Positions 1 to 49,519 of a stretch of DNA of 49,519 bases are shown here, in pieces (within the stretch, counting starts at the first letter, position 1; each line of letters starts with the position of its first letter). The position numbers and the translations under genes are program-made. Location of the stretch: assembly GCA_947174785.1 (NCBI GenBank), contig CAMWKG010000011.1, forward strand, positions 1 to 49,519, read 5' to 3'. The notes beneath the pieces are model-generated. The model had not been told where the DNA came from. It did not search any database and saw only the letters and a program-made list of their open reading frames with translations. The stretch is from an uncultured Mollicutes bacterium. GTDB lineage: Bacteria; Bacillota_I; Bacilli_A; Acholeplasmatales; Anaeroplasmataceae.

Positions 1-80
1 TTTACTTTATCTTCTCTAATGGAGCAGTTGGAGTAGAAGGAGCTTGGCCTAATGGTAATCTTGATATTACAATATTTTAA
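1..80 (+). CDS. 3' end of an upstream gene (partial), product unknown
   Basis: An open frame (codons from base 3) runs from the window edge to a TAA at 78-80 and encodes about 25 residues rich in G, N and aromatic residues, ending in LDITIF. Such a beta-strand ending is common in secreted carbohydrate-binding proteins, and the gene lies 34 bp before the fructanase, so membership of the same locus is likely. Too little is visible to name the family. Confidence 0.5.
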   Translation, partial: YFIFSNGAVGVEGAWPNGNLDITIF

Positions 81-114
81 GAGTGAAAATTCAATTTAAA
101 AAGGTGGTTTTAAT

Positions 115-3069
115 TTGAAAAAAATAAAGAGTTGTAGAAAGTTGATTCTTGCATCTGCATTTGTAGTAGGACTGACCCTACTTGGGGTAAATGCAGCTGC
201 AAGTAATGAAAAAACAGAATATGGAGAAGCCTATAGAAATCAATTGGCTTATTCAGCAAAAGAAGGCTGGAATAATGATCCAAATGGATTAATCTATGTA
301 AATGATACATATCATATGTATTATCAATATAACTGGAATCAGCAAAATTCTTCAACTGAACTAGTTTGGGGAAATATGAGTTGGGGTCATGCCACCAGTA
401 AGGACTTAGTACATTGGGAAGAACAGCCAGTTGCTATACCAGCATATCAGGGAGAATACAATATGATGTTTTCTGGTAGTGCTGTATATGATGAAAAGAA
501 TTCCAGTGGCTTATTTGAAATGGAAGATGGTACTTTAAAGGATGGTCATGGTATCGTTGCAATTCTGACTCAACCAGCAGATATGCAAAGACAAATTTTA
601 GCCTATAGCTTGGATGAAGGTAATAGCTTCCAAATTTATGGAGAGATTTTATCTGGAAATAACGAAGGTAGTCTTGGGGATGATGAATTCCGTGATCCTA
701 AGGTATTTTGGAGTGAAGCTCATCAAAAGTGGCTTATGGTTGTAGGTGGTGGAGCAATAAGAATGTATGCTTCAACCAACTTGAAGGATTGGGATTATCT
801 TGGTCAAACAGGCTTTTGGGGAGAATGTCCGGATTTATCTTGTTATAAAATAGATGGAAAATTAAAATATGCACTTGTTATGTCTCCTGAGGATAAACCT
901 AATAGTCATAAATTCAATCAAACCTCAAGAGATGAAACTTTCTATCCAGCAGAATATTATACAGTTGGAGAATTAAATGAAGAAGGCTTATTTGTTGCAA
1001 CTCAGCCTTTAAAGCGTTTAAGTGAAGGCTTAGATAGCTATGCCTTCCAGTCCTTTAATAACTCTCCAGATGGTAAAGTATATGGATTAAGCTGGTCAGC
1101 TTGTTGGAAGAATGTTGATAGCTATAAGGAATATAGAAGAACGCATAATGGTGGCTTAACTATTGCATGTGAAATGAATTTAATTCAAGATGCTACTGGG
1201 TATACATTATCACGTAAACCAGTAAGTCAATTTGAAGATTTAAGAAAAGATAAGTTATTAGAATATAATGATGTTCTTAAAAAAGGCGACAATGCCTTAA
1301 AGGATGTTTCTACAGACATTGCAGATTTAGAATTAGAATTTGATTTCAATAATAGTGATGCAAAGGAAGTTCAATTAGAACTTCGTAAGAGTATTGCAGA
1401 AAAAGTAAGGATGACTTACAACAAAGAAACAAAAGAATTTGTTTTTGATAGAACAGAGAGTTCCTTATTAGCTCTAAATACTCCATATTATGATTGGAAA
1501 AATGTAATCTCTGATGTGGATTTAAAGGATGGTAAATTATCCTTAAGAATTTTACTTGACAGAGCGTTTATCAGTGTATTTATCCAAGATGGAAAGCACA
1601 GCTTATTTTCAGCAATCTTCCCTTCAGCTATTTCAAATGGTATGAGTTTAAAGGCAGATGCAGATGTATCCATAAAAGCTAACGCTTGGAAAATGGAAAG
1701 TATTTATGGAGATGTTTCTGCAGAAGAAGAAGTTGTTTTAACAACACATAAATTAGATTTAACTGTAAATCAAATGAAGAAGATTGTGACATCTTCATTT
1801 GCAAAGGATATTGATGTGGTTTATTCCATTAGTGAAGGAGCAGATTTCATAGAATTATATCAGGATGGAAATGTTGCTTTAGTAAAAGGAATAAAGCAAG
1901 GATCAGCAAAAATTTTAGCAAACAATGAAGTGATTGATATTTATGTTTATAAATCAGGCTTAGTAAGTGATATTTCTTATACCTCTTCATTATTTGGCTA
2001 TTCCTATGAAACTGATAAGGGATTGGTTTTAGATTATACAGGCGATGCGTTTTTATTCAGTAATCAAAGAGTAGATGATTTTACTTATAGTGCTTCAATA
2101 GAGGCAAATGAATCAGGACAAGCAGCCGGCTTATTATTTGGATTAAGTGAAAACTTCCATGATTATGTTGTTGCAACTGTTGATTTCAAAGATAACTTAG
2201 TTAAGCTTTGGCGTGCTGGTGTCGGAGATTTAAAAGTTGCAGAATATGATTTTAAGGAAAGTAAAAAATGTAAGCTTTCTGTAACAGCTGAAAATAAAAC
2301 AATCCAAGTGAAAATAAATGATGAGGAAAACCCAGTTTTATATTATTTACTTGAGGATTATGCTGGTGGTCAGCTTGGACTTAATGTTTATAACTCTTCA
2401 ACTATATTTAATCATATAGAATTAACTCAAGAAAAAGAAATTTTATTTGATGGAGATAAATCAGTAGAAATCAGTGTTCTTGATTCAATTGAAAAGGTTA
2501 TTAATATAACAGATCATAGTTATCGTTTAACTGAAGCAGATTATACTTTTGAAAATGGTGTATTAACCCTATCAAAAAATTATCTGCATACATTGAAATC
2601 AGATACAGAATATATTTTTAGAATTGTAACATCCTCTAGTTGGATAGATAAAACCATAAGAATTTCATTTGATGAAGCTCAAGTGGTATCAGAGAAAACA
2701 GAATATTCAAATGAGGATAAAGTCTCATTTACCATTGAAGGTGCAAGCCAAATTAAAGAAGTCTATGTAGATGGAATGCTTGTTAATGATTATACATTAG
2801 ATAATAATGTTTTAACCTTATCCGAAGAATTAATTTCTTCCTTAGTCAGTGGATCACATACTGTGACTATCTATACAGAAAAGGGAAGACCTAGTCAAAA
2901 GTTTAGTATTGTTGAAGTAATTGTGACTGCTCCAGAGGATACAGTAAAGGCAAATCATATTTTCTTCTTTGTAGATATTTCTATATTTGCAGCACTAATC
3001 CTTGGATATGTCGCATTTACAATTTGGCAAAAGAATAAGAAGAATAAAGGAGGCAAGAAGCATGAGTAA
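115..3069 (+). CDS. Membrane-anchored multidomain GH32 fructanase (levanase/inulinase type)
   Basis: A 984-residue secreted glycoside hydrolase predicted to cut fructans or sucrose-type beta-fructosides at the cell surface. All three GH32 acidic motifs are present: WNNDPNG with nucleophile D55, FRDP with D194, and GECP with acid/base E237. Layout: signal peptide about 1-30; five-bladed propeller about 40-365; GH32 C-terminal beta-sandwich to about 555; a Big_2-like Ig domain about 560-620; a concanavalin/LamG-like module about 625-785; two CBM_X2-like Ig modules about 790-945; a C-terminal membrane helix about 953-972 followed by a lysine-rich tail. No LPXTG motif is seen, so anchoring is by the helix. 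The start is TTG at 115 with AAGGTGG at 101-107. It overlaps the following permease by 8 bp. Exact polymer preference (inulin or levan) cannot be read from sequence. Confidence 0.93.
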   Translation: MKKIKSCRKLILASAFVVGLTLLGVNAAASNEKTEYGEAYRNQLAYSAKEGWNNDPNGLIYVNDTYHMYYQYNWNQQNSSTELVWGNMSWGHATSKDLVHWEEQPVAIPAYQGEYNMMFSGSAVYDEKNSSGLFEMEDGTLKDGHGIVAILTQPADMQRQILAYSLDEGNSFQIYGEILSGNNEGSLGDDEFRDPKVFWSEAHQKWLMVVGGGAIRMYASTNLKDWDYLGQTGFWGECPDLSCYKIDGKLKYALVMSPEDKPNSHKFNQTSRDETFYPAEYYTVGELNEEGLFVATQPLKRLSEGLDSYAFQSFNNSPDGKVYGLSWSACWKNVDSYKEYRRTHNGGLTIACEMNLIQDATGYTLSRKPVSQFEDLRKDKLLEYNDVLKKGDNALKDVSTDIADLELEFDFNNSDAKEVQLELRKSIAEKVRMTYNKETKEFVFDRTESSLLALNTPYYDWKNVISDVDLKDGKLSLRILLDRAFISVFIQDGKHSLFSAIFPSAISNGMSLKADADVSIKANAWKMESIYGDVSAEEEVVLTTHKLDLTVNQMKKIVTSSFAKDIDVVYSISEGADFIELYQDGNVALVKGIKQGSAKILANNEVIDIYVYKSGLVSDISYTSSLFGYSYETDKGLVLDYTGDAFLFSNQRVDDFTYSASIEANESGQAAGLLFGLSENFHDYVVATVDFKDNLVKLWRAGVGDLKVAEYDFKESKKCKLSVTAENKTIQVKINDEENPVLYYLLEDYAGGQLGLNVYNSSTIFNHIELTQEKEILFDGDKSVEISVLDSIEKVINITDHSYRLTEADYTFENGVLTLSKNYLHTLKSDTEYIFRIVTSSSWIDKTIRISFDEAQVVSEKTEYSNEDKVSFTIEGASQIKEVYVDGMLVNDYTLDNNVLTLSEELISSLVSGSHTVTIYTEKGRPSQKFSIVEVIVTAPEDTVKANHIFFFVDISIFAALILGYVAFTIWQKNKKNKGGKKHE

Positions 3070-4075
3070 TGATATTTTAGAACTTGAACAAGCGCCTGTT
3101 CTTGAAGAAGAACTAGTAGAAGAATCTAATAATTTATTTATGATGCCTAAAGCCTCTAAATGGGATCAATGGAAAGCGAATTTCAAGAAGAAAGGCTGGA
3201 TTCTATTATTTATTATCCCAGCATTAATTTATATCATTATCTTCTGTTATGCTCCGATGTATGGTATATTAGTAGCCTTCCAAGATTACATACCAGGAGA
3301 TAATATTGTTGGTTCTGCTACGAAATGGGTTGGATTTGAAAATTTCAATACATTCTTTTCCAATCCGAACTTTGGGAAGTATTTCCTAAATACCTTCCTA
3401 CTTTGTATCTTAGGATTTATCGTAGGATTCCCACTTCCAATTATCGTTTCGCTATTATTAAATTCCTTAACGAAGAAGAAAGCGAAAAAGGGATTCCAGA
3501 TTTTGTATTATGCTCCACACTTCATATCTTTAGTTGTTTTAGTAGGTATGATGAAATTAATCTTTGGTTCTGATGGATTGTTAGATCAAATCAGTATTAA
3601 GATGGGTGGAGATGTAAATGGTTTACAATTATTCTTAAATGAGAGTGCCTTCCGTCCATTGTTTATCTTTTCAGGAAACTGGCAAGATTTTGGTTGGTCA
3701 GCTATTATTTACTTAGCAGCGTTGGCAGGAGTAGATCCTACTCTTCATGAGGCTGCAAAGGTAGATGGGGCTTCTCGTTTTAGAAGAATTTTCAGTGTAG
3801 ATTTACCTGCAATTGCACCTACAATAGTTATGCTAATGATTTTATCAGTAGGTAATCTAATGAGCTGTGGTTATGAAAAGGTATTATTGATGCAGACAGG
3901 TGGTAATATCGGTACCAGTGAAATTTTGTCTACTTATGTATATACCTACGGTTTATTAGGTGGACAGTATGGTGTAGGTACTGCAGCCGGTTTATTTAAC
4001 TCAGTAATTAATGTTGCGCTTCTTGTTATTGCAAATACAGTTTCTAAGAAGCTATCTAATCATAGTATGTGGTAG
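3062..4075 (+). CDS. lplB: Carbohydrate ABC importer permease, LplB type
   Basis: A 337-residue inner-membrane subunit of a CUT1-type sugar importer. The start at ATG 3062 has AAAGGAGG just upstream and overlaps the fructanase stop (ATGAGTAA), which indicates translational coupling; an upstream in-frame ATG at 3002 lies inside the preceding gene and has no such site. An acidic cytoplasmic N-terminus of about 45 residues precedes six predicted helices. The EAA loop that contacts the ATPase is seen as EAAKVDGASRFRRI near residue 233. The family (COG4209, LplB/YteP) imports complex oligosaccharides. Its place between a fructanase and a fructosidase makes fructo-oligosaccharides the likely cargo; that substrate is inference. 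Confidence 0.9.
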   Translation: MSNDILELEQAPVLEEELVEESNNLFMMPKASKWDQWKANFKKKGWILLFIIPALIYIIIFCYAPMYGILVAFQDYIPGDNIVGSATKWVGFENFNTFFSNPNFGKYFLNTFLLCILGFIVGFPLPIIVSLLLNSLTKKKAKKGFQILYYAPHFISLVVLVGMMKLIFGSDGLLDQISIKMGGDVNGLQLFLNESAFRPLFIFSGNWQDFGWSAIIYLAALAGVDPTLHEAAKVDGASRFRRIFSVDLPAIAPTIVMLMILSVGNLMSCGYEKVLLMQTGGNIGTSEILSTYVYTYGLLGGQYGVGTAAGLFNSVINVALLVIANTVSKKLSNHSMW

Positions 4076-4088
4076 GAGGTGTAATGAT

Positions 4089-4994
4089 ATGGAAATGGAA
4101 GAAATAAAAGCTTTAAAGAAAAAGAATAAAATTAAAGATAGTAAATCAGATTATGTTTATTATGCCATTTGTTGGTTTATATTGATTCTTTTGGCAATTG
4201 TTGTTATTTATCCCCTATACTATATTGTTATTGCTTCAATCTCAGATCCTGATGCAGTAATGACTGGTGATGTTTGGTTATATCCAGTTAAGATTACGTT
4301 TAGTGGTTATGGAAAATTATTTCAAAGAGATGATATTTGGCGTAGTTATTTTAACACCTTAGTTTATACCTTATTTGGGACATTGTTTAATATTGCATTA
4401 ACAATTCCTGCAGGTTGGGCTTTATCAAGAGATTATTTACCATTTAGGAAGGTCATAATGCCACTTCTTATCATCACAATGTTCTTTGGTGGTGGATTAT
4501 TACCTTATGTAATCATTTGTCGTAGTTTAGGTTTATATCAAAATCCACTTATCTTAATCATTGGTGGTGGAGTAAGTGTTTATAATGTATTTATGTGTAA
4601 ATCCTTCTTTAGTTCAAATGTGCCAAATGAAATGCTTGAGGCAGGACAAATTGATGGTGCCGGTGAAATTAGAATTTTCTTTGATTTAGTATTACCTATT
4701 GCAAAATCTATTATTAGTGTTATGGTATTGTTCTATGCGGTAGGACATTGGAATAACTATATTGATGCATATATATTTAGTATAGAAGAACAATTCTATC
4801 CTCTACAGACCGTTTTAAATGGGTTGTTAGATGCTTCAAGTGGTGGAGAAGGAGATGTTGTATTAGAGTTAATGAGAACTGCTACTCAAATCAAATTCAC
4901 CTCCATTATTATTTCAACCTTACCAATTTTGATTATTTATCCAATGATTGAAAAGCACTTTGGACAAGGTGTTTTAGTTGGATCATTTAAATAA
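4089..4994 (+). CDS. ytcP: Carbohydrate ABC importer permease, YtcP/AraQ type
   Basis: The second 301-residue permease of the importer, partner of the preceding LplB-type subunit. The start is ATG 4089, preceded by TAGGAGGTG that overlaps the stop of the previous gene; the longer frame from 4011 would overlap that gene deeply and is rejected. Six hydrophobic helices are visible, the first at about residues 23-45, and the EAA loop reads EAGQIDGAGEIRIFF near residue 185. The C-terminus ends in GVLVGSFK, typical of YtcP/LplC proteins (COG0395). The gap to the binding protein is 11 bp. The ATPase for this pair is probably the MsmK-like protein at the end of the cluster. Confidence 0.9.
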   Translation: MEMEEIKALKKKNKIKDSKSDYVYYAICWFILILLAIVVIYPLYYIVIASISDPDAVMTGDVWLYPVKITFSGYGKLFQRDDIWRSYFNTLVYTLFGTLFNIALTIPAGWALSRDYLPFRKVIMPLLIITMFFGGGLLPYVIICRSLGLYQNPLILIIGGGVSVYNVFMCKSFFSSNVPNEMLEAGQIDGAGEIRIFFDLVLPIAKSIISVMVLFYAVGHWNNYIDAYIFSIEEQFYPLQTVLNGLLDASSGGEGDVVLELMRTATQIKFTSIIISTLPILIIYPMIEKHFGQGVLVGSFK

Positions 4995-5005
4995 AGGAGG
5001 CCAGC

Positions 5006-6580
5006 ATGAGAAAAATTATAATTTATGTTTCCGTAATATTATTTTGGTTTGTTGGTGTTATCCTTTTCTGTAACCTAGGTAAGAAAAGCTCTAATTCAGA
5101 TGAACATGACTTTACGATTCTTTCTGTAAAGGAAGATGCTGTTAAGGATTATAATAGTATGCCAGTTTTCCAAAAGCTTGCAAAGGAAACAGGAAAAGAT
5201 GTATACTGGGTTTATAATACATCTGTACAATACAGCAATAACCCTGACCCAGTAGGAATTAGTGGAATAGATGCAATCTATCATTCAGGATTTTCTAACC
5301 TAAAGCTTTACAATTATGGAAAGAGAAACCGTATTGTTGCGATTGACAAGTATTTAAAGTCTATGCCTAATTTAAGTAGAATCTTAGAGGAAAGACCAGA
5401 TATAAAAGAAGCATTAACTTCTCCAGATGGGCATATTTATTCTCTTCCAAGAGTTGAGGAAATGGGATTAAAGGCTTATCCAAATATCTTGTTCATTAAT
5501 AAGAAACTTTTAGCAAGTATGATTCAATCTGGTACTATGCCAGTGAAGAGCTTGAAGGAATCTGATTTAGTTGATGGTCTAGATTTATCTAGAAATGAAT
5601 TTAAAGAAATTCTTCGTGTATTTAATAAAATGGATGGAATTGTTCCTCTAAATTTTGTTAGCAATTGCTGGCAAGGAAATGAATCTGATTTGATTGCTTC
5701 CTTCGGTGTTGCAGAAAATAGAGAGCATAAAACGATCATTGATGGCAAGATTACCTTTACAATTACAGAAGAAGCATGGTTTAATGCTATAGTAGAATTA
5801 AATAGTTGGTATAGTGAAGGTTTAATCCGTTCAGCATCCTTTACTCAGGATCAGGATACTTTCCTAGCTAAAGGACAGAATGGTTCATACGGTGCTTTCT
5901 ACTGGTGGGAAAAGGAAACAGTTGTCGCAAATCCTGAGGATTATATTATTGTTCGCCCACTTAAAAATAGTGATGGAAATCGCTATGTAGGTGTAAGTAA
6001 TGAGCTTGAAGTTGAGAAGGGAGCTTGTGTTATTTTAGATAGTTGTGCAGATAAAGCAGGACTATTAGCTTACTTTGATAAATTCTTTGAGCCAGAATAT
6101 TCAGCTCAATTGAATTATGGTTCTATAGAATCAGGAGCTTTTAAAAGTGAAAAGGTAGATAATAAGCTTATCCCTAACGATGATCATGGTGTTCAAAGTG
6201 CAGATGATTTCCGTATGAAAAATGCACCATATGGAGTAGTTTATCTTACTCAAAATGAATGGGATAATTCAATACAAATGGAGTCTCGTGCTCAACTTAG
6301 ATTAGACCGTTTGAATCAATTTATTAAACCTTATAGCTATAATGGTGCTATTGGAATTCCTAATTTGAATTATACTGAAGAGGAATTAAATCAATTAAAT
6401 GTAAGTGAATCCTCATTAGGAAATAATATTTTAAATTGGATGACAAAAAGTATTACAAAAGAAAAACCAACAAAAGAAAGTTGGGAAAAATTCCTTTCAA
6501 ATAATAAAGCAGCAATTGATACGATATTAAAAATAAATCAAGATGCTTATGATCGTTATTTAGAAGCAATTAAAAAATAA
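5006..6580 (+). CDS. Extracellular solute-binding protein of the sugar importer, membrane-anchored
   Basis: A 524-residue binding protein in the position occupied by LplA in similar clusters. It has an N-terminal hydrophobic segment at residues 4-23 and a long alpha/beta region with SBP-like features such as IYSLPRVEEMG and KLLASMIQSG. Residue C22 is preceded by ILF, which does not fit a lipobox, so the protein is more likely held by an uncleaved membrane helix than by lipidation. The start at 5006 follows AAAGGAGG. It should deliver oligosaccharides to the two permeases encoded immediately upstream. Family membership rests on context plus overall appearance; cargo is inferred from the fructan context. 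Confidence 0.82.
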   Translation: MRKIIIYVSVILFWFVGVILFCNLGKKSSNSDEHDFTILSVKEDAVKDYNSMPVFQKLAKETGKDVYWVYNTSVQYSNNPDPVGISGIDAIYHSGFSNLKLYNYGKRNRIVAIDKYLKSMPNLSRILEERPDIKEALTSPDGHIYSLPRVEEMGLKAYPNILFINKKLLASMIQSGTMPVKSLKESDLVDGLDLSRNEFKEILRVFNKMDGIVPLNFVSNCWQGNESDLIASFGVAENREHKTIIDGKITFTITEEAWFNAIVELNSWYSEGLIRSASFTQDQDTFLAKGQNGSYGAFYWWEKETVVANPEDYIIVRPLKNSDGNRYVGVSNELEVEKGACVILDSCADKAGLLAYFDKFFEPEYSAQLNYGSIESGAFKSEKVDNKLIPNDDHGVQSADDFRMKNAPYGVVYLTQNEWDNSIQMESRAQLRLDRLNQFIKPYSYNGAIGIPNLNYTEEELNQLNVSESSLGNNILNWMTKSITKEKPTKESWEKFLSNNKAAIDTILKINQDAYDRYLEAIKK

Positions 6581-6599
6581 AAGAACAGGAGGGATAAAT

Positions 6600-7244
6600 G
6601 TGAAATTACAAATATTTGGTGATTATGTTTTAGAATTTTTCGTTGTTACAATTCTATTGATATTATCGTTAGCTTTAGTTATTCCTTTTATCCCAATGGT
6701 TGTAGGAGTTACTGGATATTTTAAAAGAGACATAAACTCTCGTAGATTCAAGGATATATTTAGTACAATGAAAGAAAATTGGAAAATATTAATTTTCTAT
6801 ACAGTATTTCAATTGATTATTCTTGTTGCTTCTATTTTAAATATCTTTTACTTTAACAGTCATTTAGAAACCAAGTTTTACTTCATATTAATTGTCAGCT
6901 ATATTGCTTTAATTATAGGAATCTTTTACTTGATTACAGCTCCGACAATTATAGTGAATATGAATGTTACTTTTAGACAATTATTGTATAACGGATTTAT
7001 GCTTTTAATGGGAAATTTGAAAAATACAATCTTTGCTTTAGTGTTAGCTGCTTTGGTTGTGGTTCTTATATTGTATTTCCCATATGTAATACCTTTAATG
7101 TTTTATTTTGTAACTCTAGTGAGTCAAAAATTAATGTCAGAAAATTTTTTAAGACTTAAGGCAAAAGCCTTAGGCGTTCGTGTTGAGGATTTAAGAAAAG
7201 AATCCGAAGAAGATGAATTTTTATCTGAAATAGATAATCAATGA
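6600..7244 (+). CDS. YesL/DUF624-like membrane protein
   Basis: A 214-residue protein with about five membrane helices (roughly residues 9-35, 58-80, 88-115, 140-160 and 165-180) and a charged C-terminal tail rich in E and D. It starts at GTG 6600, preceded by AGGAGGGATAA. DUF624 proteins such as YesL are usually encoded beside LplABC-type sugar importers, which is exactly this position; their molecular role is not established. It overlaps the next reading region at the stop codon, so it is part of the same transcript. An alternative would be an unrelated small integral membrane protein. Confidence 0.72.
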   Translation: MKLQIFGDYVLEFFVVTILLILSLALVIPFIPMVVGVTGYFKRDINSRRFKDIFSTMKENWKILIFYTVFQLIILVASILNIFYFNSHLETKFYFILIVSYIALIIGIFYLITAPTIIVNMNVTFRQLLYNGFMLLMGNLKNTIFALVLAALVVVLILYFPYVIPLMFYFVTLVSQKLMSENFLRLKAKALGVRVEDLRKESEEDEFLSEIDNQ

Positions 7245-7258
7245 TGAGGAGAATGAAG

Positions 7259-8878
7259 ATGAAAAAGAAATTAGGTTTAATCCCTTTTATAAGTCTCCTT
7301 TTATTGGTAGGCTGTAAAAGTACGAAAATAGATACAGCGCCAGTAATAGAAGGAACGGCGGGTATAGAGTGTGTTGTTAATAGCACAGTGGACTTGTTAA
7401 GTGGTGTGATTGCCTATGATGAAGAAGATGGGGATATCACTGAAAAAATGGAAATATCTATCGCACCTTATGTGAATGTTTGGAATGGATATGCTATTTT
7501 TGATCAAGCGGGAAATTATAAGGTAAGCTATGAAGTACTAGATAGTAAAGGAAATACTGCCAAGAAAACTGCTGATATTTCTGTTATAGATAGAGAAGTT
7601 TATCTTGACTTCGCTGCTGCAAATGGATTCTATACTTCTGTATCAGGACATGCAGTTTTAGAAAAAGGTGGTATGTATAACAATACATATTCTATTGTTG
7701 CTAATAAGTGTGAGGTTGCAGAAGATGTTTCCTTGAACCGAGTTTATACATTGGATAAAGGATATGAATATACGTTTAGATATTTCTTATCTTCAGAAAC
7801 TGCAGGTAGAATTCGTATTTTAGTGGATGGAGAGCTTGCAGATGAAAGAAATATCGTTGCTGGAGAAAACACAGTAGAATTTAAATATAAAACAATCTCT
7901 AAGGATTCAGCTACAGTTTCATTATTGTTGGGTGGATTAGGAGAGTGTGTTCAATGTGAGTTTACAGGTGCTGAAGTTGAAAGACCTCAGGAAACAGGCT
8001 ATGAAGAACAATTGAATGGTTTTACTGTTGAAGGAAGATTTGATGGTACAAAGGGAAATGCCTTTAAGGTTGCTGGAACAGAGGCAGCCACATTAGAGAT
8101 TACAGAGGCTTCATCAGCTATATGGCGTGGCGGAATGTTCCTTCGTACAAACATTGCTATGGAAATTGGAAAGGAATATGTTGTTTCCTTTGATATTGAA
8201 AGAAAAGAACTAGAAAACTGTGAGGTTGTCCTTCAAAATCAACAATGGGATGAGAAAAAATTTGATACTATTTTTGTTGAAGATGCAGAGCATAAAACAC
8301 ACCATGCAGTTACCTATAGAGTAACAGAAGAAAATAGAGGAGAGTTATGGTTATATGTTCAATCAGGAACAAATGTTAATGAGATAACACTTTCAAATCT
8401 AAGTGTTCAGCTTCGTTTAGATTCCTTGAAAAGAGAATACTTAACTTTATCTGATTTCACAAATGCAAATGATGGATTTAACTGTAAGTTTGAAAGCTTT
8501 GCAGGAGGATTTAAATATACTATTGAATCCTTTGCAGATACAGATTGGATGCAAAAGGTTACTAGTCCAGAATTCTATATTGATGGAAGTGGTAGAAACT
8601 ACATCATAACCTTTAAAGCAAAAGCTTCTGCCCCAACTGAAGTTGTTTTTGCAGCTCCTATTGCAGGCGGTTGGGATCCAACATGGATATGGTCAAAATT
8701 TACTATTGGTGTTGAAGAGAGCGTCTATACCTTTGTCGGTAATGCAGATGGTGGAGATCGTAACAATGTTTTTGTTTGGCAGTTTGGTTCAACAAAAAAT
8801 CAAAGATATAAAAATGTCACTATAGAGATTAGTGATATTAAAATCTCTTATAAAAATAGTGCATATGATGGTGATTAA
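7259..8878 (+). CDS. Carbohydrate-binding surface lipoprotein (Ig-like plus CBM4/9-like modules)
   Basis: A 539-residue lipoprotein with lipobox LVGC (Cys at about residue 19). After it comes a DUF5011-type Ig-like domain at about residues 25-95, with DEEDGDIT and GNYKVSYEVLDSKGN signatures, then three beta-sandwich modules of CBM4/9 appearance, about 98-240, 245-385 and 390-539. No hydrolase motif is seen, so it probably binds fructan and holds it near the surface enzymes. The start chosen is ATG 7259 with GAGGAG at 7246-7251; ATGs at 7241, 7244 and 7253 lie before, within or too close to that site. Assignment of the modules to CBM4/9 is by eye and only moderately certain. Confidence 0.75.
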   Translation: MKKKLGLIPFISLLLLVGCKSTKIDTAPVIEGTAGIECVVNSTVDLLSGVIAYDEEDGDITEKMEISIAPYVNVWNGYAIFDQAGNYKVSYEVLDSKGNTAKKTADISVIDREVYLDFAAANGFYTSVSGHAVLEKGGMYNNTYSIVANKCEVAEDVSLNRVYTLDKGYEYTFRYFLSSETAGRIRILVDGELADERNIVAGENTVEFKYKTISKDSATVSLLLGGLGECVQCEFTGAEVERPQETGYEEQLNGFTVEGRFDGTKGNAFKVAGTEAATLEITEASSAIWRGGMFLRTNIAMEIGKEYVVSFDIERKELENCEVVLQNQQWDEKKFDTIFVEDAEHKTHHAVTYRVTEENRGELWLYVQSGTNVNEITLSNLSVQLRLDSLKREYLTLSDFTNANDGFNCKFESFAGGFKYTIESFADTDWMQKVTSPEFYIDGSGRNYIITFKAKASAPTEVVFAAPIAGGWDPTWIWSKFTIGVEESVYTFVGNADGGDRNNVFVWQFGSTKNQRYKNVTIEISDIKISYKNSAYDGD

Positions 8879-8879
8879 G

Positions 8880-10232
8880 ATGAAAAGCTTATCAGAAATC
8901 AATGATTTTGTAGAGTCACAAAAAAAGAAAGTTAATGATAAATATCGCTTAAAGTACCATATGATGCCGCCAGTAGGATGGATGAATGATCCAAATGGTT
9001 TAGTTTATTTTGGTGGGAAATATCATTTGTTTTATCAATATAATCCATATAATACTTTACCAGGAACAATGATGTGGGGACATTCCACTTCTAAAGATCT
9101 AATTCAATTCCATGATGAACCAGTAGCACTGATTCCAACAGAGCCACATACAAGTATTTTCTCTGGTGGTGCTATCCAAATTGAAGGAGAACTCAACGCA
9201 GTCTATACACTTCACTATGAACTTGATGGAGAGAAAAAGGAAGAGGTCTATTTAGTTAAATCAAAAGATGGTATTCATTTTTCAGAACCTGTTTGTGTTT
9301 TTGATAACAACACATTACCTGAGAATATTAGCCGTATGGATTTCCGTGATCCTTTCCCAGTTCTTATAGATGATAAAATTTATGTGTTGGTGGGAGGAAA
9401 GGATGTTAAGCTCAATAAAGGAGTTATTGTAGTTTTAAAGGGAGATTCCTTAGATAAGCTTGAATATGCTTTTACTCTTGGACCTTTCTATGAGCTTGGA
9501 GATATGGGAGAATGTCCTAGTTATTTTAAAGTAAATGATAAGGATGTAATCGTTGTATCTGGATGTCATGTTCAAAATAGAGATAATGATTTCAAGAATA
9601 TTAACTCTAGTGTATTTATTGTTGGAAACCTTGATTTCCAGCAGGGAAAAATGAGTATTGATTTTATTAAAGAGATAGATAAAGGAGATGCCTTCTATGC
9701 TCCTCAATTTATCAATGGTATACGTGAACCAATTATGATTGGTTGGATGGAAATGTGGGGAAAAGAATATCCTACACATGAAATGAATCATAACTGGACA
9801 GGAGCATTCTCAATTCCTCGTAGGTTAATGATTCAAGATAAGGATATTTATCAAATTCCAGTAGAAAGCTTAAAGAGTTATCATAAGGAATATAAATCAA
9901 GTACACATTGCTTGGATATTTCGTTTGATATATTTTATAAAGGAAAACTGGAAATTAATGGAGTTAATGGGAAAGTAGTACTTAACTTAGAAGATTATTT
10001 CTATTTGGATACTACTCAAGCAAACAATAAAAATGGTTATATTAGAAGAACGAATCATACCTATAGCAGTTGTCATGTCAGACTACTCGTAGATGTTTCT
10101 AGTATAGAAGTTTTTGTTGACAATGGTAAAGAAGCAATCAGTAGTAGAATTTATTTAAATGGAGATTATACGATTGTTTCTAACGAAGCTATTCGTAATA
10201 TACAAATGAAAGAGGTAGGTGTTTATAAATGA
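8880..10232 (+). CDS. sacA: Cytoplasmic GH32 beta-fructofuranosidase / sucrose-6-phosphate hydrolase
   Basis: A 451-residue GH32 enzyme without signal peptide, so intracellular. The catalytic triad is complete: WMNDPNG with nucleophile D37, FRDP with D157, GECPS with E211. It should release fructose from imported fructo-oligosaccharides or sucrose (or phosphorylated sucrose). Because uptake here is by an ABC system and not by a PTS, unphosphorylated substrates are more likely. Length fits the family. The start at ATG 8880 lies two bases after the previous stop with only a weak GGTGA upstream, so translation may be coupled; ATG 8865 and 8868 are alternatives. It shares ATGA with the next gene. 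The symbol denotes the family, not proven orthology. Confidence 0.93.
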   Translation: MKSLSEINDFVESQKKKVNDKYRLKYHMMPPVGWMNDPNGLVYFGGKYHLFYQYNPYNTLPGTMMWGHSTSKDLIQFHDEPVALIPTEPHTSIFSGGAIQIEGELNAVYTLHYELDGEKKEEVYLVKSKDGIHFSEPVCVFDNNTLPENISRMDFRDPFPVLIDDKIYVLVGGKDVKLNKGVIVVLKGDSLDKLEYAFTLGPFYELGDMGECPSYFKVNDKDVIVVSGCHVQNRDNDFKNINSSVFIVGNLDFQQGKMSIDFIKEIDKGDAFYAPQFINGIREPIMIGWMEMWGKEYPTHEMNHNWTGAFSIPRRLMIQDKDIYQIPVESLKSYHKEYKSSTHCLDISFDIFYKGKLEINGVNGKVVLNLEDYFYLDTTQANNKNGYIRRTNHTYSSCHVRLLVDVSSIEVFVDNGKEAISSRIYLNGDYTIVSNEAIRNIQMKEVGVYK

Positions 10233-11725
10233 AAAAGAAAATAGGTGCATTTCTACTGTTATCTCTATTAGGGGTTCTTGTAGTAGGCTGCTCAAGTAAG
10301 AAACCTAAAGAGGAAAATAATAGAACACTTTATCCTGTGTCTTCCTACGAAGAAACACTTGCAATTACAATGGGTGATGTTATGCCATTTTATGATAATG
10401 GCGTTATGAACATCTATCACTTACAAAATAGTAAGGGAACAAATAGTATGTATTACCATCCTATATCTCGTGTAACTACAACGGATTATGTAAATTATAA
10501 GGATGAAGGCATAGCTATCCCATTTGAAGAGGAATATAATTCTCCTGATGCAGCTATAGGAACAGGCTCATTTATAAAAGATAAGATTGGGAAATATCAT
10601 TGTTTCTATACAGGACATAATGCTGCAGAGGGGACAGGATTACCTCAAGTTGAGGTTATAAGACATGCTACAAGTGATGATCAAAAGACATGGACAAAGG
10701 TAGAGGATTTTAATCTCTATGGCGATTGTGATGATTTCCGTGATCCATATGTATATTATGATTCTAATGATGAGTGCTATTATATGCTTGTTACAACAAG
10801 AGTAAATGGAACAGGAGTAATTAAACAATATTCTACAAATGATTTATTTTTAGATGATGAGTATTGGCAGGATTGTGGTGTATTTTTCTGGAATGATAAT
10901 GGGTCATATAATATGGAATGTCCTTCCTATATTGAATATAATGGGTTTTACTATTTGGCTTTCAGTGAACAAGGAGACAATCGTGTAACACATTATCGTT
11001 TTAAAACAAGTCCAGATGGAGAATGGAAAAAATTTGAACGCGACAGCATTGATGCAAGTGGATTCTATGCAGGCAGATTAGAAAAGGCCGGAGAAGAACT
11101 ATATGCCTTTGCTTGGTGTGCTAATCTAACAGGCGGCTTTACAGGTGATTTTGACTGGGGTGGCAATCTAGTTGCACATAAAATTACTCAATCTGCAAGT
11201 GGCGAATTAAATGCAGTAATGATTGATTCTGTTTATAATCATCTTTCTAAAAAAGTTGAATATAAGACACTGGATAATAAAAAGCTAGATATGTTATCCT
11301 TTGAGGCAGAGGGGTTCCATTCTACCTGTCTTCAAAAATTAAGCAAGAACATTACTAGATTAAACTTCAAATTTACAATTGAAGATAGAACGGGTGATTT
11401 TGGTTTAACATTTAATGTTAAAGGAGCAAACAATAGATTAGGTACTGCTGTAATTGCATTTGAGCCTAGTAAAAATAGTTTATCTTGTTATAATAATGTT
11501 TATAATGTAATTCGTTATGGAAAGGCACTTTCTACAGTATCCTTTGTTTATTCCAGAAATAAGGAATATGAAGTAAATATACTTATCGATAATGAAATTA
11601 TGACAGTATATTTAGATGATGCTGTAGCATTGACCGTAAGACTATCAGGTGCAAGCAATAAGAATTTTGCTTTCTATTCAAATCAAACCGGCGTTACATT
11701 TAGAGGTATAAAGTTTTATGAGTAA
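10229..11725 (+). CDS. GH32-like fructosidase lipoprotein
   Basis: A 498-residue lipoprotein with lipobox VVGC (Cys about residue 21). It has the GH32 propeller motifs in divergent form: the nucleophile block reads MGDVMPFYDNG instead of WMNDPNG, placing D50 as candidate nucleophile; DFRDP gives D172; MECPS gives E230. The C-terminal half (about 330-498) is the GH32 beta-sandwich. Keeping all three acidic residues suggests an active exo-acting enzyme on the outer face of the membrane rather than a pure binding protein. It starts with the ATGA overlap of sacA and ends in an ATGAGTAA overlap with the fructokinase, so it is tightly co-translated. Fine specificity is unknown. Confidence 0.82.
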   Translation: MKKKIGAFLLLSLLGVLVVGCSSKKPKEENNRTLYPVSSYEETLAITMGDVMPFYDNGVMNIYHLQNSKGTNSMYYHPISRVTTTDYVNYKDEGIAIPFEEEYNSPDAAIGTGSFIKDKIGKYHCFYTGHNAAEGTGLPQVEVIRHATSDDQKTWTKVEDFNLYGDCDDFRDPYVYYDSNDECYYMLVTTRVNGTGVIKQYSTNDLFLDDEYWQDCGVFFWNDNGSYNMECPSYIEYNGFYYLAFSEQGDNRVTHYRFKTSPDGEWKKFERDSIDASGFYAGRLEKAGEELYAFAWCANLTGGFTGDFDWGGNLVAHKITQSASGELNAVMIDSVYNHLSKKVEYKTLDNKKLDMLSFEAEGFHSTCLQKLSKNITRLNFKFTIEDRTGDFGLTFNVKGANNRLGTAVIAFEPSKNSLSCYNNVYNVIRYGKALSTVSFVYSRNKEYEVNILIDNEIMTVYLDDAVALTVRLSGASNKNFAFYSNQTGVTFRGIKFYE

Positions 11726-12656
11726 ATTATATTCTATTGGTGAATTGCTGATTGATTTTCAATCTGTAGGAACAGGCTCCTTAAAGGAAACAAAAGAGTT
11801 TGTGAAAAACGCAGGTGGAGCACCTGCCAATGTATGTGTTCAGGCAGTGAAATTTGGGAAGGATGCTGTATATTTAACTAAAGTGGGAAATGATGGCTTT
11901 GGAGACTTTTTAATAGATTCTTTAAAGAATGAAGGAGTTGATGTAAGCTTCATTTCTAAAAGCAATGAGTATGATACATCCTTAGCCTTTGTAAGCTTTA
12001 AAGAAGATGGAGAACGTGAATTTTCCTTCTATAGGAAAATGGCTGCAGATCTTCATTTTACAAAAGAAGATTTTAAAGATGTTGCTTTTACAAAGAATGA
12101 TATTTTAGAATTTGGCAGTGTAGCGTTGAAGACAGAGGTTTCTAGACAAACGCACAATGATTTAATTGAAAGAGCAAAAGCCGCTCATGCATTAATTGCA
12201 TTTGATCCTAATTTAAGATTAAATCTTTGGGAAAATCATGAAGAATTAAAGAGCATTGTTAAACAATATATCTCTTGTGCAGACATTATTAAAATTGGTT
12301 TAGATGAATTGGAATTCATTACAGGAAAAAGTGAAGAGTCTGCCGTAAAGGAAATTCTTCACAAAGATTTGAAGGTATTACTTGTTACCTATGGAAGTCA
12401 TGGGGCAAGATTATATCTACAAAACGGAAAAAGTTATTATAACCCAGGATATAGGGTACAAGCAGTAGATACAACAGGTGCAGGAGATTCCTTCTTCGGA
12501 GCCTTCTTGGCAGAAGTGCTAGACGGTGGACTTTCAGCTTGTGATTATGAGAAAGCTTTAGATATCGCATGTAGGTGTGGCGCATACACAACAACAGGGT
12601 ATGGTGCTATTCCAGCAATGGGAACAAAAGAAAAAGTGGTAAAGGAGATTAAGTAA
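11718..12656 (+). CDS. scrK: Fructokinase, PfkB family
   Basis: A 312-residue ribokinase-fold sugar kinase predicted to phosphorylate fructose to fructose-6-phosphate with ATP in the cytoplasm. The N-terminal signature NAGGAPANV lies at about residues 32-40 and the C-terminal PfkB signature [13 protein letters not shown] places the catalytic base at D257. Length is normal. It starts inside the last codons of the GH32 lipoprotein gene (8-bp overlap). Position after two fructosidases supports fructose as substrate over other PfkB substrates such as ribose or 2-keto-3-deoxygluconate. Confidence 0.92.
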
Positions 12657-12657
12657 A

Positions 12658-13854
12658 ATGGCTACAGTAAAACTTGTGAATGTAAATAAGGTGTATGATA
12701 GTGGAGTTCATGCAGTTCATGACTTCAATATAGATATTAAAGATAAGGAATTCATTGTATTTGTAGGACCATCTGGTTGTGGAAAATCTACAACACTACG
12801 TATGATAGCTGGTCTTGAAGAAATTTCTTATGGAGAATTCTATATCGATGATCAACTCATGAATAATGCTGCTCCAAAGGACAGAGATATTGCAATGGTG
12901 TTCCAATCCTATGCATTATATCCTCAAATGACAGTTTATGGAAATATGGCTTATGCATTAAAGCTTAGAAAAATTCCTAAGGATGAAATTGATAGAAGAG
13001 TTCAAGAGGCTGCTCGTATTTTGAAGCTTACTCCTTATTTGGATAGAAAGCCAAGAGCTATGTCTGGAGGTCAGCGTCAAAGAGTTGCCCTAGGTAGAGC
13101 AATTGTAAGAAGACCAAAGGTATTCTTAATGGATGAGCCATTATCTAACCTAGATGCTAAGCTCCGTGTGGCAATGAGAAGTGAAATTGTTCGTATTCAT
13201 GAGGATGTTGGTGCTACAACAATCTATGTAACACATGATCAAATTGAGGCAATGACAATGGCTTCAAGAATCGTTGTAATGAAGGACGGCTTTATTCAGC
13301 AGATTGGTGAGCCTAATGAGGTTTATCTACATCCAAATAATATGTTCGTAGCTGGCTTTATCGGTACTCCTGCAATGAATTTTATTCATGGTAAAGTAGA
13401 GAAAGGATATTTTTATCCAGATGAGGCAGAGTGTAAGATTCCACTAACTCCTGAACAGAAGAAGCTTTTGAGAAATTATGATGAACATCGTGTGGTATAT
13501 GGAATTCGTCCAGAGCATTTGATTTTCAATGAGAGTTCCTTGTTTGAAAATGCGAAAAAGCATTCATTTAAAATGAAGAAAGAAATTGTTGAAAAGCTTG
13601 GAGATGTAGTTAATGTTCATGGTAGTCTAGGAAGTGCAAAGATAATCATTAAGATGAACATGAAGTATTTCAATTCTTTAAAAGAAGATGTTTTGGTAGC
13701 TATCGATACTGAGCATGCAAAATTCTTTAATGAATCAACAACAAGAGTTATTACAGAAAGTGATAATGCCTATGAGGAGGTAGTAAATACAAAATCCTTA
13801 GATGAGGATAATGTTGTTATTGTTGATTTGAAAAAAAAGAAGAAAGAAAAATAA
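12658..13854 (+). CDS. msmK: Sugar ABC importer ATPase, MsmK/UgpC type
   Basis: A 398-residue ATPase that probably energises the LplB/YtcP permease pair. Walker [10 protein letters not shown] is at residues 37-45, the Q-loop [13 protein letters not shown] near 82-94, the signature MSGGQRQR near 136-143, and Walker [16 protein letters not shown] follows. The C-terminal third is the OB-fold TOBE region typical of MalK/MsmK. It starts one base after the fructokinase stop with AAGGAG upstream. LplABC-type clusters often lack a local ATPase and use a shared MsmK, so one inside the cluster suggests a self-contained importer, although it might also serve other CUT1 permeases. The C-terminus ends in a lysine-rich tail. 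Confidence 0.94.
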
Positions 13855-13866
13855 AATAAACTAGAT

Positions 13867-13893
13867 AGGTGGAAGAAATTCCACCTTTTTTTT
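13867..13893 (+). terminator. Rho-independent terminator of the fructan operon
   Basis: An 8-bp stem (AGGTGGAA/TTCCACCT) with a GAAA tetraloop is followed by a run of eight T, 12 bp after the msmK stop. It closes the co-directional run that starts before base 115. Confidence 0.9.
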
Positions 13894-13904
13894 GTAAAAA
13901 AACG

Positions 13905-13913
13905 TGATATAAT
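13905..13913 (+). promoter_or_regulatory. Extended -10 promoter for the yitT-like gene
   Basis: TGATATAAT is an extended -10 element 34 bp before the ATG at 13948 and directly after the fructan-operon terminator. No good -35 lies at 17 bp. The same nonamer precedes def, the luxE-like gene and the tRNA pair in this window. Confidence 0.6.
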
Positions 13914-13947
13914 AAGAATATATAATGAATTGTAGAGGTTTTGTTGT

Positions 13948-14838
13948 ATGAATAAGAAAGTTGTAATGGAAGAATCCTTCCACGTGTCCATAGTTTTAGT
14001 TTCTGCAGTTGTATATTCTTTAGGCGTTATGTGGTTTATCACCCCTGCGGGATTATATTCTTCTGGAATGACAGGACTAGGACAAATTATTTCTGATATT
14101 ATATCGTTATGTACAGGTGGAAAGGTAAAGATTCCTCTAGGTGTATTTACGTTTGTTTTAAATGTCCCTTTATTTGTATATGGTTGGAAAAAGGTTTCCG
14201 TTCGCTTTGCAATATATTCCTTATTGTCTGTAATTGTCCAGTCCATAATTATGATGGGATGGATTCCCGAATATACCTTCGGAATTAATGCTAAAGAAAA
14301 CCAACTTTTGTTTGCATTAATTGGTGGTTTAGTGACTGGTCTTGCTAATGGTATTGCATTACGATTTGGTACATCTACTGGAGGCTTGGATATTATTGCT
14401 CAAGCATTATCTATAGAGAAGGGTATTTCTATTGGTATGGTTACTATGTCATTTAACTGTTTAATCGCATTGATCGGTGGTGGAGTTATCGCAGGTGCTT
14501 GGGAAATCTCTATGTACACATTTATCCGCATTATTATAACCTCTATAGTAGTGGATAAGATTCATACGGCATATAATTTTATCCGATTAGATATTATTTC
14601 AGATCATGTGGATGAAATATCTACTCGTATTATGGAAGAACTAAAGCATGGTGTTACCTTACTTACAGTAGAGGGAGCATATACACATAAACAGAAAAAA
14701 GATGCGTTTGTTATTTTAACAAAATATGAGCTTACTCGTGCAAGGAAAATTTGCATGGAAGTCGATCCTGATGTATTTGTAATCATTGCTCCTGCTAAAG
14801 GAACGATTGGACGTTATGTCAGAAAGACTATAATGTAG
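13948..14838 (+). CDS. yitT: YitT family membrane protein (DUF2179)
   Basis: A 296-residue integral membrane protein with about five or six hydrophobic helices in the first 200 residues, including a glycine-rich ITPAGLYSSGMTGLGQI segment and GLANGIALRFGTSTGG, followed by a soluble C-terminal DUF2179 domain of about 80 residues (DHVDEISTRIMEEL onward). YitT proteins are widespread in Gram-positives; their transport substrate is not known. The ATG at 13948 follows AGAGGTT. The next gene starts 8 bp after the stop, so the two are probably co-transcribed. Confidence 0.88.
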   Translation: MNKKVVMEESFHVSIVLVSAVVYSLGVMWFITPAGLYSSGMTGLGQIISDIISLCTGGKVKIPLGVFTFVLNVPLFVYGWKKVSVRFAIYSLLSVIVQSIIMMGWIPEYTFGINAKENQLLFALIGGLVTGLANGIALRFGTSTGGLDIIAQALSIEKGISIGMVTMSFNCLIALIGGGVIAGAWEISMYTFIRIIITSIVVDKIHTAYNFIRLDIISDHVDEISTRIMEELKHGVTLLTVEGAYTHKQKKDAFVILTKYELTRARKICMEVDPDVFVIIAPAKGTIGRYVRKTIM

Positions 14839-14846
14839 GTACATAT

Positions 14847-15542
14847 ATGATAAGCTCAATGGATAATCCAAAAATAAAAACTTTATTAAAACTGAAACAA
14901 TCAAAATATCGAAAATCAGAACAAGCATTTATTGTTGAAGGAAGTCATCTTGTTTCTGAGGCAAGGCTTGCAGGTGTATTAATGGAAGCATATTCTATAG
15001 AGGATAAAGATGGTTATATTCAAGTTTCAGAAGGTGTAATGAAAAAAATATGCAACACTGATACCGTAGTAAAAGAACTTGGTCTTTGTAGAATGCTTAC
15101 AAAATCAGAAATTTCAGATAAGGTATTAATTTTAGATGGAGTTCAAGATCCTGGGAATATGGGAAGCCTAATGCGTAGTGCATGTGCATTTGGCTTTAAT
15201 ACAATGTTTATAGGGACAGGATCAGTAGATATTTATAATGATAAGGTAATTCGCTCTTCACAAGGGGCAATATTTAAATTGAATTTTTTATTTGGTAATG
15301 TTTGCGACTTTGTAAAAAGCTTGAAGCATTGTGTATATGGGACAAATGTTGAGAGTGGAATTCCATTAAAGGAAGTTAAAAAAGAAGATAAGGTTGCAAT
15401 CATTTTAGGCAATGAAGGAAATGGTATTTCTAAGGAAGTAAATGCCTTAGGATTAGAGAATATTTTTATTCCAATGAGAAATACAGAATCCTTGAATGTT
15501 GCGGTTGCAGGTAGTATAATATTATATGAATTTGGTATTTAG
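14847..15542 (+). CDS. TrmH/SpoU family 23S rRNA 2'-O-methyltransferase
   Basis: A 231-residue SPOUT-class enzyme that transfers methyl from SAM to an RNA ribose. The three family motifs are visible: motif 1 LDGVQDPGNMGSLMRSA near residues 92-108, motif 2 ILGNEGNGIS near 187-196, and motif 3 IPMRNTESLNVAVAGSI near 209-225, which form the trefoil knot. The N-terminal substrate-binding domain (about 60 residues, KIKTLLKLKQSKYRKSEQAFIVEG-like start) is present. It sits between yitT and ppdK with short gaps. The exact target nucleotide cannot be told from sequence. Confidence 0.9.
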   Translation: MISSMDNPKIKTLLKLKQSKYRKSEQAFIVEGSHLVSEARLAGVLMEAYSIEDKDGYIQVSEGVMKKICNTDTVVKELGLCRMLTKSEISDKVLILDGVQDPGNMGSLMRSACAFGFNTMFIGTGSVDIYNDKVIRSSQGAIFKLNFLFGNVCDFVKSLKHCVYGTNVESGIPLKEVKKEDKVAIILGNEGNGISKEVNALGLENIFIPMRNTESLNVAVAGSIILYEFGI

Positions 15543-15554
15543 GAGAAGTTTGTT

Positions 15555-18182
15555 ATGAAAAAGAAATATGTTTATTTATTCACAGAAGCTCATGGTTTGG
15601 GAAAAGAATTATTAGGTGGAAAGGGTGCAGGTCTAGCAGAGATGGCTAGCTTAGGAATCCTTATACCTCAAGGCTTTACGATAACTACAGAAGCTTGTAA
15701 TAAATATTATGAGGATGGTAAAAAGTTATCAAAGGACCTTCTTGATGAAATAAGCAAGAAGTTAAAGGAATTAGAAAAAATTACAGGAAAAACATTTGGT
15801 GGTTCTAAAAATCCTCTACTTGTTTCTGTTCGTTCAGGTGCTAGAGTATCTATGCCTGGAATGATGGATACCATTTTAAATTTAGGTTTGAATGATGAAA
15901 CTGTTGAAGTTTTAGCTAAAGAAACCAATAATGAACGCTTTGCATATGATTCTTATAGAAGATTTATTCTAATGTTTACGAATATTGCAAAGGGCTTTTC
16001 TAGAAAAGAAATGGATACAATGCTTGATGACCTTAAAAAGGAAAAGGGCTATAAGCTAGATTATGAAATTCCTGCTTCTGAGTTAAAAGGTTTAATTGCT
16101 CGTTATAAAGCATGGTATAAGGAAAATGTTGGTGAGGATTTCCCAACAGATCCTTGGAAGCAGCTTGTTGAGGCAGTAGGTGCTGTATTCCGTTCTTGGG
16201 ATAATGAAAGAGCTATTGTTTACCGTAGAATGAATAATATTTCTGATGCCTGGGGAACTGCAGTAAATGTTCAATCTATGGTATTTGGTAATAAGGGTGA
16301 GACAAGCGGAACTGGTGTTGGTTTTTCTCGTGACCCAGGATCAGGAGAAAAGAAGATCTTTGCTGAATACCTTGTTAATGCACAGGGTGAGGATGTTGTT
16401 GCAGGTATTAGAACGCCATTAAAGATTGATGAATTAAAGAAACAACAACCCAATATTTATCAACAGTTTGCAGATACCTCTGCTAAGCTTGAGGCACATT
16501 ATCGTGATATGCAGGATATGGAATTTACTGTTGAGGATGGAAAATTGTATTTCTTACAAACAAGAAATGGAAAAAGAACTGCAGCTGCAGGTGTAAAGAT
16601 TGCTTGTGATATGGTAGACGAGGGTCTAATTACTGAACAAGAGGCTGTAGCTAGAATTGATGTAAATACCTTCCATTACTTACTCTATCCAACATTCTCT
16701 AGTGAAGCATTAGAAAATGGTGTTGTTCTTACAAAGGGAAATCCAGCTTCTCCAGGTGCTGGAATTGGTAAGCTTGCTTTTAGTGCAGCTGAAGCTAAGG
16801 CTCGTAAGGAAAAAGGTGAAAAGGTTATTCTAGTACGTGAGGAAACCTCACCAGAAGATATTATTGGTATGGTAGCTGCTGAGGCTGTTATAACTGCTCG
16901 TGGTGGTATGACTTCTCATGCAGCAGTAGTTGCAAGAGGTATGGGAAAATGTGCAGTAACTGGCTGTAGTGATGCTTATATTGATGAAGATGCAAGAACT
17001 ATGACAGTTCATGGCAAAGTATATGGCCCTGATGATGTTGTGTCTGTAAATGGTTCAACAGGATTAATTTATCTTGGGGCTATTGATATGATTCAATCTC
17101 ATATGTCTGGTGATTTTGCAAGAGTTATGGCATGGGCTGAAAAGTATAAGAAGCTACATGTTCGTGCAAATGCAGATTCTCCAAGAGATGCAATCAAGGC
17201 TATGGAATTTGGGGCAGAAGGTATTGGCTTATGCCGTACAGAGCATATGTTCTTTGGTGAACAAAGAATATTCCATATGAGAAAGATGATATTATCTCAA
17301 AGCTTAGAAGAAAGAGAACAAGCTTTAGAAGAATTATTACCATATCAAAAGGAAGACTTTAAAGCCTTATTCCTAACAATGAAGGGAAGAAATGTAAACA
17401 TTCGTTTATTAGACCCACCTCTTCATGAATTCTTACCAAAAACAGAAGAACAAATCGAAGAGCTTGCAAAGGCATTACATTTATCGTTAACAGAGATTCA
17501 TACACGTATTGAAGTCCATCAGGAGCACAATCCTATGATGGGCTTTAGAGGAGACCGTCTATCTATAGCTTATCCAGAAATTGCTAAAATGCAGGCACGT
17601 GCTATTATCACTGCTGCCATAGAAGCACAAAAGGAAATGGGTGTCTCTGTAGAACCAGAAATTATGGTACCTTTTGTTATTGATTGTTTAGAGTTTAAAA
17701 AGGTTAAAGAAATCATTTGTGCTACCTGTGATGAGGAAATTAAAAAAGCCAATGTCACTATGAAGTATCATGTAGGTACAATGATTGAAATTCCTCGTGC
17801 TGCATTACTTGCAGATGAGATTGCAAAAGAAGCAGAATTCTTCAGTTTTGGTACTAACGATTTAACACAGATGACAATGGGTCTTTCTCGTGATGATGCA
17901 TCTAATTTCTTGAAGTATTATTATGACCATAAGATTTTAGAGCACGATCCATTCCAAACTGTGGATATTGCAGGTGTAGGTAGACTCATTCAAATGGCTT
18001 CTAGCTTAGGTAGAAAAACAAGACCAGAATTACATTTAGGAGTATGTGGTGAAACAGCAGGAGATCCACTCTCTATTGAATTTTATCATCAATGTGGACT
18101 TGATTATATTTCTTGTTCACCTTATCGTATCCCAGTAGCTCGTTTAGCTGCTGCACAAGCAAATATTAAGTATAATAAATAA
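15555..18182 (+). CDS. ppdK: Pyruvate, phosphate dikinase
   Basis: An 875-residue enzyme interconverting PEP + AMP + PPi and pyruvate + ATP + Pi, important in anaerobic glycolysis. The N-terminal ATP-grasp domain begins with LLGGKGAGLAEM; the swivelling phosphohistidine domain has TARGGMTSHAAVV with H455; the C-terminal TIM-barrel PEP/pyruvate domain has GICRTEHMFF-like and GVCGETAGDP motifs with C831, the same number as the catalytic Cys of the well-known clostridial enzyme. Length is normal. The ATG at 15555 follows AGGAGAAG. It is the last gene before a long stem-loop. Confidence 0.97.
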   Translation: MKKKYVYLFTEAHGLGKELLGGKGAGLAEMASLGILIPQGFTITTEACNKYYEDGKKLSKDLLDEISKKLKELEKITGKTFGGSKNPLLVSVRSGARVSMPGMMDTILNLGLNDETVEVLAKETNNERFAYDSYRRFILMFTNIAKGFSRKEMDTMLDDLKKEKGYKLDYEIPASELKGLIARYKAWYKENVGEDFPTDPWKQLVEAVGAVFRSWDNERAIVYRRMNNISDAWGTAVNVQSMVFGNKGETSGTGVGFSRDPGSGEKKIFAEYLVNAQGEDVVAGIRTPLKIDELKKQQPNIYQQFADTSAKLEAHYRDMQDMEFTVEDGKLYFLQTRNGKRTAAAGVKIACDMVDEGLITEQEAVARIDVNTFHYLLYPTFSSEALENGVVLTKGNPASPGAGIGKLAFSAAEAKARKEKGEKVILVREETSPEDIIGMVAAEAVITARGGMTSHAAVVARGMGKCAVTGCSDAYIDEDARTMTVHGKVYGPDDVVSVNGSTGLIYLGAIDMIQSHMSGDFARVMAWAEKYKKLHVRANADSPRDAIKAMEFGAEGIGLCRTEHMFFGEQRIFHMRKMILSQSLEEREQALEELLPYQKEDFKALFLTMKGRNVNIRLLDPPLHEFLPKTEEQIEELAKALHLSLTEIHTRIEVHQEHNPMMGFRGDRLSIAYPEIAKMQARAIITAAIEAQKEMGVSVEPEIMVPFVIDCLEFKKVKEIICATCDEEIKKANVTMKYHVGTMIEIPRAALLADEIAKEAEFFSFGTNDLTQMTMGLSRDDASNFLKYYYDHKILEHDPFQTVDIAGVGRLIQMASSLGRKTRPELHLGVCGETAGDPLSIEFYHQCGLDYISCSPYRIPVARLAAAQANIKYNK

Positions 18183-18232
18183 GTCTTTAAATGGTTTTAA
18201 AAAGATTAGAAATATAAATAAGTTTTATAGAT

Positions 18233-18295
18233 AGCGTGATTGAAAAATGTTTAATTACATTTCTTGTGTACTTACACTCAATCACGCTTTTATTT
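18233..18295 (+). terminator. Long-loop hairpin terminator after ppdK
   Basis: An 11-bp perfect inverted repeat (AGCGTGATTGA at 18233-18243 and its complement at 18278-18288) encloses 34 nt and is followed by TTTTATTTT. A small GTGTA/TACAC hairpin lies in the loop. The element ends ppdK about 50 bp after its stop. Confidence 0.65.
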
Positions 18296-18365
18296 TCGAC
18301 ACTGATTGAAAAATATTCATTATGGTAGAAGATTAGAAGTACCTGTAATATTTATAGTAAAAGCC

Positions 18366-18394
18366 TTGATTTTTTTACAAAATTTCTATAAAAT
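18366..18394 (+). promoter_or_regulatory. Candidate promoter of the M60 peptidase gene
   Basis: TTGATT (18366-18371) and TAAAAT (18389-18394) are separated by 17 bp, and the ATG follows 39 bp downstream with GAGGTAG as ribosome binding site. The surroundings are very AT-rich, so chance matches are possible. Confidence 0.45.
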
Positions 18395-18433
18395 AAAATA
18401 GAAAAATTATATTTTATATCGAGGTAGATTTTT

Positions 18434-21400
18434 ATGAAAAGAAAGAAGAAAATATTGACAATACTCACTTTCGTTTTAGTTGTATTATTTGCTTTTAGTG
18501 TTGCCAGCTGTCGCAAAAATGATGTTCCTAATGAGGATAATCCTACTAATGATAATGACAATAACAAACCAGGCAATGATAATAACAATCCAACAGGACC
18601 TACAATGCCTACTGATCCATCAGGAACACAAAGTGTTAAAAATGGGAATGCTACTGAAATCACAGGTGGGTATGAAAAAGGTACAGCACGTGCTACTCAA
18701 ACGAGCGAGTATCTTGGTGCCGTTGACAAAATTGTAAAGCCTGTAAAAGAAGTAATGGATGAGCATGAAACCTATGGTGTAAAGGTATATCCAACTTATG
18801 GTAAGAATTTAAAAGGATTTACTGTAGAAGAAAGAGACGGTCTTATAAAGGAAGCTCATGCACTTGCACCTTCACCATCCTGGAAATCCTTAGGTATTTA
18901 CAATGCAATTGATTCTGAAGGGTATCTTTTAAAGAATGGTCAGCGCATTCTTTATGGATCTGGAGAAGGATCTGAGGATAACAATGAAGAAGCAGAGGGT
19001 GAGATTATTTCTGGTGGTCAAGATGCAGGTCTTGGCGAAGGAAGTGATTTAGAAGAGGGATCTACAACTGTAAATTCTCAATACAATTTAAAGTATAGAA
19101 TGCTTTATAAGCATACAGCAGCTCTTACTCATTTTGGTGGTGGTTTATCTGATGATGAGCCTCGTATTGTTAAAAAAATTACAGCTTTGACACATCCAAA
19201 GCTTGAATCTACTACGATTACTGGTTTATATGCACCAGCAGGAGAGGTAATCAAATTTGAAATGTCATTAAGTGATTATCTAGCTGCAGGTGGACTTAGA
19301 GTTCTTATAGGACAAAACTATAACCTTTCTCAGCATGTTTCTATGGAAACTTCAGGAAATGGTATTAAAGGAAATGGCTTAAATCGTATGCCTGATATAC
19401 TTAGTATATTCCAATATAATGATAAAACTGGTGCTGTATATAAGGATGGAGATACTGTTACATTCTATGTAGGTTCTTTCCTAGGTGGACCAATTTATTT
19501 TAGACCAATAAAGAATACTACTGAGCTTAAAATATCTGTAACAATTTCTGGTGCAGTAAAATATCAACACTTTATTTTAGGTGTTACTACTCCTGAAGAG
19601 TATGAGTTTAATAAAGCTTCAACTGCTCCTTATTTTGATTTAGAGGTGTATGATTCTGTTCGTTTTACAACTCACAAATATGCATCTTCAAACGGACTTG
19701 CCCTTAAGGATTTCACTTATGAGAATTGTTCAGATGCCGCTGTTTTATGGGATAAGATTGCTGAGGTTTCTACTCGCGTAAGATGGAATGGTTTATCAGG
19801 CGCAAGTGCTCCTGTATATATTATTGGTGACTGTTATATAGCAGCAGGTGCAGCATTTGCTAACCCTGGTAGAAATGGTGTGGTTTGTCCTCCAAGCTGG
19901 CTTGCTGAAGCTCTAAATTATAATCGATTTGTAAACAGCGGTAGCTGGGGTACAATGCATGAATATAATCACTGCTGGCAAGGATATGGTCTTAAAAACA
20001 GTGGTGAGGTTGGAAATAATGCCGTAACACTTGTTTCATACTCTCTTTATACACGTATATCACAAAGTAGAACTGCTGCTACGAACTGGGGTAATGGCAG
20101 CTGGAATAGGTTTACCGATCCTTCTAAAGCTTTAGGTGAGCTTTTATCCTTAGGTGCAAACGGCAGTATTCGTGAGGATTTGTCAGTATATGCAACTTTA
20201 ATTCATAATATTGGTCAAGATATGTTTGTGGCAGCTGCAAAGGGTGGTAAGGATAGTGGTTCTATTGTTTACTTTAATAACCTTGTAAATGCTACACATA
20301 TGGATATGACATATTACTTTACTGATGTACTTCATCTTGGTGTTAATTCTAGTAGAGGAATCAATCAAGCAACGGTTGATGCTGTAAAGGAGAAAAACTA
20401 TCCTATGTTTGTTCCTGTATCCTCCCTATATCAAGTAGGTAGAAGTATTATTTATGATGGAAATAAACAATATATAACAACTGCTCAGCCATACTCTTAT
20501 GGAACAGGCGAGTTTACAATGGACTTTACAAATAAGAATAATTTTGCAAGTGGGGCATGGAAAACTAAAGCTTTAGTTATTCCAGATGGATTTACTGTAA
20601 CAGTTAAAAATGTTACTCAGCCTGCAAATGGTACAGTAGAGTATCTTGGAGATAACAAAGTAAAATATACCCCAAAATCAGGAGAGAATGGTCTTTATTC
20701 AGGAAACTTTATAGTAACCTTAGGAATCACTAAGGACAATGGTGATTTTGTTGTTGAGGATGTTGATTTAGTAATCAATCTAAAACAAGGTGTAAGTACG
20801 GATTTAAATAGAACTACATATACTTATGCAGATGCAGCAAATGTAGTTGCTTCAAATGCAGTATATAATGCACAAACTAAAGCCTTTGACTTTGGTAATT
20901 ATGTTACATCTGAAACAAGAAGAAATATTTGTACACAAGAAACAAACACACAAATTTGGGGTGCAGGTAGAACTTACCTTGGCGATACTTATGATGAGAA
21001 CAAATATCAAGACCTAGAGGTTGGAAAGACAATCCAAACTTTAGATGGTGTTTTATATTTTTCTAGTCCTAACACATATCGTTTTACTCTAAAAGGGAGA
21101 GGCAAAGGAACACTTTATCTTTCTTATGATGCTGGTGCAACTTGGGAAAAGGCATTTACTTTCGACAGAAAGAGTGGATCTGCTTATGTAAATGATGAGT
21201 ATTATGAGCGTGAGCTTACTGCAAGCAATACGTATATTTATTTTAAGGTAGTACTTCAAGTTACTTATGATTGGAAGGATTTCTTCGGCATTGGTATAGC
21301 TGCTAAGCAAGCAGATGGAAACTTTGCAGCATTCAGTAATGCATCTGCAATTTCTCTATCAAGCGTAGGCGTACATGCTGCAACACTTCAAGCCAACTCT

Positions 21401-22333
21401 AAAAAGTTCGAAACAGAATATCATTTTGAAAGCAATTATAGCTATGCTTATTCAGCTACAGAAAAGGTTCCAGCATCTATGACAAAGCTTGTTTCTGTAA
21501 ACCGTGGTTCTTGGGACGATAAGCTAACTATAGAAAATCTATTTGATGGTAATGCAAACACATTCTATCATTCTATTGGTGGTACAGATAATTTTATTAC
21601 CGAAGAAAAGCCATTTGAGCTTGTTGTTGACTTAGGTGCAGAATACAAAGTAAATAGTGTTACCTTTAATGGATATAGTGGTAAGGTTGGAAATAATGGT
21701 ATGGTAAAATCCTTTAAGATTTATGGTAGCACAGATGGAAATAATTACACGCTTATCACTGAGCAAACTGATTCTGCAGCAAATAAAAAGGTTATGACAT
21801 TCAGTTTTGATGAAGTGAACATTAGATATTATAAGCTGGTTGTTACCAAAACAGATAATGGACGTTATTTCGCAATGAATAGTATTGAATTTGCATCAAG
21901 CGTTTCTTTTGAGAAAGGAAATATGGTTACTCCTCATGATTCTAATGTATTATACTCAGGTGAATGGGGAACTAAAAATATTTTATGTGATTATGGTATC
22001 ATCTACACAGCAGAAGCAGGAAGCAGCGTTGAATATCACTTTACAGGTACAAGAGTTGCATATTTTGCAGATATGAATACTGAATATGGTACAGTAGATA
22101 TCTATATAGATGGAAAGCTTATTGCTTCTGATGTTAGTCTATCAGGTATAAATAATGACAACATTCAAATTACACAAGCACTTTATAATTCATTTAATGA
22201 AGCAAATGTTAAAATGGCAGGATTCCTTGCTTACATTTATTCTGGAGATGCACTTTCAAATGGAGAGCATGTCCTAAAAATTGTAGGTAAGACTGGTAGC
22301 TTTAACGTAGATGCATTTGCATATTGGAGCTAA
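18434..22333 (+). CDS. M60 family (enhancin/mucinase-like) metallopeptidase lipoprotein
   Basis: A 1299-residue surface protease. The lipobox is VASC (Cys about 27), followed by a low-complexity N/D/P/G linker about residues 30-60. The zinc site is HEYNH (H509, E510, H513) with E525 in SGEVGNN as the downstream glutamate expected for the M60 HExxH-E pattern. After the peptidase region come a Gly-rich Ig/cadherin-like segment about 700-780, a PA14-like module about 850-960, an F5/8 type C (CBM32-like) module about 1020-1155, and a jelly-roll module at the end. M60 peptidases cleave O-glycosylated host mucins, and CBM32-type modules bind the glycans, so host glycoprotein degradation is the likely role. 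It is monocistronic, between two terminators. Confidence 0.87.
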   Translation: MKRKKKILTILTFVLVVLFAFSVASCRKNDVPNEDNPTNDNDNNKPGNDNNNPTGPTMPTDPSGTQSVKNGNATEITGGYEKGTARATQTSEYLGAVDKIVKPVKEVMDEHETYGVKVYPTYGKNLKGFTVEERDGLIKEAHALAPSPSWKSLGIYNAIDSEGYLLKNGQRILYGSGEGSEDNNEEAEGEIISGGQDAGLGEGSDLEEGSTTVNSQYNLKYRMLYKHTAALTHFGGGLSDDEPRIVKKITALTHPKLESTTITGLYAPAGEVIKFEMSLSDYLAAGGLRVLIGQNYNLSQHVSMETSGNGIKGNGLNRMPDILSIFQYNDKTGAVYKDGDTVTFYVGSFLGGPIYFRPIKNTTELKISVTISGAVKYQHFILGVTTPEEYEFNKASTAPYFDLEVYDSVRFTTHKYASSNGLALKDFTYENCSDAAVLWDKIAEVSTRVRWNGLSGASAPVYIIGDCYIAAGAAFANPGRNGVVCPPSWLAEALNYNRFVNSGSWGTMHEYNHCWQGYGLKNSGEVGNNAVTLVSYSLYTRISQSRTAATNWGNGSWNRFTDPSKALGELLSLGANGSIREDLSVYATLIHNIGQDMFVAAAKGGKDSGSIVYFNNLVNATHMDMTYYFTDVLHLGVNSSRGINQATVDAVKEKNYPMFVPVSSLYQVGRSIIYDGNKQYITTAQPYSYGTGEFTMDFTNKNNFASGAWKTKALVIPDGFTVTVKNVTQPANGTVEYLGDNKVKYTPKSGENGLYSGNFIVTLGITKDNGDFVVEDVDLVINLKQGVSTDLNRTTYTYADAANVVASNAVYNAQTKAFDFGNYVTSETRRNICTQETNTQIWGAGRTYLGDTYDENKYQDLEVGKTIQTLDGVLYFSSPNTYRFTLKGRGKGTLYLSYDAGATWEKAFTFDRKSGSAYVNDEYYERELTASNTYIYFKVVLQVTYDWKDFFGIGIAAKQADGNFAAFSNASAISLSSVGVHAATLQANSKKFETEYHFESNYSYAYSATEKVPASMTKLVSVNRGSWDDKLTIENLFDGNANTFYHSIGGTDNFITEEKPFELVVDLGAEYKVNSVTFNGYSGKVGNNGMVKSFKIYGSTDGNNYTLITEQTDSAANKKVMTFSFDEVNIRYYKLVVTKTDNGRYFAMNSIEFASSVSFEKGNMVTPHDSNVLYSGEWGTKNILCDYGIIYTAEAGSSVEYHFTGTRVAYFADMNTEYGTVDIYIDGKLIASDVSLSGINNDNIQITQALYNSFNEANVKMAGFLAYIYSGDALSNGEHVLKIVGKTGSFNVDAFAYWS

Positions 22334-22356
22334 GTAAATCAATTTATATAAATTCT

Positions 22357-22386
22357 AAAAAGGAAGACGAGAGTTTTCCTTTTTTG
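22357..22386 (+). terminator. Terminator after the M60 peptidase gene
   Basis: AAAAAGGAA at 22357-22365 pairs with TTCCTTTTT at 22376-22384, ending in a T-run. Mostly A-T pairs, so of moderate strength. Confidence 0.65.
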
Positions 22387-22445
22387 TTATATTATTTTTT
22401 ATAAAAAAAGGAATATTTCTACAAAAAGGAGATATTTTGGTTTCG

Positions 22446-22474
22446 TTGACTTGATATAGGCTTTATGCTATAAT
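22446..22474 (+). promoter_or_regulatory. Strong consensus promoter with very short leader
   Basis: TTGACT (22446-22451), 17 bp, TATAAT (22469-22474), plus TG one base before the -10. The ATG is at 22491, so transcription would start about at the GAGGTA ribosome binding site, leaving a leader of about 10 nt. Confidence 0.8.
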
Positions 22475-22490
22475 CCAATCGAGGTACTTT

Positions 22491-23105
22491 ATGAAAAATC
22501 AAGAAAAAAATACACTCCAAGCATATGCATTATATACATATATAGATATGGAAACAGAAGCCAAGTGTGGTGTATCTTCAAACACCTACACACCTTCACA
22601 CTTAAATCCCATAACTAATTACAAGGCAAAGAATCGCTTCATTTGTTATGCAATAAAGCGGTGTTTTAACATAGATATTGAAGAGAAGAAACCAATGAGA
22701 TATATAAATAATGGTTTGGGATTTATAGAAGGATTCTATTTTTCTGTAGTGGAATGTTCTCGTGTGATATGTGTTTGTGTAAGTCGGTCTCCTATTGGTT
22801 TGAGTATACAGGTTCCTTTCTCAATTTATGATGAGTTAGAGTATGTGAATCATAATTTTAACAAAAATGAAATAGAGGAATATCAAAAACGAAAATATGG
22901 TGATGAAACTTATTTTTATATTTTCGGACAAAAACGCGCGTACCAAAAAAAGAATAATATTTCACATGAGGGTTTCAAAAATCTTGACTCTACACAAGAA
23001 CATTACACCATACATAAAGAAAAAATTTTAGAGAAATCGTTTATCTTTTTTGCAACAGGTAATGTAGAATTTGAAAAAATTGATATTGAAGCTATATTGC
23101 CATAA
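22491..23105 (+). CDS. Degenerate 4'-phosphopantetheinyl transferase-like protein
   Basis: A 204-residue cytoplasmic protein. By eye it aligns with Sfp-type phosphopantetheinyl transferases: residues 84-107 match, without gaps, the FNISHS...PIGIDIE block of Sfp; FNKNE (123-127) matches the FSKTE segment; YFYIFGQKRAYQK (141-153) matches FYHLWSMKESFIK. The catalytic residues are replaced: the His of the SHS motif by E88, the Mg-binding Asp and Glu by S105 and Q107, and the Glu of the KE motif by R149; K153 is kept. Thus the fold is probably retained but carrier-protein modification is unlikely. No carrier protein or synthetase is in the window. It has its own strong promoter and lies 43 bp before a methyltransferase gene. 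It could also be an unrelated fold; the function is unknown. Confidence 0.55.
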   Translation: MKNQEKNTLQAYALYTYIDMETEAKCGVSSNTYTPSHLNPITNYKAKNRFICYAIKRCFNIDIEEKKPMRYINNGLGFIEGFYFSVVECSRVICVCVSRSPIGLSIQVPFSIYDELEYVNHNFNKNEIEEYQKRKYGDETYFYIFGQKRAYQKKNNISHEGFKNLDSTQEHYTIHKEKILEKSFIFFATGNVEFEKIDIEAILP

Positions 23106-23148
23106 AAAATGTAGTTATTTGATAGATTAAGAAGGGAAAGAATGAAAT

Positions 23149-23961
23149 ATGAAATGCAAAGTAATTGGCGGAGTTAACTCTGAAGAAAGCGATTATTCAA
23201 AACATAAGCATATCACTGCACCTGTAGATGCAGCAAACTTGAACACAAGAATTTCTATTCATAATAAATATTCTGTTAATAAGCAAGGCTTTGGAAATTG
23301 GATTGCATCTTATTATCAAATAACTGAGGGAATGAAGATATTAGAGCTTGGTTGTGGTACTGGAGAGATGTGGAAAAACAATATAAGTCTTTTAAATAAA
23401 TGTTCAGAAGTTGTGTTGACAGATTTATCAGAAGGAATGGTTGAAACTGCTCGTAATAATATAGGTAATTTAGATAACGTTACTTATCAGGTTGTTGATA
23501 TTCAGGATATTCCATTTGAAGCAAACAGTTTTGATATAGTCATAGCTAATATGATGCTTTTTCTTGTTCCCAATATGAAAAAGGGACTGTCAGAGGTTAA
23601 AAGAGTTCTAAAAAAAGAAGGCAGATTTTATTGTGCTACTTTTGGTGAGCATGGCATTGTGCAATACATTGCTCATTTGTTAAAACCTTACGGAGTAGAA
23701 GAAAGAGTAAATAAGAATTTCACCCTTCAAAACGGCAAGCAAATCCTTGCACAATATTTCTCATCAGTAGAAATGAAAGAATATGTAGATTCATTAGAGG
23801 TCACAAATATAGAGGATATGCTCGATTATATATACACGCTTCCTAGTGTGACAAGCATCAGTAATATAAAAAGAGATATCATCAAAAAAGTTTTAGAACA
23901 AAATATGGTTGATGGGATTTTAAAAGTACCAAAGGAATATGGAATGTTCATTTGCAGATAA
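23149..23961 (+). CDS. Class I SAM-dependent methyltransferase
   Basis: A 270-residue methyltransferase of the UbiE/type 11 group. The SAM-binding motif I is ILELGCGTG (residues 64-72), followed by an acidic motif II VLTDLSEGM and motif IV IVIANMMLFLVPN. A short N-terminal stretch with RISIHNKYSVNKQGFGNWI precedes the Rossmann core. The substrate is unknown. The ATG at 23149 follows GAAGGGAAAG. With a 43-bp gap and no terminator, it is probably co-transcribed with the PPTase-like gene, and a strong terminator follows. Confidence 0.85.
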   Translation: MKCKVIGGVNSEESDYSKHKHITAPVDAANLNTRISIHNKYSVNKQGFGNWIASYYQITEGMKILELGCGTGEMWKNNISLLNKCSEVVLTDLSEGMVETARNNIGNLDNVTYQVVDIQDIPFEANSFDIVIANMMLFLVPNMKKGLSEVKRVLKKEGRFYCATFGEHGIVQYIAHLLKPYGVEERVNKNFTLQNGKQILAQYFSSVEMKEYVDSLEVTNIEDMLDYIYTLPSVTSISNIKRDIIKKVLEQNMVDGILKVPKEYGMFICR

Positions 23962-23981
23962 ATTTCAATTTGTTGTAAGAA

Positions 23982-24017
23982 ACTGATAAGACAAAAAAGT
24001 CTTATCAGTCTTTTTTT
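23982..24017 (+). terminator. Rho-independent terminator after the methyltransferase gene
   Basis: A perfect 11-bp stem (ACTGATAAGAC/GTCTTATCAGT) with an A6 loop is followed by CTTTTTTTG, 20 bp after the stop. Confidence 0.93.
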
Positions 24018-24103
24018 GAATTTTCAAAAAATTTACTTGTTTATGGATGTTGAAAAATTAATCATTATTAATATTGTTTTTTTTGCTGCAAGAATGTTGT
24101 TTG

Positions 24104-24131
24104 TATGTAAAAAAAATATAGTTTTTACGTA
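24104..24131 (+). promoter_or_regulatory. Near-palindrome upstream of the secreted-protein gene
   Basis: TATGTAAAAA (24104-24113) and TTTTTACGTA (24122-24131) form an inverted repeat with one G-T mismatch and an 8-nt centre, about 48 bp before the ATG at 24180. It could be an operator or a weak hairpin; AT-richness makes chance possible. No convincing -35/-10 pair was found here. Confidence 0.3.
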
Positions 24132-24179
24132 TATAGTATGGAGGATGAAAGGTAAATATTTAAACGAGGAGATAATGAA

Positions 24180-24857
24180 ATGAAAAAAATTGCTTTAATA
24201 TTTGTTACATTTGTTATGGTTTTACTTGGCTTAAATTTGAAGGCAAATGCTTCTTATGGACCAGTAGTAACTGATCAAGTTGATTCGCAAAAAATTTATG
24301 AAGAACTTAGCAAAAAGCAAACTTATAAAGGTAAAATTTATAAATCAGGAATAATTGATAATTATCATGTTGTGGAAACTACAGGAGTTGCAGATCTCAG
24401 AAAGGACCAAATCATCTGTGGTCTTACAGACTCTTTTGCTGTTGATTCTACATCTAAAACTATGCCAAGATTAAGAATAAATAATGCTCAGACCTTTGTC
24501 GCATTTGACCAAACGGAAGTTAAAGAAGCTTATGCATATACTTTACTAAATGGATTACAATTATGCACAGACGATTATACTACAAGCAACATAAAAACGA
24601 AATATGTATTTTATTCAGCTGCAGCTGAAATGAATTTGTGTTCAACTTCAATTGCTGTCAATAATGCAAATTATACATTTAGAAACATACCTGAAGGTAC
24701 AAAAAGGGCGCAATTATTGTTGAAAGGCGATGTTATTGTTCTTACGGTTTTTATTAAGAATTACCAAATATTATGGGGTGGCCATGATAATAATTATAAG
24801 AAGCAAGTAAATGCTTATATATGTTGTAATACATATGAATATGAATCTTTCATGTAA
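24180..24857 (+). CDS. Small secreted protein of unknown function
   Basis: A 225-residue protein with a clear signal peptide (KK, hydrophobic core residues 4-20, likely cleavage after ANA near residue 27). The mature part of about 200 residues is polar, beta-rich in appearance and has five cysteines (in IICG, LQLC, NLCS and the pair ICCN), so disulfides are possible. No membrane anchor, lipobox or sortase motif is seen. I do not recognise the family. The ATG at 24180 follows GAGGAGA. It lies 99 bp before the first of two ABC exporters but separated from it by that gene's own promoter, so a link as cargo or sensor is only suggested by proximity. Confidence 0.7.
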   Translation: MKKIALIFVTFVMVLLGLNLKANASYGPVVTDQVDSQKIYEELSKKQTYKGKIYKSGIIDNYHVVETTGVADLRKDQIICGLTDSFAVDSTSKTMPRLRINNAQTFVAFDQTEVKEAYAYTLLNGLQLCTDDYTTSNIKTKYVFYSAAAEMNLCSTSIAVNNANYTFRNIPEGTKRAQLLLKGDVIVLTVFIKNYQILWGGHDNNYKKQVNAYICCNTYEYESFM

Positions 24858-24886
24858 AAAATAATACTATTGTTGTAAAAAAAATA

Positions 24887-24933
24887 TATATTTTCATCCT
24901 CCGCTTGACTAGATGTAGTTATGAAAATATAAT
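24887..24933 (+). promoter_or_regulatory. Consensus promoter bracketed by an 11-bp inverted repeat
   Basis: TTGACT (24905-24910), 17 bp, TATAAT (24928-24933). A perfect inverted repeat, TATATTTTCAT at 24887-24897 and ATGAAAATATA at 24921-24931, flanks the -35 and overlaps the -10. Arm centres are 34 bp apart, about three helical turns. This layout suits a dimeric or looping repressor that blocks the -10. The ABC exporter ATG follows at 24957 with AAGGAGATAT. Confidence 0.7.
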
Positions 24934-24956
24934 ATATTATAAGGAGATATATTAAT

Positions 24957-25786
24957 ATGTTAATCATAAGAGACGTAACGAAAATATATAGAACCCAGAA
25001 GCAGAAAGAGGTTAAAGCGTTAGACCAAATCAATTATGAATTTGACGAACAAGGCTTTTATGCAATATTGGGAAAAAGTGGATCAGGGAAATCTACACTA
25101 TTAAATCTAATTGCTGGACTAGATAAGCCAACGAGTGGAGAAATCATATTGAATGGAAAGAGCTTTTCTGATTTCAAAAGAAAAGATCTTGATGCATATC
25201 GTAATTCATGTGTGGGTTTTATATTTCAAGAATTTAATTTGTTTGATAACTTAGATGTATATAAGAACGTAGCCTTAGCATTAGAACTCCAAGGAAGAAA
25301 AGCTAAGGTGGAAGAAATAGAAAAAGTATTAGATAGGGTAGGAATATCAGATTTGATACATAGAAACATCAATGAATTATCTGGCGGACAGAAGCAGAGA
25401 GTGGCAATCGCCCGAGCATTGATAAAGAATCCAAAGATAATTATAGCAGATGAGCCAACAGGAGCATTAGATCAAGAAACAACAAATGAAATATTTGATT
25501 TATTAAAGGGATTATCAAAGGAGTACTTAGTAATCGTTGTTACACATAATGAAGAATATGCAAATCAATATGCAGAGCATATTCTTCATCTATCCGATGG
25601 AAAGCAAAAAGAACAAGTAGAACTAACAAATAAACCTTTAGAAGCAGGGATGGAATTAGAATATAAAAAAAGCTTATCTATATTTTCTTCTTTAAAGATG
25701 GGATTTTCAAATTTGAAGATAAGCATTGTCCGTTTAGTTTTATGCATTCTATTAACTACAATGGCTTTTTCTAGTCTTGGGTTTTG
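24957..25786 (+). repeat. Tandem repeat unit A, copy 1 (ATPase half)
   Basis: This stretch matches 27055-27884 at an offset of 2098 bp. I find three substitutions in the first about 90 bp, then about 0.7 kb with no difference up to 25759, after which identity fades quickly. Confidence 0.92.
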
Positions 25787-27035
25787 TCTAACTGTATCTA
25801 ATTTTTCTATGAGAGATATTGTTGTAAATAGCGTTGTTTGTAATGAATATGAAGATCCTTTTGTTATTGTAAAGGACGATGATTGTGTTGATGAAGCATT
25901 TATCACTCGTTTGAATGACAGATTGGGTTTGAATTTTAAAGGAGTATATAATTTTTCTTTAGATTATTACATTCCTCAAAATCAAAAAAATAAGCTTCTT
26001 TTTAGTTCTAATTGTCTATCCCTAGCAAAGCCTTATGGAATATTGGAAACTAACGAGGCATATTTAAAGAAATTAAATTTTACGATTACTGGCACATTTC
26101 CACAAAGTGATGATGAGATATTAATTACAGAGTATTATTACAATACCTTTGCTCGATATGGTTTTGAAAATGAAGAAATCCAACTTAATGCAGATGAAGT
26201 GACTAAAGAAAAGATTATAGGACAGACGATTCAGCAAGATTCTTATAATGACCAATCAGCTAAATTAAAAATTACAGGTATAGTTGATACGGGATTTAAT
26301 ATGGATAAATATAGGCATTTATACGATTATGACCCAAACGGGATGCAGTATGCACATGACTTTAATTTGGTTCAGCAAATAAAGTATTCCAGCTATCATA
26401 GTTTGGTTTTTGTTAAAGAGGGTACACTTCAAAGTAATTCTTCTCTAGTCTATTCTAATAAAGATGGATATGATTTTATCATAGATAATATGCCTCATGA
26501 TAAGAAGCGTATTGAAGAAGTTTATGATTATTTAGATGAAGTGTCTTCAAATGAAAATCAATACCATTTATGCTTTGGCCTAACTAGTAGCCAACAGAAA
26601 GATTTGGAAGCAAAGCTTTTAAATTATCAGTATTTTTCAGGTATTGCTGGTGCTATCTTTAGTATTTTTTCAATCTGTCTAATGTTTACTTTACTCAATT
26701 TTACTGTAGAGCGTAAAAAACGAGAAATGGGCGTGCTACGAGCATTAGGTGCTAAATCTCGTAATATTTTCTTTATATTTTCGAGTGAAGGAATATACTT
26801 ATGTATTTTTAGTTTGATATTGTCTTATATTGTTAGTTCTATTTTTGTAATAGTATTTAATAATTCTATAAAGCATTCTGAGGGATTATTGGCAACCATA
26901 TATCATTTTGAATTCATTCAATTCCTAATAGTATTTATTATTGCTATTATAACAACATGTGTTTCCATATTTATTCCTGTACTAAAGGTTACAAAAAAAT
27001 CCCCTGCAGAAGCTATACGTATGGAAATTAAATAG
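24957..27035 (+). CDS. ABC exporter, fused ATPase-permease of MacB topology (tandem copy 1)
   Basis: A 692-residue protein with an N-terminal ATPase (about 1-225) and a C-terminal FtsX/MacB-type permease. Walker A GKSGSGKST is at 39-47, the signature LSGGQKQR near 142, Walker B IIIADEPTGALD follows. One helix at about 252-276 leads into a large extracellular domain (about 280-570), then three helices, with the last tail reading KSPAEAIRMEIK as in FtsX permeases. MacB-like systems drive extracellular mechanical work or export of peptides and lipid-bound antibiotics; the cargo here is unknown. Two such proteins, or a homodimer, would form the transporter. It is followed after 19 bp by a second copy whose first 830 bp are almost identical. 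Confidence 0.88.
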   Translation: MLIIRDVTKIYRTQKQKEVKALDQINYEFDEQGFYAILGKSGSGKSTLLNLIAGLDKPTSGEIILNGKSFSDFKRKDLDAYRNSCVGFIFQEFNLFDNLDVYKNVALALELQGRKAKVEEIEKVLDRVGISDLIHRNINELSGGQKQRVAIARALIKNPKIIIADEPTGALDQETTNEIFDLLKGLSKEYLVIVVTHNEEYANQYAEHILHLSDGKQKEQVELTNKPLEAGMELEYKKSLSIFSSLKMGFSNLKISIVRLVLCILLTTMAFSSLGFCLTVSNFSMRDIVVNSVVCNEYEDPFVIVKDDDCVDEAFITRLNDRLGLNFKGVYNFSLDYYIPQNQKNKLLFSSNCLSLAKPYGILETNEAYLKKLNFTITGTFPQSDDEILITEYYYNTFARYGFENEEIQLNADEVTKEKIIGQTIQQDSYNDQSAKLKITGIVDTGFNMDKYRHLYDYDPNGMQYAHDFNLVQQIKYSSYHSLVFVKEGTLQSNSSLVYSNKDGYDFIIDNMPHDKKRIEEVYDYLDEVSSNENQYHLCFGLTSSQQKDLEAKLLNYQYFSGIAGAIFSIFSICLMFTLLNFTVERKKREMGVLRALGAKSRNIFFIFSSEGIYLCIFSLILSYIVSSIFVIVFNNSIKHSEGLLATIYHFEFIQFLIVFIIAIITTCVSIFIPVLKVTKKSPAEAIRMEIK
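26055..26226 (+). repeat. Tandem repeat unit B, copy 1 (extracellular-domain patch)
   Basis: About 172 bp matching 28177-28348 with only four substitutions, although the flanking extracellular sequence of the two genes is very different. The offset here is 2122 bp, so indels separate it from unit A. Confidence 0.88.
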
Positions 27036-27054
27036 TATAGCATAGGGGGAAAAT

Positions 27055-27884
27055 ATGTTAATTATAAGAGACGTAACGAAAATATATAAAACCCAGAAGC
27101 AGAAAGAGGTTAAAGCGTTAGACCAAATCAATTATGAATTTGATGAACAAGGCTTTTATGCAATATTGGGAAAAAGTGGATCAGGGAAATCTACACTATT
27201 AAATCTAATTGCTGGACTAGATAAGCCAACGAGTGGAGAAATCATATTGAATGGAAAGAGCTTTTCTGATTTCAAAAGAAAAGATCTTGATGCATATCGT
27301 AATTCATGTGTGGGTTTTATATTTCAAGAATTTAATTTGTTTGATAACTTAGATGTATATAAGAACGTAGCCTTAGCATTAGAACTCCAAGGAAGAAAAG
27401 CTAAGGTGGAAGAAATAGAAAAAGTATTAGATAGGGTAGGAATATCAGATTTGATACATAGAAACATCAATGAATTATCTGGCGGACAGAAGCAGAGAGT
27501 GGCAATCGCCCGAGCATTGATAAAGAATCCAAAGATAATTATAGCAGATGAGCCAACAGGAGCATTAGATCAAGAAACAACAAATGAAATATTTGATTTA
27601 TTAAAGGGATTATCAAAGGAGTACTTAGTAATCGTTGTTACACATAATGAAGAATATGCAAATCAATATGCAGAGCATATTCTTCATCTATCCGATGGAA
27701 AGCAAAAAGAACAAGTAGAACTAACAAATAAACCTTTAGAAGCAGGGATGGAATTAGAATATAAAAAAAGCTTATCTATATTTTCTTCTTTAAAGATGGG
27801 ATTTTCAAATTTGAAGATAAGCATTGTCCGTTTAGTTTTATGCATTCTATTAACTACTATGGCTTTTTCTAGTCTAGGTTTTTG
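27055..27884 (+). repeat. Tandem repeat unit A, copy 2 (ATPase half)
   Basis: Second copy of the 24957-25786 segment. About 0.7 kb (from about 27145 to 27857) shows no difference by eye, including third codon positions. Confidence 0.92.
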
Positions 27885-29148
27885 TTTATCATTGAACTTT
27901 TATTCAAGGATAGATATTATCTATGGAAGCTGTGAAAAAACAAGTTTCCAGGATCCAATAACTATAAGCTGTTATAACCGACCTGATGAAAACGAATCAT
28001 GGATGATGGGACTTAACAATTCAAATGAAATTATGGATAAAATAAAGAAGAATACACAGTTGGATTTTAGAGTATTCAATGATTCATATACGGTTGGTGA
28101 TTTTTATATAGAATCATCAGATACCTCAAATGATTTTTTAAGTTTATTTAATCCTCAAGGTATAGTCGAGATTGATGAGGCATATTTAAAGCAATTAAAT
28201 TTTACGATTACTGGCACATTTCCACAAAGTGATGATGAGATATTAATTACAGAGTATTATTACAATACCTTTGCTCGATATGGTTTTGAAAATGAAGAAA
28301 TCCAACTTAATGCAGGCGAAGTTACTAAAGAAAAGATTATAGGACAGAAAATTTATTGTAGTGATCTTAGAAGCCAACAAAAGAAGTCTTTAAAAATATG
28401 TGGAATATTGGATACTAAATTAGATTTAAAGCCTTACGAAAAATTAACAGAAGAAGATATTAAAATAGATAATGAAATTGTGACTATATCAGAATCTATC
28501 GCAAGAATTAAGCAATGTAGTCTTCACTGTCCTATATATATGAGAAAAGATGCAATTGCTGCAGCTTTTGGCCCCAATATTATTTCATCAAAATTAATTG
28601 GACCCATAATAAGAGATAAAAGGACTATACAAGTTTTAATTGACTATTTAAAAACCGAGAGTAATTCTACAAATAAGTACGAAATAAGATTCGGTATTAG
28701 TGATAAGCTTGATACAATTATTGATAATCTGAATTTGATTCAATCTTATATGGCTGTTTTTGGTGGAGTACTTATGTGTTTTTCTATCTTCCTTTTATTT
28801 TCTTTACTTAATTTCACTATAGAAAATAAGAAACAAGAAATGGGAATTTTAAGAGCATTAGGTGCTAAAGGGAAAAATTTATTTTTTATTTACTCTAGTG
28901 AAGCAATTTATATTAGTGGAATTAGCTTAATATTTTCCTTTGTCTGTTGTTCAGTGCTTTTGTGTTGGATGAATAATTATTTAATGAAAACAGAAAATAT
29001 CTTAGTTTCTGTATACCACTTCAGCTTTTTAACTTATTTTTTATTATTCATAATTGCGTTAGTTTCTACTATAGTGGCAATTACGATACCCGTTCTAAGA
29101 GTTATAAAAAGGACTCCTGCAGAAGCTATTCATATGGAGATTAAATAA
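27055..29148 (+). CDS. ABC exporter, fused ATPase-permease of MacB topology (tandem copy 2)
   Basis: A 697-residue paralogue of the preceding exporter with the same ATPase (one substitution, K12 for R12) and the same first helix. From about residue 278 the extracellular domain is different (SRIDIIYGSCEKTS onward), except for a patch at about 375-432 that is almost identical to copy 1, and the three C-terminal helices are only moderately similar. The tail KRTPAEAIHMEIK is conserved. The ATG at 27055 follows AGGGGGAAA, 19 bp after copy 1, so both are one transcript; a terminator follows. The likely arrangement is a heterodimer with matched ATPases and unlike outer domains. Confidence 0.88.
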   Translation: MLIIRDVTKIYKTQKQKEVKALDQINYEFDEQGFYAILGKSGSGKSTLLNLIAGLDKPTSGEIILNGKSFSDFKRKDLDAYRNSCVGFIFQEFNLFDNLDVYKNVALALELQGRKAKVEEIEKVLDRVGISDLIHRNINELSGGQKQRVAIARALIKNPKIIIADEPTGALDQETTNEIFDLLKGLSKEYLVIVVTHNEEYANQYAEHILHLSDGKQKEQVELTNKPLEAGMELEYKKSLSIFSSLKMGFSNLKISIVRLVLCILLTTMAFSSLGFCLSLNFYSRIDIIYGSCEKTSFQDPITISCYNRPDENESWMMGLNNSNEIMDKIKKNTQLDFRVFNDSYTVGDFYIESSDTSNDFLSLFNPQGIVEIDEAYLKQLNFTITGTFPQSDDEILITEYYYNTFARYGFENEEIQLNAGEVTKEKIIGQKIYCSDLRSQQKKSLKICGILDTKLDLKPYEKLTEEDIKIDNEIVTISESIARIKQCSLHCPIYMRKDAIAAAFGPNIISSKLIGPIIRDKRTIQVLIDYLKTESNSTNKYEIRFGISDKLDTIIDNLNLIQSYMAVFGGVLMCFSIFLLFSLLNFTIENKKQEMGILRALGAKGKNLFFIYSSEAIYISGISLIFSFVCCSVLLCWMNNYLMKTENILVSVYHFSFLTYFLLFIIALVSTIVAITIPVLRVIKRTPAEAIHMEIK
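28177..28348 (+). repeat. Tandem repeat unit B, copy 2 (extracellular-domain patch)
   Basis: Second copy of the 26055-26226 patch with four substitutions. It encodes the ITGTFPQSDDEILITEYY region of the outer domain. Confidence 0.88.
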
Positions 29149-29228
29149 TTTTTGCATATAAATGATATTTGTAAAAATATTATATTTTGTTTTTAATACA
29201 ATAATTATTATAAAAATACATATAAAGT

Positions 29229-29275
29229 AAAAAAGATATAGCATTCTGTTTTTGAGCAGTGCTATATCTTTTTTT
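29229..29275 (+). terminator. Rho-independent terminator after the ABC pair
   Basis: A perfect 15-bp stem (AAAAAAGATATAGCA and its complement at 29260-29274) with a further CTG/CAG pair in the loop, followed by T residues. It ends the exporter operon 80 bp after its stop. Confidence 0.9.
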
Positions 29276-29314
29276 AAAAGGAACAATGAGGAACACTACT
29301 TTTTTAATAGATTA

Positions 29315-29323
29315 TGGTATTAT
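29315..29323 (+). promoter_or_regulatory. Extended -10 promoter for the XRE/lipoprotein pair
   Basis: TGGTATTAT is an extended -10 element 24 bp before the ATG at 29348, just after the exporter terminator. A clear -35 is lacking. Confidence 0.45.
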
Positions 29324-29347
29324 AGGAGTAAAAGGTGAGTGAATGAA

Positions 29348-29965
29348 ATGGAATTTAAGGATAAAATAAAAAAACTAAGAACAAGTAAAGGCCTTTCTCA
29401 AGAGGCACTGGCAAGTGAGCTTCTGACCAGCAGATCAACAATAGCCAAATGGGAAAGTGGTATTAGACTGCCAACAAGTCAATCCTTTGAACTTATTGCT
29501 CAATTTTTCAATGTTCCTATAGAAGAATTATTAGATGAAACAGATACTAAAAAAATTGTGATAACAACAAATGATTCTATGAGTAAAATATTTTGGGGAA
29601 TTCTTTGTATGGGATCTATTCTTTTCACATTAATTATATCTATGCTATTTTTCTTTAAAATCTATGGAACATATTGCATAGATATAGTAGGTATATTTAG
29701 TGATAATGGATATATCTATATTACCTATAGCCTAGCAGATATGAAAAATAACCCTTGGTGGATTGTTGGGCTCATATTTAATGGTATATTTATATTCATT
29801 TCTATTCTTATGTTTTTGTTAAGAAATCATCGATATAAAAAGCTATGGATTGGCGCATGGATTACAAGTCTTGTTTTAGCTGTTGTATTTACGGTGGTTG
29901 CTTTCCTGTCAGGAAGGTTTATGGTAGATTTGTGGTTGGCAAAATATTTTCTTTTGGAGGTTTAA
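29348..29965 (+). CDS. Membrane-tethered XRE-family regulator
   Basis: A 205-residue protein with an N-terminal XRE helix-turn-helix (about 4-60: LRTSKGLSQEALASELLTSRSTIAKWE) and three predicted membrane helices at about 78-105, 135-160 and 167-192. Such one-component regulators may link DNA binding to an envelope signal. The start is ATG 29348, about 10 bp after AAAGGTGA; the GTG at 29339 overlaps that site and is rejected. The lipoprotein gene begins 3 bp after the stop, so the two probably work together. It lies directly downstream of the ABC pair and could control it, but this is inference. Confidence 0.82.
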   Translation: MEFKDKIKKLRTSKGLSQEALASELLTSRSTIAKWESGIRLPTSQSFELIAQFFNVPIEELLDETDTKKIVITTNDSMSKIFWGILCMGSILFTLIISMLFFFKIYGTYCIDIVGIFSDNGYIYITYSLADMKNNPWWIVGLIFNGIFIFISILMFLLRNHRYKKLWIGAWITSLVLAVVFTVVAFLSGRFMVDLWLAKYFLLEV

Positions 29966-29968
29966 AAA

Positions 29969-30826
29969 ATGAAAAAAATATTCAGTTTATTCCTTATAGG
30001 TATAGTGTTATTAACAGGGTGCTCTTCTAAAATAAAGATGAAAGAAATTCCTTTATTGGAGGCCAAGCCCCTTTTTCAAGAATATAACGAAAAGGCAGAA
30101 CAAGAAACAGAAGAACAAAAGTATTTTCATCATTTATATTACAAAGAAGAAAAGCTTGTTATAGAAGAAGATTCAAAATCTATTCAGACAGAGATTATAT
30201 ATACTCAGCTAGATATACCTTTTTTTCATAGCGAAGTAAGAAGTGAAGCTAAAGAACTAAATATAACCTCCTTATTTCAAATCGATGCATTTGTAAGGGA
30301 TGATTTAATTTATTATTTTCGTACTATGCTTTTTGGAGAAAGAGTTTTTTCTAAAACATATTTTATATGTCCAATAGATTATGTATATTCTATAAAACTC
30401 TTTGGTGAAACCTTTGAATATAATTTGTATGATTATCTTCTAGAAAGAATTCAGCTTAATTTAGATATGATAAACAATTATCGAGTTTTAGATCATATCA
30501 ATTATGGTATTCAAAATAAATATGGAATAATTTATAACCATCAAAAGGGACTAAAGGTATCAAGAAATGAAGAACTGGATTTGACAACTTTAAAATTACT
30601 TTATAATGTAGATGAAGAATCAAAGAAATATAATCTTTGCGTTGATAGCAAAATTTCTTTTAAAGGAAATCTTATAACAGAGCTTTATGAAGCATATTAT
30701 AATAAAGAATATAAAAATAAAAGCTTTGATTATGAAAAAACAATGGAGATTCCTACCTTTAATTTAGAAGAGTATGAAGAAATTGAGCCTACCCTTCCTA
30801 CTATCTATCGTGTTTCATATTATTAA
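29969..30826 (+). CDS. Lipoprotein of unknown function, partner of the XRE membrane regulator
   Basis: A 285-residue protein with lipobox LLTGC (Cys about residue 18). The mature part is rich in K, E, Y and I with no motif that I recognise and no further membrane helix. The ATG at 29969 has GGAGGT upstream, within the end of the XRE gene, so it is translationally close to it. The pairing of a membrane HTH protein with an outer-face lipoprotein suggests a sensor or an antagonist; this is inference. A terminator follows. Confidence 0.72.
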   Translation: MKKIFSLFLIGIVLLTGCSSKIKMKEIPLLEAKPLFQEYNEKAEQETEEQKYFHHLYYKEEKLVIEEDSKSIQTEIIYTQLDIPFFHSEVRSEAKELNITSLFQIDAFVRDDLIYYFRTMLFGERVFSKTYFICPIDYVYSIKLFGETFEYNLYDYLLERIQLNLDMINNYRVLDHINYGIQNKYGIIYNHQKGLKVSRNEELDLTTLKLLYNVDEESKKYNLCVDSKISFKGNLITELYEAYYNKEYKNKSFDYEKTMEIPTFNLEEYEEIEPTLPTIYRVSYY

Positions 30827-30842
30827 ATACTTCCTTGTGTGT

Positions 30843-30880
30843 GGACTATAGGCTAAAAACTATAGTCCTTTCTCCTTTGT
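30843..30880 (+). terminator. Rho-independent terminator after the lipoprotein gene
   Basis: A perfect 9-bp stem (GGACTATAG/CTATAGTCC) with loop GCTAAAAA, followed by TTTCTCCTTTG. The T-tract is interrupted. Confidence 0.75.
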
Positions 30881-30930
30881 CTTTTATAAAATGCTTTGCT
30901 TTGCAGGATAATCTATTTTATTGTTTTTCA

Positions 30931-30959
30931 TTGACAAATAAAATTAGAGGGTATACTAT
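30931..30959 (+). promoter_or_regulatory. Consensus promoter with a long leader before an XRE gene
   Basis: TTGACA (30931-30936), 17 bp, TACTAT (30954-30959). The next start codon on this strand is at 31167, which implies a leader of about 200 nt. The 340-bp gap 30827-31166 therefore holds a terminator, this promoter and an unexplained transcribed stretch. Confidence 0.75.
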
Positions 30960-30965
30960 TATGCT

Positions 30966-31166
30966 TAGAAGAGGCAAGTGTTTTTCAAGAAGTTAGCATA
31001 TCATTTATACATATAAAGATATATGCTTTAAAAAATATTACAATTCTTTATATAACTTGTTCGGAAAAATATAAATTCCTCTTTAAAATCGACTAAATTC
31101 CACTTGTAAAGTTGTTTTATTTTATCGAATTTGTGGTTGAATAATAGATGAATGGAGGAAAAGATT
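30966..31166 (+). other. Untranslated leader or small RNA region
   Basis: This stretch lies between a consensus promoter and the XRE start. It contains an AGCATAT/ATATGCT inverted repeat around 30996-31027 and complementary GCAAGTG/CACTTG blocks (about 30974 and 31102). No reading frame longer than about 11 codons with a ribosome binding site is seen, and no known riboswitch is recognised. Confidence 0.35.
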
Positions 31167-31853
31167 ATGAATAATTTAAAAATTGGTTCTTTTTTACAAG
31201 CTTTGAGAAAAGCTAAGGGATTAACTCAAGCGGATGTTGCAGAGTATTTTGAAATTTCCCCTAAAACAGTATCGAAGTGGGAATGTGGAGATGCATTGCC
31301 AGAGGTTCCTATGCTGAAAGCTTTGGCAGAATACTATGATGTAACTGTAGATGAAATACTGAGTGGAGAAAAAGGAAAAGCAGAGGAGAGTTCTAAAATA
31401 AGGGTGGAGCACAATAACTATCTTTATCAAAAAAAGAATAAGCTTTTGACTGTATTTTTTGTTTTATCTTTAGGGCTTGTCTTAATTGCATTTATTTTAT
31501 TTAGAGTTCTTTATCAGGTTATTGAAAGTGAGCATAATGTTGAGATTGCACAGTTTACATATAGCCTTATCTCTTGTATTGCTGGAGTTATATTTATTAT
31601 TTCTTTATATATTTTAGGAAGCGGTCAAAATGATTTTGAGCCTTCACAATGTCGAAAATTTAAGCGTAAAAAATATACGTTTCTTTATATTGTAATTGCA
31701 GCGATTCTTTTCGGATTTATTAGCCATTCTTTGGGTCTCGGTTCATATGGAGTAGTAAAATACTTTTTGATTCTTTTTGGGGTTTTAGTAGGATTTGGAG
31801 TGATTGGGTTTGTTTTATGGCATTCCATATATATCTGTAAGAAGAATGAATAA
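31167..31853 (+). CDS. Membrane-tethered XRE-family regulator with four helices
   Basis: A 228-residue protein. The N-terminal XRE domain (about 5-62) has LRKAKGLTQADVAEYFEISPKTVSKWE and ends in VDEILSGE, then about 25 polar residues and four predicted membrane helices at about 91-113, 124-147, 163-187 and 193-222. The start is ATG 31167 with GGAGG at 31154-31158; the upstream ATG 31152 overlaps that site. Architecture matches 29348 and 41427 in this window but the membrane parts are unrelated in sequence. Targets are unknown. The gene is convergent with def and shares its bidirectional terminator. Confidence 0.83.
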   Translation: MNNLKIGSFLQALRKAKGLTQADVAEYFEISPKTVSKWECGDALPEVPMLKALAEYYDVTVDEILSGEKGKAEESSKIRVEHNNYLYQKKNKLLTVFFVLSLGLVLIAFILFRVLYQVIESEHNVEIAQFTYSLISCIAGVIFIISLYILGSGQNDFEPSQCRKFKRKKYTFLYIVIAAILFGFISHSLGLGSYGVVKYFLILFGVLVGFGVIGFVLWHSIYICKKNE

Positions 31854-31858
31854 AAAAT

Positions 31859-31882
31859 AAAAACCGCTTCGGCGGTTTTTTT
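31859..31882. terminator. Bidirectional terminator with UUCG tetraloop
   Basis: AAAAACCGC, loop TTCG closed by C-G, then GCGGTTTTT. A-runs and T-runs flank both sides, so it can end the XRE gene on the + strand and def on the - strand. The def stop codon overlaps its edge. Confidence 0.93.
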
Positions 31883-32468
31883 ACTCTTCAGTTTCCTCAT
31901 AAAGAGGGAAAATGTTTGGATCAAGTTCTTTTAATGTATACATTTTATCTGTATACAAAATTCCATCTAGATGGTCATATTCATGTTGGAAGACAATAGC
32001 TGGGTATCCCTCAAGCTTTAGTGTTACAGTTTTGATTTTGTTTGTTGTAAAATCATACAAAGAACATTTTGCTGTAATTGCATAATGTCTTGGTGTTACA
32101 AGTCCTTCGGTAGAGCGATCCACTGAAAGACAACCCTCACCACCAGGCAAGTAGGTCATTTCCTTACTTTTTTGAATAATGGTTGGATTGATAATTGCAA
32201 AGAGGTAGCGTGATTGTTTTTCATCTAGAAAGTCTAAAGCGTTCATCGCAAACATTCTTTTATTTACCCCAACCTGTGGAGCTGCAATACCAACACCTGG
32301 TCTAATGTCATATTGTTTAACAAGATCATCCATACTGGAGATTACAACATATTCATATAGACCTTTTAAGCAATTGAAATCAGCATTGGATAGGGGTAAG
32401 CTAACCTTTGCTGACTCATTTCTTAGGATTTGATTTCCTTCTTTAACTATATCTTTATTTAAGTACAT
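31881..32468 (-). CDS. def: Peptide deformylase
   Basis: A 195-residue metalloenzyme that removes the formyl group from nascent proteins. All three motifs are present: GVGIAAPQ (58-65), EGCLS (111-115, metal ligand C113) and QHEYDH (161-166, ligands H162 and H166, catalytic E163). The insertion and length resemble the Gram-positive type 2 enzymes. AGGTGATTA precedes the ATG. An extended -10 lies 20 bp upstream. Confidence 0.97.
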   Translation of the reverse strand: MYLNKDIVKEGNQILRNESAKVSLPLSNADFNCLKGLYEYVVISSMDDLVKQYDIRPGVGIAAPQVGVNKRMFAMNALDFLDEKQSRYLFAIINPTIIQKSKEMTYLPGGEGCLSVDRSTEGLVTPRHYAITAKCSLYDFTTNKIKTVTLKLEGYPAIVFQHEYDHLDGILYTDKMYTLKELDPNIFPLYEETEE

Positions 32469-32485
32469 TTTTAATCACCTAGATG

Positions 32486-32494
32486 ATTATATCA
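32486..32494 (-). promoter_or_regulatory. Extended -10 promoter of def
   Basis: On the reverse strand this reads TGATATAAT, ending 17 bp before the def ATG. It gives def its own promoter downstream of the yjcZ-like gene. Confidence 0.6.
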
Positions 32495-32511
32495 TAACTT
32501 AAAACAATTTT

Positions 32512-32661
32512 CTACCATCTAGCTGCACCGATGATAACAAGAAGAATAAATAAAACTAGGATTAAAGCGTATGAATAACCACCACGACCTCTTGAACCAC
32601 AGCTGTTTTGTGGAGTCATACAGCCACATCCATATCCGTATGTAGGCATTGAATAGTACAT
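32512..32661 (-). CDS. yjcZ: YjcZ-family small membrane protein
   Basis: A 49-residue protein. The first half is rich in Y, G and C (YGYGCGC) and the second is one membrane helix reading YALILVLFILLVIIGAARW, the hallmark of YjcZ-type sporulation-associated peptides. The ATG at 32661 is preceded by a perfect AGGAGGTG at 32677-32670, which strongly supports translation. It lies between def and a coiled-coil gene, all on the reverse strand. In Bacillus, such proteins accumulate in or around spores; here the role is inferred from family only. Confidence 0.85.
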   Translation of the reverse strand: MYYSMPTYGYGCGCMTPQNSCGSRGRGGYSYALILVLFILLVIIGAARW

Positions 32662-32721
32662 TGATATTCACCTCCTACATTAAAATATGACAGTTACATA
32701 AAATTTGCTTGTGAATTTTGC

Positions 32722-32892
32722 CTATTTATTATCATCGTCGGCAGTTAATCCTAAAAAGCCTTCAATTCTACGCAAGCGATTATTTAGATTTCTTATCTTA
32801 CGGTTTAGGTCCTCAAGCTCATAATATATCCGATTGAGCTGCATATTTTCATAGTATTCATAATTGGGCTGATTATTTTTATTTTTAAACAT
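32722..32892 (-). CDS. Small coiled-coil protein of unknown function
   Basis: A 56-residue protein. After a basic, Asn-rich start it forms one amphipathic helix (MQLNRIYYELEDLNRKIRNL followed by NNRLRRIEGFLGL) with heptad-spaced hydrophobics, so it is probably a dimeric coiled coil, and ends in an acidic tail. AGGTGAT precedes the ATG at 32892 by 5 bp. It is adjacent to the yjcZ-like gene (gap 60 bp) and divergent from the SpoVB-like flippase gene. I do not recognise a named family. Confidence 0.7.
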   Translation of the reverse strand: MFKNKNNQPNYEYYENMQLNRIYYELEDLNRKIRNLNNRLRRIEGFLGLTADDDNK

Positions 32893-32962
32893 TTATATCA
32901 CCTACTTCATTTTATGAATGAATTTAAGAAATTATGAAAATACTAAAATAAAGGTGATAGGG

Positions 32963-34447
32963 ATGAAGGATAAGACATTGTTACAGGCATTAATATTAGG
33001 TGTAGGGCAGGTGGCAGCAAAAGTATTGTCGCTTGTTTTTTTGTTTCGATTTGCTAATGATTTAGGAAAAGATGCCATGTCCATGTATGCCTTTGCATAT
33101 GTGCCTTTTTCCTTGTTTGCAGATTTGGCTTGCTTTGGTTTAATACCAGGAACCTCTAAGCTGGTTTCTAAGTTGCTTGGAGAAAAGGATGAAGAAAAGG
33201 TGAACCACTTACTCAGAAGAGGTACTTTTTATTGTATTCTAGCAGGTGTTTTCTTTTTTCTTTTTATGCTTTTTTTTAGCAGACAAATTTTATCCGTTTC
33301 CTTATTTGAGGGATATACAGAGGATACCTTTGAAACTGTAAGAACAAATCTATTAATGGCATCCTTATCTTTATTCTTTTTACCGCTTATTCATTTTTAT
33401 AAAGGGTTTCTGCAAGGTCATTTTATTATGTACCCATCCTGTATTTCGATTATATTAGAGAATGTAGTAAAGCTTTTATTATATATCGTTTTAGCTAAAT
33501 TTGTGGACAACACAGCCTTAGTTTTTTCTGTATTTATTATTTATCTTATAGGTTATGTCGCGAGCTTCTTGTTGTTGCTATATTTTGTAATTCCTTATTT
33601 TAGAAAAAAGCATGAGAAATTTTCCTCTGTTCCAACCCTATTAAAAACATGTATTCCCTTTGGTATCGCAACAATGTTTTTTACGATTTATCAGTTTATT
33701 GATTCTATAAGCCTACCAGTTTTACTGCCGGTTGAAGGGTATTATACTGCATATATGTATGAAACGATACGGCTGATATTTTTCCCAATTGTGATAGCGC
33801 AAGCTTTAGGTGGTGTTTTGAATCCCAAAATAAATTATATGTTTCAGGAGGATAGAATAGAAGAGGCAAAAAAAATTGCTGAGAAGTGTTCTAGTCTAAT
33901 TATCTTCATCTTAATCCCATGTATGATTTTAATTCGGTATTTTGCAAGTGATATCTATAATTTATTTTATAAACAAGAAAATGGTGCTGTTATTTTATAT
34001 CATATTTCTATCCTAATTATCTTCTTTGGATTGCATAAGGTTTTAATTGGAATATCCTTAGGTTTACCTAAAGCACATTATATTATCATCGCAACGATTC
34101 TAAGTGCTATAGCAAAATATATTTTAAATTTAGTCTTAGTACCTAAGCTTGGGTATTTAGGAGCAATTTATGCCACCATACTGGCAATCAGTATTTGCAT
34201 ACTTGCGGCATATTTTGTTTTACATAGAGAAGGAATTTGTCTTTTCTTAAAAAATATTAAAGATTTAATCTTGGCAATCTTTACTACATTTATAAGTGTA
34301 TTTTTGGTAATTGTTTTTAGAGTTTGCTTTCTTTTAAATCACTATCCTGCATATTATAGTATTATAGCGTATTCCATTTTATTGATGGGATGTTATTACA
34401 TTCTTTTAAAAATTTTTAAACAAACCTACAAATTATGCATAAAATAA
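32963..34447 (+). CDS. SpoVB/MurJ-like MOP-superfamily flippase
   Basis: A 494-residue polytopic membrane protein with about 14 predicted helices, of the polysaccharide transporter group that includes SpoVB, MurJ and Wzx. It probably flips an undecaprenyl-linked precursor, such as lipid II, across the membrane. The N-terminus LILGVGQVAAKVLSLVFLFR and KLVSKLLGEKDEEKVNHLLRR loop are typical of the SpoVB branch. The start at ATG 32963 follows AAAGGTGATAGG; an in-frame ATG at 32918 has no such site. Neighbouring ylbD-ylbE-ylbF and yjcZ-like genes support a role in spore or cell-wall formation, but a housekeeping or capsule role is possible. Confidence 0.8.
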   Translation: MKDKTLLQALILGVGQVAAKVLSLVFLFRFANDLGKDAMSMYAFAYVPFSLFADLACFGLIPGTSKLVSKLLGEKDEEKVNHLLRRGTFYCILAGVFFFLFMLFFSRQILSVSLFEGYTEDTFETVRTNLLMASLSLFFLPLIHFYKGFLQGHFIMYPSCISIILENVVKLLLYIVLAKFVDNTALVFSVFIIYLIGYVASFLLLLYFVIPYFRKKHEKFSSVPTLLKTCIPFGIATMFFTIYQFIDSISLPVLLPVEGYYTAYMYETIRLIFFPIVIAQALGGVLNPKINYMFQEDRIEEAKKIAEKCSSLIIFILIPCMILIRYFASDIYNLFYKQENGAVILYHISILIIFFGLHKVLIGISLGLPKAHYIIIATILSAIAKYILNLVLVPKLGYLGAIYATILAISICILAAYFVLHREGICLFLKNIKDLILAIFTTFISVFLVIVFRVCFLLNHYPAYYSIIAYSILLMGCYYILLKIFKQTYKLCIK

Positions 34448-34462
34448 AGTAGGGTGTTGACT

Positions 34463-34855
34463 ATGAGTGCGAAGCTTGATGAATTTAAAGAATTTGTAAA
34501 AAGGCATCCCTTGTTAAAAGGAATGGTACAAAGTAAACAAAAAACATGGCAGGAATTATATGAGGATTATTGTATTCTAGGAGAATCTGCTTTTCCAGAA
34601 GAAGAAAAGGAAGAAGAGAAAAAGGAAGTATCTAAAAAAGAAACAAAAAGCTCCTCATCCACAGAAGATTTAATTAAAACTGTTGTTGGCTATGTTAAAA
34701 AAATCGATCCTGATCAGGTAACAAAAACTGTTACAAGTATCCAAAAGGTGTTAGAGCTATTTGGTGGTATTGGCGGTGCAGCTGCAGGATCAGCCTTGGC
34801 TAAGAAGTCTACAGGAGACCCATTATTTGATAAACGATTTGATGAGTGGTATTAA
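34463..34855 (+). CDS. ylbD: YlbD-like putative coat protein
   Basis: A 130-residue protein. The N-terminal LDEFKEFVKRHPLLKGMVQ and KTWQELYEDYCILGE match the YlbD family, which is annotated as putative spore coat protein. A charged linker (EEEKEEEKKE) leads to a C-terminal part with a Gly/Ala-rich stretch. The ATG at 34463 follows AGGGTG; the GTG at 34454 is part of that site. The stop overlaps the ylbE ATG (TAATG). The order ylbD-ylbE-ylbF is the same as in Bacillus. Confidence 0.85.
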   Translation: MSAKLDEFKEFVKRHPLLKGMVQSKQKTWQELYEDYCILGESAFPEEEKEEEKKEVSKKETKSSSSTEDLIKTVVGYVKKIDPDQVTKTVTSIQKVLELFGGIGGAAAGSALAKKSTGDPLFDKRFDEWY

Positions 34856-35070
34856 TGGATTATATGAGTTATCTTTATGAGCATTTAGATTTACTGATGT
34901 ACTTGCGATATCACCCAAAATGGTATAAAATATTATATTATGAGCCAGCCTATTTTAAGGACTTTTTGAAAGAAGCTCAAACTAGCTTGAAAATAAGACC
35001 AACAGATAAGCTTGAAAATTTAAAGAATAGATTTCAATTACTCTACTCTTTATCTAGTTTAATCTCATAG
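34855..35070 (+). CDS. ylbE: YlbE-like protein
   Basis: A 71-residue protein whose LLMYLRYHPKWYKILYYEP segment matches the YlbE family. It starts at ATG 34855, sharing one base with the ylbD stop, so it is translationally coupled. Function is unknown in any organism; conservation of the ylbD-ylbE-ylbF order is the main clue. Confidence 0.82.
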   Translation: MDYMSYLYEHLDLLMYLRYHPKWYKILYYEPAYFKDFLKEAQTSLKIRPTDKLENLKNRFQLLYSLSSLIS

Positions 35071-35079
35071 GAGGTTATG

Positions 35080-35430
35080 ATGAAAGATATATATGATTTA
35101 GCTGATGATTATGCAAAAGAAGTAATAAATAGTCCTGACTTTCAAAGGTTACTTGAAGTTAAGGAAGAGATTAAAAAAACTTTGAGTGGTAAAATCATGG
35201 CTTTTAAAACTGCAGAGGCAAAGTATTTAGAAGCAAAGGCATATGGGAAATATCATCCCGATTTAGAAGAGTATAAAAAAAGATTCATTGAAACAAAAAC
35301 ACGTCTTTTCAGTGAGAGCCTAGTTAAAGAATATAAAGAACTTGAAACTAAGATACAAGAAAAACTAAATCAGGATATCAATGATTTAAAGAAAAGTGTT
35401 TCAAACAAATTCAAATTAAATTATTTTTAA
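35080..35430 (+). CDS. ylbF: YlbF/RicF-like protein
   Basis: A 116-residue, almost wholly helical protein of the Com_YlbF family. In B. subtilis YlbF acts with YmcA and YaaT to stimulate maturation of mRNAs by RNase Y and is needed for competence, biofilm and sporulation. The helical hairpin IYDLADDYAKEVINSPDFQRLLE and KAEAKYLEAKAYGKYHPD-type segment fit. ATG 35080 lies 5 bp after AGGAGG; ATG 35077 is too close to it. A terminator overlaps the stop. Confidence 0.85.
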   Translation: MKDIYDLADDYAKEVINSPDFQRLLEVKEEIKKTLSGKIMAFKTAEAKYLEAKAYGKYHPDLEEYKKRFIETKTRLFSESLVKEYKELETKIQEKLNQDINDLKKSVSNKFKLNYF

Positions 35431-35468
35431 AGGTGTCAAGAAAAAATGCTTGACACCTTATTTATTTG
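35430..35468 (+). terminator. Terminator of the flippase-ylbDEF run, overlapping the rpsP promoter
   Basis: A perfect 11-bp stem (AAGGTGTCAAG/CTTGACACCTT) with loop AAAAAATG, followed by ATTTATTT. The 3' arm contains TTGACA, which is also the -35 of the next promoter. Confidence 0.85.
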
Positions 35469-35477
35469 TGGTATAAT
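35450..35477 (+). promoter_or_regulatory. Promoter of rpsP-khpA
   Basis: TTGACA (35450-35455), 16 bp, TATAAT (35472-35477) with TGG before the -10. The rpsP ATG is 37 bp downstream with AAGGAG. The -35 sits in the terminator arm. Confidence 0.9.
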
Positions 35478-35514
35478 GCTATATAGATTATGAATAAGAA
35501 GGAGTGTATTTATC

Positions 35515-35763
35515 ATGGTAAAAATTAGATTACAAAGATTTGGTGCACATAAGGCTCCAAGATACCGTATCGTAGCTGCTGATTCTAGATCACCTCGTGA
35601 TGGTAAGTTTTTAGAAATTTTAGGAACTTATAATCCTTGTACTGATCCTGCAACAGTAACTTTAGATGCAGAAAAGGTAAACAAGTGGCTAGCTCATGGT
35701 GCACAACCAACAGTAACAGTAAAAAATATATTAGAAGCAAACAATATCAAGACTACTAAGTAA
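35515..35763 (+). CDS. rpsP: 30S ribosomal protein S16
   Basis: An 82-residue ribosomal protein of the small subunit. The N-terminus [29 protein letters not shown] is diagnostic. AAGGAGTG precedes ATG 35515. It is followed after 11 bp by khpA, as in many Firmicutes. Confidence 0.98.
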
Positions 35764-35774
35764 GAGGTGGGACT

Positions 35775-36020
35775 ATGATAAAGTTTGAAGAGTTAATTAA
35801 GAGTTTAATTCTTCCTTTGGTAGCTTATCCTGAAGATGTTGAAATCATAAGAGTTAATGATGATGAAGAAAATCTTGAGTATCAGGTAAAGGTTAATCCA
35901 AATGATTTTGGTAGAGTAATTGGTAAGGATGGCTATGTTGCTAGAGCAATCCGTACCATCCTTTATGCAGGTGCTTCAAAAGAAGGAAAAAGAATTCACT
36001 TAGACATTAATAACAAGTAA
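35775..36020 (+). CDS. khpA: KH-domain RNA-binding protein KhpA (YlqC)
   Basis: An 81-residue single-KH protein. The GxxG loop reads GRVIGKDG at about residues 46-53. KhpA binds RNA, often with KhpB, and influences cell division and envelope synthesis in Gram-positives. It is encoded directly after rpsP, the usual place. AGAGGTGG precedes the ATG. Confidence 0.94.
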   Translation: MIKFEELIKSLILPLVAYPEDVEIIRVNDDEENLEYQVKVNPNDFGRVIGKDGYVARAIRTILYAGASKEGKRIHLDINNK

Positions 36021-36025
36021 TAATT

Positions 36026-36056
36026 AGGATTGTCCTTATGGATAATCCTTTTTATT
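36026..36056 (+). terminator. Terminator after khpA
   Basis: AGGATTGTCC (36026-36035) pairs with GGATAATCCT (36040-36049) through one G-T pair, loop TTAT, followed by TTTTTATTTTT. Confidence 0.85.
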
Positions 36057-36109
36057 TTTATTGCTTTAAAAGTTTTAAAATAATTTTTTGAAATTATTTA
36101 TGAATTTTA

Positions 36110-36138
36110 TTGAATTTTTATTAATGATGGTGTATAAT
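36110..36138 (+). promoter_or_regulatory. Promoter of the unknown-nfeD-SPFH operon
   Basis: TTGAAT (36110-36115), 17 bp, TATAAT (36133-36138), 25 bp before the ATG at 36164, which has AAGGAGGT. Confidence 0.75.
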
Positions 36139-36163
36139 ATATAGTGTAAGGAGGTAAAAAAAG

Positions 36164-36541
36164 ATGCTAGAATTTTTTGAATATGATGATTCTAATGGTT
36201 TTGCAAGTATTTATGATAGTCATATTACTTTGAATAAAACACTTCTAAAGTATTTTAAAGATGCATATCGTGTAAGAGTAGCAGTGGATAAAGCAGAGAG
36301 TTTAATTCATATTTACAGCGTAAATAAAGACTACGCTTTAAGTGGAGAGCTGAAGCAATCTTCTTTGATTCCTGTATCTATTTCTAAAACATATGCTCGT
36401 ATTTGTTCTAGACCATTAATCGAGTATTTATCGAACATTTTTAATTTAAGCATTGCTAAAAAGGAATTTAAGCGATTCAAAGCGTGTTATGATGATGTAA
36501 AGCAGGTTATAATAATAGATATGAAAGGAGAGGTGTCCTAA
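36164..36541 (+). CDS. Conserved-looking protein of unknown function, first gene of nfeD operon
   Basis: A 125-residue soluble protein. The first half looks like a beta-rich domain (ASIYDSHITLNKTLLKYF, then YRVRVAVDKAESLIHIYSVN), and the second like a helical and basic region ending in KQVIIIDMKGEV. I recognise no named family. It has a strong promoter and ribosome binding site, and its TAA overlaps the nfeD ATG, so it is the leading gene of an operon with nfeD and an SPFH gene; a role in that membrane system is inference. Confidence 0.7.
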   Translation: MLEFFEYDDSNGFASIYDSHITLNKTLLKYFKDAYRVRVAVDKAESLIHIYSVNKDYALSGELKQSSLIPVSISKTYARICSRPLIEYLSNIFNLSIAKKEFKRFKACYDDVKQVIIIDMKGEVS

Positions 36542-36984
36542 TGGAATATATGGTTTGGGTATGGCTAGGTGTATTTATCGTTACCTTGGCTATTGAATCT
36601 ATTACACAGGATTTGGTTGCGGTATGGTTTTCACTAGGCTCTATAATCGCTCTAATTCTATCTGCCATTCCTCAAATTCCTTGGTACATTGAGATTGTTG
36701 TATTTGCAGTTGTGTCTTTCCTAGCTTTAGGCTTGACAAGACCATTCGCAAAGAAACTATTATTCAACGCTACAAGGTATACTAATGTTGATGAGTTTGT
36801 AGGAAAAAGAGTAAAGGTTATATCTGACATTTCCAAGTTTGAAAATGGAGAAGTTAAGATTCATGATATCATCTATCATGCCAGTCTAATGGAAGAAGAA
36901 AATGAGACTATTAAAAAAGATGAAATTGTTGAAATTGTAACTCTAAAGGGCAATAAGGTTGTCGTTAGAAAAGTAAACGAATAA
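36541..36984 (+). CDS. nfeD: NfeD-like membrane protein
   Basis: A 147-residue short NfeD protein. Three membrane helices at about 4-23, 29-45 and 48-70, then an OB-fold from about 85 (DEFVGKRVKVISD ... GEVKIHDIIYHASL). Short NfeD proteins pair with SPFH proteins such as YqfA/FloA or QmcA, and the SPFH gene follows after 16 bp here. The start shares a base with the preceding stop. It probably supports a membrane microdomain complex. Confidence 0.9.
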   Translation: MEYMVWVWLGVFIVTLAIESITQDLVAVWFSLGSIIALILSAIPQIPWYIEIVVFAVVSFLALGLTRPFAKKLLFNATRYTNVDEFVGKRVKVISDISKFENGEVKIHDIIYHASLMEEENETIKKDEIVEIVTLKGNKVVVRKVNE

Positions 36985-37000
36985 GAAAGGAAGATGTATA

Positions 37001-37945
37001 ATGAAAACTGGAGTTATTGTTGCTATTGTTTTAAGTATTGTTTTAGTTGTTATTATTATTTTATTGATTACAAGAATCAAAATTGTGCGTCAGACACAAA
37101 AGTTGATTATTGAAAGATTAGGTGCATATCATGCAACTTGGTCTGTGGGATTTCATTTCCTAGTACCATTTATTGATAGAATTGCACAGGTTGTTTCTAT
37201 GAAGGAGCAGGTTAGTGATTTTGATCCACAACCAGTTATCACAAAGGATAACGTTACAATGCAGATTGATACGGTTGTTTTCTTCCAAATTACAGACCCT
37301 AAGCTTTATTCTTATGGTGTAGAAAATCCAATTGCTGCCCTTGAGAACCTATCTTCAACTACCTTACGTAATATCATTGGTGAACTAGACTTAGATGAAA
37401 CCTTAACCTCTCGTGATATTATTAATACTAAAATGCGTTCTATTCTAGATGAAGCTACTGACCCATGGGGTATTAAGGTAAATCGTGTTGAGGTTAAAAA
37501 CATTTTACCTCCTAAGGATATTAGAGATGCAATGGAGCGTCAGATGCGTGCAGAACGTGAACGTCGTGAAAAGATTTTGCTTGCTGAAGGTGAAAAGAGA
37601 AGTAAGATTCTTCAGGCTGAAGGTGAAAAGGAATCTCAAATTTTAAGAGCAGATGCTGAAAAAGAGGCTATGATTAAGAAAGCAGAAGCTGAAGCAGAAT
37701 CCATCTTAAAGGTAAGAACTGCTGAGGCAGAAGGTGTAAGACTTACTCGCCAAGCTCAAGCTGATGGTTATAAAATGCTTGTTGATGCTGGCTTAACTAA
37801 AGAGGTCCTAGCTATTAAGTCTTTTGAATCCTTAGAAAAGGTTGCTGATGGTCAATCTACTAAGATTATCATCCCATCTGAGATGCAAAACCTTGCTTCA
37901 ACTATTGCAGGTGTTGCAGAGGTTGTAAAGGATTCTAAAAAATAA
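37001..37945 (+). CDS. SPFH/Band 7 (stomatin-prohibitin-like) protein
   Basis: A 314-residue membrane-anchored SPFH protein. One N-terminal helix at about 5-24, the Band 7 domain at about 28-185 (RLGAYHATWSVGFHFLVPF, then DNVTMQIDTVVFFQI), then a long Ala/Glu-rich coiled coil (about 190-260, ERREKILLAEGEKRSKILQA) and an oligomerisation tail. It should form large ring or lattice assemblies in the inner membrane with NfeD. It belongs to the QmcA/stomatin branch rather than flotillin. GAAAGGAAG precedes the ATG. Confidence 0.93.
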   Translation: MKTGVIVAIVLSIVLVVIIILLITRIKIVRQTQKLIIERLGAYHATWSVGFHFLVPFIDRIAQVVSMKEQVSDFDPQPVITKDNVTMQIDTVVFFQITDPKLYSYGVENPIAALENLSSTTLRNIIGELDLDETLTSRDIINTKMRSILDEATDPWGIKVNRVEVKNILPPKDIRDAMERQMRAERERREKILLAEGEKRSKILQAEGEKESQILRADAEKEAMIKKAEAEAESILKVRTAEAEGVRLTRQAQADGYKMLVDAGLTKEVLAIKSFESLEKVADGQSTKIIIPSEMQNLASTIAGVAEVVKDSKK

Positions 37946-37953
37946 TTTAAACA

Positions 37954-37988
37954 AAAATGCCAAGTTATTGCTTGGCATTTTCTTTTTG
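37954..37988 (+). terminator. Terminator of the nfeD-SPFH operon
   Basis: AAATGCCAAG (37955-37964) and CTTGGCATTT (37971-37980) with loop TTATTG, then TTCTTTTTG. Confidence 0.88.
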
Positions 37989-38013
37989 GGGAAAACTAGT
38001 AATGGTGATTTTT

Positions 38014-38796
38014 TTGAAAACAGTTTTAATTACAGGTGCCACTGGTGGTATTGGGAGTGAATTATGCAAAGTCTTTGCCCAGAAGCAATATAATCTACTT
38101 CTTGTAGGAAGAAATGAAGCAAAGCTTGCAAGTCTTAAGGATGAGTTACAAAGTAAATGTGCTAGGCAAATTGATTTTCTTCTTGCTGACTTATCGTTAC
38201 CTGATGCAGGTAAGGTTATATATGAAGAGACAATAAAAAGAAACTTAAAGGTGGATGTTTTGTGTAATGTTGCTGGATTGGGAGTATATGGTGACTTTTT
38301 AAATCGGAATTTGATAGACCATAAAGAATTACTTGCTGTTAACTTGCAGGCTGTATTAGAGCTTTGCCATTATTTTGGAAATGATATGAGGAAAAGAAAA
38401 AGCGGAAAGATCATAAATATAGCTTCCATTTCTGCCTTTTTTCCTGGACCTTATATGGCTACCTATTATGCTTCTAAGGCTTATATTTTATCCTTTTCTG
38501 TTGCTTTAGCTAAAGAATTAAAGCCATACGGAGTAGATGTGTCCGTAGTATGTCCAGGTGTGATTCCAACAGAGTTTTATCCAAAAGCCTCTGCAGATTT
38601 AAAGCATAGCTATTTATTAAAAAGAATGCCATTAGAAAATCCTAAGACTTTAGCTAAAATTATATACAAAAAGGCGATGAAAAATAAACTCATCATAAAA
38701 AATGGTATCATTAATCGACTTTTAATTTTTTTAAGTATATTTTTGCCTCTTAGAGTTAAAGCCTTTATTGTTTCGTGGGTTCAAAGAAAAAAATAG
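38014..38796 (+). CDS. Short-chain dehydrogenase/reductase
   Basis: A 260-residue NAD(P)-dependent SDR of the DltE/YqjQ-like type. The cofactor motif TGATGGIG is at about residues 7-14, NVAGLG near 84-89, and the catalytic YYASK near 150-154; the basic C-terminus of about 30 residues with a hydrophobic patch may bind the membrane. The best start is TTG 38014 with GGTGAT at 38004-38009; ATG 38002 is an alternative adding four residues, and the longer frame from 37957 begins inside the terminator. It precedes the LuxE- and LuxC-like genes, so it may reduce or oxidise their fatty aldehyde product; that link is inference. Confidence 0.85.
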   Translation: MKTVLITGATGGIGSELCKVFAQKQYNLLLVGRNEAKLASLKDELQSKCARQIDFLLADLSLPDAGKVIYEETIKRNLKVDVLCNVAGLGVYGDFLNRNLIDHKELLAVNLQAVLELCHYFGNDMRKRKSGKIINIASISAFFPGPYMATYYASKAYILSFSVALAKELKPYGVDVSVVCPGVIPTEFYPKASADLKHSYLLKRMPLENPKTLAKIIYKKAMKNKLIIKNGIINRLLIFLSIFLPLRVKAFIVSWVQRKK

Positions 38797-38813
38797 GTTT
38801 TCTTTATTATCTA

Positions 38814-38822
38814 TGATATAAT
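38814..38822 (+). promoter_or_regulatory. Extended -10 promoter of the luxE-like gene
   Basis: TGATATAAT, 23 bp before the ATG at 38846. No clear -35. It means the LuxE/LuxC pair can be transcribed apart from the SDR gene. Confidence 0.55.
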
Positions 38823-38845
38823 GATGATAAAGGGATGTGATATCT

Positions 38846-39958
38846 ATGTCTTGTCGAAAAAAGCTTTTCAAATTTAGAAAACCATATAAGCTAGATAAGT
38901 CGAATCAGTTGTTTTATAAAGCAATGAAGGAAAATTTAGAATATCAGTATAAGCATTGTAAGGAGTATCGAAGGATTTTAGATTCTAAGGGATTTACTCC
39001 TAAGGATTTTAAATGCTATGAGGATATTGCTAAAATTCCTTTTATACCTACACTTTATTTTAAGCATCATGAATTAATTTCTATGAGCAAGAAAAGAATG
39101 ATTATCAAGGCTACTTCTAGTGGAACAAGTGGTAAAAAATCATTAATTGGTTTTAATATAAAGAGTCTTCTTAGAGGATTAAGTATGGTTATCCGTGTAG
39201 GGAAGTATCATCACTTATGGAGCTTAAAGCCCGTGCATTATGTTATTTTTGGCTATGAGCCTAGCCGAAAAAACAAGACTGCAATTTCAAAGACAGCCTT
39301 TGGCTTTACTTTTTTTGCTCCTGCATTAAGCCGTACCTATGCTTTAAGGTATAAAAAGAATGGCTATGAGCTAGATATGGAAAACATGAAAAGAAAGCTT
39401 ATGAAATATGCTAAAGCCAAATGCCCTGTCAGGACAATAGGCTTTCCTGCTTACACCTATTTTTTATTAAAACAGATGCAGGATGAAGGAATACATATTA
39501 AATTACCTAAAGGATCTTTGATTACTTTGGGAGGCGGTTGGAAGCAATTTTACGCAGAAAAGATTGAAAAAGAAGATTTCTACAAATTGGTATATGATGT
39601 GTTAGGTGTAGATGATAAGCATGTTATAGAATTCTTTGGAGCTGTAGAACATCCAATTTTATATACCGATTGTAGATACCATCATTTCCATGTTCCAGCG
39701 TATGGTAGAGTTATAATAAGAGATGTTAAAACATTAGAGCCTGTCCCTAATGGGCAGATAGGATTAATTAATTTATTAACACCAATGGTAGATAGTGTGC
39801 CTATCTTAAGTATTATGACAGATGATTTAGGTATCCTGCATGATGAACCATGTCCTTGTGGAGAACCCTCACCTTATTTAGAAATTATTGGTCGTGTAGG
39901 AATTAAGGATATTGTCACCTGTGCTGCAGGAGCAGAGGAACTCTTAAAGGGGAAGTGA
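38846..39958 (+). CDS. luxE: LuxE-like acyl-protein synthetase
   Basis: A 370-residue member of the adenylate-forming LuxE family, which activates a fatty acid with ATP and passes it to a cysteine for reduction. KATSSGTSGKKS near residues 89-100 is the nucleotide-binding loop; a cysteine (C359) lies 11 residues from the C-terminus, a place like that of the acyl-accepting Cys of Vibrio LuxE. The C-terminal DDLGILHDEPCPCGEPSPYLEIIGR is typical. Start ATG 38846 follows AGGGATGTGAT; GTG 38837 overlaps that site. It is followed after 5 bp by a LuxC-like gene. The symbol marks the family; no luciferase is encoded here. Confidence 0.85.
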   Translation: MSCRKKLFKFRKPYKLDKSNQLFYKAMKENLEYQYKHCKEYRRILDSKGFTPKDFKCYEDIAKIPFIPTLYFKHHELISMSKKRMIIKATSSGTSGKKSLIGFNIKSLLRGLSMVIRVGKYHHLWSLKPVHYVIFGYEPSRKNKTAISKTAFGFTFFAPALSRTYALRYKKNGYELDMENMKRKLMKYAKAKCPVRTIGFPAYTYFLLKQMQDEGIHIKLPKGSLITLGGGWKQFYAEKIEKEDFYKLVYDVLGVDDKHVIEFFGAVEHPILYTDCRYHHFHVPAYGRVIIRDVKTLEPVPNGQIGLINLLTPMVDSVPILSIMTDDLGILHDEPCPCGEPSPYLEIIGRVGIKDIVTCAAGAEELLKGK

Positions 39959-39963
39959 TAACT

Positions 39964-41223
39964 ATGATTTTATTTCATGGAGAAGTTTTAGAAAATAAAG
40001 AACAGGATCGTATTTTAAAGGGACTATACGAGGATTGCTTACAAACCTTAAAAACAAAGCCTAAGCTTAAAATAGAACAGGTAATTCATGCTTGTGATAG
40101 AGTATATCAAAAGGCTATATTAGGTGAGTACGATGAAATTGCTAAGCCGCTTCTTAAAATGGCAGATATTTCTTATGATAGATTTTTATCTATGGCTAAA
40201 TTATTTTCTAAAGAAGGCTTAGAGTATAAATGTAGGATAGAATTAGGTGAGGATTATGCAAATCCTATATCCTTAGCAAATGGAACAAGAAGATACCGTT
40301 ATCCATTAGGAATATTATTTCATATTGCTGCTGGAAATGTTGATGGGCTTCCTGCCTATAGTGTTGTAGAGGGATTGCTAGCAGGAAATATTAATATTTT
40401 AAAGCTACCTACAGGAGATAGTGGATTATCCATTAGGCTGTTAAAGGAACTTATTGATGTTGAACCTGCAATCAAGGATTTTGTTTATGTTTTTGATGTA
40501 CCGTCCACTGAAATTAACACCCTACAAATTTTTGCAGATATTGCTGATGGTGTAGTTGTTTGGGGTGGAGATGTTGCGGTAGAGGCTGCTAAAAAGATGA
40601 CAGGAATTACGACCAAGCTTATTTCTTGGGGACATAAGCTATCCTTTGCTTACGCTACACCTTCAGCTTCCGATGAACAGCTTTATGAGCTTGCAAAGCA
40701 TATCTGTGCCACAAACCAGGTATTATGTTCTTCTTGTCAAGGTATATTTTTAGATACAGATAGTGTAAGTGAACAAGAAGTCTTTGCCAAACGTTTCTTT
40801 GAAGCTTTTATAAAGGCCAATAAAGATTCTCATATGTTAGATATAGGGATGTGTGGAAAAAACACCATTCGCATCTATAATGAATTACTAGAAAATCCAA
40901 ATAAAAAGATTTTAAATGCTGATGGAATCAGTGTTTTCATTGAAGAGGATAGTGAGCTTTGCTTATCTATGCTTTTTAGAAATGTATGGATTAAACGTCT
41001 AAAGAAAGAGGATATTATCGCAAATTTAAAAAAGCATAAGAATCATCTTCAATCTTGTGGGCTATTATGCAGCAGCGAGGAGAAGGAAGAACTAGCTCAT
41101 ATATTAGCCTCTGCAGGTGTTGTTCGTATTACAAGTGGAGATATGGCAAGAATGTTTGCTGGGGAAGCACATGATGGAACATACCCTTTGCAGGAATACA
41201 GTAGAATCGTTGAAGTAGATTAA
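39964..41223 (+). CDS. luxC: LuxC-like acyl-CoA/acyl-protein reductase
   Basis: A 419-residue member of the LuxC family (aldehyde dehydrogenase superfamily) that reduces an activated acyl group to an aldehyde with NADPH. Visible are the nucleotide-binding GILFHIAAGNVDGLPAYS, the LLAGNINILKLPTGDSG segment and the nucleophile region NQVLCSSCQ with C255. It is coupled to the LuxE-like gene (stop to start 5 bp, AAAGGGGAAG upstream). Together they could make fatty aldehyde from free fatty acid, for use in ether lipids, wax or signalling; the product's fate is unknown. Confidence 0.9.
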   Translation: MILFHGEVLENKEQDRILKGLYEDCLQTLKTKPKLKIEQVIHACDRVYQKAILGEYDEIAKPLLKMADISYDRFLSMAKLFSKEGLEYKCRIELGEDYANPISLANGTRRYRYPLGILFHIAAGNVDGLPAYSVVEGLLAGNINILKLPTGDSGLSIRLLKELIDVEPAIKDFVYVFDVPSTEINTLQIFADIADGVVVWGGDVAVEAAKKMTGITTKLISWGHKLSFAYATPSASDEQLYELAKHICATNQVLCSSCQGIFLDTDSVSEQEVFAKRFFEAFIKANKDSHMLDIGMCGKNTIRIYNELLENPNKKILNADGISVFIEEDSELCLSMLFRNVWIKRLKKEDIIANLKKHKNHLQSCGLLCSSEEKEELAHILASAGVVRITSGDMARMFAGEAHDGTYPLQEYSRIVEVD

Positions 41224-41426
41224 GATGAAGATGGCAATAATCATTGTAGAGTTTATCAATAATGATATTTTCATCAATTGGAATCAAATAATGTTTTTGA
41301 TTATATAATGATTTGTGTTTTTCTAGAATATTTTATTTAGAAATATAGTTTTTTATCCATTCGCGTTTTATGGGGAATACAAAAATTGCTTTTTTTGTTA
41401 AACTATAGACAAAGGAGTTGTATATT

Positions 41427-41936
41427 ATGGATATGAAAGAAATAGGAAAGTTTTTAGCTGAACTCAGACATAAACATAATTTGACACAAGAAGAACTGGG
41501 AGAAGAACTTGGAGTGACAAATAAGACAATCTCTAGATGGGAAAATGGGAACTATTTACCCCCTGTAGAAATGCTATTACTTTTAAGCAAACGATATGAA
41601 ATATCAATCAATGAAATTCTTTCGGGGAAAACACTAGATGGTACAGATTATAAAGAAAAGGCTGAAGAGAATTTAAAGACTGCTTTAGAAAACAGTGCCT
41701 TCACTCTACAAGAGCGAATAGCTTTTTTTGAAAAGAAGTGGCTGAAGGAACACACTTTAGAAATGGCCTTAGAGTTAATTATTATAATCAGCATTGCTGT
41801 TGTGGGATTCATTTTTATGAAGAATATATTGACTATCATTTCTACCTTGTTAGTATTTATTTGGAGTATTTATATACATAATCGTAAAAGTGCATATGTA
41901 GAGAATATGGCCTATCCTAAATCTGAGAATAAGTGA
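41427..41936 (+). CDS. XRE-family regulator with two C-terminal membrane helices
   Basis: A 169-residue protein. XRE domain at about 4-62 (LRHKHNLTQEELGEELGVTNKTISRWE, ending in INEILSG), a charged helical linker with about 45 residues, then two predicted membrane helices at about 116-133 and 135-153. ATG 41427 lies 9 bp after AAAGGAG; the TTG 41418 overlaps it. It is the third membrane-tethered XRE protein in the window. It stands alone between the luxC-like gene and the tRNAs; targets are unknown. Confidence 0.82.
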   Translation: MDMKEIGKFLAELRHKHNLTQEELGEELGVTNKTISRWENGNYLPPVEMLLLLSKRYEISINEILSGKTLDGTDYKEKAEENLKTALENSAFTLQERIAFFEKKWLKEHTLEMALELIIIISIAVVGFIFMKNILTIISTLLVFIWSIYIHNRKSAYVENMAYPKSENK

Positions 41937-41982
41937 ATCATAGAACTATTTTAAAATGATGTTTAATTAGTCAAAATAAAAA

Positions 41983-42018
41983 AGCCAAAACATATTGATG
42001 TTTCAATATATTTTGGCT
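41983..42018. terminator. Bidirectional terminator between XRE gene and tRNAs
   Basis: A long hairpin: AGCCAAAA then ATATTGA (41983-41998), loop TGTT, then TCAATAT and TTTTGGCT (to 42018), with one C-A mismatch. The T-run is best on the reverse strand (TTTTTTATTTT), so it mainly ends the tRNA transcript. Confidence 0.85.
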
Positions 42019-42032
42019 AATATTTTTTATAC

Positions 42033-42109
42033 TGGCGCACCCAAGAGGATTCGAACCCCTAACCTTTTGATCCGTAGTCAAACGATCTATCCAATTGATC
42101 TATGGGTGC
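42033..42109 (-). tRNA. tRNA-Arg (anticodon ACG)
   Basis: A 77-nt cloverleaf on the reverse strand. Acceptor GCACCCA/TGGGTGC, discriminator G and encoded CCA; anticodon stem TTTGA/TCAAA with loop CTACGGA, giving ACG (read CGN after inosine modification); T loop TTCGAAT. It follows tRNA-Asp by 4 nt and is probably cut from the same transcript. Confidence 0.97.
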
Positions 42110-42113
42110 AAAA

Positions 42114-42189
42114 TGGCGGTTCGGACGGGACTTGAACCCGCGATCTCCAGTGTGACAGACTAGCATGTTAACCACTACACCACCGAACC
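42114..42189 (-). tRNA. tRNA-Asp (anticodon GTC)
   Basis: A 76-nt cloverleaf on the reverse strand. Acceptor GGTTCGG/CCGAACC, discriminator G and encoded CCA; anticodon stem CTAGT/ACTGG with loop CTGTCAC, giving GTC; T loop TTCAAGT. First gene of the two-tRNA transcript. Confidence 0.97.
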
Positions 42190-42207
42190 ATTATTCAACG
42201 CTTGATT

Positions 42208-42237
42208 ATTATATCATACTTAATAATCTAAAAACAA
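42208..42237 (-). promoter_or_regulatory. Promoter of the tRNA pair
   Basis: On the reverse strand: TTGTTT (42237-42232), 18 bp, TATAAT (42213-42208), with TGA before the -10. The tRNA-Asp start is 18 bp downstream. Confidence 0.7.
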
Positions 42238-42296
42238 GTACTTTTTTTCTTTTTTGAAAAAGAATATAATTAATAAAGAGAAAAGAGGAAATATTA

Positions 42297-43325
42297 ATGA
42301 ATATGGAATATATAAAGGAAATTGCATTAAAATTGTTTTTATGTGATTCTCCAACAGGCTTTAGTAAAAATGTAAATATGTTACTTTTAGATTTATTAAA
42401 AGACCTAGGATATGAGGCAACACTTACAAATAAAGGAAACGTAAAACTCTTTATAGAAGGAAAGGACCATTCTAAAAAGAGAGCTACAAGTGCTCATGTG
42501 GATACCTTAGGTTTAATGGTACGCTCTATTAAGGGAGATGGCACTCTAGCTGTTACAAATGTTGGTGGTCCATCTATTCCAACATTGGATGGAGAGTACT
42601 GTAAAGTTATGACCAGAGATGGAAAAGCTTATTCTGGAACAATTCTTTGTAGTAGTGCTTCAGTTCATGTTTATGAGGATGCAAAGAGTAAGCCTAGAGA
42701 TTTAGATTCAATGCTTGTTCGTATTGATGAAAAGGTAACCTCTAAGGATGATGTAGTAAAGCTTGGAATTGATAATGGAGATTATATCTTTATTGATCCT
42801 AAAACAACGCTTACGCCTAGCGGATTTTTAAAAAGTCGTTTTATTGATGATAAGGGAAGTGTTTGTGCTATTTTAGGTGTCTTAAAGGAATTAAAGGATA
42901 AAAATATAAAACCAACCTATGATACTTTTGTTTATTTTGTCAATCAAGAGGAAGTGGGGCATGGTGCTGCAACAACAGATACAGATATTGATGAGTTTGT
43001 CACAGTTGATATGGGCTGTATAGGTAAGGACTTGTCTGGTAATGAATATGCTGTATCTATTTGTGCAAAGGACTCTGGTGGACCTTATAGCTATGAGTTA
43101 ACTACAAGATTAATCCAATTAGCTAAAGAAAATAAATTGAACTATGTAGTAGACATTTTCCCATATTATGGGTCTGATATTGGTGCTGCATGGAGAAGTG
43201 GAGTAGATTGTGCTGGAGCTTTAATTGGTCCTGGTGTTCATGCTAGCCATGGAATGGAGCGTACCCATTTAGAGGCAATAGAAAATACAATGGAGCTTTT
43301 ATATTTATATCTAACAACAGAATAG
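42297..43325 (+). CDS. M42 family metallo-aminopeptidase
   Basis: A 342-residue cytoplasmic aminopeptidase of the PepA/FrvX/tetrahedral type. Metal ligands and catalytic residues are in SAHVDTLG (H67, D69), the RFIDDKGS motif, NQEEVGHG and the C-terminal GPGVHASHGMERTH. Such enzymes form dodecamers and trim acidic or neutral N-terminal residues of peptides. Length is normal. AAGAGG precedes ATG 42297. It is followed after 12 bp by the kinase gene. Confidence 0.92.
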   Translation: MNMEYIKEIALKLFLCDSPTGFSKNVNMLLLDLLKDLGYEATLTNKGNVKLFIEGKDHSKKRATSAHVDTLGLMVRSIKGDGTLAVTNVGGPSIPTLDGEYCKVMTRDGKAYSGTILCSSASVHVYEDAKSKPRDLDSMLVRIDEKVTSKDDVVKLGIDNGDYIFIDPKTTLTPSGFLKSRFIDDKGSVCAILGVLKELKDKNIKPTYDTFVYFVNQEEVGHGAATTDTDIDEFVTVDMGCIGKDLSGNEYAVSICAKDSGGPYSYELTTRLIQLAKENKLNYVVDIFPYYGSDIGAAWRSGVDCAGALIGPGVHASHGMERTHLEAIENTMELLYLYLTTE

Positions 43326-43337
43326 GAGAAATAATAT

Positions 43338-44162
43338 ATGAAAAGAATACTAACAATTCAAGATATTTCTTGTGTTGGACAATGCTCTTTAACTGTGGCA
43401 TTACCTATTATCTCAGCCTTTGGAATAGAAACAGCTGTTATTCCAACTGCAGTATTATCTACTCATACAGCCTTTCAGGGATTTACCTTTCATGATTTGA
43501 CAGAAGAGTTGCCTAAAATTTTAAAGCATTGGGAAAAGGAAAATATTCGCTTTGATGGTTTTTATACGGGGTATATCGGCTCTGTAAAACAAATTGAATA
43601 TATTAAAGATATTATGAGTCATACTGCACATCCTAATGCAATTAAGGTAGTAGATCCTTGTATGGCAGATCACGGAAAGCTTTATGCAGGTTTTGCTGAA
43701 GATTTTCCTAAGCATATGCTAGAATTATGTAAAGAAGCAGATGTCATTGTTCCTAACCTAACAGAGCTTTGCTTCCTATTAGATGTGCCTTATAAGGAAT
43801 ATAAAAAAGAAGAATTAGAAGATTTAGTAAAACAGATGGGTAAGAAAATAGATGCATCTGTTGTTTTAACAGGAGTTAGTTTTCATTCTGATGAGCTTGG
43901 CGCATTGACATATGATAGAAAAAACGACAAGCTGTCTTATTATTTCACTAAGAGAGTTCCTGTATTTTTTCATGGAACAGGAGACTGCTTTGCAAGTGCT
44001 TTTTTTGGTTCAGTAGTTAAGGGCTTTACCTATGAGAAAGCAGCTGAGGTTGCATGTGAATTTACTTATAGAGCAATTGCAAATACTGAAGCTGATGCAA
44101 AACAGCATTGGTATGGAGTACATTTTGAAGAGGCATTAGGTTATTTAACAAGCTTAAAATAA
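43338..44162 (+). CDS. pdxK: Pyridoxal/pyridoxamine kinase-like protein
   Basis: A 274-residue ribokinase-superfamily kinase (COG2240). The N-terminus QDISCVGQCSLTVALPIISAFG and TAVLSTHTAF are characteristic of the pyridoxal kinase group in Firmicutes; the anion-hole motif HGTGDCFASAFFG near residue 213 carries the catalytic Asp. It phosphorylates vitamin B6 forms in the salvage route; HMP kinase activity is an alternative in this family. It lies 12 bp after the M42 gene with AGGAGAA before the ATG. Confidence 0.88.
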   Translation: MKRILTIQDISCVGQCSLTVALPIISAFGIETAVIPTAVLSTHTAFQGFTFHDLTEELPKILKHWEKENIRFDGFYTGYIGSVKQIEYIKDIMSHTAHPNAIKVVDPCMADHGKLYAGFAEDFPKHMLELCKEADVIVPNLTELCFLLDVPYKEYKKEELEDLVKQMGKKIDASVVLTGVSFHSDELGALTYDRKNDKLSYYFTKRVPVFFHGTGDCFASAFFGSVVKGFTYEKAAEVACEFTYRAIANTEADAKQHWYGVHFEEALGYLTSLK

Positions 44163-44186
44163 TATCCAAAGGAAAAGAGGGGTTTT

Positions 44187-45269
44187 ATGCTTAGAGATTT
44201 GATTTTGGAAAATGAAGAAAAAATAGAAAAGTTTGATCTTGAATATTATAAAAATCAAAAGAATTATCCAATTCTTGCCGCTCTTTGTGCATTAGAAACA
44301 ACAAATGAAATTCAAAAGTGCTATTATAATTTAGAGGATAATACCTCTGAATTTAATGTTCTTAAATTGTACGCTTTACTTCAAAGCTTATTTGTTTCTG
44401 TTGATTCATTATATGCTTTATCTTTTTCCTTGACCAAAAGTAAAAGCTTTATTAATATCAATAAAAACCCTATTCTAAGAGAATTAAAATATATTAGAAA
44501 TGATGTTGTTGGACATCCTGCAAATAGGATGTTTAATGCAACTACACTTGCATATTGTATTTTAGATGATAGTAGTGTTACTAAAAACAGTTTTTCTTAT
44601 AATATTTTTTCGGGTCAGGGAGTAGAAAACAAGAATGTAGATATTTCTAAGATTATTGAGAATTATTATATTGAAAGTAATGCTTTTCTAAAAGAATTAT
44701 TAGCAATTGCAGTGGATGAGAAAACAAAAACTAAATATGCAAGACTTGCTTTAGAGGCATTAAATCTTTTTGATATGAGAGGAGAGTATATGAAGCCTCT
44801 GATGTCTTTAAAGAATACATATTTTAAAAATTTTCCAAATGCCACTTCACACCAGCATCGTTTTTTATGGAGAGTAGAGCTTATAGAAGCGTTAGAGCAA
44901 TATTCTACAACTGATGATGAAATTTTAGACCTAAAGGAATATGCGATTGGAGTAGAGTTGATAAAGATATATCAATTATTTTCAGGAAAGGAATATACCC
45001 TATCCTTAGCTAGAAGAAAGCCTATTTTGATTTCTTCCTTTTACCGTTTTATTAAAAAGAATAAAGAAAGTATTTCTTACATAGATAAAATAAATGATTT
45101 AAAGCATCCTTTAATTTTATCTTCTCTAGACCAGCTTTTAAAACTATCCATAGAAAAAAATGTACTTGCAGTAACCAAATATGTTCAATTCTTAAAAGAT
45201 TTATATGAAGAAAAACAAGATGCATTACTTTACGCTTTTGCGTTACCTTTAAAGGATTACAAAAAATAA
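44187..45269 (+). CDS. All-helical protein of unknown function with an HEPN-like RNxxxxH motif
   Basis: A 360-residue soluble, almost entirely helical protein. In the N-terminal half, a hydrophobic helix (LYALLQSLFVSVDSLYAL) is followed by REL-KYIRNDVVGHP with R104, N105 and H110, the spacing expected of the Rx4-6H signature of HEPN domains, many of which are RNases or nucleotide-binding partners. The C-terminal half has no motif that I recognise. AAAGAGGGG precedes the ATG; it is 24 bp after pdxK and before typA, whose promoter follows. Whether the HEPN motif is functional is open. Confidence 0.6.
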   Translation: MLRDLILENEEKIEKFDLEYYKNQKNYPILAALCALETTNEIQKCYYNLEDNTSEFNVLKLYALLQSLFVSVDSLYALSFSLTKSKSFININKNPILRELKYIRNDVVGHPANRMFNATTLAYCILDDSSVTKNSFSYNIFSGQGVENKNVDISKIIENYYIESNAFLKELLAIAVDEKTKTKYARLALEALNLFDMRGEYMKPLMSLKNTYFKNFPNATSHQHRFLWRVELIEALEQYSTTDDEILDLKEYAIGVELIKIYQLFSGKEYTLSLARRKPILISSFYRFIKKNKESISYIDKINDLKHPLILSSLDQLLKLSIEKNVLAVTKYVQFLKDLYEEKQDALLYAFALPLKDYKK

Positions 45270-45303
45270 ATAACGCTTTTATATAGATATATTTTTTATT
45301 TTT

Positions 45304-45312
45304 TGTTATAAT
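45304..45312 (+). promoter_or_regulatory. Extended -10 promoter of typA
   Basis: TGTTATAAT, an extended -10 element, 25 bp before the typA ATG, after a long AT-rich stretch with no clear -35. Confidence 0.5.
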
Positions 45313-45337
45313 AGATTTTGTTTTGGAGGCAGTAATT

Positions 45338-47167
45338 ATGGATATCAGAAATATAGCAATCATTGCCCATGTTGACCATGGTAAAACAACCTTAGTTGAT
45401 AAGCTTTTAAAAAGCTCACATACATTCAAAGAACATCAGGTAGTTGAAGAGCGCGTAATGGATTCTAATGCATTAGAAAGAGAAAGAGGCATTACGATAT
45501 TAGCTAAGAATACGGCGATTACCTATAAGGATACAAAAATTAATATATTAGATACACCAGGACATGCGGACTTCTCAGGTGAAGTTGAACGTATTATGAA
45601 AATGGTGGATGGTGTAGTTTTAGTTGTGGATGCCTATGAGGGAACTATGCCACAAACTAGATTTGTATTGAAAAAAGCATTTGAAGCACATTTAAAGCCT
45701 ATCGTTGTTATCAATAAAGTAGACAAGCCTTCTGCAAGACCTGTTGAGGTTATTGATGAGGTTTTAGAATTATTTATTGATTTAGGCTGTGATGAGGATG
45801 AATTGGATTTTCCAGTATGCTTTGCCTCAGCTGTAAATAATACATGCTCTTTATCTAGTGATGTAAATACACAAAAAGAAGGTATGGAGCCTTTATTGGA
45901 TATGATCATTAAAGAGATTCCAGCTCCTGCTATGGACAAAGATGCTCCTTTACAGCTTCAACCTGCATTGTTAGATTATACAGATTTTGTTGGTCGTATA
46001 GGTATTGGTAGAATTGCACGTGGTACAATTCATTCTGGTGAGGTTGTATCCTGTTGTAGATTAGATGGATCTATCAAGTCCTTTAGAGTACAAAAGCTAT
46101 ATGGTTTCTTAGGCTTGGACCGTATTGAAATTAAGGAAGCCTCTGCCGGTGAAATTGTAGCCATCTCTGGTTTAGGGGATATCTCGGTTGGAGAAACCAT
46201 TTGTACACAAGGACAGGAAGAACCATTAGAAAAGATTCATATTTCTGAACCAACAGTACAGATGACCTTTGGAACAAACACCTCTCCATTCTGTGGTAAG
46301 GATGGAAAGAGTGTAACCGCAACTAAAATAGAAGAACGGTTGTTTAGAGAGGTTCAAAAGGATGTTTCCTTAAGAGTAAAGAGATTAGAAACCTTAGAGG
46401 AATGGTTAGTTTCTGGACGTGGCGAACTTCATTTAGGTATATTAATAGAAACTATGCGTAGAGAAGGCTATGAATTCCAAGTTTCAAGACCTCAGGTTAT
46501 TATGAAGGAAATTGATGGAGTGACTTGTGAGCCTTATGAGTATTGTGTAATTGATGTACCAAATGAATCTGCGGGTTCTGTCATTGAGATGATGGGAAAT
46601 CGTCACGGAACTATGGAAACGATGACCAATACAGAAACTCAAACAAGATTAGTTTATACTATACCTTCACGTGGATTGATTGGTTTTAATACGGATTTTA
46701 TGACTGCTACAAAAGGATATGGAATTATCAATCACAGCTTTATCGATTACCGTCCTGTTGAATCTATCTATATTGCTGAACGTACAACAGGTGTATTAGT
46801 TTCTATGGCTCAAGGACAATCTACAGCATATTCTATTGGTGCATTAGAGGATAGAGGTACAATGTTTATTTCTCCAGGGGAAGAAATTTATGAGGGTATG
46901 ATTGTTGGTGAGGCAAATAAAAATCTTGACCTTGCAGTAAATGTAGTTAAGGCAAAACAACAAACTAACACACGTTCTTCTAATAAAGATATGACAGTCG
47001 TATTAAAGACACCAAGAGTATTAACCTTAGAAGCATGCTTAGAGTTTATCAATGAGGATGAGCTTGTAGAGATTACGCCTAAAAAGATACGCTTACGTAA
47101 AAAGATATTAGATACTGTTGAACGTAAAAAATATGATGCTAAGATGAGAAGCTTAAAAGAAGAGTAG
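45338..47167 (+). CDS. typA: Ribosome-binding GTPase TypA/BipA
   Basis: A 609-residue translational GTPase. G1 AHVDHGKT at 10-17, switch region with ERERGITILAKN, G3 DTPGHADF, G4 NKVDKP, then EF-G-like domains II, III and V and the TypA-specific C-terminal domain. It binds the ribosome and helps 50S assembly and stress adaptation. The start is ATG 45338 with TTGGAGG upstream; TTG 45323 overlaps that site. Length is normal. Confidence 0.97.
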   Translation: MDIRNIAIIAHVDHGKTTLVDKLLKSSHTFKEHQVVEERVMDSNALERERGITILAKNTAITYKDTKINILDTPGHADFSGEVERIMKMVDGVVLVVDAYEGTMPQTRFVLKKAFEAHLKPIVVINKVDKPSARPVEVIDEVLELFIDLGCDEDELDFPVCFASAVNNTCSLSSDVNTQKEGMEPLLDMIIKEIPAPAMDKDAPLQLQPALLDYTDFVGRIGIGRIARGTIHSGEVVSCCRLDGSIKSFRVQKLYGFLGLDRIEIKEASAGEIVAISGLGDISVGETICTQGQEEPLEKIHISEPTVQMTFGTNTSPFCGKDGKSVTATKIEERLFREVQKDVSLRVKRLETLEEWLVSGRGELHLGILIETMRREGYEFQVSRPQVIMKEIDGVTCEPYEYCVIDVPNESAGSVIEMMGNRHGTMETMTNTETQTRLVYTIPSRGLIGFNTDFMTATKGYGIINHSFIDYRPVESIYIAERTTGVLVSMAQGQSTAYSIGALEDRGTMFISPGEEIYEGMIVGEANKNLDLAVNVVKAKQQTNTRSSNKDMTVVLKTPRVLTLEACLEFINEDELVEITPKKIRLRKKILDTVERKKYDAKMRSLKEE

Positions 47168-47184
47168 TTTTTTCTTGAATTTTG

Positions 47185-47213
47185 TTGTATTCTATATAAG
47201 AATGTTGTAAAAT
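47185..47213 (+). promoter_or_regulatory. Candidate promoter of the DUF4234 gene
   Basis: TTGTAT (47185-47190), 17 bp, TAAAAT (47208-47213), 19 bp before the ATG at 47233. The match is moderate in an AT-rich region. Confidence 0.4.
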
Positions 47214-47232
47214 ATAGATGGAGGTTATAGAG

Positions 47233-47562
47233 ATGCAAAAAAGAGATGTTATTGTAGTTATTTTATTAGGTATTTTTACTTGTGGTATTTATTCCATATA
47301 TTGGTTCTATACAACTGCTGAGGCATTAAACAATGAAGTAGATGATAATGAACCATTAATGAATTATATTCTAGCACTTCTTCTAGGATTAATCACTTGT
47401 GGAATTTATCCAATTTATTGGTATTGGAAGTTCTATTCAAAACTAGATAAATACACAGGAGAAAATAATGCAATTCTAAATTTCATTTTAGGACTATTTG
47501 TAACTTCAATTGCTGGTATGGCAATTGCACAAAGTTCTATCAATAAAACAGTAGAAGCATAG
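47233..47562 (+). CDS. DUF4234 small membrane protein
   Basis: A 109-residue protein with two near-repeat halves: GIFTCGIYSIYWFY and GLITCGIYPIYWYW, each a short membrane hairpin with the CGIYxIYW signature of DUF4234. A third hydrophobic stretch is near the C-terminus. Function is unknown. ATG 47233 follows GGAGGTTATAG; the ATG at 47218 contains part of that site. Confidence 0.88.
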   Translation: MQKRDVIVVILLGIFTCGIYSIYWFYTTAEALNNEVDDNEPLMNYILALLLGLITCGIYPIYWYWKFYSKLDKYTGENNAILNFILGLFVTSIAGMAIAQSSINKTVEA

Positions 47563-47566
47563 GTAT

Positions 47567-47603
47567 AAATTCACTTGTCGTTTTGACAAGTGAATTTACT
47601 TTT
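47567..47603 (+). terminator. Hairpin after the DUF4234 gene
   Basis: A perfect 13-bp stem (AAATTCACTTGTC at 47567-47579, complement at 47585-47597) with loop GTTTT, then ACTTTTA. The T-tract is weak, but the stem is strong. Confidence 0.7.
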
Positions 47604-47619
47604 ATAAGGGTGTGAATAT

Positions 47620-48048
47620 ATGAAGAGGGCTTTTCAAAATATTATCAATTTTTTAATTCAATTTAATATTCCTATTTGCCTATTTGGATTGTATGTTTTC
47701 ATTACACATGCTTTTGGTTGGCAAAATTGTATTATTAAGCTGACGATAGGCTATCCTTGTCCGGGGTGTGGTATGTCGCGGGCAATGTTTGCTTTACTTC
47801 AATTCGATTTTGTAAAAGCATTTCAATATAATCCTTTCGTTTTTGCTTTACCCATTGTAGGAATTGCTATTGCATTTCAACATGTTTCTATCATTAAAAA
47901 AATATTGAATAATAAATGGATATGTCTGGCATTGATTGGAATGGTTTTTATTGTTTATATACTACGCTTTGTTTATGTGTATCCAAAAGTACCTATGGAT
48001 TATTATAAATATAATCTATTATCCCTGATTATTTCGATATTTAAATGA
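47620..48048 (+). CDS. DUF2752 membrane protein
   Basis: A 142-residue protein with about four membrane helices. The PCPGCGMSRA motif near residues 46-55, with two cysteines, is the signature of DUF2752; YNPFVFALP follows. Function unknown in the family. AAGGGTG precedes the ATG. Its TGA stop overlaps the stem of the following terminator. Confidence 0.88.
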   Translation: MKRAFQNIINFLIQFNIPICLFGLYVFITHAFGWQNCIIKLTIGYPCPGCGMSRAMFALLQFDFVKAFQYNPFVFALPIVGIAIAFQHVSIIKKILNNKWICLALIGMVFIVYILRFVYVYPKVPMDYYKYNLLSLIISIFK

Positions 48049-48104
48049 TTCAACTTTAGCTTGATTTTTTTCAACTTTCTAGTTATTGTTGAATCGTTTT
48101 TTTT
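48047..48104 (+). terminator. Terminator after the DUF2752 gene
   Basis: GATTCAAC (48047-48054) pairs with GTTGAATC (48088-48095) around a 33-nt loop with secondary complementarity (CTTTAG/CTAG region), followed by GTTTTTTTT. Confidence 0.75.
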
Positions 48105-48136
48105 GTGTATAATAAAAATGAAAGAGAGTGATTTTT

Positions 48137-48661
48137 ATGAACACAAAAGAAGTTGGAGAATATATCAAATCCAGAAGAACAGCATTAGGCTTGACCCAAA
48201 AAGATATCGCAAACAAGTTTAATATATCTTTTCAAGCGGTGTCAAAGTGGGAAACAGGAGAAACATTACCTGATACAGCATTGCTATTGGATTTAGCTGA
48301 TTTACTTAAAACTACTGTAGATAACATTTTAAATGGTGGAACTATTGTTGCTAAAAAATATAAGAGGATTTGTGTGGCAGATGTTCTTAAAGGCTTTGAA
48401 GCGATAGAAACTATAAAAAAGTGTTTTGGTGAAAGAAGCAATTTTTATCAGGGTATGATAGAAGGAATTAATCATAAAATGAATATGGATATTGAAGCAC
48501 ATTTATCTAATCCAGATCATAGGCAGGTAATGTATGCAGAAGTAATTCTTCAAGCAATTCAGTTTGAACATGCATATGTAGATATGGATGAGATAAAAGA
48601 ATTTTTCAAAAATGAAAAAATGGTTAAGTTTATAGAAGAATATGCTTCAAAATTTAATTAG
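48137..48661 (+). CDS. Soluble XRE-family transcriptional regulator
   Basis: A 174-residue protein with an XRE domain at about 4-62 (SRRTALGLTQKDIANKFNISFQAVSKWE) and a helical C-terminal domain without membrane segments. ATG 48137 is preceded by GAGAGTGAT; GTG 48128 is part of that site. It converges with the RhuM-like gene, and their 3' ends overlap by 8 bp. Targets unknown. Confidence 0.83.
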   Translation: MNTKEVGEYIKSRRTALGLTQKDIANKFNISFQAVSKWETGETLPDTALLLDLADLLKTTVDNILNGGTIVAKKYKRICVADVLKGFEAIETIKKCFGERSNFYQGMIEGINHKMNMDIEAHLSNPDHRQVMYAEVILQAIQFEHAYVDMDEIKEFFKNEKMVKFIEEYASKFN

Positions 48662-49519
48662 ATAAATTCTTTATGATTTCATTAGCTTTTATAAAATCAA
48701 TTTTAGTTAAAACAAATCTTTTCTTACCCACATCCTTAATAGAAGAACCACATAGATAAATCCTATCATCTATAATGATGAATCTGTCATGTATTTTATT
48801 TGTTTTAATTATAGTCAGATGATGTTGAGTATTAAACTTATCTATGTCTTGATGAGATAATGGTGCTGATGGATACGTATAAATGGTAATAGGTAAAGCT
48901 ATACCTACTAGCATATCTAAAACGGATAAATCTATATAGCCATCAATAAGAGTAATAGAGACCCTTGCAGAAAGAAATAACTGTTTAATATAAGAATAGG
49001 CTTCAAAGATTTCACCATCAAAGAATAGCTTATCCGAGAGAAGAGTTTCGGTTTGTTCTAAAGAATTTAATCTTTGAAGAGTAGATTGGCTTTCATTGAG
49101 TAAGTATTCTACTTTGTTATTTAAGCTAACAAGGTTTTCTTGACAATCTAAACACCGCTTCTCATTGACTGAGAAACCATTTAGCATATATTGTTTTAAG
49201 ATAGAGGTAGCCCACTTTCTAAAGAGGATACCTCTTTTTGAATTCACACGATAGCCTACTGCTAAAATCAAATCCAAATTATAATATGTAATGGGTTTTG
49301 TTTTTACAGAAGATAATTCGGTTTTTCCGAATTTTCTACTAACATCTTGGACATCTAATTCAACTTCTAATATCTTTTTGATATGTTCATTGATAGTTGA
49401 CTTTGCTTTTTGATATAATATGGAAATTTGTTCTTGAGTAAGCCAAACCGTATCTTCATTAGGGCTCACATTAACATCTAAAGAGAACTCACCATCTTCG
49501 AATTTGATTAAATCGTAAT
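48654..49519 (-). CDS. RhuM-like protein with PLD-like C-terminal domain (5' end outside window)
   Basis: At least 288 residues are visible. The frame stays open from the GTG at 49469 to the window edge and encodes YDLIKFEDGEFSLDV, the usual RhuM start region, so the true start lies beyond 49519. The RhuM core is clear: DTVWLTQEQI, STINEHIKKI, YNLDLILAVGYRVNSKRG, FRKWATSIL. A linker with a coiled-coil part leads to a C-terminal domain with IDGYIDLSVLDML and KIHDRFIIIDDRIYLCGSSIKD, like a phospholipase D-type fold. RhuM proteins occur in mobile islands and beside restriction or toxin-antitoxin loci; role unknown. Confidence 0.83.
   Translation of the reverse strand, partial: YDLIKFEDGEFSLDVNVSPNEDTVWLTQEQISILYQKAKSTINEHIKKILEVELDVQDVSRKFGKTELSSVKTKPITYYNLDLILAVGYRVNSKRGILFRKWATSILKQYMLNGFSVNEKRCLDCQENLVSLNNKVEYLLNESQSTLQRLNSLEQTETLLSDKLFFDGEIFEAYSYIKQLFLSARVSITLIDGYIDLSVLDMLVGIALPITIYTYPSAPLSHQDIDKFNTQHHLTIIKTNKIHDRFIIIDDRIYLCGSSIKDVGKKRFVLTKIDFIKANEIIKNLSN

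Follow-up and report, generated by a model that had tools for sequence, protein, structure and literature searches.

Introduction

In the LolCDE system, the different permeases LolC and LolE share the ATPase LolD. Exporters of type VII (ABC3) combine a fused N-terminal ATPase, one transmembrane segment (TM), a large extracytoplasmic domain and three further TMs with FtsX in a single protein (PMC5985334). On the evolutionary side, long-lasting concerted evolution of prokaryotic paralogues through recurrent gene conversion has been described for 26 genes, mtrA being an example in tandem that also shows domain shuffling (Wang and Chen, 2018, PMC6053082); neither ABC nor transporter is mentioned anywhere in the main text of that paper.

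Here, we analysed a stretch of 49,519 nucleotides (hereafter the window) from the genome of an uncultured Mollicutes bacterium (G000), in which two adjacent genes encode fused ATPase-permease exporters, designated A and B. As in the cases described in PMC6053082, A and B are closer to each other within the genome than to their orthologues, silent sites included. Unlike in those cases, the homogenisation stops within the genes: conversion has affected the motor and spared most of the outer domain, and a further short patch was converted on its own.

Results

Architecture and local context of exporters A and B

Genes A and B are adjacent on the same strand with a gap of 19 bp (Table 1). Based on Pfam matches and hydropathy, A consists of an N-terminal ABC ATPase, TM1 (residues 260-278), an extracytoplasmic domain of ~280 aa and TM2-4 (residues 562 on, FtsX), and B is organised alike, so that both share the domain layout of MacB and type VII exporters. 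They differ from MacB in being two non-identical tandem copies; a Pfam search with their outer domains gave nothing convincing up to E 10 and no MacB_PCD match. Unlike at a MacAB efflux pump locus, no recognisable MacA-like adaptor gene is adjacent to A and B, which are flanked by the genes for an orphan secreted protein (24180-24857) and for an HTH regulator (29339-29965). The AlphaFold model of A, built on an alignment of 4 sequences, had a mean pLDDT of 45, which is poor for fold comparison.

A sigma-70-like promoter ahead of A is a plausible candidate because it sits upstream of an RBS-like AAGGAG, promoter-like matches in the same scan being overall no commoner than chance. The palindrome and T run after B, with a loop length outside that admitted by the terminator scan, probably represent the terminator of B. 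Elsewhere in the window, positions 18434-22333 encode a large secreted peptidase (M60, enhancin-like, mucin-type) that carries an F5/8 type C domain, and positions 115-13854, as read from ORF translations only, contain an apparent fructan-use locus with GH32-like enzymes, sugar ABC permeases, a binding protein, a fructokinase-like kinase and an MsmK-like ATPase.

TABLE 1. Coordinates in the window of the exporter genes, their near-identical blocks and flanking features.
Feature	Position	Strand	Evidence and remarks
225-aa orphan protein, predicted signal peptide	24180..24857	+	100 bp upstream of A; hydrophobic N-terminus by eye
Candidate sigma-70-like promoter for A, TTGACT-17-TATAAT	24905..24933	+	11/12 consensus match
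Exporter A	24957..27035	+	692 aa; Pfam ABC_tran 5.8e-37, FtsX 1.7e-15; hydropathy
Block 1, copy in A (ATPase to TM1)	24954..25777	+	4 differences vs 27052-27875
Block 2, copy in A (within extracytoplasmic domain)	26055..26226	+	4 differences/172 bp, offset 2122 bp
Exporter B	27055..29148	+	697 aa; Pfam ABC_tran 8.2e-37, FtsX 2e-11; hydropathy
Block 1, copy in B	27052..27875	+	Alignment to A copy 24954..25777
Block 2, copy in B	28177..28348	+	Alignment to A copy 26055..26226
Terminator candidate after B (palindrome + T run)	29235..29275	+	Read from sequence

Near-identical blocks with sharp edges in A and B

Alignment of A with B revealed only 3 mismatches in the 803 bp at the start of the genes (at 24965, 24991 and 25046), the last 713 bp of which are free of them (25047-25759). 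The next mismatches are at 25760 and 25778; past the latter the similarity begins to decay, and beyond ~25790 the identity drops to ~45%. At the other end, the homology begins only ~3 bp upstream of the ATG. In block 2, mismatches were located at 26070, 26194, 26195 and 26201. These results reproduced the counts of a preliminary description of the locus, which had reported three substitutions in about 830 bp, about 0.7 kb with none, and a patch of 172 bp with four; the segments between and after the blocks, which it had called very different, showed nucleotide identities of 0.42-0.61. It had also proposed following synonymous divergence along the genes, which proved non-uniform, with a dS between A and B of 0.012 over codons 1-263 (block 1) and 0.10 over A codons 372-425 (block 2), and with saturated third positions outside the blocks.

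Among the codons that encode the same amino acid in A and B, the longest run of identical ones was 235, compared with a mean of 27 and a maximum of 68 after shuffling (0/5000 shuffles reached 235). The silent sites are thus homogenised as contiguous tracts with sharp edges, which is a hallmark of concerted evolution. Apart from short matches to common ATPase motifs, no further copies of either block or of other segments of A and B were found in the 1.84-Mb genome.

Independent homogenisation of an orthologous pair

A search of genome contigs with A alone gave no match, and a contig search with an alignment found only one close relative, a pair designated A2 and B2 in genome G010 (contig CATKXV010000002.1 of an uncultured Anaeroplasmataceae bacterium). 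The complete set of secreted protein, A2 and B2 is present in this one of the 11 same-genus genomes examined, in surroundings unlike those in the window, with ribosomal protein genes upstream. No plasmid relatives were found.

Over 789 nt of block 1, there are 3 mismatches between A and B and 4 between A2 and B2, versus ~210 for both A-A2 and B-B2; the corresponding dS values are 0.012 and 0.025, versus 1.93 (A-A2) and 1.83 (B-B2). The same holds for block 2, with dS of 0.10 (A-B) and 0.37 (A2-B2) against 1.68 (A-A2) and 0.78 (B-B2). In the remaining segments the relationship is reversed: segment by segment, amino-acid identity is higher for A-A2 and B-B2 (40-70%) than for A-B and A2-B2 (24-58%). 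Trees rooted with G009 and G005 genes as outgroups grouped block 1 as (A,B) and (A2,B2) with 99-100% bootstrap support, and the non-block segments as (B,B2) with 100% and (A,A2) with 75-93%. The trees and dS values therefore show paralogues that are closer within a genome than orthologues are between genomes, from a duplication older than the split. As the two histories are incompatible as a species history, the ATPase half must have been homogenised after the split, once per lineage. The duplication of A and B is old, and their ATPase half was homogenised separately in both lineages.

These results bear directly on the explanations offered in the preliminary description. A very recent, possibly partial, duplication would account for tandem copies with strong identity within one genome, and it is refuted by the conflict between the segment trees: outside the blocks, A clusters with its own orthologue A2 and B with B2, and a recent event cannot yield non-block third positions that are about as saturated between A and B as between species. 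We thus reject it as highly improbable. Equally hard to credit is the proposed cassette-like or programmed variation, in which an outer domain would be swapped on a constant motor to change specificity. The different outer domains on a near-identical motor would fit such a system, but those of A/A2 and B/B2 are orthologous and unshuffled, which indicates vertical stability; moreover, in contrast to known cassette and phase-variation systems, the genome has no extra copies of the outer domains and no silent cassettes of them, and no recombinase was seen among the nearby ORFs examined around A and B. The third proposal, gene conversion by which the motor stays identical, gains strong support from the independent homogenisation of A2 and B2 over the same regions, which came to light through the comparison with related genomes that the description had suggested. 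We put the probability that the blocks were homogenised by recombination in each genome, as gene conversion or an equivalent unequal exchange, at about 0.87.

Homogenised and diverged pairs among tandem fused exporters

To place the pair in a wider context, 73 tandem same-strand fused NBD-FtsX pairs (59 + 14) from genomes of the order and class were aligned. Because the pairs were gathered by way of matches to the A family, the following fractions are not estimates from a random sample. Five of the 73 pairs were homogenised, namely those in the window, in G010, in G009:C1 and at 560 kb and 158 kb in G069, with NBD nucleotide identities of 0.93-0.996 (third positions 0.91-0.99) and identities of 0.42-0.615 over the rest of the genes. 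One further pair, in G122, was intermediate (0.87 and 0.69) and looks like a younger whole-gene duplicate. In the other 67 pairs, NBD identity was 0.47-0.655 and third-position identity 0.31-0.57. In the five homogenised pairs, the longest identical runs measured 169-713 bp; the corresponding figure was 52 bp for the G122 pair, 30 bp for one other pair and at most 23 bp for the rest. Synonymous-codon shuffling gave 0/5000 for each of the five homogenised pairs, and four control pairs were not significant. On its 3′ side, block 1 stops within TM1 or shortly after it in three pairs (codons ~259, 271 and 288); in the other two, this edge coincides with the end of the ATPase (codons 208 and 220).

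The survey also bears on a possible assembly artefact, that is, a single ATPase segment collapsed and written twice. G000 is in 53 contigs, and the surviving mismatches in block 1 lie within ~90 bp of its 5′ edge in G000 and within ~215 bp in G010, a distribution also expected if an assembler merged interior variants in these drafts; the exact identity over 713 bp may for this reason be overstated. Misassembly is nevertheless not the general cause, because G069 is one contig of 1,883,099 bp and carries two homogenised pairs with mismatches dispersed inside the block, the 560-kb pair being a mosaic of identical runs of 262, 105 and 278 bp split by divergent patches. Since the pattern also recurs independently in G010 and G009, and since a collapse is not expected to create a block from copies that are ~50% identical at third positions, an artefact is a very remote explanation. 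With that third-position divergence to explain away and the single contig of G069, the homogenisation does not depend on the exact figure of 713 bp.

Another explanation is that selection maintains the identity because a heterodimer needs matched ATPases or TM1 interfaces, conversion being merely the means. It agrees with a block that spans the ATPase and, in three pairs, stops in or just past TM1. On the other side, the ATPases have diverged freely in 67 of the 73 tandem pairs, so that their identity is not needed for function, and the identity extends to silent sites, where protein selection does not call for it and where selection at the protein level alone cannot explain it. We consider this explanation unlikely, and recurrent recombination as such the better account.

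Several other arrangements were noted in the survey. Four fused exporters are clustered in L094 (4505-14358; G069:C1, ~154-164 kb), where one neighbouring pair is homogenised in the ATPase and the next is not. In L113, L116, L119, L138 and similar loci, fused exporters of ~705 aa and ~820 aa form conserved pairs or alternating arrays with a spacing of a few bases; this pairing appears old and widespread and is suggestive of heteromers. In L149 (G005:C29:1-3536), the contig ends inside a fused exporter, which is followed by a 257-aa predicted secreted protein of unknown type. The truncated exporter at this edge was considered as a break at block 2 and dropped, as it mismatches the other G005 gene there.

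A secreted protein family linked to fused exporters

The 225-aa protein encoded upstream of A had no match in Pfam, NCBIfam or PADLOC. Its orthologue in G010 occupies the same position and is 46% identical. Six members of this protein family were found in six genomes from two genera of the family Anaeroplasmataceae, all six directly 5′ of a fused ABC exporter, and they are characterised by a conserved C-terminal stretch (YQxxWxG...VxAYxxCN). They include decayed copies in G003, G005 and G044, and the protein has sometimes decayed together with the exporter. An AlphaFold model based on 2 sequences reached a mean pLDDT of 37, too poor for a fold search. Given its constant linkage 5′ of fused exporters, the secreted protein may be their partner or their cargo.

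Discussion

Taken together, A and B descend from an old tandem duplication of a fused half-transporter of the MacB type (type VII, ABC3 superfamily) and are preceded by the gene for an orphan secreted protein. LolCDE provides a working analogy, as it also joins two different permeases to the same ATPase; it differs in that A and B each carry a fused ATPase of their own, that their heterodimer is putative, and that the locus has no lipoprotein-sorting context. This analogy and the many conserved unequal tandem pairs in the survey make a heterodimer plausible, and we see about even odds that A and B work together. They would then probably form a heterodimer, in which the two ATPases are near-identical and the two outer domains differ, and would act either on an envelope-active peptide or the secreted protein or jointly with one of these. 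A more far-reaching proposal, which we advance tentatively and hold to be rather unlikely, is that tandem MacB-type exporters form a class of paired transporters in which conversion confined to the motor synchronises the ATPases of one heteromer, the sensor domains evolve separately, and the exporter serves an undescribed secreted family.

As to the mechanism, RecA-type recombination requires a minimum stretch of identity, and the gap in run length between the homogenised and the other pairs fits this requirement. Recurrent ectopic homologous recombination between neighbouring or sister copies would act on A and B, and the conserved stretches, remaining alike enough to recombine, would be re-copied repeatedly. 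The outer and C-terminal segments would have fallen below the length threshold for recombination, and tracts overwriting them would not persist; the position at which block 1 stops on its 3′ side could be due either to sequence divergence or to selection against tracts that overwrite the outer domain. A pair that retains long identical runs would go on converting, and one that loses them would escape permanently. With one genome per species, the comparison bears on the outcome of conversion and not on its direction or frequency.

Concerted evolution by gene conversion is a known process, and its domain-restricted, recurrent occurrence here is new; we found no report in the open-access literature of tandem ABC exporters in which conversion is restricted to the motor domain. 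With pairs of this transporter architecture, nature provides a clean experiment on the escape of bacterial duplicates from gene conversion, as one architecture presents two classes, one still converting with long identical runs and the other fully diverged with very short ones. Moreover, concerted evolution in bacteria can be restricted to one domain, with misleading effects on gene trees, orthology assignments and short-read assemblies. Our study also points to an undescribed secreted protein linked to fused exporters.
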